Source: Costus lasius (taxonomy: Eukaryota > Streptophyta > Magnoliopsida > Zingiberales > Costaceae). From it: a stretch of DNA of 64,000 bases. A program made the position numbers and the translations under genes. Below, one piece after another: positions 1 to 64,000 of this stretch (the first letter of the stretch is position 1; every line of letters begins with the position of its first letter). The notes beneath the pieces are model-generated. The model had not been told where the DNA came from. It did no database searches and saw nothing but the letters and a program-made list of their open reading frames with translations. The stretch lies in NCBI GenBank assembly GCA_027563935.2, contig CM050447.1:80275461-80339460 (forward strand), read 5' to 3'.

Positions 1-409
1 TATTAAATAACTCGGGAACTATTGTGGTTCAACTAGTATATATCTTAGCAACAAACCAGTAACAATACTTCCAGGTGTTCTTTGATTATGAGGAATTTAA
101 AATTGAATTTTGTATGCAAATTGGAAGCATGAATTTACAAGTATATTAACAACCTATGCATGTTTTTGTAAGACCAGTAACTTGTTGGTCTTTTTCTTAG
201 ACCTTAGAACAATATGTCGTTCTTGGTTTCTGCTTTTGCATGTCTCCTATATTAATCACAGTGAAAAACATGCATATCTTGTGTCGATGTGCTTGTAATA
301 TGTGAATGCATGTGTTCCTTCATGTTGTTTCTGGTAGTTCATGACTATTGTTTTTGAATGGAAAAGGTTTTATACATTGAGAGCTGTTACTAACCTCTAG
401 CTGTAACAG
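1..409 (+). other. intron sequence of the alpha/beta-hydrolase gene
   Basis: This stretch is AT-rich with stops in all frames. It ends in a pyrimidine-rich tract and a cag acceptor at 407-409, directly before the coding exon. No other feature is visible. The upstream exons lie outside the window. Confidence 0.6.
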
Positions 410-738
410 GTGCTCCAATTGCTGGTTCAGCCGTTGGTAAAGTGGACCAAGTCGTAGGTTACGTAAGTATAGGTTACCCTTTTGGTTTTATGGCTTCCAT
501 CCTTTTTGGTAGGCATCATGAAGCTATCTTGAAGTCGGATAAACCCAAGCTTTTTATCATGGGCACAAAAGATGGTTTCACAAGTGTAAAGCAGTTGCAG
601 AATAAGCTCAAATCTGCAGCTGGGAAAGTTGACATCCATCTGGTTGAAGGAGCTGGCCATTTTCAGATGGAGGGGCCTGCTTTTGATTCTCAGATGGTTG
701 ACTTTATATCCACCTTTGCAGAATCCCTGCATAGTTAG
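410..738 (+). CDS. alpha/beta-hydrolase (KANL3/TEX30-like), last exon only
   Basis: This is the 3' terminal exon of a plant alpha/beta-hydrolase resembling the KANL3/TEX30 family; the exact substrate is not known to me. The frame opens behind a splice acceptor at 409 and reads GAPIAGSAVGK onward to the TAG at 736-738, about 108 residues. Two late hydrolase landmarks are visible. The acid segment is LFIMGTKDGFTS, after a beta strand, and the catalytic-histidine loop is VEGAGHFQMEG, followed by a C-terminal helix. The nucleophile elbow (GxSxG) must lie in an exon upstream of the window. The first in-frame ATG (490) lies inside the domain, so the exon is read from the acceptor and not from a start codon. 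The family call rests on these motifs only. No damage is seen. Confidence 0.8.
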
Positions 739-1339
739 CAGTTGAGGAAGCAATCTTGCTTCCCCTAGAGCGAAATTGTGGGTGTGACGTCCGTGTAGCT
801 ATTGCTATAGGTAACCAATTGTCAATGGAATTTTATATGAAAGAACAAGTGGTTAGTGTATGTTGTGTCCTTGAGTCTCAGTTTAACTAATCTGGTAAAC
901 AGATTGATGGTAGATGCTGCTACATTAGTTTTAACATTTTGTGGTCAATTGCTGTTTCTGTTTTCCCGTAGATGGTTTATCTAAAAATGTTCCAGTTTCC
1001 TTTCAGCTTTGATTTTGTAGATGTAAAAGGAATCAGACTTTGGCCCCTACGTGGTACAATCCTTATTTAAACTTTTATCTGAGTTTAGCATGGAATCAGG
1101 ACGGCACTAAAATATTAGGCTGATTTGAAATAAACTAAGAGGGTGAATTTTAACAAGGTATTTGAAAGTAATCTCAGATAAATGGGTGAATTGTACGAAA
1201 GATGCACAGACCATCTTTCCAGTTTTATTTTCTTTGGTAAACTTTATTTTTTTTTTAAACTATTAAACTTTTACAACTATTTTTAATTAAGAAAATACAT
1301 TAATTAGAGTTTCTTTCTTCATGGGCAACGACTTTGGAC
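739..1339 (+). other. 3' UTR and downstream flank of the hydrolase gene
   Basis: The sequence after the stop is T-rich and without open frames, as expected for a 3' UTR. I cannot place the poly(A) site with confidence. No further gene is seen. Confidence 0.4.
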
Positions 1340-1665
1340 TAGACATGGTAATTCGGGTCAGCGGGTCATTAATGGGTTATGTCAGTGACATGTGACTTGA
1401 TTAAGCTAATTCAAATACGACTTATTTAATTAATTAAGTCAAACTGTCTAATACGAATATAACTCAAATATAATTGGATCAATCCGACACGACTCGAATA
1501 ATTCGTTTATCATTCATATTTTAAACATAAATAATAAATTAGTAAAACTTTTATTAAAATTAATAAAATTTTGGGCTTATGTGTGGACCGAAATCTAGGT
1601 TAAATGATAGTTAGTAGATATTTGGGCTTATGTGTTAGCAATGGAAGTTAGGTGAGCCTATATTT

Positions 1666-1722
<57 letters not shown>

Positions 1723-1910
1723 ATATAATCTGGTTAGCCGGGTCAACCCATTTACAACCCGACACGGCCCGATTATTTTTGGGTCATAAAAAGGTTGGCA
1801 TGTTTATGACCCGAACACGATTATGGCTGACCCGAATCTGTCTAACATCATATCGAATCGGATTGGGTCAGCGGGTCGGGTCAGATTTTTTCAGGTTTAC
1901 TTAGACCTTT
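1340..1910. repeat. GGGTC-rich interspersed repeat with internal (AT)n
   Basis: Short GGGTC/GACCC motifs crowd both ends (1355-1385 and 1735-1900) in direct and inverted orientation; attcgggtcagc near 1352 has its complement near 1828. A microsatellite of about 23 AT units sits at 1671-1716. This resembles a small non-autonomous DNA transposon, but I found no clean terminal repeats or target duplication. Confidence 0.35.
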
Positions 1911-2999
1911 TCCCTACTCCTTAATAGTTATTATTTACCGGAGAAAATGGCTTTTTTGCGTAATGATCACCTTTTTTTGGGGTTAACATCACTCTATTAT
2001 TTTTAATATTGAAACTAATTACAATACAATTATTATTTTGTTTGGTATATCATATATTATAGTTACAAACCAAGAGTATACAAGTAAATTACTTTATTTG
2101 ATATTTTGTAAGAATGAAAAAAAATTATTAGCTAGGATTCCCTACACTAATAATAATAGTCGCATCAACTCAATTTATTTTTTTTTAAAAGAGAAATTAA
2201 GTAAAGAGTTAAGTTAATCTTTATGAATTAAGTAAATATGGAAGATAGAAATGGACATTATTTTCTTTCTATTCTGATGTAATTCTATAAATTTTAGGTT
2301 AGCTGCAAATTAGCCAGTAATTTACTTATTTGTATATAGCCTGCCTCAGAAGTTTAAACATTATAAATTGAACAATATAGTTTTAACTTATTTGCATATT
2401 GCTCCTATATTTTTCAAAATTACAAATGCCCCATATAGTTTTCAATCTTGGTATAGTTTTTCATGCCCAATTTTACAGAAACTCGAAAAACTATAGGGTC
2501 ATATTTCTAGTTCTGAGGTTGTATTTGCTAGGAGGAATGGATTCTCAGGGGATGAAAATTTTAAGAAAAAAGAAAATTTAAATGAAAAAAAAATGTTTAA
2601 TAAAATTCTGGCAAGGAGTGAAAAATAAGAAGGATTTTATATATTACAACATTCCTTGATTATTAAATATAATCAAATACTTATAAAAATAACTAAATAT
2701 TATTATTTATGACTATAAATATATTATAATACTTAAAAATATAATTACAAAATATTAAAATAGTCAAATTCACTAGAGCTACGAATCGCCTTTTTTTTAA
2801 GGCAAACTCTATTGATTGTATATGAATCACAAATCAACTAAATTATTTAATTGATATCCTGATCAAATATTACAAAACATTCAACAACCCCAAGTTATAC
2901 AAATACCAATATTTTAACTTATATTAAAAAGCTACATAATAAAACACTAATCAAATACCAATTACCATTTACTAAAATAAAGCAAAACCACAATACAAC
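1911..2999. other. AT-rich intergenic sequence
   Basis: Homopolymer-rich, AT-rich DNA with no open frame or motif that I can support. Confidence 0.5.
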
Positions 3000-3007
3000 A
3001 ATCCAAA

Positions 3008-4146
3008 TAGGGGTGAGCATTTGGTATTTACCGATACCAAATATACCAAACTGATTTTATTGATTTAAAATTTACCAAAAGTTTTAATATTGATACCGAA
3101 CCGAATAAGAAAATTACCGATTATCTACCTAACCGAATTTACCGAATAATTTTTGGTAAATTCGATAAATTACCAAAAAAAAAAACTCAATCTCGCCGGA
3201 CCTCGCCGGAGATGCTGGACAACGCCGGAGGCGAGAGGAAGGAACACACGCAAAGGAAGGTGGATGCCCACCTTGCTCTCCTAGAGCTGTGACCGCATGG
3301 TCGTTTGCTCCGATCGCCTAGAGTTGTGCCCACACGCACGTTTGCTTTGTCTCCTCCGCCCTACTCACCCGAGGAGCCCAGCCGCTGGCATCCCATGCTG
3401 GGAGACCACTGGTCTCCTTCCCCCACTGTCTGTGCACTCACCGTCACGTCTCACCTCCCACTCGTCTCGCCTCGAAATAGCCACGTTTTCTTCCTCCTCA
3501 TGCGGCGTCGGAAGCTTATGCTTCACCGCCCATCGCCGCCAATCAGGATGATCCACGCGTCCAGACGAAGCTGCATCACTGCTGTCACAACCAACCGGAA
3601 GTCACCATGCGGTGTCACTCGCCCGTCGAAGCTGCGTCTCAATGCTGTCACGCGTGCATGCGCAACTCGACGGCACCATCCTTCATCCCAAGCCAGAAGA
3701 TGCCACGCGGCATCACATTGCTGGCTGGGGATGCCACGCGACACCACTGCCACCGAATGAAATGAGCACCGCTCCCAGCGCACGCCACTGCAACCCGTCG
3801 TGCCGAATGTCCGTGAGCCCTAGATTAGATTTGGGCTGATTTTAACCCTGACAAAATCAGACCAAATCTTGGGCCTAACATTTAGTACTTAGTAAATGGG
3901 TAATGGGTAAAGGAGTAAACATAGAATTGTAAATGGGTAATGGATAAAATAGAGTATATAAAGCTTAATCAGTTATTTACCGAACCAAAAAAAATTAACC
4001 GATACTGATACCGATACCGATACCGATAAATTGATTAATAAAAAAAATCTCTACCAATACCGATAATGATTTAACTGCACCAAAATTACTGAACCGATTG
4101 GTAAATTGGTAAATATTGAATTTACCGATCCGAATGCCCACTCCTA
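3008..4146. mobile_element. hAT-type non-autonomous element with GC-rich interior
   Basis: The left end TAGGGGTGAGCATT and the right end AATGCCCACTCCTA are near-perfect inverted repeats of the hAT kind. The element is flanked by an exact 8-bp target duplication, aatccaaa, at 3000-3007 and 4147-4154. Sub-terminal parts are AT-rich and full of taccgata-type repeats. The middle (about 3187-3840) is sharply GC-rich and carries short open frames on both strands that match no protein I recognise. No transposase is present, so movement would have needed enzyme in trans. The interior could be a captured host gene 5' region. Confidence 0.85.
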
Positions 4147-4154
4147 AATCCAAA

Positions 4155-4489
4155 TGCCAAGTTAAAAAAAACAACACAAAAAAACACTAATCAAATACCA
4201 AATACCAAGTTATGTTACAACTTACTAAGCTGAGTTTAGTCTAGTGAAATAGTCATCACTCTAGCAACATTATAAAACATACACTGATCAACTAGAGTCT
4301 AGCAATCACAAAAAAGCAAATACAAATTACAATCCACCAAGATCCAAGGTTCCAACCATCCAAATCATTCATAGTGATGATAAATGTCACATATAACTCT
4401 AGTCTCCCAATATTTATTTAGCACTTCCAATGGTAGTTCTTCTAGAGTTGCAAAAAACTCTATACCCCCCCCCCCCCCCGAATGACATA
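4155..4489. other. AT-rich intergenic with a C15 tract
   Basis: No gene is seen. A run of 15 C residues lies at about 4465-4479. Confidence 0.5.
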
Positions 4490-4761
4490 AGCATCAACTA
4501 TTCGACACCATGGCACTCCAATTCTTTGTAGCTCTTTAATTTATTATCTTTCTATGTGCTCCTTGTAAACTTCAGTTGTAGGAGCAAAAACAATCTCTTT
4601 AAAGACTGATGGGCTTCCTTCATACAGTTGACTAGATTTTCTAACTTTTGATTCATATCTACAAGTGTAGACATAGTAACATCATTGACTTTTATATGCT
4701 TTCTCTTACTACCGCTCCTGTATGAAGTAGAAATATCAGCAGCTTCTTTAACATGTTGTGT
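4490..4761 (-). pseudogene. MYB/SANT-like protein gene fragment, 3' part
   Basis: Read on the minus strand, this piece gives a lysine-rich linker (TSYRSGSKRKHIKVND) and a helix (TLVDMNQKLENLVNCMKEAH). A shifted frame follows with the look of a conserved C-terminal tail. This layout fits the C-terminal half of plant Myb/SANT-like (PF12776 type, L10-interacting MYB-like) proteins, many of which derive from or accompany Harbinger transposons. The matching upstream part of the same gene is at 21205-21412 and 22009-22290, also minus strand, more than 16 kb away. The two parts were separated by insertion of element A and a GC-rich element. Frameshifts and stops make it a pseudogene. The family assignment is moderately sure; that the pieces were one gene is inference from order and orientation. 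Confidence 0.55.
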
Positions 4762-6531
4762 TTATGGCTATTATTGTGGAATCTACACCATTTCTTGTTT
4801 TTGATGATTTTAAGGCAAAAAGGGCCATATTTTGATAGATTTTGAAAGATTTGAGTACACCAATGAATTCTAGACGTTGAGACGAAGCTACCCATCAAAT
4901 TTCACGAAGAACAGAGCTTCATACCAAAATACGGTAGGGCCGTAATCTAAATTACGGTACCGTATTTTCACTGCACCTATAGAACAAAACACGGCACTAC
5001 CGTAATTTCTGAGCACTATCGTATTCTAGGACGATTCTATACAGAAAGTTTTGCAAGAATTACGGCATTGCCATAATGAATTTCACGGGTCGTAATTTAA
5101 GTCTATTTTTCACCCGAGAGATTTGAGGAAAATATAGCACTACCGTAATGCATTTCACAGTACCATAATTCCTGACGATTTCTACACCGAGAACCTATGC
5201 TGAAATTACGGCACTGTCGTAACCATTTTCACGGCCATAATTACGACCCAGATGCGCGATTCTTCCGGACTTTTTGATGTCGATTCTTGCGCAGATGATT
5301 TCTCGAGATCTAGACCACCAAATTGAGATTCGAAAGAAGCTATAAACTCGTCTGAATAAGGAGAAGACGGGAGGAGGAAAAGCCCCAATTTTGATCACCA
5401 ATCGAGAGAGAAATCGAGGGAGGCATCCTTAGGGTTCGCCCTCACGCCGAGAGGCATGGAGGCCATCTCAGGGCGTGATTTTCACAAGGAAGTTTTGCCT
5501 GGAAGAGGAGAGAATACTCCAGAAGTTTCAGAGCAAAAGGAGATCAGACGGAGGAGAAATCAATGAAAGAGCGGGTGCCAGCACTGTTCACTCGCAAGAT
5601 TACGGTTGTAATTTCCATTACAGCCGTGCTGTAAAGTTTATTTCTCCTTTCTTTTGATTTTTGATCGTTCTAAACTATGGAATATTGTAATTCTTCTTCC
5701 ATGTTAGCTTAGATATCTTTTGGGACATGAGAGAGTAATTTCCTTTGATTTTATATGACTAGATAACTTTTATTTCGTCAAGATAATTTTAATATGATAA
5801 TTCTACTTTTGTGACGATTGTCTTTAATTCTCCATAGTTTCATATTATCATCATGTTTTAGAGTTTTTTGCAATATGAATTGAAAGGTGATTTGCTTGAG
5901 AACTTGGGACCCTAAAATTGATTGCTAGGTACTTACCGTAAGAAATTAGGTTAGTTCTTATTTCTCGATTTTAGAAGTATAATTGCCATGTTGATAATCT
6001 GAATCTAGGATTGAGTTACTGTGATAAACGTAGGAGGTATTGCAAGAAACTGAGTACCGGATGTTGGAGAACCTTAAGTAGAACTTGTGTTGAGATTCTG
6101 ATGCACGAAAGTGATCCTTGAGTTTCCACATGAGATAATTGACTTAAAATTCGGATGCGCGAAAGTGATCCTTGAGTTCTTTGATGATGATTCACTTTTA
6201 TTTAACAATCGAATAGATCCTGCACGAAAGCGAGGATTGGTTCTTGTAAATTGTCTGCGTGAAAGCGAGATAATTTCCTTATTTAAGTGAATTATGTCTT
6301 TATCATAATAAGATTAGACTGATGAACACATATTTATATCTAGTCATGGAAATTAAGGTGAATGAAACCTTAATCCCAGTTTCTCTTTCTAATATTTCAC
6401 ATCGTTTACTTGCATCATAATCGATTACTTAGCTAGTGAGAAAATAACTATTCGGTACTTAACAATAAGGTCTCTGTGGTTTGATATCTTTTTATTACTT
6501 TGAAGTATCTGTGCACTTGCGGACTACAATA
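4762..6531 (+). repeat. 5' LTR of element A (5' truncated)
   Basis: Aligns through its length with 18760-20517. Homology begins around attattgtggaatct, so the TGATGACA start is missing. It contains five TACGG-type inverted-repeat units (4929-5240, spacing 60-73 bp) and the hairpin series at about 5860-6275. Confidence 0.8.
5860..6275 (+). other. hairpin array in LTR A
   Basis: Predicted RNA hairpins share a GAAA loop. One example has arms ATCCT (6217-6221) and AGGAT (6233-6237). Another has arms ATTGTCT and AGATAAT (about 6250-6274). Each has a single unpaired G on the 5' side, then a 3-bp stem and the tetraloop. The array is homologous to those in the other LTRs of this window. Confidence 0.6.
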
Positions 6532-6537
6532 AGATTT

Positions 6538-6555
6538 TGGCGCCGTTGCAGGGGA
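6538..6555 (+). promoter_or_regulatory. primer binding site, tRNA-Asp type, element A
   Basis: TGGCGCCGTTGCAGGGGA lies 6 nt after the LTR end. It is complementary to the 3' end of plant tRNA-Asp(GTC) apart from one base. tRNA-Asp priming is typical of Athila elements. Confidence 0.75.
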
Positions 6556-6870
6556 CCTTAGTTTTATTAATATCAAAATAGTTGTTAGTATTGCTAGACT
6601 AAGTTTTATTTATTTTAGATTTAACTTTGTTTTTTATTTTTGTAGGTTTTGGATTTTCACAAGTTGTGACAGAACTATGCTATTTAGTATGATATTGATC
6701 CACCTGCTTTGCTATGAAATTTGATTTTTGGTCAAGTTATAGACCTAAAAATTAGTGCTTCTTGGGAGGCAACTCAAGCACTCTTACTTTACTTAGTTTC
6801 TTTTATTTTAGTTTATTTTTAGAATTAATTTTTTCTTCTCTTTTTGCAGGAAAAATAAATTTTGCGCAAA

Positions 6871-7310
6871 ATACGGCACTGCCGTATAGCTGTAATTTTG
6901 GGTAATTTTTGAACAGAAAGTTTTTTGGTTTTTACGGCAGTACTGTAATAATTTTCACCGACCGTAATTTTGCTTCAAAATTTTTCCAAGAGTTTGGCAT
7001 CTTTTACAGAACTACCATAATAAATTTTACGGTACTGTATTTGCGGTCCATTTTCAACTTCATGTGCCATAATTCTGAGTATTTTCTTATCCGAGAGTTT
7101 TCCGAAATTTTGTGAAAAATACGGTACTACCGTAATTTTTTCACGGTACCGTAATTTTAGCCAATTTTTGACCCAAAAGTTTTTTGAGTTTTACGGCAGT
7201 GCCGTAACCATTTTTACAATGCCGTAATTCCATCATATTTTTGAGCCAAAACTTTTTTGTATATTACGGCACTGTCGTAATGAGTTTTATGCTCGTAATG
7301 TTAAATCTAT
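6871..7310 (+). repeat. internal array of TACGG inverted-repeat units, element A
   Basis: Units of the type TACGGCACTGCCGTA followed by a second half-palindrome start near 6871, 6942, 7014, 7119, 7191 and 7263. Spacing is thus mostly 71-72 bp. The same motif array occurs in the LTRs and in element B at 27205-27540. Confidence 0.75.
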
Positions 7311-7596
7311 ATTCTGCTTATCTGATTAGGTGTTTTCTCACAGTGATTTTAAGAATTTGGGTTGGGAAAATTTTTGATCTTTGGCACGAACATGAACTAT
7401 TCATCTTTTTCTATTATTTGGATATTTTTATTGAATTTTAAAGTCGATAGATCATCCTATAACACATAGCATCTTTTGATAACTGATTAATTTTTGCAGT
7501 AGTTTTGTTTGACTGATCTGATTGGCATTTTTGCTGCAGATTTTTAAGATGCTTTGATAAATTGAAACCCTGATCTTTCACTTGAAATTAGAAGTA

Positions 7597-7601
7597 CATG
7601 T
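7597..7601. repeat. target site duplication (left) of the Copia element
   Basis: catgt here matches catgt at 16675-16679 exactly, flanking the Copia insertion. Confidence 0.9.
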
Positions 7602-9266
7602 TGAAAGTCCCTAAAGGGGGGGGGGGGGCGAAAACCCTAATAGGCGCATATCAGAGTTTTCACAAGCGGAAGCTAGGGTTTCTAAGATCGGTTTGCATGT
7701 CATATAATCAACTTATATAGATCAAAAGAGAGATCATACCAATGCCATTTCTTGGATGGCGACTTGGAAGCAAAGAAGCGTGTGCCTCTTCTCCAAAGGA
7801 ACCGGACACAAGGTGATTGATGGCTTTCTCCTTGTCGTTCCTTGTGCTAGCAAGGATCTCCAAGTCTCCTGATCATGTGAAAGGAATGTGATGATGTCTT
7901 TTGCTTGTCACACAACCTCCTTGGCATGAAGACTCTCCTCACACGAGACAGGCGTCGAAAGGAGAAGAGAGGCGAGCGTTCATCTCGAACGTGAGGCGTG
8001 AAGTCTATTTTGGAAACCATGACTTCCAAAAATAGCAAGTCATCACTTCATGCGTTCATGCGTTCATGAACCAACCGCAAACTCCTTCTTTTGAACCATG
8101 CGCTCATGTGATGAGCCGGTTCAATTATATTTGGTTCAAAGACCAAATCAAACCAAGCCTTGGTCTAGATCATATAAAACCAAATAGCTCAAGATCTAAC
8201 CACACATCTCTTGATGCTCTTGATCTCATCGATCTAGCATCAGTTCTCTCGATCGAAGCTTACCGATCTCAAGCCCTAATCAATCAAACATGATCAGACC
8301 AGATCTCACTTACAATCAGAGTTTAAACTCCTTTAAACTGAACCAAAACAATTCAGTCCACACGATCTGACATAAGTAAGCCATATCATCAAATTATGCG
8401 ACCCTAAGGGTTTCCTTTAAATGTCGGTAACGATAACTTATGTTATCACGAACAGAGAGGGGTATCTAGCAACACATCACTGTCTCCCGATATAAAGGAA
8501 AGAGTCTTCCAAGACTACACCCAAACCATAGCACAAGTGTGAATCCAATTCACATGACATACATGTTTCCTTTGCCACTGGACGTTCTTATCGGATAAGC
8601 GTGTCAAGCCTATAAATCCAATATGATGAGAGTGGTTAGATCAGATGAACATAGTCATCTGGGTATGGCCATACACTTTCTCAACCATCTCATCCAGGGG
8701 GCCCCTATAGAACATCACACTCCATAACAAGGAGAAGGCAATCCTATATCTATCACTAGCGCCCTAACATGACTCATGTTCATTATCCAAGATAGTCTAT
8801 AACCATTATGTTTCAAATGATATTGAACTACCTCAAGACAATGCCAATCATCATTTAGAAACACAAGTGATCTCAAGTCAGAGGAAATATGCCACTTGCT
8901 TGCATATAAGGATTATTCACATTGTGACAAGCAAATGAATATCCTAAGTAGGGTCTGTCCAGTACATCCAATGTACCCATGAGTCTACATCTTATTCCAT
9001 GCTCGAAGCATCCTATAAGATTAGAACACATATTAGTCTCAATCATATCAAGGCTGTTTCATGTTCACCAAGATATCTCGACTAAGGATTATACTGCATG
9101 TCAGCCAAGCTGAACAGCATTGAGACATTATTCAGAAGTATACATATGGCAGCAGATAATGTAACAACCTGAATAACAACCATTGCCTTTATAAACATTG
9201 AGTTTATACATGATACTGATATAATCCCAAGGCCTCAAACATTAGCCTTAAGGGCATACCCCAACA
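7602..9266 (-). repeat. 3' LTR of the Copia element
   Basis: On the minus strand it starts TGTTGGGGTATGCCC and ends GGGACTTTCA. It carries a G13-14 run near 7616-7629, also present in the other LTR. Confidence 0.92.
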
Positions 9267-9279
9267 ATCTCCCACTTGC
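9267..9279 (-). promoter_or_regulatory. polypurine tract of the Copia element
   Basis: The minus strand reads AAGTGGGAGAT immediately before the LTR start TGTTGGGG. This is the usual Copia arrangement for plus-strand priming. Confidence 0.75.
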
Positions 9280-9286
9280 ACTTAAT

Positions 9287-11227
9287 CTAATGGTTGAGAA
9301 ATCTCAAACCCATATTATTACAGTGCTTCTCATGCTTCTGCTGCGCCAGAGGCTTTGTAAGCGGGTCAGCTAGATTGTCATCTGTATGAACCTTGCAGAT
9401 CTTGATCTCTCCTCGATCAATGATCTCCCGGATCAAGTGAAACCTTCTCTGTATGTGCTTGGACTTCTGGTGCGACCGTGGTTCCTTTGCTTGTGCTATT
9501 GCTCCAGTGTTATCACAGAAGATAACCAATGGATCTGCACTCGAAGGAACAACACCAAGTTCCTGAACAAACTTACGAATCCACACTGCCTCCTTGGATG
9601 CTTCTGAGGCTGCAACATACTCGGCTTCTGTTGTGGAATCAGCAACAATTGATTGTTTGAAACTTTTCCACACCACTGCTCCTCCATTCAAGCTAAAAAC
9701 ATAGCCTGATTGCGATTGAAAATCATCCTGGTCAGATTGGAACGAAGCGTCAGTATATCCTTCAATACTGAGTTCTTCCTGACCTCCATATATCAAGAAC
9801 ATATCTTTGGTCCTCCGAAGATATTTTAAAATGTTCTTGACTGCAATCCAGTGTGCCTTTCTTGGATTACTTTGGAATCGACTGGTCACGCTTAACCCGT
9901 AAGCGACGTCTGGGCGAGTACATAACATCGCATACATAATGGACCCAATAGCCGAAGCATAAGGCGTATTGTCCATTTCATCTTTCTCAGTTTGTGTTTG
10001 TGGACACTGACTCTTTGAAAGATTCAGACCATGTCTGACTGGAAGATATCCTCTTTTAGAATTTTCTAAATGGAATCTCTCCAGGACTTTATCGATGTAA
10101 GTACTCTGACACAGCCCGAGAAGCCTCTTAGATCTATCTCTGTAGATCTTCACACCTAATACATAGGCTGCTTCTCCTAAATCTTTCATCTGGAAACATT
10201 TTCTTAACCATGCCTTGACGGCATGCAGTTCAGGAATATCGTTTCCAATGATCAAGATATCATCGACGTAGAGGACTAGGAAAGTAATCACGCTCCCACT
10301 AAACCTCTTATATACACACGGGTCATCTTCATTCTTGATGAAATCAAACGTACAGATTGATTCATCAAAACGAATATTCCAGCTTCTCGATGCTTGTTTA
10401 AGTCCATAAATAGACTTCTTTAATTTGCATATTTTATGACGATCTGATGGATTGATGAAACCTTCAGGTTGTGTCATATACACATCCTCTTCTAGTTTTC
10501 CATTAAGGAAAGCGGTCTTTACATCCATCTGCCAGATCTCATAATCATAATATACTGCTATCGCAAGAATAATCCGAATAGACTTGAACATGGCTACAGG
10601 AGAGAAAGTTTCATCATAATCTATCCCGTAGATTTGTTTGAAACCTTTCGCAACTAGCCTGCCTTTATAGGTGACCACGTTACCATTCATGTCAATCTTC
10701 TTCTTGAAGATCCACTTACAGCCTATAGGGATTACTCCCGGAGGCGGATCAACCAAATCCCAGACTTGGTTATCTGACATGGAGTCCATCTCGGCTCGCA
10801 TAGCTTCAAGCCATCTCGCTGATTCCGGTCCACTGACCGCATCCGCATAAGTGAGGGGTTCATCATCAATGATGTAGACTCCGTCATAGCGCTCAGGCTG
10901 TCGACGGATCCTTCCCGATCTTCGCGGTTCCCGTGATATCTGAGCCTCAGGTTGGTCAGTAACCTGTTCTATTGGCTCAGGCTCATCCAACTGTGCTTGA
11001 CTACTTTGTCCTTCCTCTGGATTCTCATCCAGCTTTATTTCTCTCCCACTGGCCTCTTGCAGAAGAAATTCCTTCTCAAGAAAAATAGCCGTACGAGCAA
11101 CAAATACTTTGTTCTCCTTGGGATCGTAGAAATAATAACCCTTAGTTTCTTTAGGGTAACCGACAAAGATACATTTATCAGATCTGCTCTCCAGTTTCCC
11201 AGAGGCGAGCTTTTTGACATAAGCCTC
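9287..11227 (-). CDS. Copia polyprotein, RT and RNase H part
   Basis: This is the C-terminal part of the Copia polyprotein, in the same frame as the gag-integrase part and separated from it only by the TGA at 11228-11230. A frame with the first usable start near 10990 has 567 residues. It shows the Copia RT series: CKWIFKKK, RLVAKGF, QMDVKTAFLNG, the catalytic YVDD (residues 241-244 counted from 10990), then KDLGEAAYVLG. RNase H follows with GYTDASFQS, STTEAEYVA, a later CDNTGAIAQ and ADPLTKPL near the end. The segment 11227-10991 encodes the linker behind integrase. All RT and RNase H catalytic motifs look intact. Products would copy the element's RNA into DNA. The break lies between integrase and RT, so RT would need readthrough. 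Confidence 0.9.
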   Translation of the reverse strand, partial: EAYVKKLASGKLESRSDKCIFVGYPKETKGYYFYDPKENKVFVARTAIFLEKEFLLQEASGREIKLDENPEEGQSSQAQLDEPEPIEQVTDQPEAQISREPRRSGRIRRQPERYDGVYIIDDEPLTYADAVSGPESARWLEAMRAEMDSMSDNQVWDLVDPPPGVIPIGCKWIFKKKIDMNGNVVTYKGRLVAKGFKQIYGIDYDETFSPVAMFKSIRIILAIAVYYDYEIWQMDVKTAFLNGKLEEDVYMTQPEGFINPSDRHKICKLKKSIYGLKQASRSWNIRFDESICTFDFIKNEDDPCVYKRFSGSVITFLVLYVDDILIIGNDIPELHAVKAWLRKCFQMKDLGEAAYVLGVKIYRDRSKRLLGLCQSTYIDKVLERFHLENSKRGYLPVRHGLNLSKSQCPQTQTEKDEMDNTPYASAIGSIMYAMLCTRPDVAYGLSVTSRFQSNPRKAHWIAVKNILKYLRRTKDMFLIYGGQEELSIEGYTDASFQSDQDDFQSQSGYVFSLNGGAVVWKSFKQSIVADSTTEAEYVAASEASKEAVWIRKFVQELGVVPSSADPLVIFCDNTGAIAQAKEPRSHQKSKHIQRRFHLIREIIDRGEIKICKVHTDDNLADPLTKPLAQQKHEKHCNNMGLRFLNH

Positions 11228-13156
11228 TCAACCCCAGATTTTAATAAATGTCAAGCTCGGCTGTTTCCCATACCATAACTCATATGGCGTCTTTGAAACG
11301 GCCTTGGATGGCACTCGGTTTAGTACCTTTGCAGCTGTTTCCAGTGCAAATCCCCAAAAGGAGTAAGGTAGAGTAGCCTGACTCATCATTGAACGAACCA
11401 TATCCAGTAAGGTTCTATTTCTCCTCTTGGATACACCATTCCATTGCGGTGTTCCTGGCGGAGTGAGCTGTGAGATAATCCCACACTCCTTCAGATAGTC
11501 AGTAAACTCTCGACTCAAGTATTCTCCACCTCGATCTGAACGAAGTGCCTTGATATTTCGGCCTAGCTGATTTTGTACTTCATTTTTGAACTTGTCAAAA
11601 GATTCACTCTTATGTCTCATAAGATAGACATAACCATACCTACTGAAATCATCAGTAAAGGTAATGAAGTATGAATAGCCACCTCTGGCATGTTTACTAA
11701 ATGGCCCACACACATCACTGTGAATGAGGTCAAGTAAACCTGAAGCCCTTTGACCTTTGTTAGAAAAAGGAGTCTTCGTCATTTTGCCCATTAAACAAGC
11801 TCTGCATGTATCAAGCTCCTCATAGGAGAATGATCCCAGCAGTCCATGGTCATGCAACCGCTTAATGCGCTTCTTGTTAATGTGGCCTAAACGACTATGC
11901 CATAGCAAGGTGCTGTCATCAGCATACTTGGCTTTCTTATTATCAATTTGTTGTATAGAACATTCCATGTCCAACATGAATAACCCATTGTTAATCGACC
12001 CAGTAGCATAAACAATATTATCAAAAGAAATATAACACTTTGAAGTTTTGCATTCAAAGGAAAACCCTTTCCTGACAAGAGCAGGAATAGAGATAATATT
12101 CTTAGTTATGCTCGGTACAAAATAACAATTGTCCAGTTCTAATACAAGACCAGATGGTAAAGAGATGTGATATTCTCCTACAGCAACAGCTGCAACCCGT
12201 GCCCCGTTTCCTACTCGTAGGTCCACCTCATGCTGTCCCACCTGTCTTCTTCTCTTGAGTTCCTGTACATTTGAACAAATGTGAACTCCACATGCAGTGT
12301 CCAACACCCATGAAATAGAAGAAGAAGATACTATGACTTCAGTCACGAAAATACCTGAGCCAGAAGTGAAAGGCTTGCTTCCCTTCTTATCTCCTTGGAG
12401 CGCTTTACAGTCCTTCTTCCAGTGACCCAGCTGGCCACAATGGAAACATATGTATTCCTTTGACCGCTTTATCTTTTGCTTTAGAGCCTTGTTGTAGCTC
12501 TTGATAGGGGCTTTGCCCTTCTTCCCCTTCTTCTTGTTCCTGGAAGGAACCATTAGGACAGAGGATGAAGGCTTTCCCTTCTCAAGAGTCTGCTCTGTAG
12601 TATAGAGCATGTTCAGTAACTCCGCCGGCGTACAGTCGATCTTGTTCATATTAAAATTAATGATGAATGGATCGAAAGAGGCCGGGAGAGACTGCAGGAT
12701 GATGTCTACAACAAGCTCCTGATTGATGGTGTGTCCCAGTTTCTCTAGAGCCTCCTTGTACCCAATCATCTTGAGTACGTGAGCTCCCACTGGACTCCCT
12801 TCAGTCAGTTTGCTCTGAAAGAAAAGTTTAGTCAAGTTATAGCGTTCAGTCCTTGCCTGTGCAGCATACAGCATCTTGAGATTTGCTATAATTTCAATAG
12901 CAGATAAATCTTCATGCTGACGCTGAAGCTCTGGCGTCATAGACGCAAGCATAAGGCAAGCGACATCAATGCTATCATTGACATGCTTCTCATAAGCTTC
13001 CCGAACCGCCCTTGCGGCGTTCGCAGCGGGTTGAGGCGGTATTGCCGTCTCGAGGACATACAGCTTCCTCTCAGCCTTAAGAACAATCTTAAGGTGTCCG
13101 TACCAGTCTGAGAAGTTTGGCCCAGCAAACTTCTCCCTTTCCAGTAAGGATCGCAC
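11228..13156 (-). CDS. Copia polyprotein, gag-protease-integrase part
   Basis: This 642-residue frame encodes gag, a zinc knuckle (C237, C240, H245, C250), protease around WVLDTACG (D286), and integrase with an HHCC finger (H420, H425, C451, C454) and core residues D481 and D541. Two departures from the family are visible. Protease has DTA where DTG or DSG is usual. The third integrase catalytic position, usually Glu in NGVxERxNRT, is Lys577 (codon at 11426-11428). The frame ends at TGA 11228-11230 inside the post-integrase region, and RT continues in the same frame. No ATG begins the frame; the listed start is a GTG, and an in-frame TAG lies upstream at 13190-13192, so the original start is probably lost. 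Integration by its own enzyme is therefore unlikely. Confidence 0.9.
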   Translation of the reverse strand: MRSLLEREKFAGPNFSDWYGHLKIVLKAERKLYVLETAIPPQPAANAARAVREAYEKHVNDSIDVACLMLASMTPELQRQHEDLSAIEIIANLKMLYAAQARTERYNLTKLFFQSKLTEGSPVGAHVLKMIGYKEALEKLGHTINQELVVDIILQSLPASFDPFIINFNMNKIDCTPAELLNMLYTTEQTLEKGKPSSSVLMVPSRNKKKGKKGKAPIKSYNKALKQKIKRSKEYICFHCGQLGHWKKDCKALQGDKKGSKPFTSGSGIFVTEVIVSSSSISWVLDTACGVHICSNVQELKRRRQVGQHEVDLRVGNGARVAAVAVGEYHISLPSGLVLELDNCYFVPSITKNIISIPALVRKGFSFECKTSKCYISFDNIVYATGSINNGLFMLDMECSIQQIDNKKAKYADDSTLLWHSRLGHINKKRIKRLHDHGLLGSFSYEELDTCRACLMGKMTKTPFSNKGQRASGLLDLIHSDVCGPFSKHARGGYSYFITFTDDFSRYGYVYLMRHKSESFDKFKNEVQNQLGRNIKALRSDRGGEYLSREFTDYLKECGIISQLTPPGTPQWNGVSKRRNRTLLDMVRSMMSQATLPYSFWGFALETAAKVLNRVPSKAVSKTPYELWYGKQPSLTFIKIWG

Positions 13157-13192
13157 ATTGAACGCTGTAGTGTTCGTTGCTGCAGTAATCTA

Positions 13193-15008
13193 CAACATTG
13201 CAAGAACAGCAAGGTCAGTATCAATGTTAGAATCAATCCAGGAATTAAGAATGATTCTTTTCTCACTATTTTATCTGACTGAAAAATCCAGTAAAATAGT
13301 CCGAAAGAGTAAAACTCTTTTAGTGAGATGGGATCCAGATTTCATACTTGGTCTCCGCGTCCCGCTCAGGCGAGATAAGATGCACAGAGAGTACAAGCAC
13401 TAATCTCTGGTAGGCAATCCCTGCCAATCGCCAACCCGTGCGATTCCCCTTCATCTGGGCAATCCAGCAGACTGTGCCAACTGAGTTGGTACAACACAGT
13501 CTCTGATTCCACAGATGGCTGCCTCCATATAGCTAACACATGCTCAATATGTAGCCTACATGGTCAAGCTGACCTGACCTACTCCCTGGACCACCACGTG
13601 CTATGCTGAGCAACGAGAAGCGATAAATCCCTTCTCTGTAACACGCAGGTGTAATCCCACACCGTCTGAAGATAGATGGGCGTGCCCACTGAGTGGGTAC
13701 AACACGGCCCCAACGATAGTCAGAACAGTGAGGTTTCACGTCAGAAGGCTTACGTGCTTGATATTCATCGTTGGATTTTAACGGCCCTTTTATCTTCTTA
13801 ACTATCATGCAAATCCTATGGTGATAGCAGAAGAATAAATCATGCAGATATAAATTTACTTAAATAGTAAATAGAAAGCATGATGATCTTATGTGGTAAA
13901 AGCCCATTAAGCCTAAGTTAGACCTTAAATTAACTTAAGTCTTCACTTGAGCTCTTCATGGGTCTTTATCATTTCATCTGGCCCAACCCGGGCCCAAGCG
14001 CCCTGTGCAGCTAAGATGCGCCCACCAGGTAAAATGCGCCTGTCCTAGAGTCGAACCCTAGACCTCCCACTGGTGAAGCCACTTGCTGCATGCGCCTCTG
14101 CCAAGTGTGCTCTGTGCTCATGTCTGATCAAAATACATTTTAATCTATCTAGACATGATTGACACGCAGGTCAATTACACTTTATCATAATCTTAAAATG
14201 TGATGCGCAGATCACAATAATAATTTACAATTATTAATCCAGGCTCGCAGGCCCCAGCACAGCACACAATAATTGGGCAACCCACATAAGATGAAATAGA
14301 CATTCAATCATGTTATACAAACATCATGTGATCCAATTAAGAAAATAAAATTTTTGAAAATCCCATTGGCATCAATTTTATTTCCTTATGTGCCCTACTA
14401 CCTTACAACGGTCCATTAATAGGGATTCACTCATCAGACCTAGTCAGACCCACTGCCCTTGCATGCACCAAGTCATAACCGACTTGAGTCGACCTTATGG
14501 TCAACAATGCATGCCTTAAGGGCTGAACGTCCCACATGATTTCTGGCAAGCGGGTGTGACCCCGGGCCTTAATCATGAGCGTTCATTGGTTGTCTCAATC
14601 CGACATCGCTACACGCCTTTCTGCAGTCGACCTATAGCCACCTCATGCTTGCGCATAGGTGCCATCTGGTCGACCCATCTAGGCTGTCAGATGGTCTGAT
14701 CAGACAGTTGGGTCTATACTGGACGATGACTTCAACCCTAATAACCCGTCTAAGTTTTTCAAGTAGGCGCTTAGATCTAAATGGATGCGCACAAGTAAAA
14801 GAGTTTTGATCAAAAACATTTGAACAAAGCGCAAACAAACATCATGCGCCAATAAGTAACATGTATAAACATGAAAATCATACATGCGCCAACATTTCAT
14901 AACTAGCATGTATTTTCGCATGTTGCTTAGGTTTAGATCTACAAATAGCAAACATGGATCACACAAAGCAATCATATGAATCATATCAAAACGTGGCTCT
15001 GATACCAA
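13193..15008 (-). other. Copia leader (untranslated region)
   Basis: About 1.8 kb between the primer site and gag has no convincing reading frame. On the minus strand it holds a box A-like TGGCAGAGGCGC (14092-14103) and a box B-like GGGTTCGACTC (14048-14058), the arrangement of a tRNA or SINE-like pol III promoter. This may be a captured tRNA-derived sequence. Confidence 0.5.
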
Positions 15009-15009
15009 T
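14994..15009 (-). promoter_or_regulatory. primer binding site, tRNA-iMet type, Copia element
   Basis: The minus strand reads TGGTATCAGAGCCACG two bases inside the 5' LTR, complementary to the 3' end of initiator tRNA-Met. Confidence 0.88.
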
Positions 15010-16674
15010 TGAAAGTCCCTAAAGGGGGGGGGGGGGCGAAAACCCTAATAGGCGCATATCAGAGTTTTCACAAGCGGAAGCTAGGGTTTCTAAGATCGGT
15101 TTGCATGTCATATAATCAACTTATATAGATCAAAAGAGAGATCATACCAATGCCATTTCTTGGATGGCGACTTGGAAGCAAAGAAGCGTGTGCCTCTTCT
15201 CCAAAGGAACCGCACACAAGGTGATTGATGGCTTTCTCCTTGTCGTTCCTTGTGCTAGCAAGGATCTCCAAGTCTCCTGATCGTGTGAAAGGAATGTGAT
15301 GATGTCTTTTGCTTGTCACACAACCTCCTTGGCGTGAAGACTCTCCTCACACGAGAGAGGCGTCGAAAGGAGAAGAGAGGCGAGCGTTCATCTCGAACGT
15401 GAGGCGTGAAGTCTATTTTGGAAACCATGACTTCCAAAAATAGCAAGTCATCACTTCATGCGTTCATGCGTTCATGAACCAACCACAAACTCCTTCTTTT
15501 GAACCATGCGCTCATGTGATGAGCCGGTTCAATTATATTTGGTTCAAAGACCAAATCAAACCAAGCCTTGGTCTAGATCATATAAAACCAAATGGCTCAA
15601 GATCTAACCACACATCTCTTGATGCTCTTGATCTCATCGATCTAGCATCAGTTCTCTCGATCGAAGCTTACCGATCTCAAGCCCTAATCAATCAAACATG
15701 ATCAGACCAGATCTCACTTACAATCAGAGTTTAAACTCCTTTAAACTGAACCAAAACAATTCAGTCCACACGATCTGACATAAGTAAGCCATATCATCAA
15801 ATTGTGCGACCCTAAGGGTTTCCTTTAAATGTCGGTAACGATAACTTACGTTATCACGAACAGAGAGGGGTATCTAGCAACACATCACTGTCTCCCGATA
15901 TAAAGGAAAGAGTCTTCCAAGACTACACCCAAACCATAGCACAAGTGTGAATCCAATTCACATGACATACATGTTTCCTTTGCCACTGGACGTTCTTATC
16001 GGATAAGCGTGTCAAGCCTATAAATCCAATATGATGAGAGTGGTTAGATCAGATGAACATAGTCATCTGGGTATGGCCATACACTTTCTCAACCATCTCA
16101 TCCAGGGGGCCCCTATAGAACATCACACTCCATAACAAGGAGAAGGCAATCCCATATCTATCACTAGCGCCCTAACATGACTCATGTTCATTATCCAAGA
16201 TAGTCTATAACCATTATGTTTCAAATGATATTGAACTACCTCAAGACAATGCCAATCATCATTTAGAAAAACAAGTGATCTCAAGTCAGAGGAAATATGC
16301 CACTTGCTTGCATATAAGGATTATTCACATTGTGACAAGCAATTGAATATCCTAAGTAGGGTCTGTCCAGTACATCCAATGTGCCCATGAGTCTACATCT
16401 TATTCCATGCTCGAAGCATCCTATAAGATTAGAACACATATTAGTCTCAATCATATCAAGGCTGTTTCATGTTCACCAAGATATCTCGACTAAGGACTAT
16501 ACTGCATGTCAGCCAAGCTGAACAGCATTGAGACATTATTCAGAAGTATACATATGGCAGCAGATAATGCAACAACCTGAATAACAACCATTGCCTTTAT
16601 AAACATTTAGTTTATATATGATACTGATATAATCCCAAGGCCTCAAACATTAGCCTTAAGGGCATACCCCAACA
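15010..16674 (-). repeat. 5' LTR of the Copia element
   Basis: 1665 bp, about 99 % identical by eye to 7602-9266. It would hold the promoter for minus-strand transcription; I could not fix a TATA box. Confidence 0.92.
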
Positions 16675-16679
16675 CATGT
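16675..16679. repeat. target site duplication (right) of the Copia element
   Basis: catgt, identical to 7597-7601. Comparison with element B at 27830-27850 shows the uninterrupted target sequence. Confidence 0.9.
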
Positions 16680-18142
16680 TTCATTCTATCTCTTGGATTT
16701 GTTGTTTTCATGAAAAGGTTTTCTGATCATTCTAGGAAGCATGACAACTTTTGGTAACTGCTTAATTTCTATGCAGTTTTTCATTTAGAAAGCTGAGTAG
16801 TCTTCTTTTTGTTAATACCCTAAATTCCTGGCAGATTTCGATCCTTTATTTTTCATACTCCCGGAAAGAACAAGTTTTATTCTACTACATGGTTCTATCT
16901 ATTTTCTTTATTGATCATTAAATCTCATTCTTGGGTATAGCTACTTTTCATAACTGGATCAATAGGCTGCACTTCTTTCCATCGACATTAGCAGCTCCTT
17001 GTCTTCAGATTTCCACCAGAAACTGCAGCCCAGTCGCCACCACTGCATCTACCTCTGACACCACTGTTTCCAGTCGTCGACACTGGATTCTACCACCAGC
17101 AGCCTCTTACTTCTTCTGCTGCCTCAGTTTCCATTAATTTTATTTATTTTTGCACTAGGATCTTCATTAGTGACTCTGAATTTTTTTATTTATGCAGCAT
17201 TATCTCTCGCAGCCCACCAACCGACAACTTTGCCTTTAGGACTGTAATCTCCAACTGGCCACTCGAGACTACTCATCATCACTCTACTGTTGGCACCACC
17301 ACCATCATTGCTAGCGACTCTTCAACTAGCATCTGTTCCACCTCTGCTTCTCGCCTGCATCAGCTCCTTCCCTAGGCACCTTCTTTGGACCACTGACGAT
17401 ATCTCTGATTACTATTTTTTTTAGTTAAAGTAAGAGACTATTTTTGGTCTGAGCCTTATATATCTTAAATTGTGCAGGTAAAATTTTCAAAAGACACATT
17501 TTTGGACCTAGCAACACTTGCCCTAACACTACACTCTTGACGATGATTGAGCTTGCTATATAGTTTTGTGAGTATTGTTTGCACTTTCTAGTGATCTTAT
17601 TTGATATGATTGTATGGTGTTGCTATTTGATTTGTTTTGGTATTTGCTATGATTGTATCACTTACTGAGATTTCTATTCGAAGTGGTTTCTTGAATCTAT
17701 CATTTTACACTTTTGATCATGATTGTATGAGTTTGATGCTTCACACCTTTTGCATTGATTTTGACATTTTTGATGTTTAAAAATTTTTATGAATGGAATC
17801 CATGTGATGAGAGGTGTGTGGATTAAATATTGATGATGAATGTTTATGCATGACAATGCCTGTGAATGGAGATATACCTATTATGCTGAATTTATTTCTT
17901 CAATATATATCTACTTGTTGAAATGCTTCATTGATTGATGCATAAGGTTTTGGGTAGGTATGTTGTTTGATGAATGAAATCTAAAAGTGAAACATCTTTC
18001 TTGAATAAAATGAGCATATGAGTGTAATTTTTGAATTGATGTCAATTGATTAACCTAGTTGATGTTTTGCTTATCTTGCTTTTTGTTAGGAAAAAAGATT
18101 CCAAGATCCAAAAAAAAAGAGAAAAATAACTCACCTATTTGG

Positions 18143-18255
18143 CACTGCGTAAAATTGGCAGTGGTACCGAAGACAAGGGTTGAAGTATGTAAAAAAAGGA
18201 AAGAGAGAAAAAGAAAAATAACTCCCCTACTTGGCACTGTGTAAAATTGACAGTG
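18143..18255 (+). other. tandem 9-nt-loop hairpins, element A
   Basis: Arms CACTGC/GCAGTG (18143-18163) and CACTGT/ACAGTG (18235-18255) close the same loop GTAAAATTG. Copies in B and C keep the loop and change both arms together. Confidence 0.65.
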
Positions 18256-18629
18256 GTACCAAATACAAGGGTTGAAGTCCAAATAAAAAGTGTGTATCTA
18301 TGTGGGTACATACCATCAAAAGTACAACAAAAGAAAATTTAGAAAAGAAAGATTTTGAGTGGAAAAAGATTTTGGATATCCTATTCCTGTAAACAAAGGT
18401 ATGATAGAATTAAATTGAAACTTGGGTGAATTCATGAGACTGAAATTCTACTTTTTATACAAGTTCCAAAGTTTTATTTGATTAAGTTGTGGATCTAGAG
18501 AATTAAATTCAAAGGATGATATATCTATTTAAAATTTTATGAAGCAATTAGTAAAATTTTTCATTAGTGATTATATTTTAGAAATTTATTCTCCATAAGA
18601 AAATCTTCGCCTTTGATCAAAATTTGATT

Positions 18630-18649
18630 TTTGCTTGAGGACAAGCAAA
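18630..18649 (+). other. conserved hairpin before the 3' LTR, element A
   Basis: Arms TTTGCTTG and CAAGCAAA pair perfectly around AGGA. The same hairpin stands 18-20 nt upstream of the 3' LTR in B and C, near where a polypurine tract is expected. Confidence 0.6.
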
Positions 18650-18667
18650 GTTTGAGCCTTATGTGTT

Positions 18668-20517
18668 TGATGACAGCGAAATTTATAGTAAATTTTATGC
18701 CATTTCATATATCTTTTTGTGTCAAATTTATAAGCTTTTGCTTATTTTTATGCCTTTTTATCAATTATTGTAGAATCTATACCATTTCTTATTTTTGATG
18801 ATTTTCAGGCAAAAAAGGGCCATATTATGATAGATTTTGAAAGATTTGAGCACACCAATGAATTCCAGACATTGAGACGAAGCTACTTGTCAAATTTCAC
18901 GAAGAATAGAGCTTCAGACCAAAATACGGTAGGGCCATAATCTAAATTACGGTTCCGTATTTTCACCGCACCTACAGAACAAAACACGGTACTGCCGTAA
19001 TTTCTGAGCACTGCCATATTCTGGGATGATTATGTATAAAAGGTTTTGCAAGAATTACGGCACTACCGTAATGAATTTCACGGGCCGTAATTTAAGTCTA
19101 TTTTTCACCCGAGAGATTTGAGGAAAATACGGCACTGCCGTAATACATTTCACGGTACCGTAATTCCTGATGATTTCTGCACCAAGAACCTCTGCTGAAA
19201 TTATGGCACTGTCGTAACCATTTTTACGGCTATAATTACGACCCAGATGCGTGATTCTTCCGGACTTTTTGAAGCCGATTCTTGCGTAGACGATTTCTCA
19301 AGATCCAAACCAGTAAATTGAGATTCGAAAGAAGCTATATACTCGTCTCAACAAGGAGAAGACAAGAGGAGGAAAAGCACCAATTTTGATCACCAATCAA
19401 GAGAGAAATCGAGGGAGGCATCCTTAGGGTTCGACCTCATGCCGAGAGTCGTGGAGGCCATCTCAGGGCGTAATTTTCACAAGGAAGTTTCACCTAGAAG
19501 AGGAGAGGATACCCCAGAAGTTTCAGAGCAAAAGGAGACCAGACGGAGGAGAAATCAACGAAAGAGCGGGTGCTGGCACTGTTCACTAGCAAGATTACGG
19601 CTGTAATTTACATTACAGCCGTGTTGTAAAGTTTATTTCTCCTTTCTTTTGATTTCTGATCATTCTAAACTATGGATTATTGTAATTCTTCTTCCATGTT
19701 AGCTTAGATATCTTTTGGGACATGAGGGAGTAATTCCCTTTGATTTTATATGACTAGATAACTTTTATTTCGTCAAGATAATTTTAATATGATAATTCTA
19801 CTTTTGTGACAATTGTCTTTAATTCTCCATAGTTTCATATTATCATTATGTTTTAGAGTTTTCGCAATATGGACTGAAAGGTGATTTGCTTGAGAACTTG
19901 GAACCCTAAAATTGAATGCTAGGAACTTACCGTAAGAAATTAAGTTAGTTGTTATTTCTCGAGTTTAGAAGTATAGGTGCCATGTTGATAATCTGAATCT
20001 AGGATTGAGTTACTGTGATAAACGTAGGAGGTATTGCAAGAAATTGAGTACCGGAACGTTGGAGAACCTTAAGTAGAACATGTGTTGAGATTCAGATGCA
20101 CGAAAGTGATCCTTGAGTTTCCACATGAGATAATTGACTTAGAATTCGGATGCGCGAAAGTGATCCTTGAGTTCTTTGATGATGATTCACTTTTATTTAA
20201 CAATCGAATAGATCCTGCACGAAAGTGAGGATTGGTTCTTGTAAATTATCTGCGTGAAAGCGAGATGATTTCCTTATTTAAGTGAATTATGTCTTTATCA
20301 TAATAAGATTAGACTGACGAACACATATTTATATCTAGTCATGGAAATTAAGGTGAATGAAACCCTAGTCCCAGTTTCTCTTTCTAATGTTTTACATAAT
20401 TTCCTATCGTTTACTTAGCTAGTGAGAAAATAACTATTCAGTACTTAACAATAAGGTCTCTGTGGTTCGATATCTTTTTATTACTTCGAAGTATCCGTGC
20501 ACTTGCGAACTACAACA
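18668..20517 (+). repeat. 3' LTR of element A
   Basis: Starts TGATGACAGCG and ends CTACAACA. It contains inverted-repeat units from about 18926 and the hairpin series at about 19855-20270. Confidence 0.85.
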
Positions 20518-21204
20518 ATCCCTGCCCCGACACGACTCGACCCAAAGTCAATGAGGAAAACCTGAGTTGACCGGGGTCGGGTTCGGGGAGTCAGGGTCAA
20601 GTATGGGAACTTAGGTACCCTCCCCGCCCGCGAACCCGAACCCTCCCTGCTATGTATAATTATTAAAATACCCATTTTATAACATAAACCTAACCCTAAT
20701 TTCTACCCTCCCCTCTCTCTTCTTCCACTCCAAATCCCCGCCGCCACTCTTCTCTTCCTTCCCTCTCGTTGCCCCTTTCTCCACTTCTCTTTCTTCCCTC
20801 TTCCTCTCCTCCCTTCTACCACCTTCCACTCTCCTCTTCCTCCCTTCCCGGCCTCACTTCTCCTCTCCTTACCCACACGCCACTCGCGTCGCCCTTCTCA
20901 CGCAGCACTCGCCAGCCGCTGCCGCTTGCATCGCAACCCTCACCGGCCGCCACTGCTCATGTCATAGCCCTCGCCGGTCGACGTTGCTAGCTGCTCACTG
21001 CTCCACCCTTGCTACCTCTGTTGCCAATGAATCACCCGCTGCTCCCATGGTACTACGAGGTTAGGTTTACCCGCGGGTACCCGATTCCCCAATGGGGTTG
21101 GGTTTGGGGTGGGTTTTTTCAACCCCGCCAGGTTTGAGGTTGGGGTCGGGTAGTAAATTCAGGTGTTGGGGTCGAGGTCGGGTTTGGCACTCTCCGCCTC
21201 CGCC
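20518..21204. repeat. GC-rich low-complexity insert, possible DNA transposon
   Basis: GGGTCGGG/CCCGACCC-type motifs border a CT-rich interior (20700-21050). It separates LTR A from the MYB/SANT-like pseudogene. Ends and a target duplication could not be defined. Short open frames here look like low-complexity artefacts. Confidence 0.4.
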
Positions 21205-21412
21205 TCAACCCAACGCCATCGCTATCTGTGGTAGATCAAATGGACTATTTTCATCAATATTTTCATATGACATCTGAAACTCGCCAACCAATGGAACATC
21301 ATCCTGACCTTCACTCTCATTTGTCAACATGTTCATAAATTTGCTACAAGTAGAAGATAAAACTACTAGTGGTGCGATCTTTTGCAAAAAGCATCTCTAA
21401 CTTATCAAAGTT
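21205..21412 (-). pseudogene. MYB/SANT-like protein gene fragment, middle part
   Basis: On the minus strand this piece carries HNFDKLEMLFAKDRTT (with the start of the motif across the hAT insertion) and later ENIDENSPFDLPQIAM. The first resembles the 'yDkl..lfgkDratG' block after the Myb/SANT domain, and the second the acidic 'ESPF.LP' block of L10-interacting MYB-like proteins. An in-frame stop and a frameshift separate the two. A hAT element (21421-22000) interrupts it on its 5' side, and the GC-rich insert plus element A on its 3' side. The family call is from motif pattern only. Confidence 0.55.
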
Positions 21413-21420
21413 ATGAATAG
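21413..21420. repeat. target site duplication (left) of hAT element 2
   Basis: atgaatag is identical to 22001-22008. Confidence 0.85.
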
Positions 21421-22000
21421 CCGGCCTATGCATGGTTCGGTTATCCGAACCATTGACCATGGTCAACTGGTTAACTGAACCATTCAGTTCGGAAAAACCA
21501 CAAATCGTTCCCGAACCGTTCGAACGGTTAATCGGTCAAATAGTTAACCAGTCAAATAGTTAACCGATCATAATTTATTTACTAAAATTTATATTAAAAA
21601 TTTGACGTTGACTATTAAATATTATTTAATAATTAAATATTTTAGGAAATTAATTTTTAAATTGACTTTAATTATTAAATATTATTATTTGATAATTATA
21701 TATGTAAAATAATTAAATTTTAAGTTTTAGTAAATGGGTTTTGAACTCATGACCTACTAATTTGCAAAATAACCTCTAACCATTACACTAGGTACACAAT
21801 CAAAATAATTTTAAGATATATATACCAGTCGGTTCGGTTAACCGATGAAAATTTTTTCCCCGAACCGTAACCGAACCGAACCATTATACCCAAAAAATCG
21901 ATTGTGAACCGAGCCGATCCATTCGGTTAACCACCTGTTCGGTTTGGTTCGGTCAGTTTTCCGGTTTGGTTCGGTTTTTTGGTTTTTTTGAACACCCCTA
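21421..22000. mobile_element. hAT-type MITE-like element 2
   Basis: 580 bp, flanked by an exact 8-bp duplication atgaatag. The right end GAACACCCCTA is a typical hAT terminus. The left end ccggcctatgcatgg is a mutated version of the complementary end. The interior is AT-rich with GGTTCGG/CCGAACC motifs, and has no coding capacity. It interrupts the MYB/SANT-like pseudogene just after an exon start. Confidence 0.82.
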
Positions 22001-22008
22001 ATGAATAG

Positions 22009-22290
22009 GAGTGCCCTTCCACCTTCTCAATTGAGGATTTGTCTGTAAACAGTTGATTAAATCACCAAATTAATGCAATATTTCAAATTCTGAAAATAGG
22101 AAAAAAAATATATAACTACTAATGTACTGAAATAATATCATACCAAATTGCATCTTTAGCTTCAAACATCTTCGTAAGTTATTCTATGATATTCTGCTTT
22201 TGTGTTCGAACATCTCATTGCATGTCGTGAAGTTTTTTTAAGAGTATTTATTCGGTTCTTCGTTCTTCAAATGATCTTTTATTAAACGTA
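22009..22290 (-). pseudogene. MYB/SANT-like protein gene fragment, 5' part
   Basis: Minus strand. A degenerate exon end reads KMFEAKDAIWYDIISVH, matching the end of the Myb/SANT-like domain where a 'W..yi.aHP' motif is usual. An intron of about 95 bp follows with a cag acceptor, then an exon starting TNPQLRRWKGTPIH, which continues across the hAT insertion into 21205-21412. Stops in the Myb-domain part show decay. Order, strand and the split motif support one original gene running right to left. Confidence 0.5.
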
Positions 22291-22936
22291 CATCAAATGA
22301 AGGCGTGCATATAGTTAACATTATTCCTTTATTCAAATGGATATTCCTTTGTTCATATTCTTCAACATCAAATGTGTAACATTATCAAAGAATAATTATT
22401 TCAACAAATTAAGAAACAACAAACTTACAAAATTTCCACGCATATTTGCTATAAGTGCTGTGAACATATTTGTATAACATTATCAAAGAAGGAACATTGC
22501 TATAAGTGCCTTCAAAGAAGGAACATTGCTATAAGTGCTGTCAGCCACATGGAAGGAAATGAAATTTCCAACTACATTTGCTCATGAGAGAAGATGAAAT
22601 AGTCACTGGGAGTTCGATCCAGCATCAAGAATAGGGTAGAATGGTCTCAGCTTCATACAATTGACTAGGTTTCGGTGGCAACGATACGGGGAAAGGAATA
22701 GGATGGAGGGAGCAAAGGTGGAGGAGGAAGGCGGCGGCGGCAATGAGCAAAGGGGGAGCAGAGGTAGGTGCAGCAATGTGAAAAGGAGGGGAAGAAAAGG
22801 GATAAAATTTGCTTGAGCGGCAGAGGCGGTGAGCAATAGTGTGACCAAATGGTTTATTGACGTCTAGCGGTAGCGGCAGTGAGAACATTTAGGAGAGATA
22901 GGGATCGGGGAAAATTTTTCTTATGCAGGGACCACG
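22291..22936. other. intergenic, with a 27-bp direct duplication
   Basis: A 27-bp unit beginning tcaaagaaggaac is repeated at 22483-22509 and 22512-22538. Open frames on the minus strand at 22603-22888 are low-complexity and not supported as genes. Confidence 0.45.
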
Positions 22937-22941
22937 CCTAG

Positions 22942-23504
22942 TGTTACGCCTAGATTTGGTGTGACCTCAGAACATGTTGACTTTGGTCAACATTCGTCCC
23001 AGCTGGCATGAGTCAACGAGTGGGAGGGGAAAGCTGGCTGGGCTGCGTCGGACTTATCAAGCTTCAGGCCGAGCCCGTTGGCCCAATTTGGCTGTGCACA
23101 GGAGATGGTTTCATGGTGACATGTGGGAAGCTGAGTCAGCTCCGCGTGGAGAGAGTTGACGTGTTTCCCCCTTGGGTAGCTAGCGGAAAGGGGAAAGCAG
23201 AGGAGAGAGGGCGGTGGCGATTGCAGAGGGAGAAGGGTGTGTCCTTCCTTACGTCGTTGGACTCCTACTGCTGAGGAGTGGGGTGCTTTACCGGAGAGGG
23301 AGCTCTAGCCGGCAACGGGGTCATTTCACCCCCGGGCGGTTCTGCGGGAGGCTGCCAAGGGTGCCCACTTTACAAGCTTGAGTCGAGATCGCTTCCCCCA
23401 TCAGCAATGGCGTGCTATGGGGAAGGGAGCGGTCAAAGGCAAAGTTAAGAGATGAAAGGGGGCCAGTCAACGTTCTAGAGTCATGGGAAAGAAAGGCTGT
23501 AACA
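22942..23504 (+). repeat. 5' LTR of element H
   Basis: GC-rich LTR, highly similar to 33035-33599 along its whole length with a few small indels. Confidence 0.85.
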
Positions 23505-23506
23505 AC

Positions 23507-23519
23507 TGGTATTACAGCC
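23507..23519 (+). promoter_or_regulatory. degenerate tRNA-iMet primer binding site, element H
   Basis: TGGTATTACAGCC lies 2 nt after the LTR and matches the iMet complement TGGTATCAGAGCC at 11 of 13 positions. Confidence 0.6.
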
Positions 23520-23657
23520 TTTTCATTCCAATGGGTTTGTACCAACCCTCCACCTTCCTCGATGCTCGACAATGGCAGAAGAGCAGAGAATGAGGACTAA
23601 GAACCACTGCCTTACCCTCGTTCTCTGTCACTGATGGCAGTTGCCCAGCTGCGAGGG

Positions 23658-25507
23658 TGATGACACCGAAATTTATAGTAAATTTCATGCCATTTTATAT
23701 ATCTTTTCGTGTCAAATTCATACTACTTTGCTTATTTTTATGCCTTTTTTTATCAAATATTACACAATCTACTTCTATTTTAGTTTTTCATGATTTTCAA
23801 ATAAAAAGTACCATATTTTGATGGATTTTGGAAGATCTGAGTGCACTAATGGATTCCAGACGTCGAAACGAAGCCGTCCGCCAATTTTCATGCAAATCGG
23901 AGCAAGTTCAAAAATTACACCCCAGGTGTAATATTTATTACGGGTGTAATTTTCTGCCCAAAAAAATGGCACTGCCGTAAGAAATTATACTGGCCATAGT
24001 TTAGAGCGATTTCCGACTAGAGAGTTCAGTTAAAATTATGGCACTGCCATAATTTAAATTACGGCCGTAATTTTTACTTGGACACGCAAGTTTTTCGGGC
24101 CCGAATCTTACGCGGACCATATCTTGAGATTTAGAGCTCCAAATTGAGATCCAAAAGAAGCTGTGGACTCGTCTCGACGAGAAGAAGATAAAAGGACCAA
24201 AAGCCCTAGTTTTTAGGATGAATTGAGAGAGCAATCAACAGAGAGGTGCTTAGGGTTTGGCTTCGCGTCGAGAGGCGAGGAGGCCACCTCAGGCCATGGT
24301 TTTACACAGAAGCTTCGCCTGGAGGAGGAGAGTATATCCCATAAGTTTCAGAGTGAAAGGAGATCAATTGGAGGAGAAATCAGTAAAAGAAGGGCTCAGG
24401 CACTATTCATAGCGAGTTTTCGAAGGAAATTACGGCTGTAATTTCTATTACAGCCGTGTTGTAACGTTATTTCTCCTTTCTCTTGGTTTTCTGATCACTC
24501 TGAAACTATGATTCATTGTATTTCTTCTTCCATGCTTGCTTAAACATCTTTTGGGACATAGGGTGTAATCCCTTTGATTTTATATGATTAGATAACTTTT
24601 ATTTCGTCAGAATAGTTTTATTATAATGATTCTACTTGTGTGATGACTTGTCTTTAATTCTCCTTAGTTTTCTTAGTATCATGCATGATTATAGAGTTTT
24701 CACAATATGGACTGAAAAGTGATTTGTTTGAGAACTTGGAACCCTAAAATTGAACAATAGGAACTCACCGTAAGAAATTAGGTTAAATTCTTATTTCTTG
24801 ATTTTAGTAGTTTAATTGCCATGTTAGATAATTCTAATATATGATTGAGTTATTGTGTCAAACGTGGAGATCTTGTACGAAAGCAAAGATTGGAACGTTG
24901 GAGAACCATAAGTAGAACTTGTGTTGAGACTCGGATGCATGAAAGTGATCCTTGAGATTCCACTTGAGATGTTCAACTTAGAATTTGGATGCACGAAAGT
25001 GATCCTTGAATTCTTTGATTGATGATTTAATTATCTTCAGCGTTGGGATAGATCTTGCGCGAAAGCAAGGATTGGTCCCTGCATGATTGTCTGCACGAAA
25101 GTGAGATAATCCCTTTATGAAGTAAATTATATCTTTATCATAATAAAATTAGACTGATGACCTTTTCTTCATATCTAGTCATTAAAATTAAAGTGGATGA
25201 AACCCTAGTCCCAGTTTATCTCTCTGTTTATCTTTACACTCTTTCTATTATTTACTTGCATCATATTCGATTTGTTTAGCTAGTAAGAAAATAATTATTT
25301 GGTACTTAACAATAAGGTCTCTGTGGGTTCGATATCTATTTTATTACTTCGAGTATCCGTGCACTTGCGGAAATAACAACAAGGTTGGTGACACAACAAG
25401 TTTTTGGAGCTGTGTCGGGGAGTGACAAGTCCCCGTGTGCCAAACAATAAGTTTTGGCCGCGACACCAGAGATAAGTTTTTATCTACCTACTTGTTGGGA
25501 TACAACA
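23658..25507 (+). repeat. 5' LTR of element B
   Basis: 1850 bp, TGATGACACC...GATACAACA. Compared with A and C it has about 130 bp extra at the 3' end (25380-25507), also present in its 3' LTR. It carries TACGG-type inverted repeats (about 23913-24080) and the hairpin array. Confidence 0.88.
24696..25111 (+). other. hairpin array, mostly GNRA-capped, in LTR B
   Basis: Six predicted hairpins are present. HP1 (24696-24735) has inner stem ACT/AGT around GAAA. HP2 (24870-24890) has arms ATCTT/AAGAT. HP3 (24933-24951) has arms GGAT/ATCC. HP4 (24980-25014) adds outer arms AGAATTT/GAATTCT. HP5 is at 25052-25072. HP6 (25085-25111) has arms GATTGTCT/AGATAATC. All have a GAAA loop, and most have an unpaired G on the 5' side of the inner 3-bp stem. 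The other LTRs have the same series with compensatory changes. Confidence 0.7.
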
Positions 25508-25513
25508 AGTTTT

Positions 25514-25531
25514 TGGCACCGTTGCCGGGGA
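25514..25531 (+). promoter_or_regulatory. primer binding site, tRNA-Asp type, element B
   Basis: TGGCACCGTTGCCGGGGA matches the tRNA-Asp complement at 17 of 18 positions, 6 nt after the LTR. Confidence 0.78.
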
Positions 25532-25768
25532 CCTTAGTTTTGTTAATATCAAAATAGTTGTTAGTATTGCTAGACTAAGTTTTATTTGTTTTAGATTTAA
25601 CTTTGTTTTCTATTTTTTGCAGGTTTTGGATTTTCACAGTTGTGATAGAACTGTGATTTCTGAAATTTGTGAATTTACTTATGTTTTATATTTTCTATTT
25701 TTTTATATATTCTGAAAAAAAAATTTGATTGATTGGTCTTGAATAATTTTTTTGTTCTTGATAGATTT

Positions 25769-27051
25769 GAAGATATGTCTTATATTCACAACGCATGGGT
25801 AACTAAAAGAGGTGAGGTATACATGCCACAAGAAAAGTATGAAGTTGATTCATTGTGCACTCTTACTGATAATTTGAAATTTCATTCTTATATGCACCCT
25901 GTTAGAACATCTTATTCTGCTTATTATATGTGATATTTGTGGATGTTTTGATCATTGTACTTCTGATTGTCAAATTTTAATTCCTCCAAATCCCAATTTA
26001 TTATGGAACGAATATGATCAATATTATTCTAGATGGGAAAATCATATTTCTTTTTATGATGATTGCTCAAATCATGTTTCTGAACCATACTTTGAAGATA
26101 CTGAGAAATCTAGGTTAGAATCCATGCTTGAAAAATTCATGTCAAATCAAAACCAATTTATGACAAATCAAAATAAGGAAATTGAAGATCTTAAGGAGAT
26201 AATTGGTCAGCTTGCTTCTAATGTAGAATTTATATCTGCTCATTCTGAATTTTTAGAAACCCAGTTAGCACAACAAGCTTGTTTATTTGAGTATGAAACT
26301 GAAGAACTTGATTTAGAAAATTCCCCCTCTGATTATGATTGTTTTGAGATTGAGCCTTATGTGAACTTTAATAAATCTCACTCTGATTTTGATGATTGTA
26401 AAATTGATTCATCTGATAATTTATTTGTGGAAAAGTTTGAAAAAATTAATTTTGTTAAATCTTCTTTTGATTCTAGTGATAGTTTTGAAACTGATTCTTT
26501 CGATGATATATCATTCGTGGTTAAATCTAAGGAAACATATGAGGGGACTGATTTAGAAAAGTCTTACTCTGATTTTGTTGATAACTTTGAAATTGATAAA
26601 TTATTTGATGATGAACATGAGGAACTTGAAAAGGATTTGAATATTTCAAACATTGATGTATCTCACTCTGATGTTTTGCCCATATACTGTTGAATCTTCT
26701 GATTTCATTGAAAATTTATGTTTTATTGAGGAATCTAATTTGAGACAAAAAGTTTATTTTTATGATCCAATGCTTATATCTTTTGATCAAAGTCCTATGG
26801 CAATTGAAAATATAATTTTGAAGAAAGGACTAATGATTTTACTCTCTGATAAATTTAGAAAGATCATTGAATATCCTTTATATGAAGTTGAAAATTTTGA
26901 TTTTGATTTCTGCATATTTGAGAAAGCCATGTCAATTGTGATTTATTTAAAATTTTGGATATTTGAATTAGTGGCTAAACTTTTTGGACAACAAAAAAGA
27001 AAGAAATTACATGTTATTTACTTTGGAACTAATTCACCTGCTTCACCATGA
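25769..27051 (+). pseudogene. gag-derived remnant with acidic extension, element B
   Basis: Three overlapping frames make up this remnant. The first (to 25933) matches the part of Athila gag after the capsid domain (DMSYIHNAWVTKRGEVY against LNHNQWTTERGVLY of element E). The second is open from about 25929 to 26693. It begins with a perfect CX2CX4HX4C zinc knuckle (CDICGCFDHCTSDC), then a Tyr/Asn-rich linker, a coiled coil (QNKEIEDLKEIIGQLASNVE) also present in C, and a long Asp/Glu/Ser-rich tail with recurring SDF/DSF units. A single-base shift near 26690 leads into the third frame, ending at 27051. No protease or pol motif follows. Its nucleic-acid-binding role is inferred from the knuckle. 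The acidic tail has no match I recognise and may be specific to this non-autonomous group. Confidence 0.65.
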
Positions 27052-27204
27052 GATTTGATTTTTGGTCAAGCTAATGACCTAAAAATTAGCGCTTCTTGGG
27101 AGGCAACCCAAGCATTACCATTTAGTTTAGTTTCTTTTATTTTAGTTTATTTTTAGAATTAATTTTTCTTCTCTTTTTGTAGGGAAAATCAAATTATGGG
27201 CAAA

Positions 27205-27540
27205 ATACGGCACTACCGTAATCTGTTTCACGGTACCGTAATTTTGGCGATTTCTTCCCCTGATAGTTTTTCATCTTTTACGGTACTATCGTAATGCACT
27301 TTACGGTACCATATTTTCGGCCTATTTTTGAACAGAAAGTTTTATGGCTTTTACGGCACTACTGTAACATTTTTAACGTACCGTAATTTTTAGCAAATTT
27401 TGATCCGAGAATTCTTTGAAAAATACAGTAGTACCGTAATATATTTTACGGTACCATAATTTTGGCTATTTTTTTTACCCGTGAGTTCTTTGAACATTAC
27501 GGCACTGCCGTAAGGAATTTCACGGTACCATATTTTAAAA
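27205..27540 (+). repeat. internal array of TACGG inverted-repeat units, element B
   Basis: Five units start near 27205, 27278, 27351, 27423 and 27496, a spacing of 72-73 bp. Each has a TTACGGCACTGCCGTAA-type half followed by a TTACGGTACCGTAAT-type half, with mutations. Confidence 0.78.
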
Positions 27541-29788
27541 CTGTATTCTGCTTATTTGACTAGGTGTTTTCTCGCTGCGATTTTAAGAAACTGAGTTAGA
27601 AAAATTTTTTGATCTTTGGCACCATCACGAAGTACTCATCTTTGTCTATCATCTGGATATTTTTTCTAAATTTTAAAGTCCATGGATCATTCTAAAACAC
27701 ATAGCATCTTTTCGATTCTGATTAATTTCTACAGCAGTTTTCTTTTGACTATTCTGATTAGCGTTTTTGCTGCAAGTTTTTAAGATGCTTTAATGAGTTG
27801 AAACCCTGATCTTTCACATGGAATTGGAAGAACATGTTTCATTTTATCTTGTGGATTAATTATTTTCATGAAAATATTTTTTGATAATTCTAGGAAGCAT
27901 GACAACTTTTCGAATCTGATTAACTTTTGTGCAGTTTCTGATTTTGTAATCTGAGTAGCCTTCTTTCTGTTGATACCCTAAATTCCTGATAGATTTTAAT
28001 CCTTTGATTTTCAAACATCTAAAAAGAACGAGTTTTATTTTATTACATGGTTCTGTCCACTTTCTTTTTTATCATTAAATCTTATTTTTGGGTATGGCTA
28101 CTTTTCATATAAAATTCACTGGCTGTCTACTTGCTTTCTACATGTTGTTGCTTCTTTTGCCTCAATATTCAGAAATCTTCAAGAGCAACTGTCTTCCACT
28201 TCTAGCTACCACTGCATCTGCCTTTGACATCACTGTTTCCAACCGTCGACACTGGATTATACCATCAGTAGACTCTTAGTTCTTCTACTGCCTCTATTGC
28301 CATTTATTTGATTTATTTATGCAGCAGACTCTTCATTAGTGACTAATTTTTTTTATCTATGCAGTATTATTTCTGGCACCCACTGGCTGACGATCTCACC
28401 TCTAGGACTGTAATCTCTAGCAGGCCACTAGAGATTACTCACTCTACTGTCAGCACCATCACCATCATTGCTAGTAGCTTTTCAGATAGCATCTGTTCCA
28501 CCTCTGCTACTTGCCTGCTCGACTCTTTCCACCGGCATCCTCTTCAGACCTCCGGCGATATATCCGATTCTCCCTTGAGAAAATTATTTTTATCATTATT
28601 ATTTTTAGAGACTATTTTTAGATTGAGACTTATGTGTCTTATATTGTGCAGGTAAATTTTCAAAAGGCGTATCTATGGACCTAGCAGCATCTACCCCGAA
28701 ACTATTTTTGGTCTGAGCCTTATGTATTTTTGGTTAGAGCTTGCTATATAGTTTTGTGAGTATCGTTTGCACTTTCTTGTATTCATGATTATTTCATATG
28801 GTTGCATCTTTGATTTGCTTTAGATGTATCACTCACTGATATTTCTTTGATATGGTTGTATGATGATATGATTGTTCATAGTCCACTTTCTACTATCTTG
28901 TGGTGTGATTCTATTTTTAAAATATTTTCATTGATAAATATCTTCCTTGATGATGAATAAACCTGTATTCATGATTAGAAAGAAACCTATCATGTTAGAT
29001 TTATTTCTTCAATGCATATCTATCTTTTGAAATTTGACATTGGTTGATGCATGAAATTTTGGGTAGATGTGTTATTTGAGAAATAAGATCTAAAGGTGAA
29101 ACTACTTTAAATAAAATGAGCATATAAGTATAATTACTGAATTGATATCAATTGATCAACCTAGTAAATGTTTAGTCTATCTTTCTATTTATTGGGAAAG
29201 AGGAATCCAAGATCCATAAAAATAGTGAGAGACTCCCTTACTTGGCACTATGTAAAATTGATAGTGGTACCTAAGACATGGGTTGAAGTCTATGTCTAAA
29301 AGATAATAAGAGAGAAAAAGAATAAGACTCCTCTACTTAGCACTATGCAAAATTGATAGTGGTACAGAAGATAAGAGTTGAAGTCAAAATAAAAAGTGTG
29401 TATCTAAGTGGGTACATGCCATCTATGCAAAAACAACAAAATACATGAAAAAGAAAAAAAAATGAATAAAAAAAATATGTGTGAAAAAAGATCTTGGAAA
29501 CCTAATTCCTGTAAACAAAAGCATGATAGATTTGAACTGAAATTGGGTGAAGTCTTGAGATTGAAAGTTCTATTTATTATACAAGTTGCAAAGTTTTATT
29601 TGATTGAGTTGTGGATCTAGAGGATTAAATTTTGAGAATGATATGTTTATTTGAAGTTTTGTGAAACAATTAATGGAATTTTTCATTGGTGATTGTATTT
29701 TAGAAATTTATCGAGCATGAGAAAGTTAATCACTTGATCAGTTTTCGATTGTTGCTTGAGGACAAGCAAAGTTTGTGTCTTATGTGTT
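27541..29788 (+). other. 3' internal region of element B, non-coding
   Basis: Collinear with element A. It contains two covarying hairpins (29246-29266, 29341-29361) and the AGGA-loop hairpin (29752-29769) shortly before the 3' LTR. No protein is supported. Confidence 0.6.
29246..29361 (+). other. tandem 9-nt-loop hairpins, element B
   Basis: Both copies have arms CACTAT/ATAGTG, with loop GTAAAATTG in the first and GCAAAATTG in the second. Element A has CACTGC/GCAGTG, so both sides of the stem changed together. Confidence 0.65.
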
Positions 29789-31633
29789 TGATGACACCGA
29801 AATTTATAGTAAATTTCATGTCATTTTATATATCTTTTCGTATCAAATTCATACACCTTGCTTATTTTTATGCCTTTTTTTATCAAATATTATAAAATCT
29901 ACTTCTATTTTAGTTTTTCATTATTTTTAAATAAAAAGTACCATATATTGATGGATTTTGGACTATCTGAGTGCACCAATGGATTCCAGACGTTGAAACG
30001 AAGTTGTCCGCCAATTTTCATGCAAATCAGAGGAATTTTAAAAATTACACCCCGGGTGCAATATTTATTACGGGTGTAATTTTCTGCCCAGAAAAATGGC
30101 ATTGCCATAAGAAATTACACAGGCCGTAATTTAGAGCGATCTCCGACCAGAGAGTTCAGTTGAAATTACGGCACTGCCGTAATTTAAATTACGACTGTAA
30201 TTTTTACCTGGACACGCGAGTTTTTCGGGCCTGAATCTTGCGCGGACCATATCTTGAGATTTAGAGCTCCAAATTAAGATATGAAAGATGCTGCAGACTC
30301 GTCTCGATGAGGAGAAGATAAAGGGACCAAAAGCCCTAACTTTTAGGATGAATCGAGAGAGCAATCGACAGAGAGGCGCTTAGGGTTCGGCTTCACGCCG
30401 AGAGGCGTGGAGGCCACCTCAGGCCGTGATTTTTACACAAAAGCTTCGGCTGGAGGAGGAGAGGATATTCCAGAAGTTTCAGAGTAAAAGGAGATCAATT
30501 GGAGGAGGAATCAATGAAAGAAGGGCTCAGGCACTATTCACAACGAGTTTTCGAAGCAAATTACGGCTATAATTTCTATTACAGCCGTGTTTTAACGTTA
30601 TTTCTCCTTTCTCTTGGTTTTCTGATCACTTTGAGACTATGATTCATTGTGTTTCTTCTTCCATGCTTGCTTAAACATCTTTTGGGACATAGGGTGTAAT
30701 CCCTTTGATTTTATATGATTAGATAACTTTTATTTCGTTAGAATAGTTTTATTATGATGATTTTACTTGTGTGATGACTTGTCTTTAATTCTCCTTAGTT
30801 TTCTTATTATCATACATGATTATAGAGTTTTCGCAATATGGACTGAAAAGTGATTTGCTTGAGAACTTGGAACCCTAAAATTGAACAATAGGAACTTACC
30901 GTAAGAAATTAGGTTAATTCTTATTTCTTGATTTTAGTAGTTTAATTGCCATGTTAGATAATTCAAATCTAGGATTGAGTTATTGTGTCAAACGTGGAGA
31001 TCTTGTGCGAAAGTAAGAATCGGAACGTTGGAGAACCATAAGTAGAACTTGTGTTGAGACTCGGATGCACGAAAGTGATCCTTGAGATTCCACTTGAGAT
31101 GTTCAACTTAGAATTCGGATGCACAAAAGTGATCTTTAAATTCTTTGATTGATGATTTACTTATCTTCAGCGTTGGGATAGATCTTGTGCGAAAGCGAGG
31201 ATTGGTCCCTATATGATTGTCTGCACGAAAGTGAGATAATCCCTTTATGAGTAAATTATATCTTTATCATAATAAAATTAGACTGACGACATTTTCTTCA
31301 TATCTAGTCATTAAAATTAAAGTGGATGAAACCCTAGTCCTAGTTTATCTCTCTGTTTATCTTTACACTCTTTCTATTATTTACTTGCATCATATATTTG
31401 CTTAGCTAGTAAGAAAATAATTATTTGGTACTTAACAATAAGGTCTCTATAGGTTCGATATCTATTTTATTACTTTGAGTATCCGTGTACTTGCGAAAAT
31501 AACAACAAGCTTGGTGACACAACAAGTTTTTTGAGCCGTGTCGGGGAGTGACAAGTCCCCGTGTGCCAAACAATAAGTTTTGTTCGTGACACCAGAGATA
31601 AGTTTTTGTCTACCTACTTGTTGGGATACAACA
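29789..31633 (+). repeat. 3' LTR of element B
   Basis: About 1845 bp, similar along its length to the 5' LTR with scattered substitutions. It carries the hairpin array at about 30828-31245. Confidence 0.88.
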
Positions 31634-31638
31634 GAGGG

Positions 31639-33034
31639 CGATCATGTGAGAGCTAGGGCAACAGATGCCGGGTCGGGTTTCACAGCCGAAGAGGGATTCG
31701 GCAGTGCAAAGGGTTCGACTATGGTCAGATCTATCGCCGTCGCTGGTGGAGGCTAGCAAGATCGTGGTCTAGCCGAGGCTGTGCACGCGGCGGACCTACG
31801 GGGAGGCATGGGAGAACGTTGTGATGAAGACGACGGAGGAGTTATCGTCCTTCTTTGCCTCACTGGCTGACTACGTCGAGAGCTCGCGCAAGAGCTACCA
31901 AGTCGACATCAGTTCCAGTTACCTCGCCATGGAGCCTTTGCCGCTGCAGTCTCGAAGGAGGTGGTGACAGGCAACTCCATCTTCAAGAAGCTGGGCTTCG
32001 TCTGTTCGCCTCGATGCCTGGTCCTCGAGTTCACCTGGAGTTTTGTCCATGGCTTCACGTGTCAAGCAGCTGCTCTCCGTCCACATGAAGTAGATCAGGA
32101 AGCTCTTTCTTCCTCTCCCAGCTTTTCGAGCTCGAGGTGCGCTCCGAGTTTGGTGGTTTCGGGGAGATGGTAAAGAAAGTCAGCGGCATGGGCCTCGGTT
32201 GCCACTTCCAACAATAGGCAAAGCGAGCCGCCTCAGCGGACCATCTCCACTACGCCTGGCAGAGGTGCTAGTTGCCGACATCAGCACACCCACGACGCCT
32301 TCCATGGATTTGGGGACGAGCCAGGGTGCTGTGATGGGGGCACGACGGCGTTGAAGGACATGAGGCTGGCGCGACCAAAGAACGTGGCGACAATGAGTAG
32401 GGGTTGCAGCGACGCCTGCTTGCTCCGCCCATGTCTCTGGTGACTCGGCTCTGTCGACATGCAAAAGCTTGGCGGCCCTTTGTTCCCTGTGCCATCTTCC
32501 TCCTCTACCGAGCTTTTTCTTCATGAGTGCGAGCAGGCGAGGACGTACTTACCCTTGCTTCCGACCGGGTCGCTGCTCCTCTGCCGATAGAGCTATTGAG
32601 GGACTCGCGTGAGCAGGTACGTGAGCACTTCCTTGTCTTCGTCTCCCAGCATCGTCATCAATGCGAGACTCGTAGCTGGAACTGGTGGCTGGAGGCAACA
32701 ACGTTCGGACTGCGGTGAGACTCGACAATACCTCCAGCTCCCTTGGCAGATGGATCTTGGGGTAGAAGCGGGAAGGGGCCCGGCTTCTCCGTTGATCTTG
32801 ATTCGAGATTGCACTAGAAGCGGGGCGGCATAAGGCCGTGTCCCAAGGTTAGAGATGATTGTGGTGGGTCAATCTTTTTCCTCGGCTTCGTCATGTGCGC
32901 AGGCTCCGATGTGGAAGCGGGACTGCTCTCCGGCTCCTCTGTTGAGATGGTGCTTCGGAGTTGAAGCAGACTGCAGCGAGGTAAGGTGTTTCTCCGGCTC
33001 GTCGAGGGCGACGACCAGATTGAGCAGGGGAGGA
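31639..33034 (+). other. internal region of element H, possible captured sequence
   Basis: GC-rich DNA with broken open frames. One reads TTEELSSFFASLADYVESS near 31830-31890, followed by a shifted frame VTGNSIFKKLGFV. These look like a decayed host-gene fragment, but I do not recognise the protein. No retroviral motif is present. Confidence 0.4.
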
Positions 33035-33599
33035 TGTTACGCCTAGATTTGGTGTGACGTCAGAATATGTTGATTTTGGTCAACATTCGTCCCAGCTGGC
33101 ATGAGTCAACGAGTGGGAGGGGAAAGTTGGGCTAGGTTGCGTGGGACTTGTCAGACTTTAGGCCGAGCCCATTGGCCCACTTTGGCTATGCACGGGAGAT
33201 GGTTTCATGGTGACATGTGGGAAGCTGAGTCGGCTCCGCGTGGAGAGAGTTGACGTGTTTCCCCCTTGGGTAGCTGGCGAAAAGGGGAAAGCAGAGGAGA
33301 GAGGGTGGTGGCGATTGTAGAGGGAGAAGGGTGTCTCCTTCCTTACGTCGTCGGACTCCTGCTGCTGAGGAGTGGGGTGCTTTACCGGTGAGGGAGCTCT
33401 GGCCGGCCACAGGCATCAGTTCAGCCCCGGGCGGTTCCGCCGGAGGCTACCAAGGGTGTCCACTTTACAAGCTTGAGCCGAGATCGCTTCCCTCGTCAAC
33501 AATGGCATGCTATGGGGAAGGGAGCGGTCAAAGGCAAAGTTAAGAGATGAAAGGGGGCCAGTCAACGTTCTGGTGTCATGGGAGAGAAAGGTTGTAACA
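33035..33599 (+). repeat. 3' LTR of element H
   Basis: Preceded by a purine-rich tract, it ends in TGTAACA followed by the duplication cctag at 33600-33604. Confidence 0.85.
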
Positions 33600-33949
33600 C
33601 CTAGAATGTTAAGTGGGTGGTCATCTCTTACATTGCTTTTGCTGTAAATTTCATGCAACACTTGATGAATCAATGCTGCATGACTTTTAAAGCAACATGC
33701 ACGCTTCAGATGAACGCGTGCCTAACAATTCTAGGTGGGGACAGCGCGTAAGAAATTTTCTCAGGATCGGGAGCAATAACATCACGTGGCAGCTGCTCTT
33801 TCGGCCCGATTTAGGTGGATTGTAAACATGGGATTTTGATCTTTTTCAGCCTCCTATTTTTCTTCATTTTTGATCCATCCATTCTAATAAATGAGAATTT
33901 TATAAGTTTACATCATTTCCTATTTTCCCTCCTAGTAAACAGGTTGTAA

Positions 33950-34735
33950 GGGCTTGTTTCCTTCGACAAAAAGTTGGACGAAAAGGAAGGAAATCTAGTT
34001 TTTTTTTGTTTCTTTGGATAGAAAGTGAATGAATGGGAAGAAAATTTCTTTATTTTTTGTCGAAAATATTTCCTCTCAAATTAGGCAAAAAACAAAAATC
34101 TCATCGTGACGCGCTACATTTCTCCCTTATTCCTTGCCCTGCCCCACCTCTCCACCCTCGTTCCTCACTGGCACTGCCCACCTCCTTCCTCCTCCCTTCT
34201 CCCTTGCACCGGTGAACTCGTCCATCTCGCACCTCTCGTGGAGCTCGTGTCTGCCTCCCGCCTCTCGCCTCTTACCCAGCTCGCCCGCATCCCGTCGAGC
34301 ACTCGCCCACCACTGTTGCATCCTTGTTGTGCTCATTTCTCCTCACCGAGCTCGCTGCCTCCTTCCGAGCATCACTACCTCCCTGCTAATCTTGCAGCTC
34401 CCCGTTGTGCTCGTTGTCTCCCTCTGAGCTCGCACCGCCGCCTCCTTGCCGAGCTTGCTGCTCCCACGCCACTAGTTTCCCCTGCCGAGCTCCTGCCCAC
34501 TGTCATCACCTCCTTGCCCCCCATGCCGCCAGTCCTCCTTGTCGAACTTGCTACCCCTCACCGAGCTTGTTCCCGCTGCCGCCGCCAACCTCGCTACTTC
34601 ATCTATTTTTTTCTTTTTGTTAGGAAGACAACGTCCATCACGTGAGAACTAGGTGACATTCTTTCCTTTCCTTTATTATTATTTTTTTCTTGGTTAACTC
34701 TTTCTTCCCCTCTGATTTTCCTTCCAAACACAGCC
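33950..34735. mobile_element. PIF/Harbinger (Tourist-like) non-autonomous element
   Basis: The ends GGGCTTGTTTCC and CCAAACACAGCC resemble Tourist-like terminal repeats, and TAA flanks both sides (33947-33949, 34736-34738). The interior (34100-34610) is C/T-rich low-complexity DNA whose open frames are not credible genes. Terminal repeats are imperfect. Confidence 0.55.
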
Positions 34736-34738
34736 TAA

Positions 34739-35400
34739 ACTATCGAAGCCAATTTGAAAATTTAAGAAAAGCAAGGGGTAAGTTTACAATCAGCCATAAA
34801 AATCTAATTTTGCATAGATTGGATTTCAATTAGTTCATAAATTGAAACTAGTTTTTTACGGATCCACCATCAGTCTGCCTGGGTTCTTGATCACTTCTAG
34901 ACGATTGACCAATACATTCAATTACTGACTTTGGAGATTCAATGGTCGTCTATGAATTGAACAATTACTTCTTGGCCACATCACTCGATGAGTATTGACT
35001 ACTTGACAAGTGTCGATGACTCGATGATTCTATGTATCTATTTTTTTTAACTTAAAATTTTAACCTATTAATACAAAAATAATTTGTAAATAAAGACAGA
35101 AAATATAAAACGTATAACTCACTACAAAATGTAATATTAATAAAAGCATTTTAAAAAATAAATTGTATTTTATTCTTCTTCAATTATATCCGGATAAAAT
35201 AATAAAAAATGTAAAAATAATTTAGCTTCTAATATTCCCCCTTCATAAAATAAGAAATAATTTATATATTGTGAAAATAATTTCTCTTCTAAGTATCTTA
35301 TTTCATTAAAAAAAATAAAGATAATATTATTATTCTTATATTTATTTTAATATGTTGTTATAATTTTATTTTTCTAGTTATATTTATGTTTTTGACATTT
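34739..35400. other. AT-rich upstream region of the RING-H2 gene
   Basis: No coding capacity. It probably contains the promoter of the RING-H2 gene, but no core motif can be fixed. Confidence 0.4.
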
Positions 35401-35749
35401 TACTCCCTCGAATGAACTCAAGCTAGGAGAAAGAAGAATTTGTGCGCCATTCTTGGCGCCGAACCCGTCGCCATCGAACAATCCACCGTCCTCCACTCCC
35501 CGTTCTCTTCCTCCACGTCGTAAATCGAACAAACAGATGGAACCAAAAAAAGGATCGCAAAAAACACAGATTCTTTGCTTCGAATTCAAGCATTTCGCTT
35601 CTTTCTTCCATCTCCCAGCAATTATTATTCTCTCGATCAATTCGAGCAACACTAATTCTTGATTTTTCTCTGATCCGGATTGCTCTGCATCGTCGATGCA
35701 AGATATATGACCCCTCGGTGAGGAGCAAAGGTGGATCAATTCTTCACTC

Positions 35750-36757
35750 ATGGCCGCCACCGAGCGCAGCGAGGCTTGGATCGCTGAGCCGACCAGAGAC
35801 TGCCCCGTGGGCTTCTGCAGCATCTACTGCCACCACTGGTGCTACCTGCTATTCCCCCCTCCTCCCCCGGCGCTCATCATCTCGCCGGAGGCTACCTCGC
35901 GTTCACCCTTCTCCCCCCTCGCCATCGCCATCATCGGAGTCCTCGTCACCGCATTCCTACTCGTCAGCTACTACGCCATCGCCTCCAAGTACTGCGGCGC
36001 CTTCGCCTCGCTCCGTCGCCACCACCACCCCAGCGGATCGATCAACCGCGAACCCAATCGCGAACGCGAAGCATGGCACGTGGTGGCCTCCCCACGTCGC
36101 GGGCTCGACCAGGCCGCGATCGATAGCATCGCGCGGTGGAGGTACAAGAAGGCCGACGGCTTGGTCGAGGGCGGCGATTGTTCGATTTGCCTCGGCGAGT
36201 TCCGGGAGGACGAGAGCCTCCGCCTTCTTCCCAAATGTGGCCACGCTTTCCACCTCCGTTGCGTCGATACTTGGTTGAAGTCGCACTCGAATTGCCCCCT
36301 TTGCCGGGCTCCCGTGACGGCGGCGAACGGGCCACGGGGAGAAGACAACGGGCAGAATGTACAGGTGAGAGAAGAGGAGAACCCAATTGAAAACATTGCT
36401 GTAGAGGCAATTCCACAAATACATGGCGGGTCGGAAGGGACAGAGAGCGACGCGGCAGTTGAGATGATGGAGAGTAATCTCCGGACGCTCAGGAGATGTG
36501 CTTCGATGGGCTCTTTGCGTCACGGAGGCGAGGTGAACATGGAGGAGCTTGTAGCAGCTGCAAATGGTGGAATTTTGATTGGAAGCAGTTCGTCAACAGT
36601 GAGCAGAGTAGAGCTTGCAAAGAGTGGCAACAGCAGCAACTTTGATGGGAGCTTGCAGTGTTGTGCTAGGAGTCCGCCATTGGTGAGATCGTTCTCCAGT
36701 GGGAGGCTCGGATTCAGAAGAAATGGAAGGGTAAGGAATACAATTCTTCCATTGTAA
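35750..36757 (+). CDS. ATL-family RING-H2 E3 ubiquitin ligase
   Basis: This is an intronless gene for a membrane-anchored RING-H2 E3 ligase of 335 residues. Such proteins recruit an E2 enzyme and ubiquitinate targets at membranes. Visible parts, in order, are a Cys-rich N-terminus with a Pro run, a transmembrane helix at about residues 57-76 (LAIAIIGVLVTAFLLVSYYA), a basic stretch, the ATL signature GLD (118-120), and a complete RING-H2. The zinc ligands are C144, C147, C163, H165, H168, C171, C182 and C185, with the E2-contact tryptophan W175 and spacing C-x2-C-x15-C-x-H-x2-H-x2-C-x10-C-x2-C. A long C-terminal tail with Ser/Arg motifs follows, as in the ATL51/52 group. The ATG at 35750 is in good context (tcactcATGGCC) and the 5' half is very GC-rich. 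It appears intact. The substrate is unknown. Confidence 0.93.
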   Translation: MAATERSEAWIAEPTRDCPVGFCSIYCHHWCYLLFPPPPPALIISPEATSRSPFSPLAIAIIGVLVTAFLLVSYYAIASKYCGAFASLRRHHHPSGSINREPNREREAWHVVASPRRGLDQAAIDSIARWRYKKADGLVEGGDCSICLGEFREDESLRLLPKCGHAFHLRCVDTWLKSHSNCPLCRAPVTAANGPRGEDNGQNVQVREEENPIENIAVEAIPQIHGGSEGTESDAAVEMMESNLRTLRRCASMGSLRHGGEVNMEELVAAANGGILIGSSSSTVSRVELAKSGNSSNFDGSLQCCARSPPLVRSFSSGRLGFRRNGRVRNTILPL

Positions 36758-37356
36758 TAAGTCTGCGAGTGTTTTTTGGGCAAACTAATGATCGAAAATT
36801 TCAGTCATCCAGTTTTACACGAAAGAAATTGGGGACTTCTCTCCTAATCGTGAGATTAATTCTTAGTGCATCGTATGCTTAAAGTAAATCTAAGTTCTGA
36901 TACGCTATAAATATTATTTAATTTAATTCATAGTTAAAATTTCCAAATTTATATATTATTAAAGAAAAATTAAATTTATAATTAGTACAATGTCAAATGA
37001 TTGTAATCAAAATACTGTACATATTATTTATTTCAATTGATAATAATAGTATGAATTATTTAAATAATATAGTATCGCATTTTTATGATTTGTATTTAAT
37101 CTCTATTATAATATAATCCTTTGCATAGATATAATCTAAATTATTTAAATAATATAATTTAAATCTTCAACTACACCCCTTTTTAGTATGACTTGTAGTC
37201 ATATACATATATACTCTCTTGTAAGAGGGACTTTGTAGAGATGCATATAGAATCTTCTCCTAGAGGAAAAAAATTTTTAACGGGTACCTGCTTTGGAAAT
37301 CAAAAAATGGCGTAGCATTGTACCATTAATTGGTACTTTGAGATTCGTGTCCATGC
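36758..37356. other. 3' flank of the RING-H2 gene, AT-rich
   Basis: Holds the presumed 3' UTR and AT-rich intergenic DNA. Nothing else is seen. Confidence 0.5.
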
Positions 37357-37364
37357 ATTGAGAT

Positions 37365-39028
37365 TAAAAGTGGCCAATGGGCCGGGCCGGCCCACAGCCC
37401 GCATAGTCCGGCACGGCATGGGTCCAGCACGACATGTTGACCAAGTCAACGGTCTGCGGGCGGCCCATGGCCCGGCTCGAGCCGTGCAAGGCTGGAGGGT
37501 TCAGGGCACGACACGCGTAATTAATATTTTTTTATTTTTGGTGCTAAAATTTAAATTTTTACCTATGTTATTTTACATTTATACCCCCTTAAAGTATCCT
37601 AAAAAATTAAATTTATAGGTATAATTGTCTTTTAGCTATAAAATTATTATTTTATTCTCTTTTAATAATATAAAATATAGGATAAATTTGTAAATTTACA
37701 CTCATTTCATCTTTATAAATTCTAGATAGTTCTTTATATTTTTCACACACAAAATTTTAGTTTGAATTATTTTTTTATTACATTCCTCTTAATCACGTGA
37801 GTTTCAATTACTCGTTAATTGTGTTTGTAGTCTTGCAGGTGAGCACGAGGCATATAGAAAAATGATAGATAATAGAAGAGTGATGATAATTATCATTCTG
37901 CCAAATTCTCAACGTTCAATCTTCCTTAATCTACCTTAAATTTTTTCAATGCTGATCAATGGAGAATCACTATTTTTATGTATTATCGAACGTATTATTC
38001 AAATGATACGAATTGATGTATTCAGGTTCGAAGAACACTTTATCCATTTATCTGATCATGCAAGACAACAATTTTGGCTTCTCCCTCCCCTTTTGGGGTT
38101 GAGATTGAGATAGAGGTCGAGGACTTTGAAATAAATGATAGTGAGGAGGACAGTGATAATATCAACGATGAGCCGGAACAATGTATCGAAACAAACCAAT
38201 CACAAGAGTCACTTGAGTTTTTTATTGTTGAAGAAGGAGGTAGAGCTGAAAACATGGAGTACGCAATATGCATAGAGAAGATGGAGCACGAAGAGCGAGT
38301 ATGCTTAATACAAAGCTCGCACATCTTCCATAGTAGTTGCTTGTGTCGCTAGCTACTGGTCAATTATTTATGCCTATTATGTCGGTAATTAATTTAAGCT
38401 TAAATGTAAATTTATGAATATGAAATTTAATCGAATTAGTTTTAACTTTAGTCATATTAGTGTTGTTAATAAATAAATAAATATTAATTTAATAAAATAT
38501 ATTAAAATTAAAATTATATATTTTTAAAATAAAATAAAATAAATTAATTAAATAATAATTTAATTTTTTTAAAAAAATTTATGCAACATACTTAATTCTC
38601 ACTTTCTCATTTTTTTAATTTTTTCTTATTTTATATATTTTAATTAATTAATAATTTACCTATTTTTAAATTTATTTTAATTATATTTTTATATTATTTT
38701 TATATTCGGCCCGTAGGTCAAAGTCGACCTGTGAGCCAAATTCGGGTCGGGTCAGGCACGGCCCGCATGCCGAATCCTGACCCATTGGGCCAGATTAAAC
38801 CCGCGTGCCGATTCCAACCCTCGGGCCGGTTTTAGCCCGCTTGCCGGATCCGGCACAGCACAATCTCTGGGTCCAGCATAGCTCGCGGCATGATTAGCCA
38901 TGCCGGCCAAGGCACGGCTCAAGTGTTCACTCGGCCCGGGCACAACACGATTGCAAATGGGCTATGCTTAGCATGGCCCGCCAGGAGCCGGGCCCGAGCT
39001 AGCCCGAGCACGGCCATGGCCACCTCTA
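37365..39028. mobile_element. hAT-type element 3 carrying a RING-finger gene fragment
   Basis: The ends TAAAAGTGGCCA and TGGCCACCTCTA are near-perfect inverted repeats. They are flanked by attgagat (37357-37364) and cttgagat (39029-39036), an 8-bp duplication with one mismatch. Both sub-terminal zones are rich in GGCCCG/CGGGCC motifs. No transposase is present. The interior carries a decayed RING-H2 sequence at 38074-38388. Confidence 0.82.
38074..38388 (+). pseudogene. RING-H2 finger gene fragment inside hAT element 3
   Basis: The frame reads an acidic stretch (EIEIEVEDFEINDSEEDS) and then a decayed RING-H2: YAICIEKMEHEERVCLI, SSHIFHSSCLCR, a TAG stop at 38350-38352, and in the same frame beyond it a final C-x2-C pair (CLLC) before TAA at 38386-38388. 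The first zinc Cys is Tyr, the third-ligand Cys is lost, and the stop stands where RING fingers usually have the conserved Trp. No ATG opens this frame; an ATG at 38058 lies in another frame. It resembles acidic RING-H2 ligases other than the ATL gene upstream, so it is probably a captured fragment and not a local duplication. Confidence 0.7.
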
Positions 39029-39036
39029 CTTGAGAT

Positions 39037-40480
39037 GCATAACACACGAATCTCAAAACACTAATTAATAGTGCGAGTAGCTCACTAGGAAATTTTTTCC
39101 CTCCTGGGATACACTATTTGAGTTTTTTTGCAACGTTTAAAGACTAATCCTTCTCTCTACACAAGAGTATGACAATCATCTTATAATTTGAGTTTTAATA
39201 ATAACTCCAATGGGTAATATTCTTTTTACAAATTTTTTTAAAATGTTCATTTTATCAACTAGTTAACGTATTGTTATCCATTAAATCTTTTACGGGGATA
39301 GCATATGATGAAAGTCCAAAGATTGGTCTTATAATTTAATAGGATATTATCCTATCATTTTTATTGAATATATTTTTTTTAATTAACTAGGATATTTGTC
39401 GTAACACGTTTATAAAAGGCATTTATTGGATCCAATAATCTATTATTTGCACATCAACATATTTATTTTGTTTGTTTATTATTACATGCAACCCTCATAT
39501 TTTAAAATTTTAAATAAATATTAGTTATAATTGAATGCTATTTTTTTAGGAAATATATAAATGTTAAACATATTAGATTTCTACGTATTATTTAAACAAC
39601 GTAATTAAAAATTAAAACCTACACAAATATGTTTGAAGAATATTTATCGGATATGTGATAATCAACTACAATAAAATTCTTTATGTCGAAACATGGAGAA
39701 CGGAGAATTAAGTGGAAGTGTACATGATAAATCCATCAATTTGCCTATGGAATTGATTTTGCTTAGATCTTCCAAAACTATGTGTTTCCAAACTTCCAAG
39801 AAAAACAAGTGAGTATTTTTCTATAAACTTGGGATGAGTCCAACTAATGGGATACTACTCCTTATATAAGAAAACATATTTCCATAAAAGAAAATATTCC
39901 CTGTTATCTTTTGAGGGCTATGACATATTAAATTATTATTTTTATTTTTAGCCCATCATAAAAATAAAAATAATTTTTTAGTTTCTATTTATTAAATATT
40001 CCATACAATTCGAGATATTTTAGCCCATTATCTAATTCTTTATTTGATTATTTTAATTGGGCTAAATTAATGATAGCCATATACAATTAAATAATATATA
40101 TGCGGGCTCATATTAATTGTATACAACAACCTCTCACTTGGGCTTATATATATCACCTCGATAATTGCATATCCTTAGGAGCTTATTATTACTATTATTA
40201 TTGGAAAAAAATATCTCTATCAATCTCACCTATGATTATATTAACATAAGATTAAAGCAACCTTCATTATATATATCATGACTAACTTAGCAGTGGTTAC
40301 AAATGTCAATATAATCAATGACATAGATCATGTGTAGATGTAGCATAAAAATTTCATGCAATGTGATCTTAACATATTGATTTTCAACTACTCCAACTTT
40401 ATGCTTTAGTGAGATTAAACCAAATAAATATGTTCAGAGTGAACTATAAACTTTATTACGTAATAAATTGAATGTGTACA
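39037..40480. other. AT-rich intergenic sequence
   Basis: No supported gene or repeat boundary is seen. Confidence 0.5.
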
Positions 40481-41966
40481 TGATGTCTGGTATTCATATA
40501 AGATTTATACTATACTTTTTATGCATAATTTTTTCTATTCTTATCATGGTTTTACTTATTTTGACTAATATCTTTTTCTTTATTCAGAATCTTTACATCT
40601 TTTCGCTTTTATTATACTTTACCTGAAAATGACTATATTTTGATAGATTTTGAAGAAACCAAGTGCACAAATGAATTCTACAAGTCCAGACGAATTGCCC
40701 ATCAAATTTTGTGCAAATCATAGCTTATTTGAAGAATATGTCCTGCCCGTACTTTTTATCACGGCCGTATTTTCTGGAAGGGCACAGAAAGAAATATGGC
40801 TCACCGGTGATGAAAATCACGGCCGTGATTTGTTGAAGAAAATCCACATATGGAAATATGACCTGCCTATGATCATTTTCACAGTCGTATTTGTGTCAGG
40901 TTTTATTTCCAGAAGACATAGAAAGAAATACAACCAGACCGTATTTATAATCACGACCGTATTTCTGTCCACAAAACTCGAGTTAGACTCGATTTCTCGC
41001 TTGATTTGATTCCTTTTGACGCCAAATTTTGGGAAAAACCTATTCTAAGGATGGAGAACTATATAAGGAAGCTTTAGAGCAATTATCAAAACTTTTTGGC
41101 TAATTTTCAAGCGAAATTTGATAAAGAAGCGAGAGTTAGGGCGACAGCCGGCGAGCAGCGTTTCATCACCAGAAAAGCTTTGATTTTCTGGCTGGCTGGC
41201 GTCAATCTTCATTAGGAAGCCTTACACTTTATCTTCCTAGTTGATTCTAATTTTATTTTGCCAATTATAATTAAAAACATGGATTTTTATAATGTTGATA
41301 TATTACTATGTCAACGTAAACTTATTATTCAGGATTATGGTTGTAACCCACTATATTTTCATGACTTGATATTTGATTTCTTTCTTATGAAGTAGTTTGC
41401 TTGTGTTTGATTCAATTATTGTTGTGCTAATTACATGTTGATTACTGGCCATAATTTGCATACTTAGAGATGTTGCAAGAAGTACTGAGAGGTGAATTGC
41501 GATGTCAGATCTATAGTTTTTGGACAAGTTGATTCGAACACGAGAGTAGTTCGAATCGACTTGAGGGATTTCATAGATTTGTCAAGAACCCATTGGGTTT
41601 ATCTCAAATTAATAACCACAAGAGTAGAGGATTAATTCGGATAGACACCGGATTATACTACTGAGAGGGGGCAATTTGTACATGCGGATAAATCCCCTTC
41701 GGCACAGTAAATCCTTATTTAGATATTTTTTTAATTAGAAAAGACATGAAACACAGTGTGGTGAACCCGAAGTCTTGAATTTCCATCAAATTGATTACAA
41801 CCAAAGTCTGTTTTACTAATTCTTCAATTTAGTTAAGACAAAAACCACTCTTTTTATAGATTAGTCTAGCTAACGATCTTAAGTAGTGTCAATACTTAGC
41901 CATTGGTCCCTGTGAGATCGATATTTTTATTACTTTGATTTGTCCATGCACTTGCGGAACACATCA
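40481..41966 (+). repeat. 5' LTR of element D
   Basis: It ends CACTTGCGGAACACATCA. Inverted-repeat units have the form CACGGCCGT in this family (40740-40970). The hairpin series begins at 41469. Confidence 0.65.
41469..41562 (+). other. GNRA-capped hairpins in LTR D
   Basis: HP1 (41469-41506) has arms GATGTTGCAA/TTGCGATGTC and an inner ACT-GAGA-GGT. The next hairpin (41526-41562) has 13-bp arms, AAGTTGATTCGAA and TTCGAATCGACTT, around CAC-GAGA-GTA. Confidence 0.7.
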
Positions 41967-41972
41967 AGTTTT

Positions 41973-41990
41973 TGGTGCCATTGCCGGAGA
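41973..41990 (+). promoter_or_regulatory. degenerate tRNA-Asp primer binding site, element D
   Basis: TGGTGCCATTGCCGGAGA lies 6 nt after the LTR end, with three changes from the tRNA-Asp complement. Confidence 0.65.
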
Positions 41991-42124
41991 CCAATTTCGC
42001 CGATATTGACTTCAAATAATGATTGATAGACTAGACTTTTATTTTTCTTTTCTTTGTTTATTTAACTCTGTTTGTTTTGTTTTTGAATATATTGTCTAAC
42101 TCCCATCTTAGTTTTAACTATTGA

Positions 42125-45100
42125 TTGGTTATGCCCAAGTGTTCTATGAAGCTATTTGAGGAAGATCCAGAGATTGAAAGAACATTCTGCTTTCGCAGAA
42201 AGCAACTAGCACTGGAAACTTCACAGAAACCTAAGATGGGAGATCATAGATCTTTAAGGGATTACGCAACCCCAAACATGCAAAGGGTTCACTCTAGTAT
42301 TGCTCGCCCTAACATTTAGGCGAACAATTTTGAAATCAAGCTATCTCTACTTTCTATGATTCAACAGAACTAGTTTGGAGGCTTGCCGTCTGAGGATCTT
42401 AATATGCACCTTTCTATATTTCTTGAATACTGTGATATATTGAAAATGAATGGTGTTTCTAATAATGTTTTGCGACTTAGACTTTTTTCTTTTTCTCTCA
42501 GGGATAGGGCATGTGCATGGCTTCACTCTCATCAGCTAGGTTCCATAATAACTTGGGAGGAACTTTCCACTGCTATCCTAGCAAAATGCTTTCCACCAAG
42601 TAAGACTGCACAACTTAGGAACTAGATTACGAGCTTTGTCCAGAAAGAAGGAGAATCACTATTCGAGGCATGAGATCAATTTAAAGAACTTCAGAGGATG
42701 TTTCCACACCACGGCCTCGATAAGTGGGTAATTATTCATACATTCTATAATGTATTAAATTATAATACTCATATGAGAGTTGACACTGCCGCTGGCAGTG
42801 CAATTATGAACAAGAGTGTGGAGGACGCAATGAATTTATTTGAAAAAATGGCTTTGAACCACTATTAGTGGACAAGTGAGAGAGGGTCATCTTCCAAGGT
42901 GCCACATAGGTATGATTTAGATGTTATCACTTCGCTGGCCGCCAAGGTTGATTCTCTAACTCATAAAATGAATTCTTTGAGCCTTAATCCTGCCATTGTT
43001 AATGCTGTTTCGTGTGAGATTTATGGGAATGCAGGTCATTACACATAAGAATATCAGTCGGGAGTTTCTAGACAGGGCGAGTGCAACTCTGAGCAAGCTA
43101 ATGCAATTGGGAATTATAATGGAAGACCACAGAATGACCCATACTCAAGCACTTATAACCCTGGGTGGAGGAACCATCCCAATGTCTCTTAGAGGAGCAA
43201 TCAAAATCAAGCACCTCAAGGTAACAATCGACAGCCCCCTAGCTACCAGTAGAGATAGTACAATCAGCCTCAACTTCAAGCTCCTCAGAAGTCGAACATG
43301 GAGATTCTACTTGAGCAATTTGTTGCCACTTAGACCAAACAGAATGATGAGTTCAGGCAAGAATTCAAACATGTTGGTGAGCCTATCAAGAATCTAACTT
43401 CCAAGATAGAATTTATGGTGACCCATCAGAAGATGTTAGAGACTCAGATAGCTCAGCATGCTAGTTCTTCAAGTAGCCCGACAGGTAGACTACTAGGGAA
43501 ACCAAAGGTAAACCCACATGAGCATTGCAATGCCATTACAACACATAGTGGGAAACAGTTGGAAGAGCCATGAGCACCTGATTCAACACTAGACCAAGAG
43601 GTGCAAGATGATGAACCCACTAAGGAACAGAGAAATGAAGGCAAAGCATTTTCGCGAGATAGGGAGCCAGAGCCAGTTTATGTACCACCACCTCCTTACA
43701 AACCATCAGTACCCTTTCCTCAAAGATTAGCAAAGGCTAAACTCGACAAGCAATTTAAAAAATTTTTAGAGGTAATCAAAAGGCTTTATATTAATATTCC
43801 TTTCACTGATGCATTATCTCGGATGCCTTTATATGCCAAATTTTTGAAAAAATATTGTCCAACAAGTGGAAGTTGGAAGAATATGGAACGGTCGCACTCA
43901 CTGAGGAGTGCAGTGCAATAATTCAGAATAAATTGCCACCGAAGCTTAAAGATCTAGGGAGTTTTTCTATTCTTTGTTTAATTGATGATATGTCTATTGA
44001 CCATATTTTGTGTGATTTAGGGGCTAGTGTCAGCTTAATGCCATATTCTATTTATAAAAAGTTGGACATTGGAGATTTAAAGCCCACTTCTATTTCGCTA
44101 TAGTTGGCTGACTGCTTTGTAAGGCATTCAGTAGGTATTCTTGAGGATGTGCCTATCAAGGCCGGTAAGTTTTTTATTCCTGCTAATTTTGTTATCCTCA
44201 AGATGGAGGAGGATTCTAGACTCCCCATAATTTTTGATTGCCCCTTTTTGGCGATAGCTAGAGCTATGATTGATGTTAAGAATGAGAAACTTATTTTTAA
44301 GATAAGTGAGGATTCTGTAGATTTTGACCTGACCAAAAATTTAAAGAAACCTTCTTTTGCAGGATCCTGTTGTAGTATTGAAGTCTTGAAAGAAGGTTTA
44401 CTGTCAACCATTGATTCCAGGGTGAAGAAGGACCCGCTCGAAGTGTGCCCAATCAAAGGTGATGGTAGTGATAGTGATGAAGTAGAGGAGGTAAGTTCTT
44501 ATTCTGCATTATTGAATTCTGCATGACCACTTGAGCCCAAAAAGTTGAAGGAGGAACACTTGAGCACGATAGAAGGTAATACCAATGAAGTAAAAAGGTA
44601 TGAACTTAAATCTCTCCCAAGTAACCTTAGGTATGAATTTCTTAGAGAGAACTCTACTTTTCCTGTGATTATTAATGCAAATCTTGATGCTTCTCAGACT
44701 GCTAGGCTTTTAGATGAGCTTTGACAGTATAAGAAAGTGATTGGCTACACCCTTGACGATATTAAAGGAATTAACTCTACTATTTATATGCACAGGATAT
44801 TTTTAGAAGAGGGGAACAACCCATCAATTGAGTACCAAAGGAGGCTCAACCCTAATATGAAAGAGGTAGTAAAAAAAAGGAGATACTCAAACTTCTTGAA
44901 GCTAGAGTTATCTACCCCATCTTTGATAGCCAGTGGGTGATCCCGGTGCATGTGGTGCTGAAAGAGGGAGGAATTACCATGCTTAAAAATGAAAATAATA
45001 CTCTTATTTCGATGCGAACGGTAACATGGTGGCAGATATGCATTGACTATCAGAAGTTGAATACTGTCACCCGCAAAGATAACTTTTTCCTTCCTTTTAT

Positions 45101-45635
45101 TGATCAGATGTTAGAACGCTTAGCATGTAATTCTTATTTTTATTATCTTGACAGATATTTTGGTTTCTTTCAGATTCCTATTCATCCCGAAGACTAGAAG
45201 AAGACGACGTTCATGTGCCCACATGGTACTTTTGCTTATTGCCGCATGCCGTTTGGACTCTGCAATGCGCCTTCTACTTTTCAATGTTGCATGATGACTA
45301 TTTTCTCTGATCTCATTGAAGATATTATGGATGTATTTATGAATGATTTTTCCGTATATGGTTCTGATTTTGATATTTGTCTGTCTAATTTATCACGTGT
45401 GTTATAGCGTTGTGAAGAATTTAATTGGGTTTTAAATTGGAAAAAGTGTCACTTTATGGTTAACGAAGGTATCATTTAGGGGCACTTGATTTCTAATCAT
45501 GATATTGAGGTAGATAGGGCAAAGGTGGAGGTGATTGAGAAATTGCCACTACCATCCTCTGTTAAAGGAATTAGGAGTTTTTTTTTTGTCACAGTGGTTT
45601 TTATAGACGCTTTATTAAAAATTTTTCAAAAATTC
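42125..45635 (+). pseudogene. Athila-like gag-protease-RT pseudogene, element D
   Basis: Gag begins near 42125 (RSLRDYATPNMQRVHSSIARP) and shows the retrotransposon gag domain (RLFSFSLRDRACAWLHS, about 42470-42530). A gag zinc knuckle (CEIYGNAGHYT) has lost its second Cys. The gag C-terminus runs to about 43860, where a one-base shift leads into protease. Protease has CDLGASVSLMP (44012-44044) and a later inhibitory-looking change from GRPF to DCPF. RT follows (about 44850-45600) with CIDYQKLNT, MPFGLCNAPSTFQ and FMNDFSVYG, where FMDD is usual. At least a dozen stops, mostly TAG or TAA, break the frame, many consistent with C-to-T change. The copy ends at FYRRFIKNFSKI, where element E's LTR begins. 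Confidence 0.8.
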
Positions 45636-47481
45636 TGATGACTCAAAAATTCATATTATATTTTATATTGATTGTTTAGTTTTTTTGAGTCATATTTATG
45701 CTCTTTTGCTCTTTTTTAAGCCTTATTTGTCAAATATTTTGAAATCTACACCTCTTCTTATTTTTAATCAATTTCAGGTAGAAAAGGCTAAATTTTGATG
45801 GACTTTTGAATAATATGACTACAAGAACGAAATCCAACCATTAAGAGGGAACTACTTGCAAATTTTCAAGCAAATTGGGGTTTTCGGCGAAATTACAGCA
45901 GGGCCGTAATTAATATTATGGGCATGATTTTACTGGGACCTATAGAATAAATCATGGCACCGCCGTGATTATTTCTTCAACCGTGGTTTCTGGAGATTTT
46001 TGCATAGGAATGATTATGGCACAGCCGTAAATTTTATTACGGCCATAATTTTATCAGGGAGAAATTGAAGCGATCACGGCACTACCATGATTTTTATTGT
46101 GGGCCGTAATTGTTCTATGATTTTGCATAGAGAAGATTACGGTACTGCTGTAATTTATTCCACAGCCGTAATTCCGAATATTTGCCCAAGTCTTCCGTGA
46201 GTTACTATAGTCGGATTTTGCGAAGTCGAATCCAGGAGATTTAGGACATGATTTCAAAATCAGAAAGAAGGGGGAGGATCTATAAGAGGAGGAGAAGATT
46301 TCAAGATGAAAATCCCCAATTTTTATCCACAACGGAAGGAGAAATCAAAGAGATCGCTGCCGCCTTAGGGTTCTTCACCGAGAGACATACAGAGCATCTT
46401 AGAAGACAAAATTTTTAGGGAAGCTATGCTTAGCGGAGGAGAAGACATCCAGAAAGTCTCATATCAGGAAGAGTTCGATCGAAGGAGAAATCAACAAAAG
46501 AGTAGTGGCGACTACTATTCATCGACGAACGCTGCTTCTCTTCTTCATCAGATTACGGGCTGTGAAATTTTTCACACCCTTGTAACATCAGTAACCCTAA
46601 TGTTTCCTTCTTTGAATTTTGATTTTTTTTTTAGATGAATAATTATTGTATTTCTTCCATCATGATAGCATAAAAACCTTCTTGGGACATGAGGGAGTAA
46701 TCCTCTTAATTTCTGAAATGACTAGATGATTTTTATTTTGTCAAGTTATTCTTCGATATGATAATTTTACTTAAGTGATAATTGTCTTTAATCTTTTCTA
46801 GTTTCAAGTATCAGCATGTTTTAGAGTTTGTAACATGTATTGAGAGGTGACTTACAATACTCGGAAACCTTAAATAATGGTTTTAGGAACTTAGGCTATG
46901 AGAATAGATTTGTTCTTAAATCATGATTTTTGATAAATTCTTGTTGATAATTTGATCTAGGAACTTTTATTGATTTAGACATGAAAATATGTATCCAGAA
47001 GTGATTTGGATTGTTGGAAACCCTTAAGTGAAACCTGTGAAATTAAGATATGAGAATATTTAATTTTGCTTGAGATGCTGACTAAGAGTTAAGTCACGAA
47101 GGTGATTTTTAACTTTCTTTGTCTGATTTACTTATTTGAAACACTGAATAGCAAGTCACGAGAGTGAAAGTTATTCGGTGTAAATTGTTCATCCGAGAGG
47201 AGGCAATTTCTTTATAAGTAAATTTAATCTTTATCATAACAAGAATAGCTGATAAACACTTATTTATGTCTAGTCATAACAATTAAGAAGGATGAAACCC
47301 TAGTCCTAAAATTTTCTCTATGATAATCTGTAACAATTTTCGATCATAGCTTACGACTTATTTCGCTATACATCGTTCGCTTAGCTAGTGAGAACACAAT
47401 AATTTAGTACTTAACACGTAGGTCCCTGTGGGTTCGATATCTTTTATTACTTCGAGTATCCGTGCACTTGCAGACACAACA
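45636..47481 (+). repeat. 5' LTR of element E
   Basis: 1846 bp, TGATGACTC...GACACAACA. It contains TACGG-type and CACGG-type inverted repeats (45890-46180) and hairpins at 46824-47209. Confidence 0.8.
46824..47209 (+). other. hairpin series in LTR E
   Basis: HP1 (46824-46862) has arms GAGTTTGTAA/TTACAATACTC. Further hairpins are at 47087-47114 (inner TCAC/GTGA, loop GAAG), 47142-47180 (arms CACTGAATAGC/GTTATTCGGTG, inner TCAC-GAGA-GTGA) and 47182-47209 (AAATTG/CAATTT, inner TCC-GAGA-GGA). Confidence 0.7.
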
Positions 47482-47487
47482 AGTTTT

Positions 47488-47505
47488 TGGCACCATTGTC
47501 GGGGA
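47488..47505 (+). promoter_or_regulatory. tRNA-Asp primer binding site, element E
   Basis: TGGCACCATTGTCGGGGA lies 6 nt after the LTR, with three changes from the tRNA-Asp complement. Confidence 0.7.
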
Positions 47506-47670
47506 CCTTAGTTTTTTTAATATCAATATAGTTGATAGTATTGTTAGACTAAGCTTTGTTTTTAGTTTGTTTTCTGTTTTTGCTAGTTTTGATTTTTCAT
47601 AAGTTGTGATTTTATTTTGTTTTCTGCTATTTTATGAAATTATGAGTTTATTTGATTCTACTACTTGTTT

Positions 47671-49265
47671 ATGCGTAGGACCCTTAAGTCAGGACCACTA
47701 GTTCCATTAGATCCTGAAATTAATAAAACTCTTAGATTGTGCAGGAAACTCAGGTTTGAAGAAAAGAAGGAAGAAGAATTGATCATGGCAGAAAGAAGAT
47801 CACTCAAGGATTATGCAACACCGAATCCACAAGGGATACATTCTAGCATAGCTAGGCCAGCAATAGAGGCTAACAATTTTGAAATCAAACCAGTCTTGCT
47901 TTCTATGATACAACAGAATCAGTTTGGGGGATCACCACTTGAAGATCCCAATTAGCACCTCTCTCTTTTTCTTAAATATTGTGACACCATTAAGATTATG
48001 GTGTATCTAGTGATGCTTTGAAACTAAAATTATTTTCTTTTTCTCTCAGGGACAGAGCACGTGCTTGGCTACAATCTTAGCCGACTAGAACATTCACCAC
48101 ATGGGATCAAGTTTCAAATGCTTTCTTAATGAAGTACTTCCCACCAAGTAAAACAATCCAGTTGAGAAATTAGATCACTAGCTTTGCATAGAGGGATGGC
48201 GAGTCACTGAGTGAAGCATGAGAGCGCTTTAATGAATTACAACGGAAGTGCCCTCACCATGGCTTAGAAAAATGGATTTTGATTTATACTTTCTATAATG
48301 GTTTACTTTATAGTACTCACCTCACTGTTGATGCTGCTGCAGGTGGACCTCTTATGAACAAGAGCATTGATGATGCTTTTACTTTGATTGAAGAGATGTC
48401 TTTGAACCATAACCAGTGGACCACTGAAAGAGGAGTGCTATATCGTCCTCCGCATGGTAAGACTGAAAGTAATGCTTGGCGTACCTTGGCAGAGAAGGTA
48501 GATTCTTTGGCTAGTAGATTTGACTCTTATCATATGCAAACTACTATGGCTTCATCCTTTGTTACTTGTGATATATGTGGTAATCAAGGGCAAAGTGTAG
48601 AGTCATTGCTGATCAGGGTGTAGAACAAGTAAATGCTGTAGGGGGTTATAATCTGGATGGAGGAATCATCCAAATTTGTCTTGGAGAAGTAACAATAATA
48701 CAGGGGGACAGATAGAGAACAGAGGTTATCAACAGAGGCAATTAGATCAAAATCAAAATCAGCCTTAAAAATCTAGTTTAGAGTCTTTGCTTGAAGAACT
48801 TAGAGGGGAGATTAAACAGCTTAATTCTAAGGTAAATTCTTTATCAGCACACAATAAAGTTCTAGAGACCCAAATAGCACAACAAGCTAGTACATCTTAT
48901 AGACCCCAGGGAAATTGCCCGCTAAACCTAAACTGAACCCTAGGGAACATTGTAATGCTATAACTACCCGGAGTGGAAAATAGTTAGATGAACCAAGGGG
49001 TAGACCTGATGATGATGAGAAAGAGCCTGACATTGAACCTAGTAGTGAGCTAGTCTTAGAAACACCACCTGTACATGTGCAGTCCCATCCTAGTTCGCCA
49101 CCTCGTGGGAGTGATGAACTTTCTCAGAGTGGTGATGAGTCATGTCAGCCTGATATTCCTAGACCTAACTCACCTGCTCCATATAGGCCTCCTATACCTT
49201 GTCCCCAGAGACTTGTTCAAGCTAAGTTAGATAAGCAGTTTGGGAAGTTTTTAAAAGTTTTGAAA
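47671..49265 (+). pseudogene. Athila-like gag pseudogene, element E
   Basis: Gag begins with a charged N-terminus and RSLKDYATPNPQGIHSS, close to D and C. The gag domain follows with stops at 47953-47955 and later, and with frameshifts. The intact middle (48279-48623) reads FYNGLLYSTHLTVDAAAGG, LNHNQWTTERGVLY, and a zinc knuckle remnant CDICGNQGQS in which the His is replaced. The Pro-rich C-terminus (PAPYRPPIPCPQRLVQAK) is present to about 49260. There is no protease, because the copy ends at the junction with LTR fragment F. It supplies the best outgroup for the gag of B and C. Confidence 0.78.
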
Positions 49266-50626
49266 AGCTTTAGGGATTTTCGCCCAAAATTAATGGATTT
49301 TAGAAGATTTGAAGATATGGAACGAATCCTAATGATGAGACGAAGCTACATATCAATTTTATGATCAAACGGAGCATTCTACAATCTTCATGGGCATGAC
49401 TGTGTATCCATACTTGGCCGTGAATGATCCTACATTTCCAGACTCCACCGAGATCTTCACAAGCGTGCCATCCATCTATGCATGACCGTGAAGATGTTGG
49501 CCCAACTTTTCAGATTTCGACAAGAAATTCACGGGTACACTCGTGAATGCATTCATGGCTGTGAAGAGTTCACAGTCTAGTTTTAGAGTTCGCCGAGGTC
49601 TTCACGGGCATGGCCATGCATCCATGCACGGCCGTGAAATCTTTCGCAGTCGTGACACCCATTCAGTTTTTCACTTGATTCTTGCTATTTTTGGAACAAA
49701 ATTTCAGGAAACTTGGTGGAGACCTTCCGAACTTACCCACAAATAATTTGGGATGGGAATCAAGTGTTTTCGTGGAGCAAAGAGGGAGAACGAAAGCGAA
49801 CGGTTACAACTAGGGTTTGGCGAAAATCCTAACAACGAGGTTGTTCCGGCACGATTTTTTCCTCGTTTTGATGCTAAAGATCGTGCTCCACCCTCCCCCA
49901 TCATAGATCTAGCCTTCTTTTGGTTTGATTTGATTTTTCTTGAGAAATTTCATGAAAGTTATAGCGTAAACTCTTTTCAAGATTTTGGCGTAGCCCATTG
50001 TAATGATGTTGATTGCTAATGCTTAATTAATACATTGCTTGAGTTTATTGTTGTTCTTATTCAATCTTATCACATCTATTTCATATTATTGCATCGGCCA
50101 TGCTTTCATATATTTTAGACGTTGTGGGAAGTACTGAGAGGTGAACCACAACGTCGGAACCCTTAAGATTGGACTTATAATTTTGACCACGAAAGTAGGT
50201 CAAAATTATTCGAGGAATTAATAATTCTTCACGGAACTCAATGGATCTACTTAACCTAGTAAGCCACGAGAGTAGGAGGCTTGGGTTAAGTTAAATACTG
50301 GATTGTGGCCTGAGAGATGATCTGTACACTAGGAAGAATTTCTTTAAGGGCATAGAATAAACGAACTTAACCCTTTAGCATCATCTTTCCATTATTCTTC
50401 AGTGTACTGAAACCTAAAACCCTAATTTTCTCTCAAGAATTTTCACACCTTTGTTTGTTCTTGATTTGTTCGATTTTACTTTCTTGCAATTATATTACAC
50501 ATCTCATCATTATTTGATCGTCTAGCTTTCAATTGATTAATTAGTTAGTACTTGACCCCTTAGTCTACGAGGAATTGATTTTTTTTTATTACACAACAGA
50601 ACCATGCACTTGCGGTACGGCCTATC
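49266..50626 (+). repeat. LTR fragment F of another Athila-like family
   Basis: It starts in mid-LTR (gggattttcgcccaaaatt) and ends near cacttgcggtacggcctatca. Inverted repeats are of the type CACGGCCGTG and GGCATGGCCATGC (49380-49650). The hairpins at 50118-50291 are the longest in the window. No internal region follows, so it is a solo or truncated LTR. Confidence 0.7.
50118..50291 (+). other. GNRA-capped hairpins in LTR F
   Basis: HP1 (50118-50155) has 10-bp arms GACGTTGTGG/CCACAACGTC and an inner ACT-GAGA-GGT. The next (50177-50209) has 11-bp perfect arms ATAATTTTGAC/GTCAAAATTAT around CAC-GAAA-GTA. The third (50249-50291) pairs ACTTAACC/GGTTAAGT and AAGCC/GGCTT around a GAGA loop. Confidence 0.75.
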
Positions 50627-51482
50627 ATAAGTCAATCCTCTCAGTCCATCGAGCATAAGTCCATCCACTAAGTCTATCAAGTTAATATGCACACTAGTCC
50701 ATCAATATAGTAATCCTAATACAATGAGAACACTAGCCTGTTAGTGTCTCAGTTCACCGTCGGTCCCATGAATCAGAAGGGTATTCTCGAATATAAATGA
50801 TAAAGTTCAGTTGCGATCAAAACTCATGCCAAGTTATTGAAGACGAGATCACACATAGTATAAATACCATAAGAAAACCATATGGATGGGCGTCCAAGTA
50901 TCGGGGTTATCACATGAAGCATGGAAGAAAAAGATACTTTATACTTATTTCCAAAAGAAGATACTTCTAGTAACATTGATAATGAAGGAAACTCATTTAA
51001 AGAATACAAGTAGAACTATCGAAGCTCCTTATTCGTTTGGGGCTATTTACTAGGGATGGAGATTGAAGTGAAAGATGAATTCAAAAAGAATAGGATGGAT
51101 TGGGAAGCTAAGATCCATTTTTAGGCAATACAATAATGGGCTAGTATTATTAGAAAGAAGTCCATGGATGACACAACAATCTTAAATTCCATAAAAATAG
51201 AAAATTTAAAGCAACATTTGACATAATCTTAATTTAATATTCATATTTTCGTTACATCTAATAATCCTAAGATGCCTGGACAATCAGAGTTTTCCGCGGC
51301 AAAAATTGAACAGTCTAAAAAAACAACGGCCACAACTGGTCAAAGAGTTTCCGAGGCATCATTAAATCCCTTCCAGCCCCTCGCATCTTCCTCGGGCCTG
51401 CAAATTGAGGAGAGAAGAGGCCAATTCACCGGCATCAATCTACTTTTCTCGTCTATACCAGAGCTCCTCCAAGTAATAAGCA
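50627..51482. other. intergenic region upstream of the AG-peptide gene
   Basis: No supported gene. The last 230 bases should include the promoter and 5' UTR of the AG-peptide gene. An open frame at 51272-51553 overlaps the true gene in another frame and is rejected. Confidence 0.45.
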
Positions 51483-51662
51483 ATGGAGATGAGGAACGTT
51501 TTTTGTGCTGCTCTCGTCGCTGCCGCCTCGGCCACGGTGGCCATGGCAGCTGACGGCGCCCCTGCGCCTGCCCCAGCTAGTGCCTCCTTCGCCGTTACCC
51601 CTGCTGTTGGCGCTGCGATAGGCGCCTCCCTTCTCTCCTTGTTTGCCTTGTACTTGCAGTAG
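51483..51662 (+). CDS. arabinogalactan peptide (AG-peptide 23-like)
   Basis: This is a complete 59-residue gene for a classical AG-peptide, a cell-wall proteoglycan core. Residues 1-21 (MEMRNVFCAALVAAASATVAM) form a signal peptide ending near AMA. A very short mature core, ADGAPAPAPASAS, carries Ala-Pro repeats of the kind hydroxylated and O-glycosylated with arabinogalactan. The C-terminus (AVGAAIGASLLSLFALYLQ) is a hydrophobic GPI-anchor-type signal. The length and the AVGAAIGASL...LQ ending match AGP20/22/23-type peptides. The product would be secreted and attached to the plasma membrane. Two ATGs lie close together; 51483 is chosen because family members start with a similar MxM/K stretch. 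There is no intron. Longer open frames on both strands overlap it and are shadows. Confidence 0.88.
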   Translation: MEMRNVFCAALVAAASATVAMAADGAPAPAPASASFAVTPAVGAAIGASLLSLFALYLQ

Positions 51663-53160
51663 AACAAATATTTAACACACTCATCCATGGCGCCACCCTT
51701 GTCTCCTTGTGTTGTTCTTTCCATGTCTCTTATTTTCCTGTTATTGTACTTCAAACATCAAACAAGGGTTTATGGATTGTCATTATTGATTTGTTAATAA
51801 TTGGTGGTTAATTGAGATTGGATGTCATTATCGTTATGTTGTTTCACTGGAAATCTAAATCGGGTTTAATTTGATTAATCTATTGTCTTATCAAGAGCGT
51901 CACCTAGTAATTTGAGAAATGACAATAAACTATTTTTTTTTTTGTTTATAGACTAGCAAAGCTTTGGTTCTAATAAGTAATCTATCAAGTATCTTCACTT
52001 TTAAGCTGATATAACTCCTTTATAAGTGGTGAAGGTTGCAAAATAATAATAATAAATTCAAGAGTGACATCAATTTAGATTTTATTTTTGGTTTTTTCTT
52101 ATTATTTTCCTCTTGATAAAATAGTCCAAGTTCTAATAACCTCTCATTTACAAAATTACAAATAATAAAAATTTCCTCTAGGTAAGATGGTTCAACTTTC
52201 TAATAAGCCTCAAAGAATAACTTCTCATAATCTCTCTGGTTTACTACTCCTTCATCCGCCCCTACATATAGTTACTACAAAGCTCTTGACTTGGGGTTAG
52301 TTTGGGACTACAGGCAAGTGCTACTAACACAGATTGAAAATTGCTGTGTTGTACGGTAAAAAACAATATTATTATTTTAAAAGTACTGTAAATTGTTGTA
52401 GTTAAAATTATTTAGTAAATAAAATATTATTATATAGAAAACTGTATGATATTTAAAATTATTTATTAAATAAAATATAATATTATATATATATATATAT
52501 ATATATTAACTAAAATATTAATTAAATATATATCAATATATATTCTATTTATTTTAAATATAAACATATATATAAACATAAATTTAGTATATATAAATAT
52601 ATAAATTTATAATTATATAAGTATATAAATTTATAAATTTATAGTAACTTTTGTATAAATATTTTCTTATATATAAACAAATATAGAAAAGAACCAAAGT
52701 CACTATTGTTCTCTTACTAAAACTTCGCCTGAGCACCCGCACACCCCGGAGGTCCCTTATTGCCTTATTATTAGTAGGTCATCTATATGATGGAGGACCC
52801 CACCTAACAATATATTCCTCCTGTGTCATAGAGGATAAACGATGAAGCCTATTGTTATTTATAAATTAATAATAATAACTTATAATATTATTAATAAATA
52901 TTTTAATTATAATTAACTAAAAATTTAGTTATATAATTTTTATCTTATTAATATTTTTAATAAAAAAATATTTATTATTAATAAAAATTTTGATAAATTA
53001 TAATAATCTAAACAAAAACTAGGCAAAAAAAACAATCATTAGCTCTTATTGAAACTCACCAACTTTTCACATGTAATATCCCTAATTCAATAGAATCTCA
53101 CATCAATATACTTTCTATAGAATGATATGTCACATTTTTGCTAAGATCCACAACACTATT
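51663..53160. other. AT-rich intergenic, with (AT)n at 52484-52505
   Basis: Contains the 3' flank of the AG-peptide gene and very AT-rich DNA. No gene is seen. Confidence 0.5.
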
Positions 53161-53490
53161 GTCACGCTCTAAATTATGCTAATAAAAATTAAACAAAATT
53201 ATAGGTGACTTAATGCTTGACTTGCACCTAAGCACACCCACGTAGGGGCTAAGCAGGCGAATCGCTGATCTGGGCACGACCGATAGGAGCACATCCCCTG
53301 ACGTACTCCTCAGCCTATCCAGTGCAGCTATCTGTCTGCTCGTCTCGACGAGTTGGAGACCGTCATGTGTCTGCCAAACACCGCTACATGATCCAGCTCC
53401 AAAGTCCACCTAAGTACATCACCCGAGACTCGACGCCGGCACAGTGCTCGTACGAGTCTAGTACACCAGAATAGTAAAAAAACCTCACGC
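53161..53490. other. GC-richer sequence left of element C, unidentified
   Basis: Composition changes sharply at about 53210. It may belong to the same older repeat as 62862-64000 on the other side of C, because C appears to have inserted there. Neither side is recognised. Confidence 0.3.
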
Positions 53491-54523
53491 TGATGACACC
53501 GAAATTTATCATAATTTCTATGCCATTTTGTTGATGGTTTTGTGTCATATTCATAGACTTTGCTTATTTTCATGCCCTTTTTATCAATATTTGCAGAATC
53601 TACACTCTTTTTTGTTTTTAATGATTTTCAGGTAAAAAGGCATGTTTTTCAGTCGATTTCGAGCAATCCAAGTGCATAATTGAATTCACAACATCAAAAG
53701 GAGATCACACGTCAAATTTTAGAAGATTTGGAGCTTCAAATGAAATTACGACACCTCCAATATATTCTTTACGGTACCGTAATTTGAAGGTTTTTCGGGC
53801 AGAGAATCTCATATGATTACGGCACTACCGTAAACATCTTTACGGTGCCGTATTTTGGAGCAACTTTTATCAGAGGATTGATGGAGATTACGGTACTACC
53901 ATAAGGAATATTACGGTACCATATTTTAGGTCGATTTTCAACCCGAAAGATTTTGACATTACGGCGCTATCGTAAAGAACGTTACGGTACCGTAATTCCA
54001 GAAGATCTTGTGAGAAAGCAAAGATCGGAACGTTAGAGAACCTTAAGTAAAACTAGTGTCGAGATTCGGATGCACAAAAGTGATCCTTGAAATTCCATTA
54101 GTGATTATCGACTTAGAACTCGGATGCACGAAAGTGATCCTTGAGTTCTTAGTTTGATGATTTACTTATCATTAGCGTTGGGACGACTCTTGCGCGAGAG
54201 CAAAGATTTATCCCTGCATGGTTGTCTACACGAAAGTGAGATAATCCTTTTATTCAAGTAAATTGCATCTTTGTCATGATAAGATTAAACTGATGAAATC
54301 TCTATTCATGTCTAGTCATAAAAATTAAAGTGAACGAAACCCTAGTCCCAGCTTCTCTCTCTGATAATTCCATTTCAGCGCTTTGGTCTTCGTTTGCTAA
54401 TTTGCACTCTTTCAATTGCCTAGATAGTGAAAAATCAATTATTCGGTACTCAGCAGTATAGGTCCCTGTGGATTCGATACTTTCTTTATTACTTCGAGTA
54501 TACGTACACTTGCGGACACAACA
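53491..54523 (+). repeat. 5' LTR of element C, internally deleted
   Basis: Matches the 3' LTR up to about 54006, then resumes at the equivalent of about 62343. The missing part is about 850 bp. AGAT stands at both break points. Inverted-repeat units start at 53745 and 53816, and further units follow. Confidence 0.88.
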
Positions 54524-54529
54524 AGTTTT

Positions 54530-54547
54530 TGGCACCGTTGCCGAGGA
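54530..54547 (+). promoter_or_regulatory. tRNA-Asp primer binding site, element C
   Basis: TGGCACCGTTGCCGAGGA lies 6 nt after the LTR, with two changes from the tRNA-Asp complement. Confidence 0.75.
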
Positions 54548-54685
54548 CCTTAGTTCTTGTTGATATTGAAGATATTGAGAATTTTGCTAGACTAGGTTTT
54601 ATTTATGTTTTACCTTTCTATCCTTTTATGTTTATTTGAGTTGTTTGATCCATCTACTTTAGTGTACACAGAAAATCTAGATCAG

Positions 54686-55978
54686 ATGACAGATCAGAGA
54701 TTATTAAGGGACTATGCAGCCCCTAAGCCACGAGAAATATACTTCAGCATTGTCAGACCAACTATTGAAGTAGATAATTTTGAGATCAATCCTGCCTTCT
54801 TGACCATAATTCAGCAGAACCAATTTGGAGGGGATCCAATTGAAGATCCATATCAGCATTTACATCTTTTTATCGAATATTATGATACCATTAAAATTTA
54901 TGGAGTTTCTGATGATGCACTAAAACTAAGATTGTTTCCTTTTTCTCTCAGGGACCGGGCGCGATATTGGCTACATTCTAGACCAGCTGGTGTTTTCACA
55001 ACATGGGAACAACTGTCAAATACTTTCCTGATGAAGTACTTTCCACCGATTAAAACCATCCAATTGAGAAATCAAATAACAAGCTTTAAACAGAAGGATG
55101 GAGAATCATTCAGCAAGGCATGGGAGCGATTCAATGATTTACAACGGAAGTGCCCTCACCATAGCCTTGAAAATTGGGTTTTAATTCATACCTTTTATTA
55201 TGGACTACTTTATAACACCCATCTAATCGTTGATGCTGCTGCAGGAGGAGCCCTCATGGGCAAGACCATTGAAGAAGCTTTCAACCTATTTGAAGAAATT
55301 TCCCTGAACCATAACCAATGGAACCTTGAAGAAGAACTGCTATATTGCGATGGTAAGGATGAAAGCGAGGATTGCCAACCCCTAACTGAAAAGGTAAGTT
55401 CTCTCAGTATAGAATCTTTTCTTGATAAGTTTATGACAAATCAAAGTCTTGTCATGCAAACTCAAAACAAAGAAATTGAAGATCTGAATGAAATGATTGG
55501 TCGACTTGCCTCTCAAGTGGAATTATTAACTATTCACAATAAAACTTTAGAAGATCAAATTCCTGATGAATACTGCAATACTATCATGACTAGAAGTGGG
55601 AAACAATTAGGAGAACCTAGAAGGAAAGTTGCGAACAATGAAGAAGAGCTTGATGATAACCACGAAAGGAAACTAGAGTTAGGAAAATCTTCTTCACATG
55701 AGGAGTTCCAAACTTGTTTACAACCTCAAAAAGGTGATGAACCATGTAGTGATGAACCATGTGAGAGAGATAATCCTATACCTAATTTGTCTCCTCTTTA
55801 CAAGCCACCTATACCCTTTCCTCAAAGGTTAATGCAAGAAAAGTTAGACAAACAATTCGGGAGATTTCTAGATGTTTTGAAAAAGCTTTACATTAACATT
55901 CCATTTACTGAAGCTTTATCTCAAATGCCCACATATGCTAAATTCTTGAAAGAAATACTGTCTAATAAGAGAAAATAG
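54686..55978 (+). CDS. Athila-like gag, element C
   Basis: A gag frame of about 430 residues from the ATG at 54686 (MTDQRLLRDYAAPKPREIYF); the frame is open further upstream, but family alignment with D and E supports this start. It contains the retrotransposon gag domain (IIQQNQFGGDPIEDPYQHLH, LRLFPFSLRDRARYWLHS, FPPIKTIQLRNQITSFKQ), a coiled coil (QTQNKEIEDLNEMIGRLA) and a Pro-rich C-terminus (YKPPIPFPQRLMQEKLDKQF). Gag forms the particle shell. The CCHC zinc knuckle found in B, and in broken form in D and E, is absent; the sequence jumps from LTEKVSSLS to the coiled coil. The frame ends at a TAG (55976-55978), where a one-base shift would lead into protease. In relatives gag and pol are one frame. 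Confidence 0.88.
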   Translation: MTDQRLLRDYAAPKPREIYFSIVRPTIEVDNFEINPAFLTIIQQNQFGGDPIEDPYQHLHLFIEYYDTIKIYGVSDDALKLRLFPFSLRDRARYWLHSRPAGVFTTWEQLSNTFLMKYFPPIKTIQLRNQITSFKQKDGESFSKAWERFNDLQRKCPHHSLENWVLIHTFYYGLLYNTHLIVDAAAGGALMGKTIEEAFNLFEEISLNHNQWNLEEELLYCDGKDESEDCQPLTEKVSSLSIESFLDKFMTNQSLVMQTQNKEIEDLNEMIGRLASQVELLTIHNKTLEDQIPDEYCNTIMTRSGKQLGEPRRKVANNEEELDDNHERKLELGKSSSHEEFQTCLQPQKGDEPCSDEPCERDNPIPNLSPLYKPPIPFPQRLMQEKLDKQFGRFLDVLKKLYINIPFTEALSQMPTYAKFLKEILSNKRK

Positions 55979-57828
55979 AGGACTATGGCATTGTTGCTTT
56001 AACCGAGGAATGTAGTGCTGTTATCCAAAACAAAACACCACCCAAATTGAAAGATCCAGGTAGTTTTTCTATCCCTTGTTTTATTGGCAGTATGGCTTTT
56101 GACCGAGCCTTATGTGATTTGGGGGCTAGTGTGAGCCTAATGTCATTATCTGTATGTAGGAGATTGGACATGGGAGAGCTCAAGCCGATTTCTATATCTT
56201 TGCAGCTCGCCGATCGCTCAGTGAAGTATCCAGTAGGTATTCTTGAGGATATTCCTATCCAAGTTGGTAAGTATTTTGTGCCTACTGATTTTGTGGTTCT
56301 TGAAATAGAGGAAGATGCGAAAATTCCTATTATCCTTGGTAGACCATTCTTAGCCACTGTTGGAGCACTTATTGATGTAAAGAATGGTAAACTCACTCTA
56401 AATATTGGTGATAACAAAATTGAGTTTGATTTGAACAATTCACTAAAAAAACCTGCATATACTAGTTCTTGCTGTAGCATTCGTGGTGTTGATGATGTAG
56501 TTTATGATTTTGGTCTTTTGTTTGATTCTTGTTCTACTTCTGATTCTTGTGAAAATTCAAATGCTGAAGTTGATGATTCTGACTTTGATGATGATTCTTG
56601 TAATGAAACTCGTGATATTGTAGACTGTGCCGCATTAGACGATGAAAAAGAAAAAATTCCAAAAGTTGAATTGAAAGCTTTACCTGATAACCTTAGATAT
56701 GAATTTCTTGGTCCTAACTCCACTTACCCTGTGATTTTTGATGCACAACTAAATGAAAGGGAAACTGATCTGCTCTTAAAGGAGCTGAGGATTCATAGAA
56801 AGGTAATTGGGTATACCATTGATGACCTGAAGGGAATTAATCCTTCTTTTTGTATGCACAAGATCTTGATGGAAGAAGAACACAAGCCACATGTAGATTT
56901 CCAAAGAAGACTGAACCCCTCCATGAAAGAAGTTGTAAAGAAAGAGGTTCTGAAATTACTTGATGCAGGTATTATCTATCCTATATCTGATAGCAAATGG
57001 GTAAGTCCTGTACATTGTGTTCCTAAAAAGGGAGGTGTCACTGTAATGAAAAATAAGGATAATGAGTTGATACCTGTTAGAACAGTCACTAGTTGGCGTA
57101 TGTGTATTGATTATAGAAAATTAAATACTGCTACTAGAAAAGATCATTTTCGCTTGCCTTTTATTGATCAAATGGTTGAGAGGCTTGCTAAACACTCTTA
57201 CTTTTATTTTCTTGATGGATATTCCGGATTTTTTCAGATTCCCATTCATCCTGATGATCAGGATAAGACCACCTTTACATGTCCATATGGTACTTTTGTT
57301 TATAGAAGAATGCCCTTTGGTTTGTGCAATGCACCTGCTACTTTTCAGATATGCATGATGACTATCTTTTCTGATTTTATTGAAGATTTTATGCATGTAT
57401 TTATGAATGATTTCTCAATATATGGTTCCTCTTTTGATGTTTGTTTGACTAATCTATCTTGGGTTTTACAGAGATGCGAAGAAACTAACCTTGTCTTGAA
57501 TTGGGAAAAGTGTCACTTTATGGTTAGACAGGGAATAGTTTTAGGTCATCTTATTTCAGAGAGAGGGATTGAAGTGGACAAAGCCAAGATAGAAATAATT
57601 GAGAAGTTGGCTCCACCCACCATTGTCAAGGAGATTAGGAGTTTTTTGGGACATGCAAGGTTTTACAGGAGATTCATCAGGGACTTCTCTAAACTTGCTA
57701 AACCCCTGATTGATTTACTTTGTAAAGATGCCAAATTCTGCTTTGATGAGAAATGTCTGTTTGCTTTTCAGGAACTAAAGAAAGCCCTGACATTAGCACC
57801 CATCATGCAACCACCTAACTGGGAGTAA
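55978..57828 (+). pseudogene. Athila-like protease and reverse transcriptase, element C
   Basis: This frame directly follows gag, shifted by one base. Aspartic protease is marked by ALCDLGASVSLM (active Asp in DLGA) and IPIILGRPFLAT. A linker of about 150 residues is acidic. RT runs from LLDAGIIYPISDSKWVSPVH through MCIDYRKLN and RLPFIDQMVERL to MPFGLCNAPATFQ, FMNDFSIYG, VLNWEKCHFMV and FYRRFIRDFSKLAKPL. The catalytic motif is FMND where family members usually have FMDD or YVDD; the Asn codon is at 57406-57408. The frame ends at TAA 57826-57828, and a TAG follows at 57835-57837, before RNase H in the same frame. This would be the copying enzyme, but the RT change and stops suggest it is inactive. 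Confidence 0.9.
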
Positions 57829-57837
57829 CCTTTTTAG

Positions 57838-59451
57838 CTTATGTGTGATGCCAGTGACTATGCAGTGGGAGCAGTTCTAGGGCAAAGGAAGGAAAAGAAG
57901 CATTATGTGATCTCTTATGCCAGTAAAACTTTAGATGAAACACAAAGGAATTACACCACTACTGAGAAGGAGTTGTTGGCTATAGTTTTTGCATTTGACA
58001 AATTCAGATCTTACTTGATAAATTCGAAAGTTGTAGTATATACTGATCGTGCTGCTGTTAAATATTTGATACAGAAGAAAGACAGTAAGCCATGGTTGTT
58101 GAGATGGATTTTGCTTCTGCAAGAATTTGACCTGGAAATCAAAGATAAGAAAGGAACCGAGAACCTTGTTGCAGATCATCTTTCAAGAATAATGGTAGAT
58201 ACTGAAAAGAATGATGAGATCAATGATTCCTTCCCTGAAGAACAACTCTTAGCCATTGAACAACTCAAACCCCCCTGGTATACTGACATAGTGAATTATC
58301 TTGTAGCCGATATTTTTCCTCCTGATTTAAGCTACCAAAAAAGAAAAAGATTTTTGGCTAAAGTGAAACATTATTTTTGGGATGAGCCTTATGTGTTTAG
58401 AAGATGTGCAGATAGAATTTTTAGAAAATGTGTACCTGAAGAAGAAATTGCAGATATTTTGCTTCAATGCCATGGATCCTCCTATGGTGAACATGCTAGT
58501 ACTGAAAAGACTGCTTTCAAAGTGTTACAATCAGGATTTTATTGGCCCATAATTTTTAAAGATGCTAGAAACTTTGTGTTATCTTGTGATAAATGTCAGA
58601 AGTCTGGGAACATTAACAGAAGATATGAAATGCCACTGTCCAATATTCTTGAAGTTGAGATATTTGATGTTTGGGGGATTGACTTCATGAGACCTTTCCC
58701 ATCTTCAGGAGGTAACAAGTACATTCTTGTAGTAGTTGATTATGTCTCAAAATGGGTTGAAGCCCTCGCTTCACCAACCAATGATTCGAGAGTTGTTACT
58801 AAACTATTTAAAAGAATTATCTTTCCATGATATGGGACACCACGAGTAGTGATCAGTGATGGAGGATCGCATTTCATAGAACACAAATTTTCAGCCTTAC
58901 TCAAGAAATATGGAGTAAATCATAGAGTTGCAACACCTTATCACCCCCAAACAAGTGGACAGGTTGAGATATCAAACAGAGAGATCAAAGGAATTCTAGA
59001 AAAAATAGTGTCACACACTAGAAAAGACTGGGCATTCAAACTTGATGATGCATTATGGGCTTACCGAACTGCTTTCAAAACACCCATAGGTATGTCTCCT
59101 TTACAGTTGGTCTATGGAAAATCATGTCACCTTCCTGTAGAGCTCGAGCATAAAGCATACTGGGCAATCAAGATGCTGAATTTCGATTTGAAGAACGCGG
59201 GTGAAAAACGGAGATTGCAATTAAATGAGCTAGATGAGATCAGACTTTCTGCATATGAAAATGCAAGAATTTACAAAGAAAGAACTAAAAGATGGCATGA
59301 TCAACATATTCTCAGAAGAAATTTCCAACCAGGTGACTTTGCTCTTTTGTTCAATTCTAGATTGAGACTTTTTCCTGGAAAACTTAAGTCTCGATGGTCT
59401 AGGCCTTTTCAGGTAAAAAAGGCTTACCCTTACGGAGCCGTAGACATATAG
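57838..59451 (+). pseudogene. Athila-like RNase H and integrase, element C
   Basis: Same frame as RT. RNase H shows [40 protein letters not shown] and [10 protein letters not shown], so the D-E-D-D set is present. Integrase has an N-terminal zinc region (CHGSSYGEH ... CDKCQ), then the core with [20 protein letters not shown] and [12 protein letters not shown], which hold the D, D and E catalytic residues. C-terminal parts are [37 protein letters not shown] and [15 protein letters not shown] at 58828-58830 splits integrase, and a TAG at 59449-59451 ends the frame slightly early; a related reading continues to about 59555. The catalytic residues are kept, so the damage is limited to stops. Confidence 0.9.
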
Positions 59452-60346
59452 AGTGAAGAAATAGGAGAATTCAAAGTTAATGGTCAGAGGCTGAAGCATT
59501 ATTATCAAGAGGAGCGAATTGAAGAAAAAGAAAGTTTATATTTAGATGAACCATGATCAAATCTGAGTGAAAAAGGGTCAAGCTAATGACCTTAAATTAG
59601 TGCTTATTGGGAGGCAACCCGAGCTTTCTAACTTTATTTTTACTTTCTTTTATTTACTTTTATCTAGGTTTTCTTCTCAGAGCTAATTTTTAATTTTTGT
59701 AGGTAAACAAACTTTGGTGGAAGAAACCCAGAGGCGTGAGTGGGTAGAGTCTTGTGAGTATCTCTTTCCCCTTTTATCTTTTGTTTTTCATTTTCTACAT
59801 CTTATTGATATTTCATGTGTTGAAGAGAAGGACGCTTCTTCTACATATCTGTGTCCGCCATCACTACTACTCTATTTTTCATACTTATCTTGTTGATCTT
59901 TGATGGGGTTGTATAATGATATTGATGATTCATTTTCAATATGGTTGTATTCACTTGATAATACTTTGATGACATGACCTGTTAATGTTTGATGATGATG
60001 TGATGATTTGTGGTTTTGAATCACTTTTGAAATTATTGATGATTGATGTTGTTGAATGAACCCAAAATTGAGACTAGGATAAGGCCTATCATGTCGAATT
60101 TATTTCTCTTATACATATCTACTTTTGAATTTCTTCATTGGTTGAGGAGTAGGGTTTTAGGGAGATATGTTGTTTGAAAATTTTGATTTAAAAGTGAAAC
60201 TACTTCTTGAATAAAATCAGCATATGAGTATGAATATTTGAATTGATATTGATTGATTAGTCTAATTGAGGTTTTGTTTATTTTATTATTTGTTGGGAAA
60301 AAAGAATCCAAAATCCACAAAAATAGTGAGAGACTCCCCTACTTGG

Positions 60347-60367
60347 CACTGTGTAAAATTGATAGTG
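60347..60367 (+). other. 9-nt-loop hairpin, element C
   Basis: Arms CACTGT/ATAGTG (one G-U pair) around the conserved loop GTAAAATTG, as in A and B. Confidence 0.62.
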
Positions 60368-60940
60368 GTATCGAACGACATGGGTTGAAGTCTGAAAAAA
60401 TAATAATAATATAAAAAAAAATAAATGAGAGGAATCTATTCACATTAACTCTGCTGTCTTTGGTGAAAACTCCCAATACTAAAAAGACATGAGTTCTATT
60501 ACACTGACTATGTGGTCAGTGTACTCCGATTTCGTCACCAGAAAAAAGGTGGTAATCGAATTAGAGAATGTGATTGATGCAAAAAGAAACAAAAAAAAAG
60601 TATGTATCTATGTGGGTACATGCCATCCAAAAACAAAAAGAAAAAGAAAAATATGAGTGGAAAAAGATTTTGGATATCCTATTCCTGTAAGCAAAAGTAT
60701 CATAAACCTAAACTGAAAATAGGATAAAGTCTTGAGATTGAAATTCTTTCTTTTATGCAAGTTGCAAAGTTTTATTCGACTAAGTTGTGGATCTAGAGAA
60801 TTAGATTTAGAAGATGATATATCTGTTTTAAAATTTTATAATGCAATTAATGAAGATTTTTCATTGGTGATTGTATGTTAGAAATTTATTTTCCATGAGA
60901 AAGTCTATGCCTATGATCAATTTTTGAATTTTCTTGGTTT

Positions 60941-60960
60941 TTTGCTTGAGGACAAGCAAA
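60941..60960 (+). other. conserved hairpin before the 3' LTR, element C
   Basis: Arms TTTGCTTG and CAAGCAAA around AGGA, 18 nt before the LTR. No classical polypurine tract is visible between it and the LTR. Confidence 0.6.
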
Positions 60961-61232
60961 GTTTGAGCCTTATGTGTTTGATGACACCGAAATTTATCAT
61001 AATTTCTATGCCATTTTGTTGATGGTTTTGTGTCATATTCATAGACTTTGCTTATTTTCATGCCCTTTTTATCAATATTTGCGGAATCTATATTCTTTTC
61101 TATTTTTAATGATTTTCAGGTAAAAAGGCATGTTTTTCAGTCGATTTCGAGCAATCCAAATGCATAATTGAATTCACAACATCAAAAGGAGATCACACGT
61201 CAAATTTCAGAAGATTTGGAGCTTCAGATGAA

Positions 61233-61556
61233 ATTACGGCACCTCCAATATATTCTTTACGGTACCGTAATTTGGGGGTTTTCTGGGCAGAGAATCTCAT
61301 ATGATTACGACACTACTGTAAGCATCTTTACGGTGCCGTATATTGGAGCGTTTTTCATCAGAGGATTGATGGAGATTACGGTACTACCGTAAGGAACATT
61401 ACGGTACCGTATTTCAGGTCGATTTTTAACCCGAAAGATTTTGACATTACGGCGCTATCGTAAAGAACGTTACGGTACCGTAATTCCAGAAGATTTCAAG
61501 CTGAGACATGACTGTCCAGATAATGGCACTGCCATAAAACCATTACGGCCGTAATT
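61233..61556 (+). repeat. 71-bp-period array of inverted-repeat units, LTR C
   Basis: Units start at 61233, 61304, 61375, 61446 and 61520, so the period is 71, 71, 71 and 74 bp. Each unit pairs a half like ATTACGGCACTGCCGTAA with a half like TTACGGTACCGTAAT, about 8 bases apart. Confidence 0.82.
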
Positions 61557-62341
61557 ACGACGCTACTCGCGACTTTCCTGGTCAACTCCAGAGCCCGATT
61601 TTTGCACGGTTGATTTCGAATGATCCAGGCCCTAATACTTGAAACTGTAAGGAGGAAAAAGGGAGCCATCGAGGAGACGAAGCCAAACACACCAAAAGCC
61701 CTAATTTTCATTCACCATAGAGAGAGAAATCGCCTCACACGCTGCCGCCCTAGGTTTCGCCGCCGGGAAGCGTACAGCGCATCTCCGGCCATGAAATTTG
61801 AGTGGATGCTATGCATAGGGGAGGAGAAGGAGCACCTAATGTTTCAACGTGATCGGAGATCAGACGGAGGAGAAATCACCAGAAAACCGGGCGCCGCCGC
61901 TGTTCGCACAGATTACGGCCGTAAACTTCTTTACGGCCGTACTGTAATTTGTACTACTCCTCTGTTTCGATTTTCTTCATCATGAATCATTGTAATCTTC
62001 CCTCTATGATAGCTTAAACCTCTTTTGGGACACGGGGGAGTAATTCACTTGAGTTTTAATGACTAGATGACTATCTTTTCTATTATTTTATCTTGTTTAA
62101 TCTTAGCATGATGATTTTACTCATGTGATGTTTTGTCCTTAGACTCTCCTTAGATCTATATTATTATTTATGTTTTAGAATTTTCGCTATTGACTGAAAT
62201 GTAATTGCTTGGGAATTTGGAACCCTGGAATTGCATGATAGGAACCCTTTTTAGGTTAGTTCTTGTTTGTTTGATTCTAGTAAGCTAACTGCCATGATAA
62301 TAATATAACTCTAGGATTGAGTCTAAGCCTTCAAACGTGGA

Positions 62342-62584
62342 GATCTTGTGCGAAAGCAAAGATCGGAACGTTAGAGAACCTTGAGTAAAACTAGTGTCGA
62401 GATTCGGATGCACGAAAGTGATCCTTGAAATTCCACTAGAGATTAACGACTTAGAACTCGGATGCACGAAAGTGATCCTTGAGTTCTCAGTTTGATGATT
62501 TACTTATCATTAGCGTTGGGACGACTCTTGCGCGACAGCGAAGATTTATCCCTGCATGGTTGTCTGCACGAAAGTGAGATAATC
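62342..62584 (+). other. hairpin array, mostly GNRA-capped, in LTR C
   Basis: HP2 (62342-62364) has arms GATCTT/AAGATC, an unpaired G and TGC-GAAA-GCA. HP3 is at 62399-62433. HP4 (62453-62487) has outer arms AGAACTC/GAGTTCT. HP5 (about 62525-62545) has a GACA loop. HP6 (62558-62584) has arms GGTTGTCT/AGATAATC and loop GAAA. HP1, at about 62170-62220, is degenerate. Confidence 0.72.
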
Positions 62585-62866
62585 CTTTTATTCAAGTAAA
62601 TTGCATCTTTGTCATGATAAGATTAAACTGATGAAATCTCTATTCATGTCTAGTCATAAAAATTAAAGTGAACGAAACCCTAGTCCCAGCTTCTCTCTCT
62701 GATAATTCTGTTTCAACGCTTTGTTATTCGTTTGCTAATTTGCACTCTTTCGATTGCCTAGATAGTGAAAAATCAATTATTCGGTACTCAGCAGCATAGG
62801 TCCATATGGATTTGATACTTTCTTTATTACTTCGAGTATCCGTACACTTGTGGACACAGCACATGC

Positions 62867-64000
62867 AGGTGGTGGCGCACACACGCACAATAGACGACGT
62901 CACACAGGACGCCGAGCATACACCCTTACTACGACCAGACCACACACAGGAGGTCGAACACACTCACTCACCCAGAAGGGACGTCTCGCAGACGTCCAGC
63001 ACAAAACACCCAGCACATGCCCAACAACATCACACAAGACTAGCACACTTGACCGGAGCACGGAGAGGGGCGAGGAGTCACCGACCGAGAATGACAACAT
63101 TGCCGGGAGCGCAAAGCGCAAGGAGCTAGAGAGAGGAAGACACCGGCCAAGGACAGTTGATCGACTGAGAACGGGAACCGCATCCGGAACCTGCTAGAGG
63201 CACGCGCACAACAATCGGGGCGATAGATCTCATCGGAGACCTGCCTGAGGCTCACCAGAGCACCGTACGGCTGAGCCCAACCTCGACGGAACCACAGACG
63301 GTGCCGGCGAACTGGCTAATGTTCGCCGGACGCCAACCAAAAGGGGAGTCGCTGTTGGGAATCCCCAGACCTCAGAAAAACTTTAAACATAGTGGAAGTG
63401 GAGGTCCGAAACAGAATTCCAGAAAGACCAGGATCACTTACGAGAGAAAACCGAAGGATGTGAAGAGCAATACCTTATCAAGCAACTTTAGGAGCGGCCG
63501 ATGATGAAGACGCGGAAGGGCCCGTCCTCTGCAATCGCATACACACGGACTCCTCGAGGTCTCTCCAACCTCCACGCGTGGTGCTAGCCTCAGGAGATGA
63601 GATCCACACCTCTTGATCTTCTTGACTTGCGCCAATGCCAAGGAGAAGAGGGACGTTGGCGACAAGGAGTGGGTAGCACTACCACTTGTCCCAACCTTTG
63701 ATGCAAAAAAACCTTTTATTGTCGTCACCTCTGGGACCCTCATGCTAAGTAGCAGAGGGGAGGCGATAACTAGAGACAAGAGAAGAGTCTGGCACAAGAC
63801 AATCTCCCAGGTGGGCCTCTTTATTTATAATAGCAGTGCCAGATGCACACTAGAGATTTTTCCCATGTGGGATAATGAGCATAGGCGCCTACTCACAATT
63901 AAGCGTCATGGGTTCGAATCCTTGCAGACGCAATTAATTATAAATTGCGCCCAAGCTTATTAATTAGCCAAGAGAAAAATTCTCTTGCCAATTAATAATT
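62867..64000. other. unidentified GC-richer region at the right edge
   Basis: Open frames on both strands (62806-63197, 63301-63504, 63613-63963) look like chance openings; none shows a motif I recognise. A box B-like GGGTTCGAATCC lies at 63910-63921. The region could be an older repeat into which C inserted. Confidence 0.35.

Follow-up and report, generated by a model that had tools for sequence, protein, structure and literature searches.

The long terminal repeats (LTRs) of six related retrotransposons in a 64,000-base stretch of the Costus lasius genome (C2:80275461-80339460 of a 1.279 Gb host genome; hereafter, the window) each contain, in their last third and on the sense strand, a series of up to six hairpins with GAAA or GAGA loops. 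These hairpins covary across genomic copies, are biased toward the sense strand, keep a conserved tip, and are retained in elements that lack a match to capsid or polymerase. We propose that a tRNA-Asp-primed Ty3/gypsy lineage carries in its LTRs, in the form of these arrays, a conserved structured RNA element and that the arrays act, with a probability that we put at about one half, as a multivalent cis-acting leader signal, the most likely purpose of which is the selection of genomic RNA by Gag.

The elements of the window are of the plant Ty3/gypsy type; a gag homology search returned 559 proteins and, among the best 120 listed, the named sources are flowering plants. Comparison of the window with itself delimited three LTR pairs, A (from 4770, and 18668-20518), B (23658-25507 and 29789-31633) and C (53491-54523 and 60979-62861), and three single copies, E (from 45636), D (to approximately 41968) and F (approximately 49400-50620). 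The order gag, protease, reverse transcriptase (RT), RNase H, integrase is complete in C only, where reading frames and tblastn place it in three plus-strand frames (gag, protease-RT and RNase H-integrase; 54596..58827). By tblastn, parts of gag, protease and RT are present in D, parts of gag in E, a gag tail in B and none of these in A, and searches with the C frames and pieces of a related frame found no match to capsid or polymerase in A and B of the window. B has a 271-codon plus-strand frame (25878..26690) with gag-tail similarity and a CCHC knuckle, which at 25929 is the one match to the CCHC pattern in the three plus frames; the pattern scan found no such knuckle in the gag frame of C. 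In the parts of A that were tested, the longest frame has at most 127 codons. Nested in A is a copia element (7601-16674) with 99% identical LTRs and two minus-strand frames (9287-13189) that span gag to RT, and elsewhere a frame with a RING-H2 finger (35711-36754) is probably a host gene or gene fragment. On the minus strand, antisense to gag in D, E and C, there are matches to the Rfam family snoR71 (42611-42717, 48159-48265 and 55061-55167; E-values 8e-5 to 2e-9), a family that may represent retrotransposon DNA rather than a snoRNA.

Primer binding sites of a type that we assign to tRNA-Asp (PMC1142308) were found with at most three mismatches at five places in the window, as against none in shuffled sequence. 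The site of B (25510..25532, plus strand) lies about 6 bases past the LTR end, and those at 6534, 41969, 47484 and 54526 follow A5, D, E and C5, respectively; none within three mismatches occurs near F. Every window element with a primer site has its array on the 5′ side of that site. Diaspora and Calypso elements of the Athila lineage likewise have a tRNA-Asp primer site a few bases past the LTR and the gag-pol order, and a term search of the text of the paper on them yielded no mention of a hairpin, secondary structure or leader (PMC1142308). At its end (25380-25507), the B LTR has additional sequence that includes ACAACAAGTTTTTGG and a degenerate copy resembling a primer site, as though this LTR had been extended beyond an older end. 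Upstream of the arrays, the LTRs also contain seven copies of the palindrome ACGGCCGT (24061, 40761, 40819, 49628, 61545, 61915 and 61933; 0.10 expected), and tandem units with bases akin to it occupy 27206-27536 and 61254-61412.

In LTR B5 the hairpins span 24695-25111 on the plus strand. HP1 (24695..24736) is an extended stem with a 3′ UU bulge and the tip ACU-GAAA-AGU; HP2 (24869..24891) consists of 6 bp, a bulged G, 3 bp and a GAAA loop; HP3 (24926..24960) has a stem, a 3′ UU bulge, GGAU/AUCC, a bulged G, 3 bp and GAAA, and HP4 (24980..25014) has the same form; HP5 (25045..25079), for which the evidence is weaker, is a two-part stem with a bulged G and GAAA; and HP6 (25085..25111) has 8 bp, a bulged G, 3 bp and GAAA. 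Around HP3 and HP4, a closing stem of moderate support, P0, pairs 24894..24904 with 25034..25044. The first bases of its 5′ arm could alternatively pair with ACGT just upstream of HP2, but this extension of HP2 (ACGU/ACGU) was rejected as not significant (reached by the null in 35 of 300 simulations on paired cells and in 164 on pairs). The corresponding plus-strand arrays are those of A5 (5879..6276, from the HP1 core to HP6), A3 (19873..20271), B3 (30842..31241), C5 (54003..54246) and C3 (62187..62584). Throughout A-C, the tips of HP2-HP6 comprise a 5′ bulged G, three pairs and a GARA loop, and HP3 and HP4 have the extra UU bulge on the 3′ side. C5 is without HP1 because this LTR copy lacks that stretch, and HP1 of C is a diverged form; the sequence AYTGARARGTGA occurs exactly in HP1 at seven places (A5, A3, B5, B3, D, E and F). 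The area near HP1 was inspected by eye for a GAAA tetraloop receptor, an idea that was dropped since D-F do not conserve the candidate bases. Past HP6, the segment 25120-25240 is also strongly conserved in A, B, C and E, and additional structure may be present there.

The plus-strand hairpins of E follow the order seen in A-C with different stems: HP1 lies at 46824..46862, HP3 (47037..47069) reads AAAUUAA-G-AUAU-GAGA-AUAU-UUAAUUU, a different sequence of like form, and HP4-HP6 occupy 47086..47209. In D and F, HP1 is accompanied by two inner hairpins with the tip AC-GARA-GU and an unpaired A on the 3′ side, one D loop being AAGA. In D these are HP1 (41469..41506, plus strand), a long hairpin with the tip AC-GAGA-GU and the 3′ bulged A (41525..41563) and, identified by eye, a third hairpin with the tip AC-AAGA-GU-A (41608..41636). 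In F they are HP1 (50118..50155, plus strand), a 12-bp hairpin with AC-GAAA-GU and the 3′ bulged A (50177..50209) and a third with the tip CC-AC-GAGA-GU-A-GG (50249..50291), which is paired but shows no double change among the 30 F copies; in its two inner hairpins, A occupies the unpaired position in 27 of 30 and 30 of 30 copies. An earlier reading of the sequence alone had put the B5 hairpins in the right place and had noted their GAAA and GAGA loops and their position in the last third of the LTR. Its unpaired 5′ G holds for A-C and gives way to a 3′ A in the inner hairpins of D and F; its series of up to six hairpins in all LTRs holds generally, with C5 as the exception for HP1; and its stems of 11 bp in F and 13 bp in D had to be corrected to 12 and 15 bp outside the tip.

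The tip is nearly invariant on stems that are not. Among A3, B5 and C3, differences fall in only 1 of 20 columns of the loops and in 0 of 5 of the bulges, compared with 41 of 122 paired columns and 30 of 94 others; over the 63 A-C copies the contrast in mean identity is smaller (0.956 for loops, 0.978 for the bulge, 0.920 for paired and 0.899 for other columns). The bulge is G at 308 of 315 places of A-C, and the loops are GAAA or GAGA at 303 of 340 places, misaligned E cells included, with A in place of the first G in 21 of the 37 exceptions. A fixed tip on a stem of free sequence is the pattern of a hairpin that is read by a ligand. Moreover, the tip differs as a set between lineages, with the 5′ bulged G in A-C and the 3′ bulged A in D and F.

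For the analysis of covariation, 94 loci were collected from the genome (30 B-type, 30 F-type, 30 C-type and 4 E-type). Seven window copies together with 28 B, 29 C and four E loci make up the A/B/C/E set (n = 68), after the window's own copies (L003 and L063) were counted once and L005 (identical to B3) was removed; an earlier run of 50 rows used 10 of the 29 C loci and still included L005. The F set (n = 30) comprises its own copy and 29 loci. All copies come from one genome, family copies share history, and the alignments were made with MAFFT without use of structure; the null fixed the number of changes per column on a FastTree tree and started from the commonest pair. In the A/B/C/E set, 94.7% of the cells in the 61 pairs of HP2-HP6 are paired (null mean 76.2, largest 84.3), 20 of the 61 pairs changed on both sides (mean 9.3, largest 17 in 300 simulations), and there are 162 double-changed cells (null 34, largest 128). 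None of 300 simulations was as high for any of these three measures at a transition bias of 2, 4 or 10, whereas the number of pair types was not robust, being matched in 0, 5 and 70 of 300, respectively. When partners were slid by 1-3 columns, 32-49% of cells were paired.

Taken singly, the hairpins differ in strength: the null reached the observed paired cells in 0 of 300 simulations for HP2, 2 for HP3, 0 for HP4, 9 for HP5, 0 for HP6 and 10 for P0, and the observed number of double-changed pairs in 2 for HP2 and 4 for HP4 but in 42, 70, 78 and 105 for HP3, HP5, HP6 and P0, for which this number is not above the null. Support for HP5 and for P0 is weak. In F, 9 of 40 pairs are double-changed (null 2.9, largest 7; 0 of 500), with 24 double-changed cells (null 4.2, largest 16; 0 of 500); the 94.75% of cells paired was reached in 1 of 500 simulations at bias 4 and in 28 of 500 at bias 10. 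Among the slid controls, paired cells fell below the null, although F slid by +3 was also high in double changes (6 pairs, 3 of 60; 16 cells, 0 of 60), for which we offer no explanation beyond repeated bases in the stems. The HP1 homologue covaries within F; across families (98 copies), HP1 is not significant (41, 84 and 18 of 300 for paired cells, pairs and cells), and its outer arms in A-C are offset in the alignment from those in D-F. A separate tool applied to the first, 7-row alignment found 17 double-changed pairs (shuffled mean 8.9, 0 of 500; slid 0-7) and 92.1% of cells paired compared with 87.2% in shuffles, with no excess of pair types (43 compared with 44.6). The sequence-only reading had held that paired changes in the stems imply selection on RNA structure and had set a larger alignment as the check. 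That check bears it out for the 30 F and the 68 A/B/C/E copies, if not for each hairpin alone, and so does the following excess of G-U pairs.

A G-U pair holds on the sense RNA and an A-C pair on neither strand, a sense A-C being an antisense G-U. One-sided changes shared by at least three copies produce 36 G-U and 20 A-C in A/B/C/E and 14 and 7 in F (50:27 in total); those in two copies give 4 and 6, and 2 and 3 (6:9), and those in one copy 2 and 9, and 5 and 7 (7:16). With variants tallied per column and base, and hence not fully independent, the shared ratio has a binomial p of 0.012 and differs from the single-copy ratio with a Fisher p of 0.004. Since shared changes favor G-U over A-C and private ones do not, selection most likely acted on the sense RNA before insertion. 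Furthermore, changed pairs are still paired in 19 of 23 cases between A3 and B5, 19 of 23 between A3 and C3 and 8 of 12 between B5 and C3, compared with 6 of 16 between the 5′ and 3′ LTRs of one element (A, B and C summed), which can differ only through changes that postdate insertion or conversion. The structure was thus maintained during activity and decays afterwards.

The form of the hairpins is also rare by chance. A strict motif, in which an outer stem of 4 bp or more is followed by a 5′ bulged G and by a 3-bp inner stem with a GNRA loop, occurs 17 times on the plus strand of the 64,000 bases, always within the arrays of A, B and C, and once on the minus strand; 50 dinucleotide shuffles had a mean of 0.48 and at most 3. 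A looser definition was found 35 times on the plus strand (16 in arrays, which total 2,406 of the 64,000 window bases) and 15 times on the minus strand (0 in arrays), and was discarded as window-wide evidence for being too permissive (shuffled windows: mean 23.6, largest 32). Within individual arrays, it is rare in 1000 shuffles of A3 (2), B5 (9), B3 (9), C3 (3) and E (3) but not of A5 (184), C5 (142), D (127) and F (139). Sliding-window folding z-scores were likewise abandoned as a discriminator, with 21 windows below -4 on the plus strand and 22 on the minus, and the array means are alike on both strands for most arrays. Folding energies thus fail to single out the arrays, and it is their specific form, together with covariation, that carries the case.

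Both A and B retain the array in spite of lacking a match to capsid or polymerase. Of 30 B-type arrays, 15 have B-type internal DNA as the best match within the following 1.5 kb (a count that includes the own copy and two matches of only 89 bases), 4 have gag-type internal DNA of C, D or E, and 11 have no match; a primer-site-like match follows 9 of the 30. At one locus (L009), a B-type LTR precedes gag-type internal DNA, and non-autonomous copies may therefore have borrowed their LTRs. With this caveat, the retention of the array by elements without coding content points to a role in cis in replication rather than in gag translation. A-type pairs approximately 6.0 kb apart on one strand occur at C2 99.78 Mb and C7 57.95 Mb, and a first look at the genome returned 5657 candidates for A, 4402 for B, 5321 for C, 2598 for D, 3135 for E and 1863 for F, in sets that may overlap and of which only about 40 per family were scored.

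With respect to mechanism, we hypothesize that sense transcription, from a start that we infer, places the arrays in the leader at the 5′ end of the genomic RNA, in R-U5 upstream of the primer site; if within R, the array would also stand at the 3′ end of the RNA. In keeping with a leader position, TATA-like boxes precede HP1 by 420-560 bases in B, D and E (in B and E by eye); in A3 one lies 840 bases upstream, and none was found in C3 and F. Each hairpin would present a fixed tip, namely GARA, a short stem and one unpaired purine at its base, on a pairing stem of free sequence, and the multivalent array would then most likely be read by a protein, for which the nucleic-acid-binding part of the element's own Gag is our candidate. 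Gag would in this way select for particles the genomic RNA and the RNAs of non-autonomous relatives. Against this proposal, in addition to the possible borrowing of LTRs and the limits of the covariation results given above, retroviral packaging signals are mostly downstream of the primer site, and the gag frame of C shows no CCHC knuckle. Still more tentatively, the arrays might constitute a new class of signal in which up to six hairpins show one tip to one ligand, the tip being retuned in each lineage as it co-evolves with its own Gag, while autonomous and non-autonomous elements compete for particles.

Several other functions deserve consideration. The hairpins could control translation by shaping scanning, shunting or internal ribosome entry in a long leader, which in B would cover about 1.3 kb from the TATA-like box to the LTR end. 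In A-C an AUG stands at the bulge of HP3 in 62 of 63 copies and of HP4 in 61 of 63 and opens a six-codon frame that ends in UGA, and the long structured leaders of plant pararetroviruses are described as acting so (PMC5902531). However, this AUG is present in 0 of 5 E copies, which led us to drop an upstream frame as the main reading, and is absent from the hairpins of D and F; moreover A, with no frame above 127 codons, has little to translate and yet keeps its array, so that we consider translation control unlikely. Somewhat less probable again is a role in RNA stability, export or escape from silencing, in which a host protein would bind the array or the array would shield an RNA end. A many-copy GARA array differs from the usual form of an Evade-type motif, no Rfam family matched, and no U-rich internal loops were seen by eye. 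On the other hand, B has an AATAAA at 25142, 31 bases past HP6, and its array may thus also lie close to the RNA 3′ end. The plant copia element Evade uses a structured motif in its 3′ UTR that joins the poly(A) tail in a triple helix (PMC12501189).

Hairpins in R-U5 might instead aid reverse transcription through primer placement, strand transfer or choice of the poly(A) site, consistent with their position 5′ of the primer site and with the conserved stem-loops described in long retroviral R regions (PMC3601003); such a role does not need repeats of one tip form, and we regard it as improbable. Finally, the arrays could be products of chance or DNA palindromes (cruciforms, or tandem copies of one inverted repeat) devoid of RNA function. 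HP3 and HP4 do share a core and look duplicated, and the folding z-scores are no better on the plus strand; but covariation exceeds the tree null, G-U exceeds A-C in shared and not in private changes, and the strict motif favors the plus strand 17 to 1, which makes this last explanation very improbable.

In retroviruses, hairpins of the leader that serve RNA selection are already known, and the coat-protein operator of MS2-type phages combines a stem, one bulged purine, a short tip stem and a fixed tetraloop. The resemblance of the arrays to the latter, with another host and another loop, is one of form and an analogy only. Closer parallels are the GACG hairpin pair of the gammaretroviral core packaging signal and SL2/SL3 of HIV-1, likewise adjacent leader hairpins with fixed tetraloops; there, the nucleocapsid knuckles of HIV-1 and MoMuLV bind exposed guanosines (PMC7599994), whereas binding of the Costus hairpins by Gag is a proposal. 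The Costus arrays differ further in having up to six hairpins, GARA loops and a bulged purine below a short tip stem, and in lying inside the LTR, upstream of the primer site. The Ty1 and Ty3 cis regions defined with mini-Ty donor-helper assays are also near the RNA 5′ end and serve protein-less elements in trans, but the available passages describe no repeated tip motif and packaging sequences that are not precisely defined (PMC4974528). The ENE of Evade is, like the arrays, a structured RNA of a plant LTR retrotransposon that matters for mobility, and differs in being a poly(A) triple helix in the 3′ UTR of a copia element (PMC12501189). The accessible text of a review of plant LTR retrotransposons names packaging and uses no term for stem-loop, hairpin, dimerisation or secondary structure (PMC12786077), and an LTR survey is reported, in the part consulted, to have been unable to model plant Metaviridae LTRs (PMC3601003).

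Rfam 15 yielded no family match to the arrays (relaxed threshold on B, curated threshold on the window), two sub-threshold matches only in a relaxed search of F, and, among the curated-threshold matches in the window, none to a hammerhead family such as a retrozyme would have. The open-access literature searched describes no such array in its listings or passages, in agreement with the initial impression that none had been reported, and viral contigs gave no match to the primer-site pattern, two hairpin patterns or the RT protein. We regard the form of the array and its host group as new. A search of genome contigs returned plant-type gypsy contigs without LTR arrays in two bacterial assemblies, Solirubrobacter and Geminicoccus (L001 and L002; one frame of about 2000 codons, 99.7% alike), which are likely contamination of both assemblies.

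LTR retrotransposons make up a large share of many plant genomes and, to our knowledge, hardly anything is known of how they pick RNA for particles. The maintenance of hairpin form while stem sequence changed suggests a recognition signal that is needed for the copying of these elements, and an array defined by sequence and covariation makes the question of RNA selection directly testable. If Gag-mediated selection through the arrays is true, it would explain how protein-less elements ride on their relatives.
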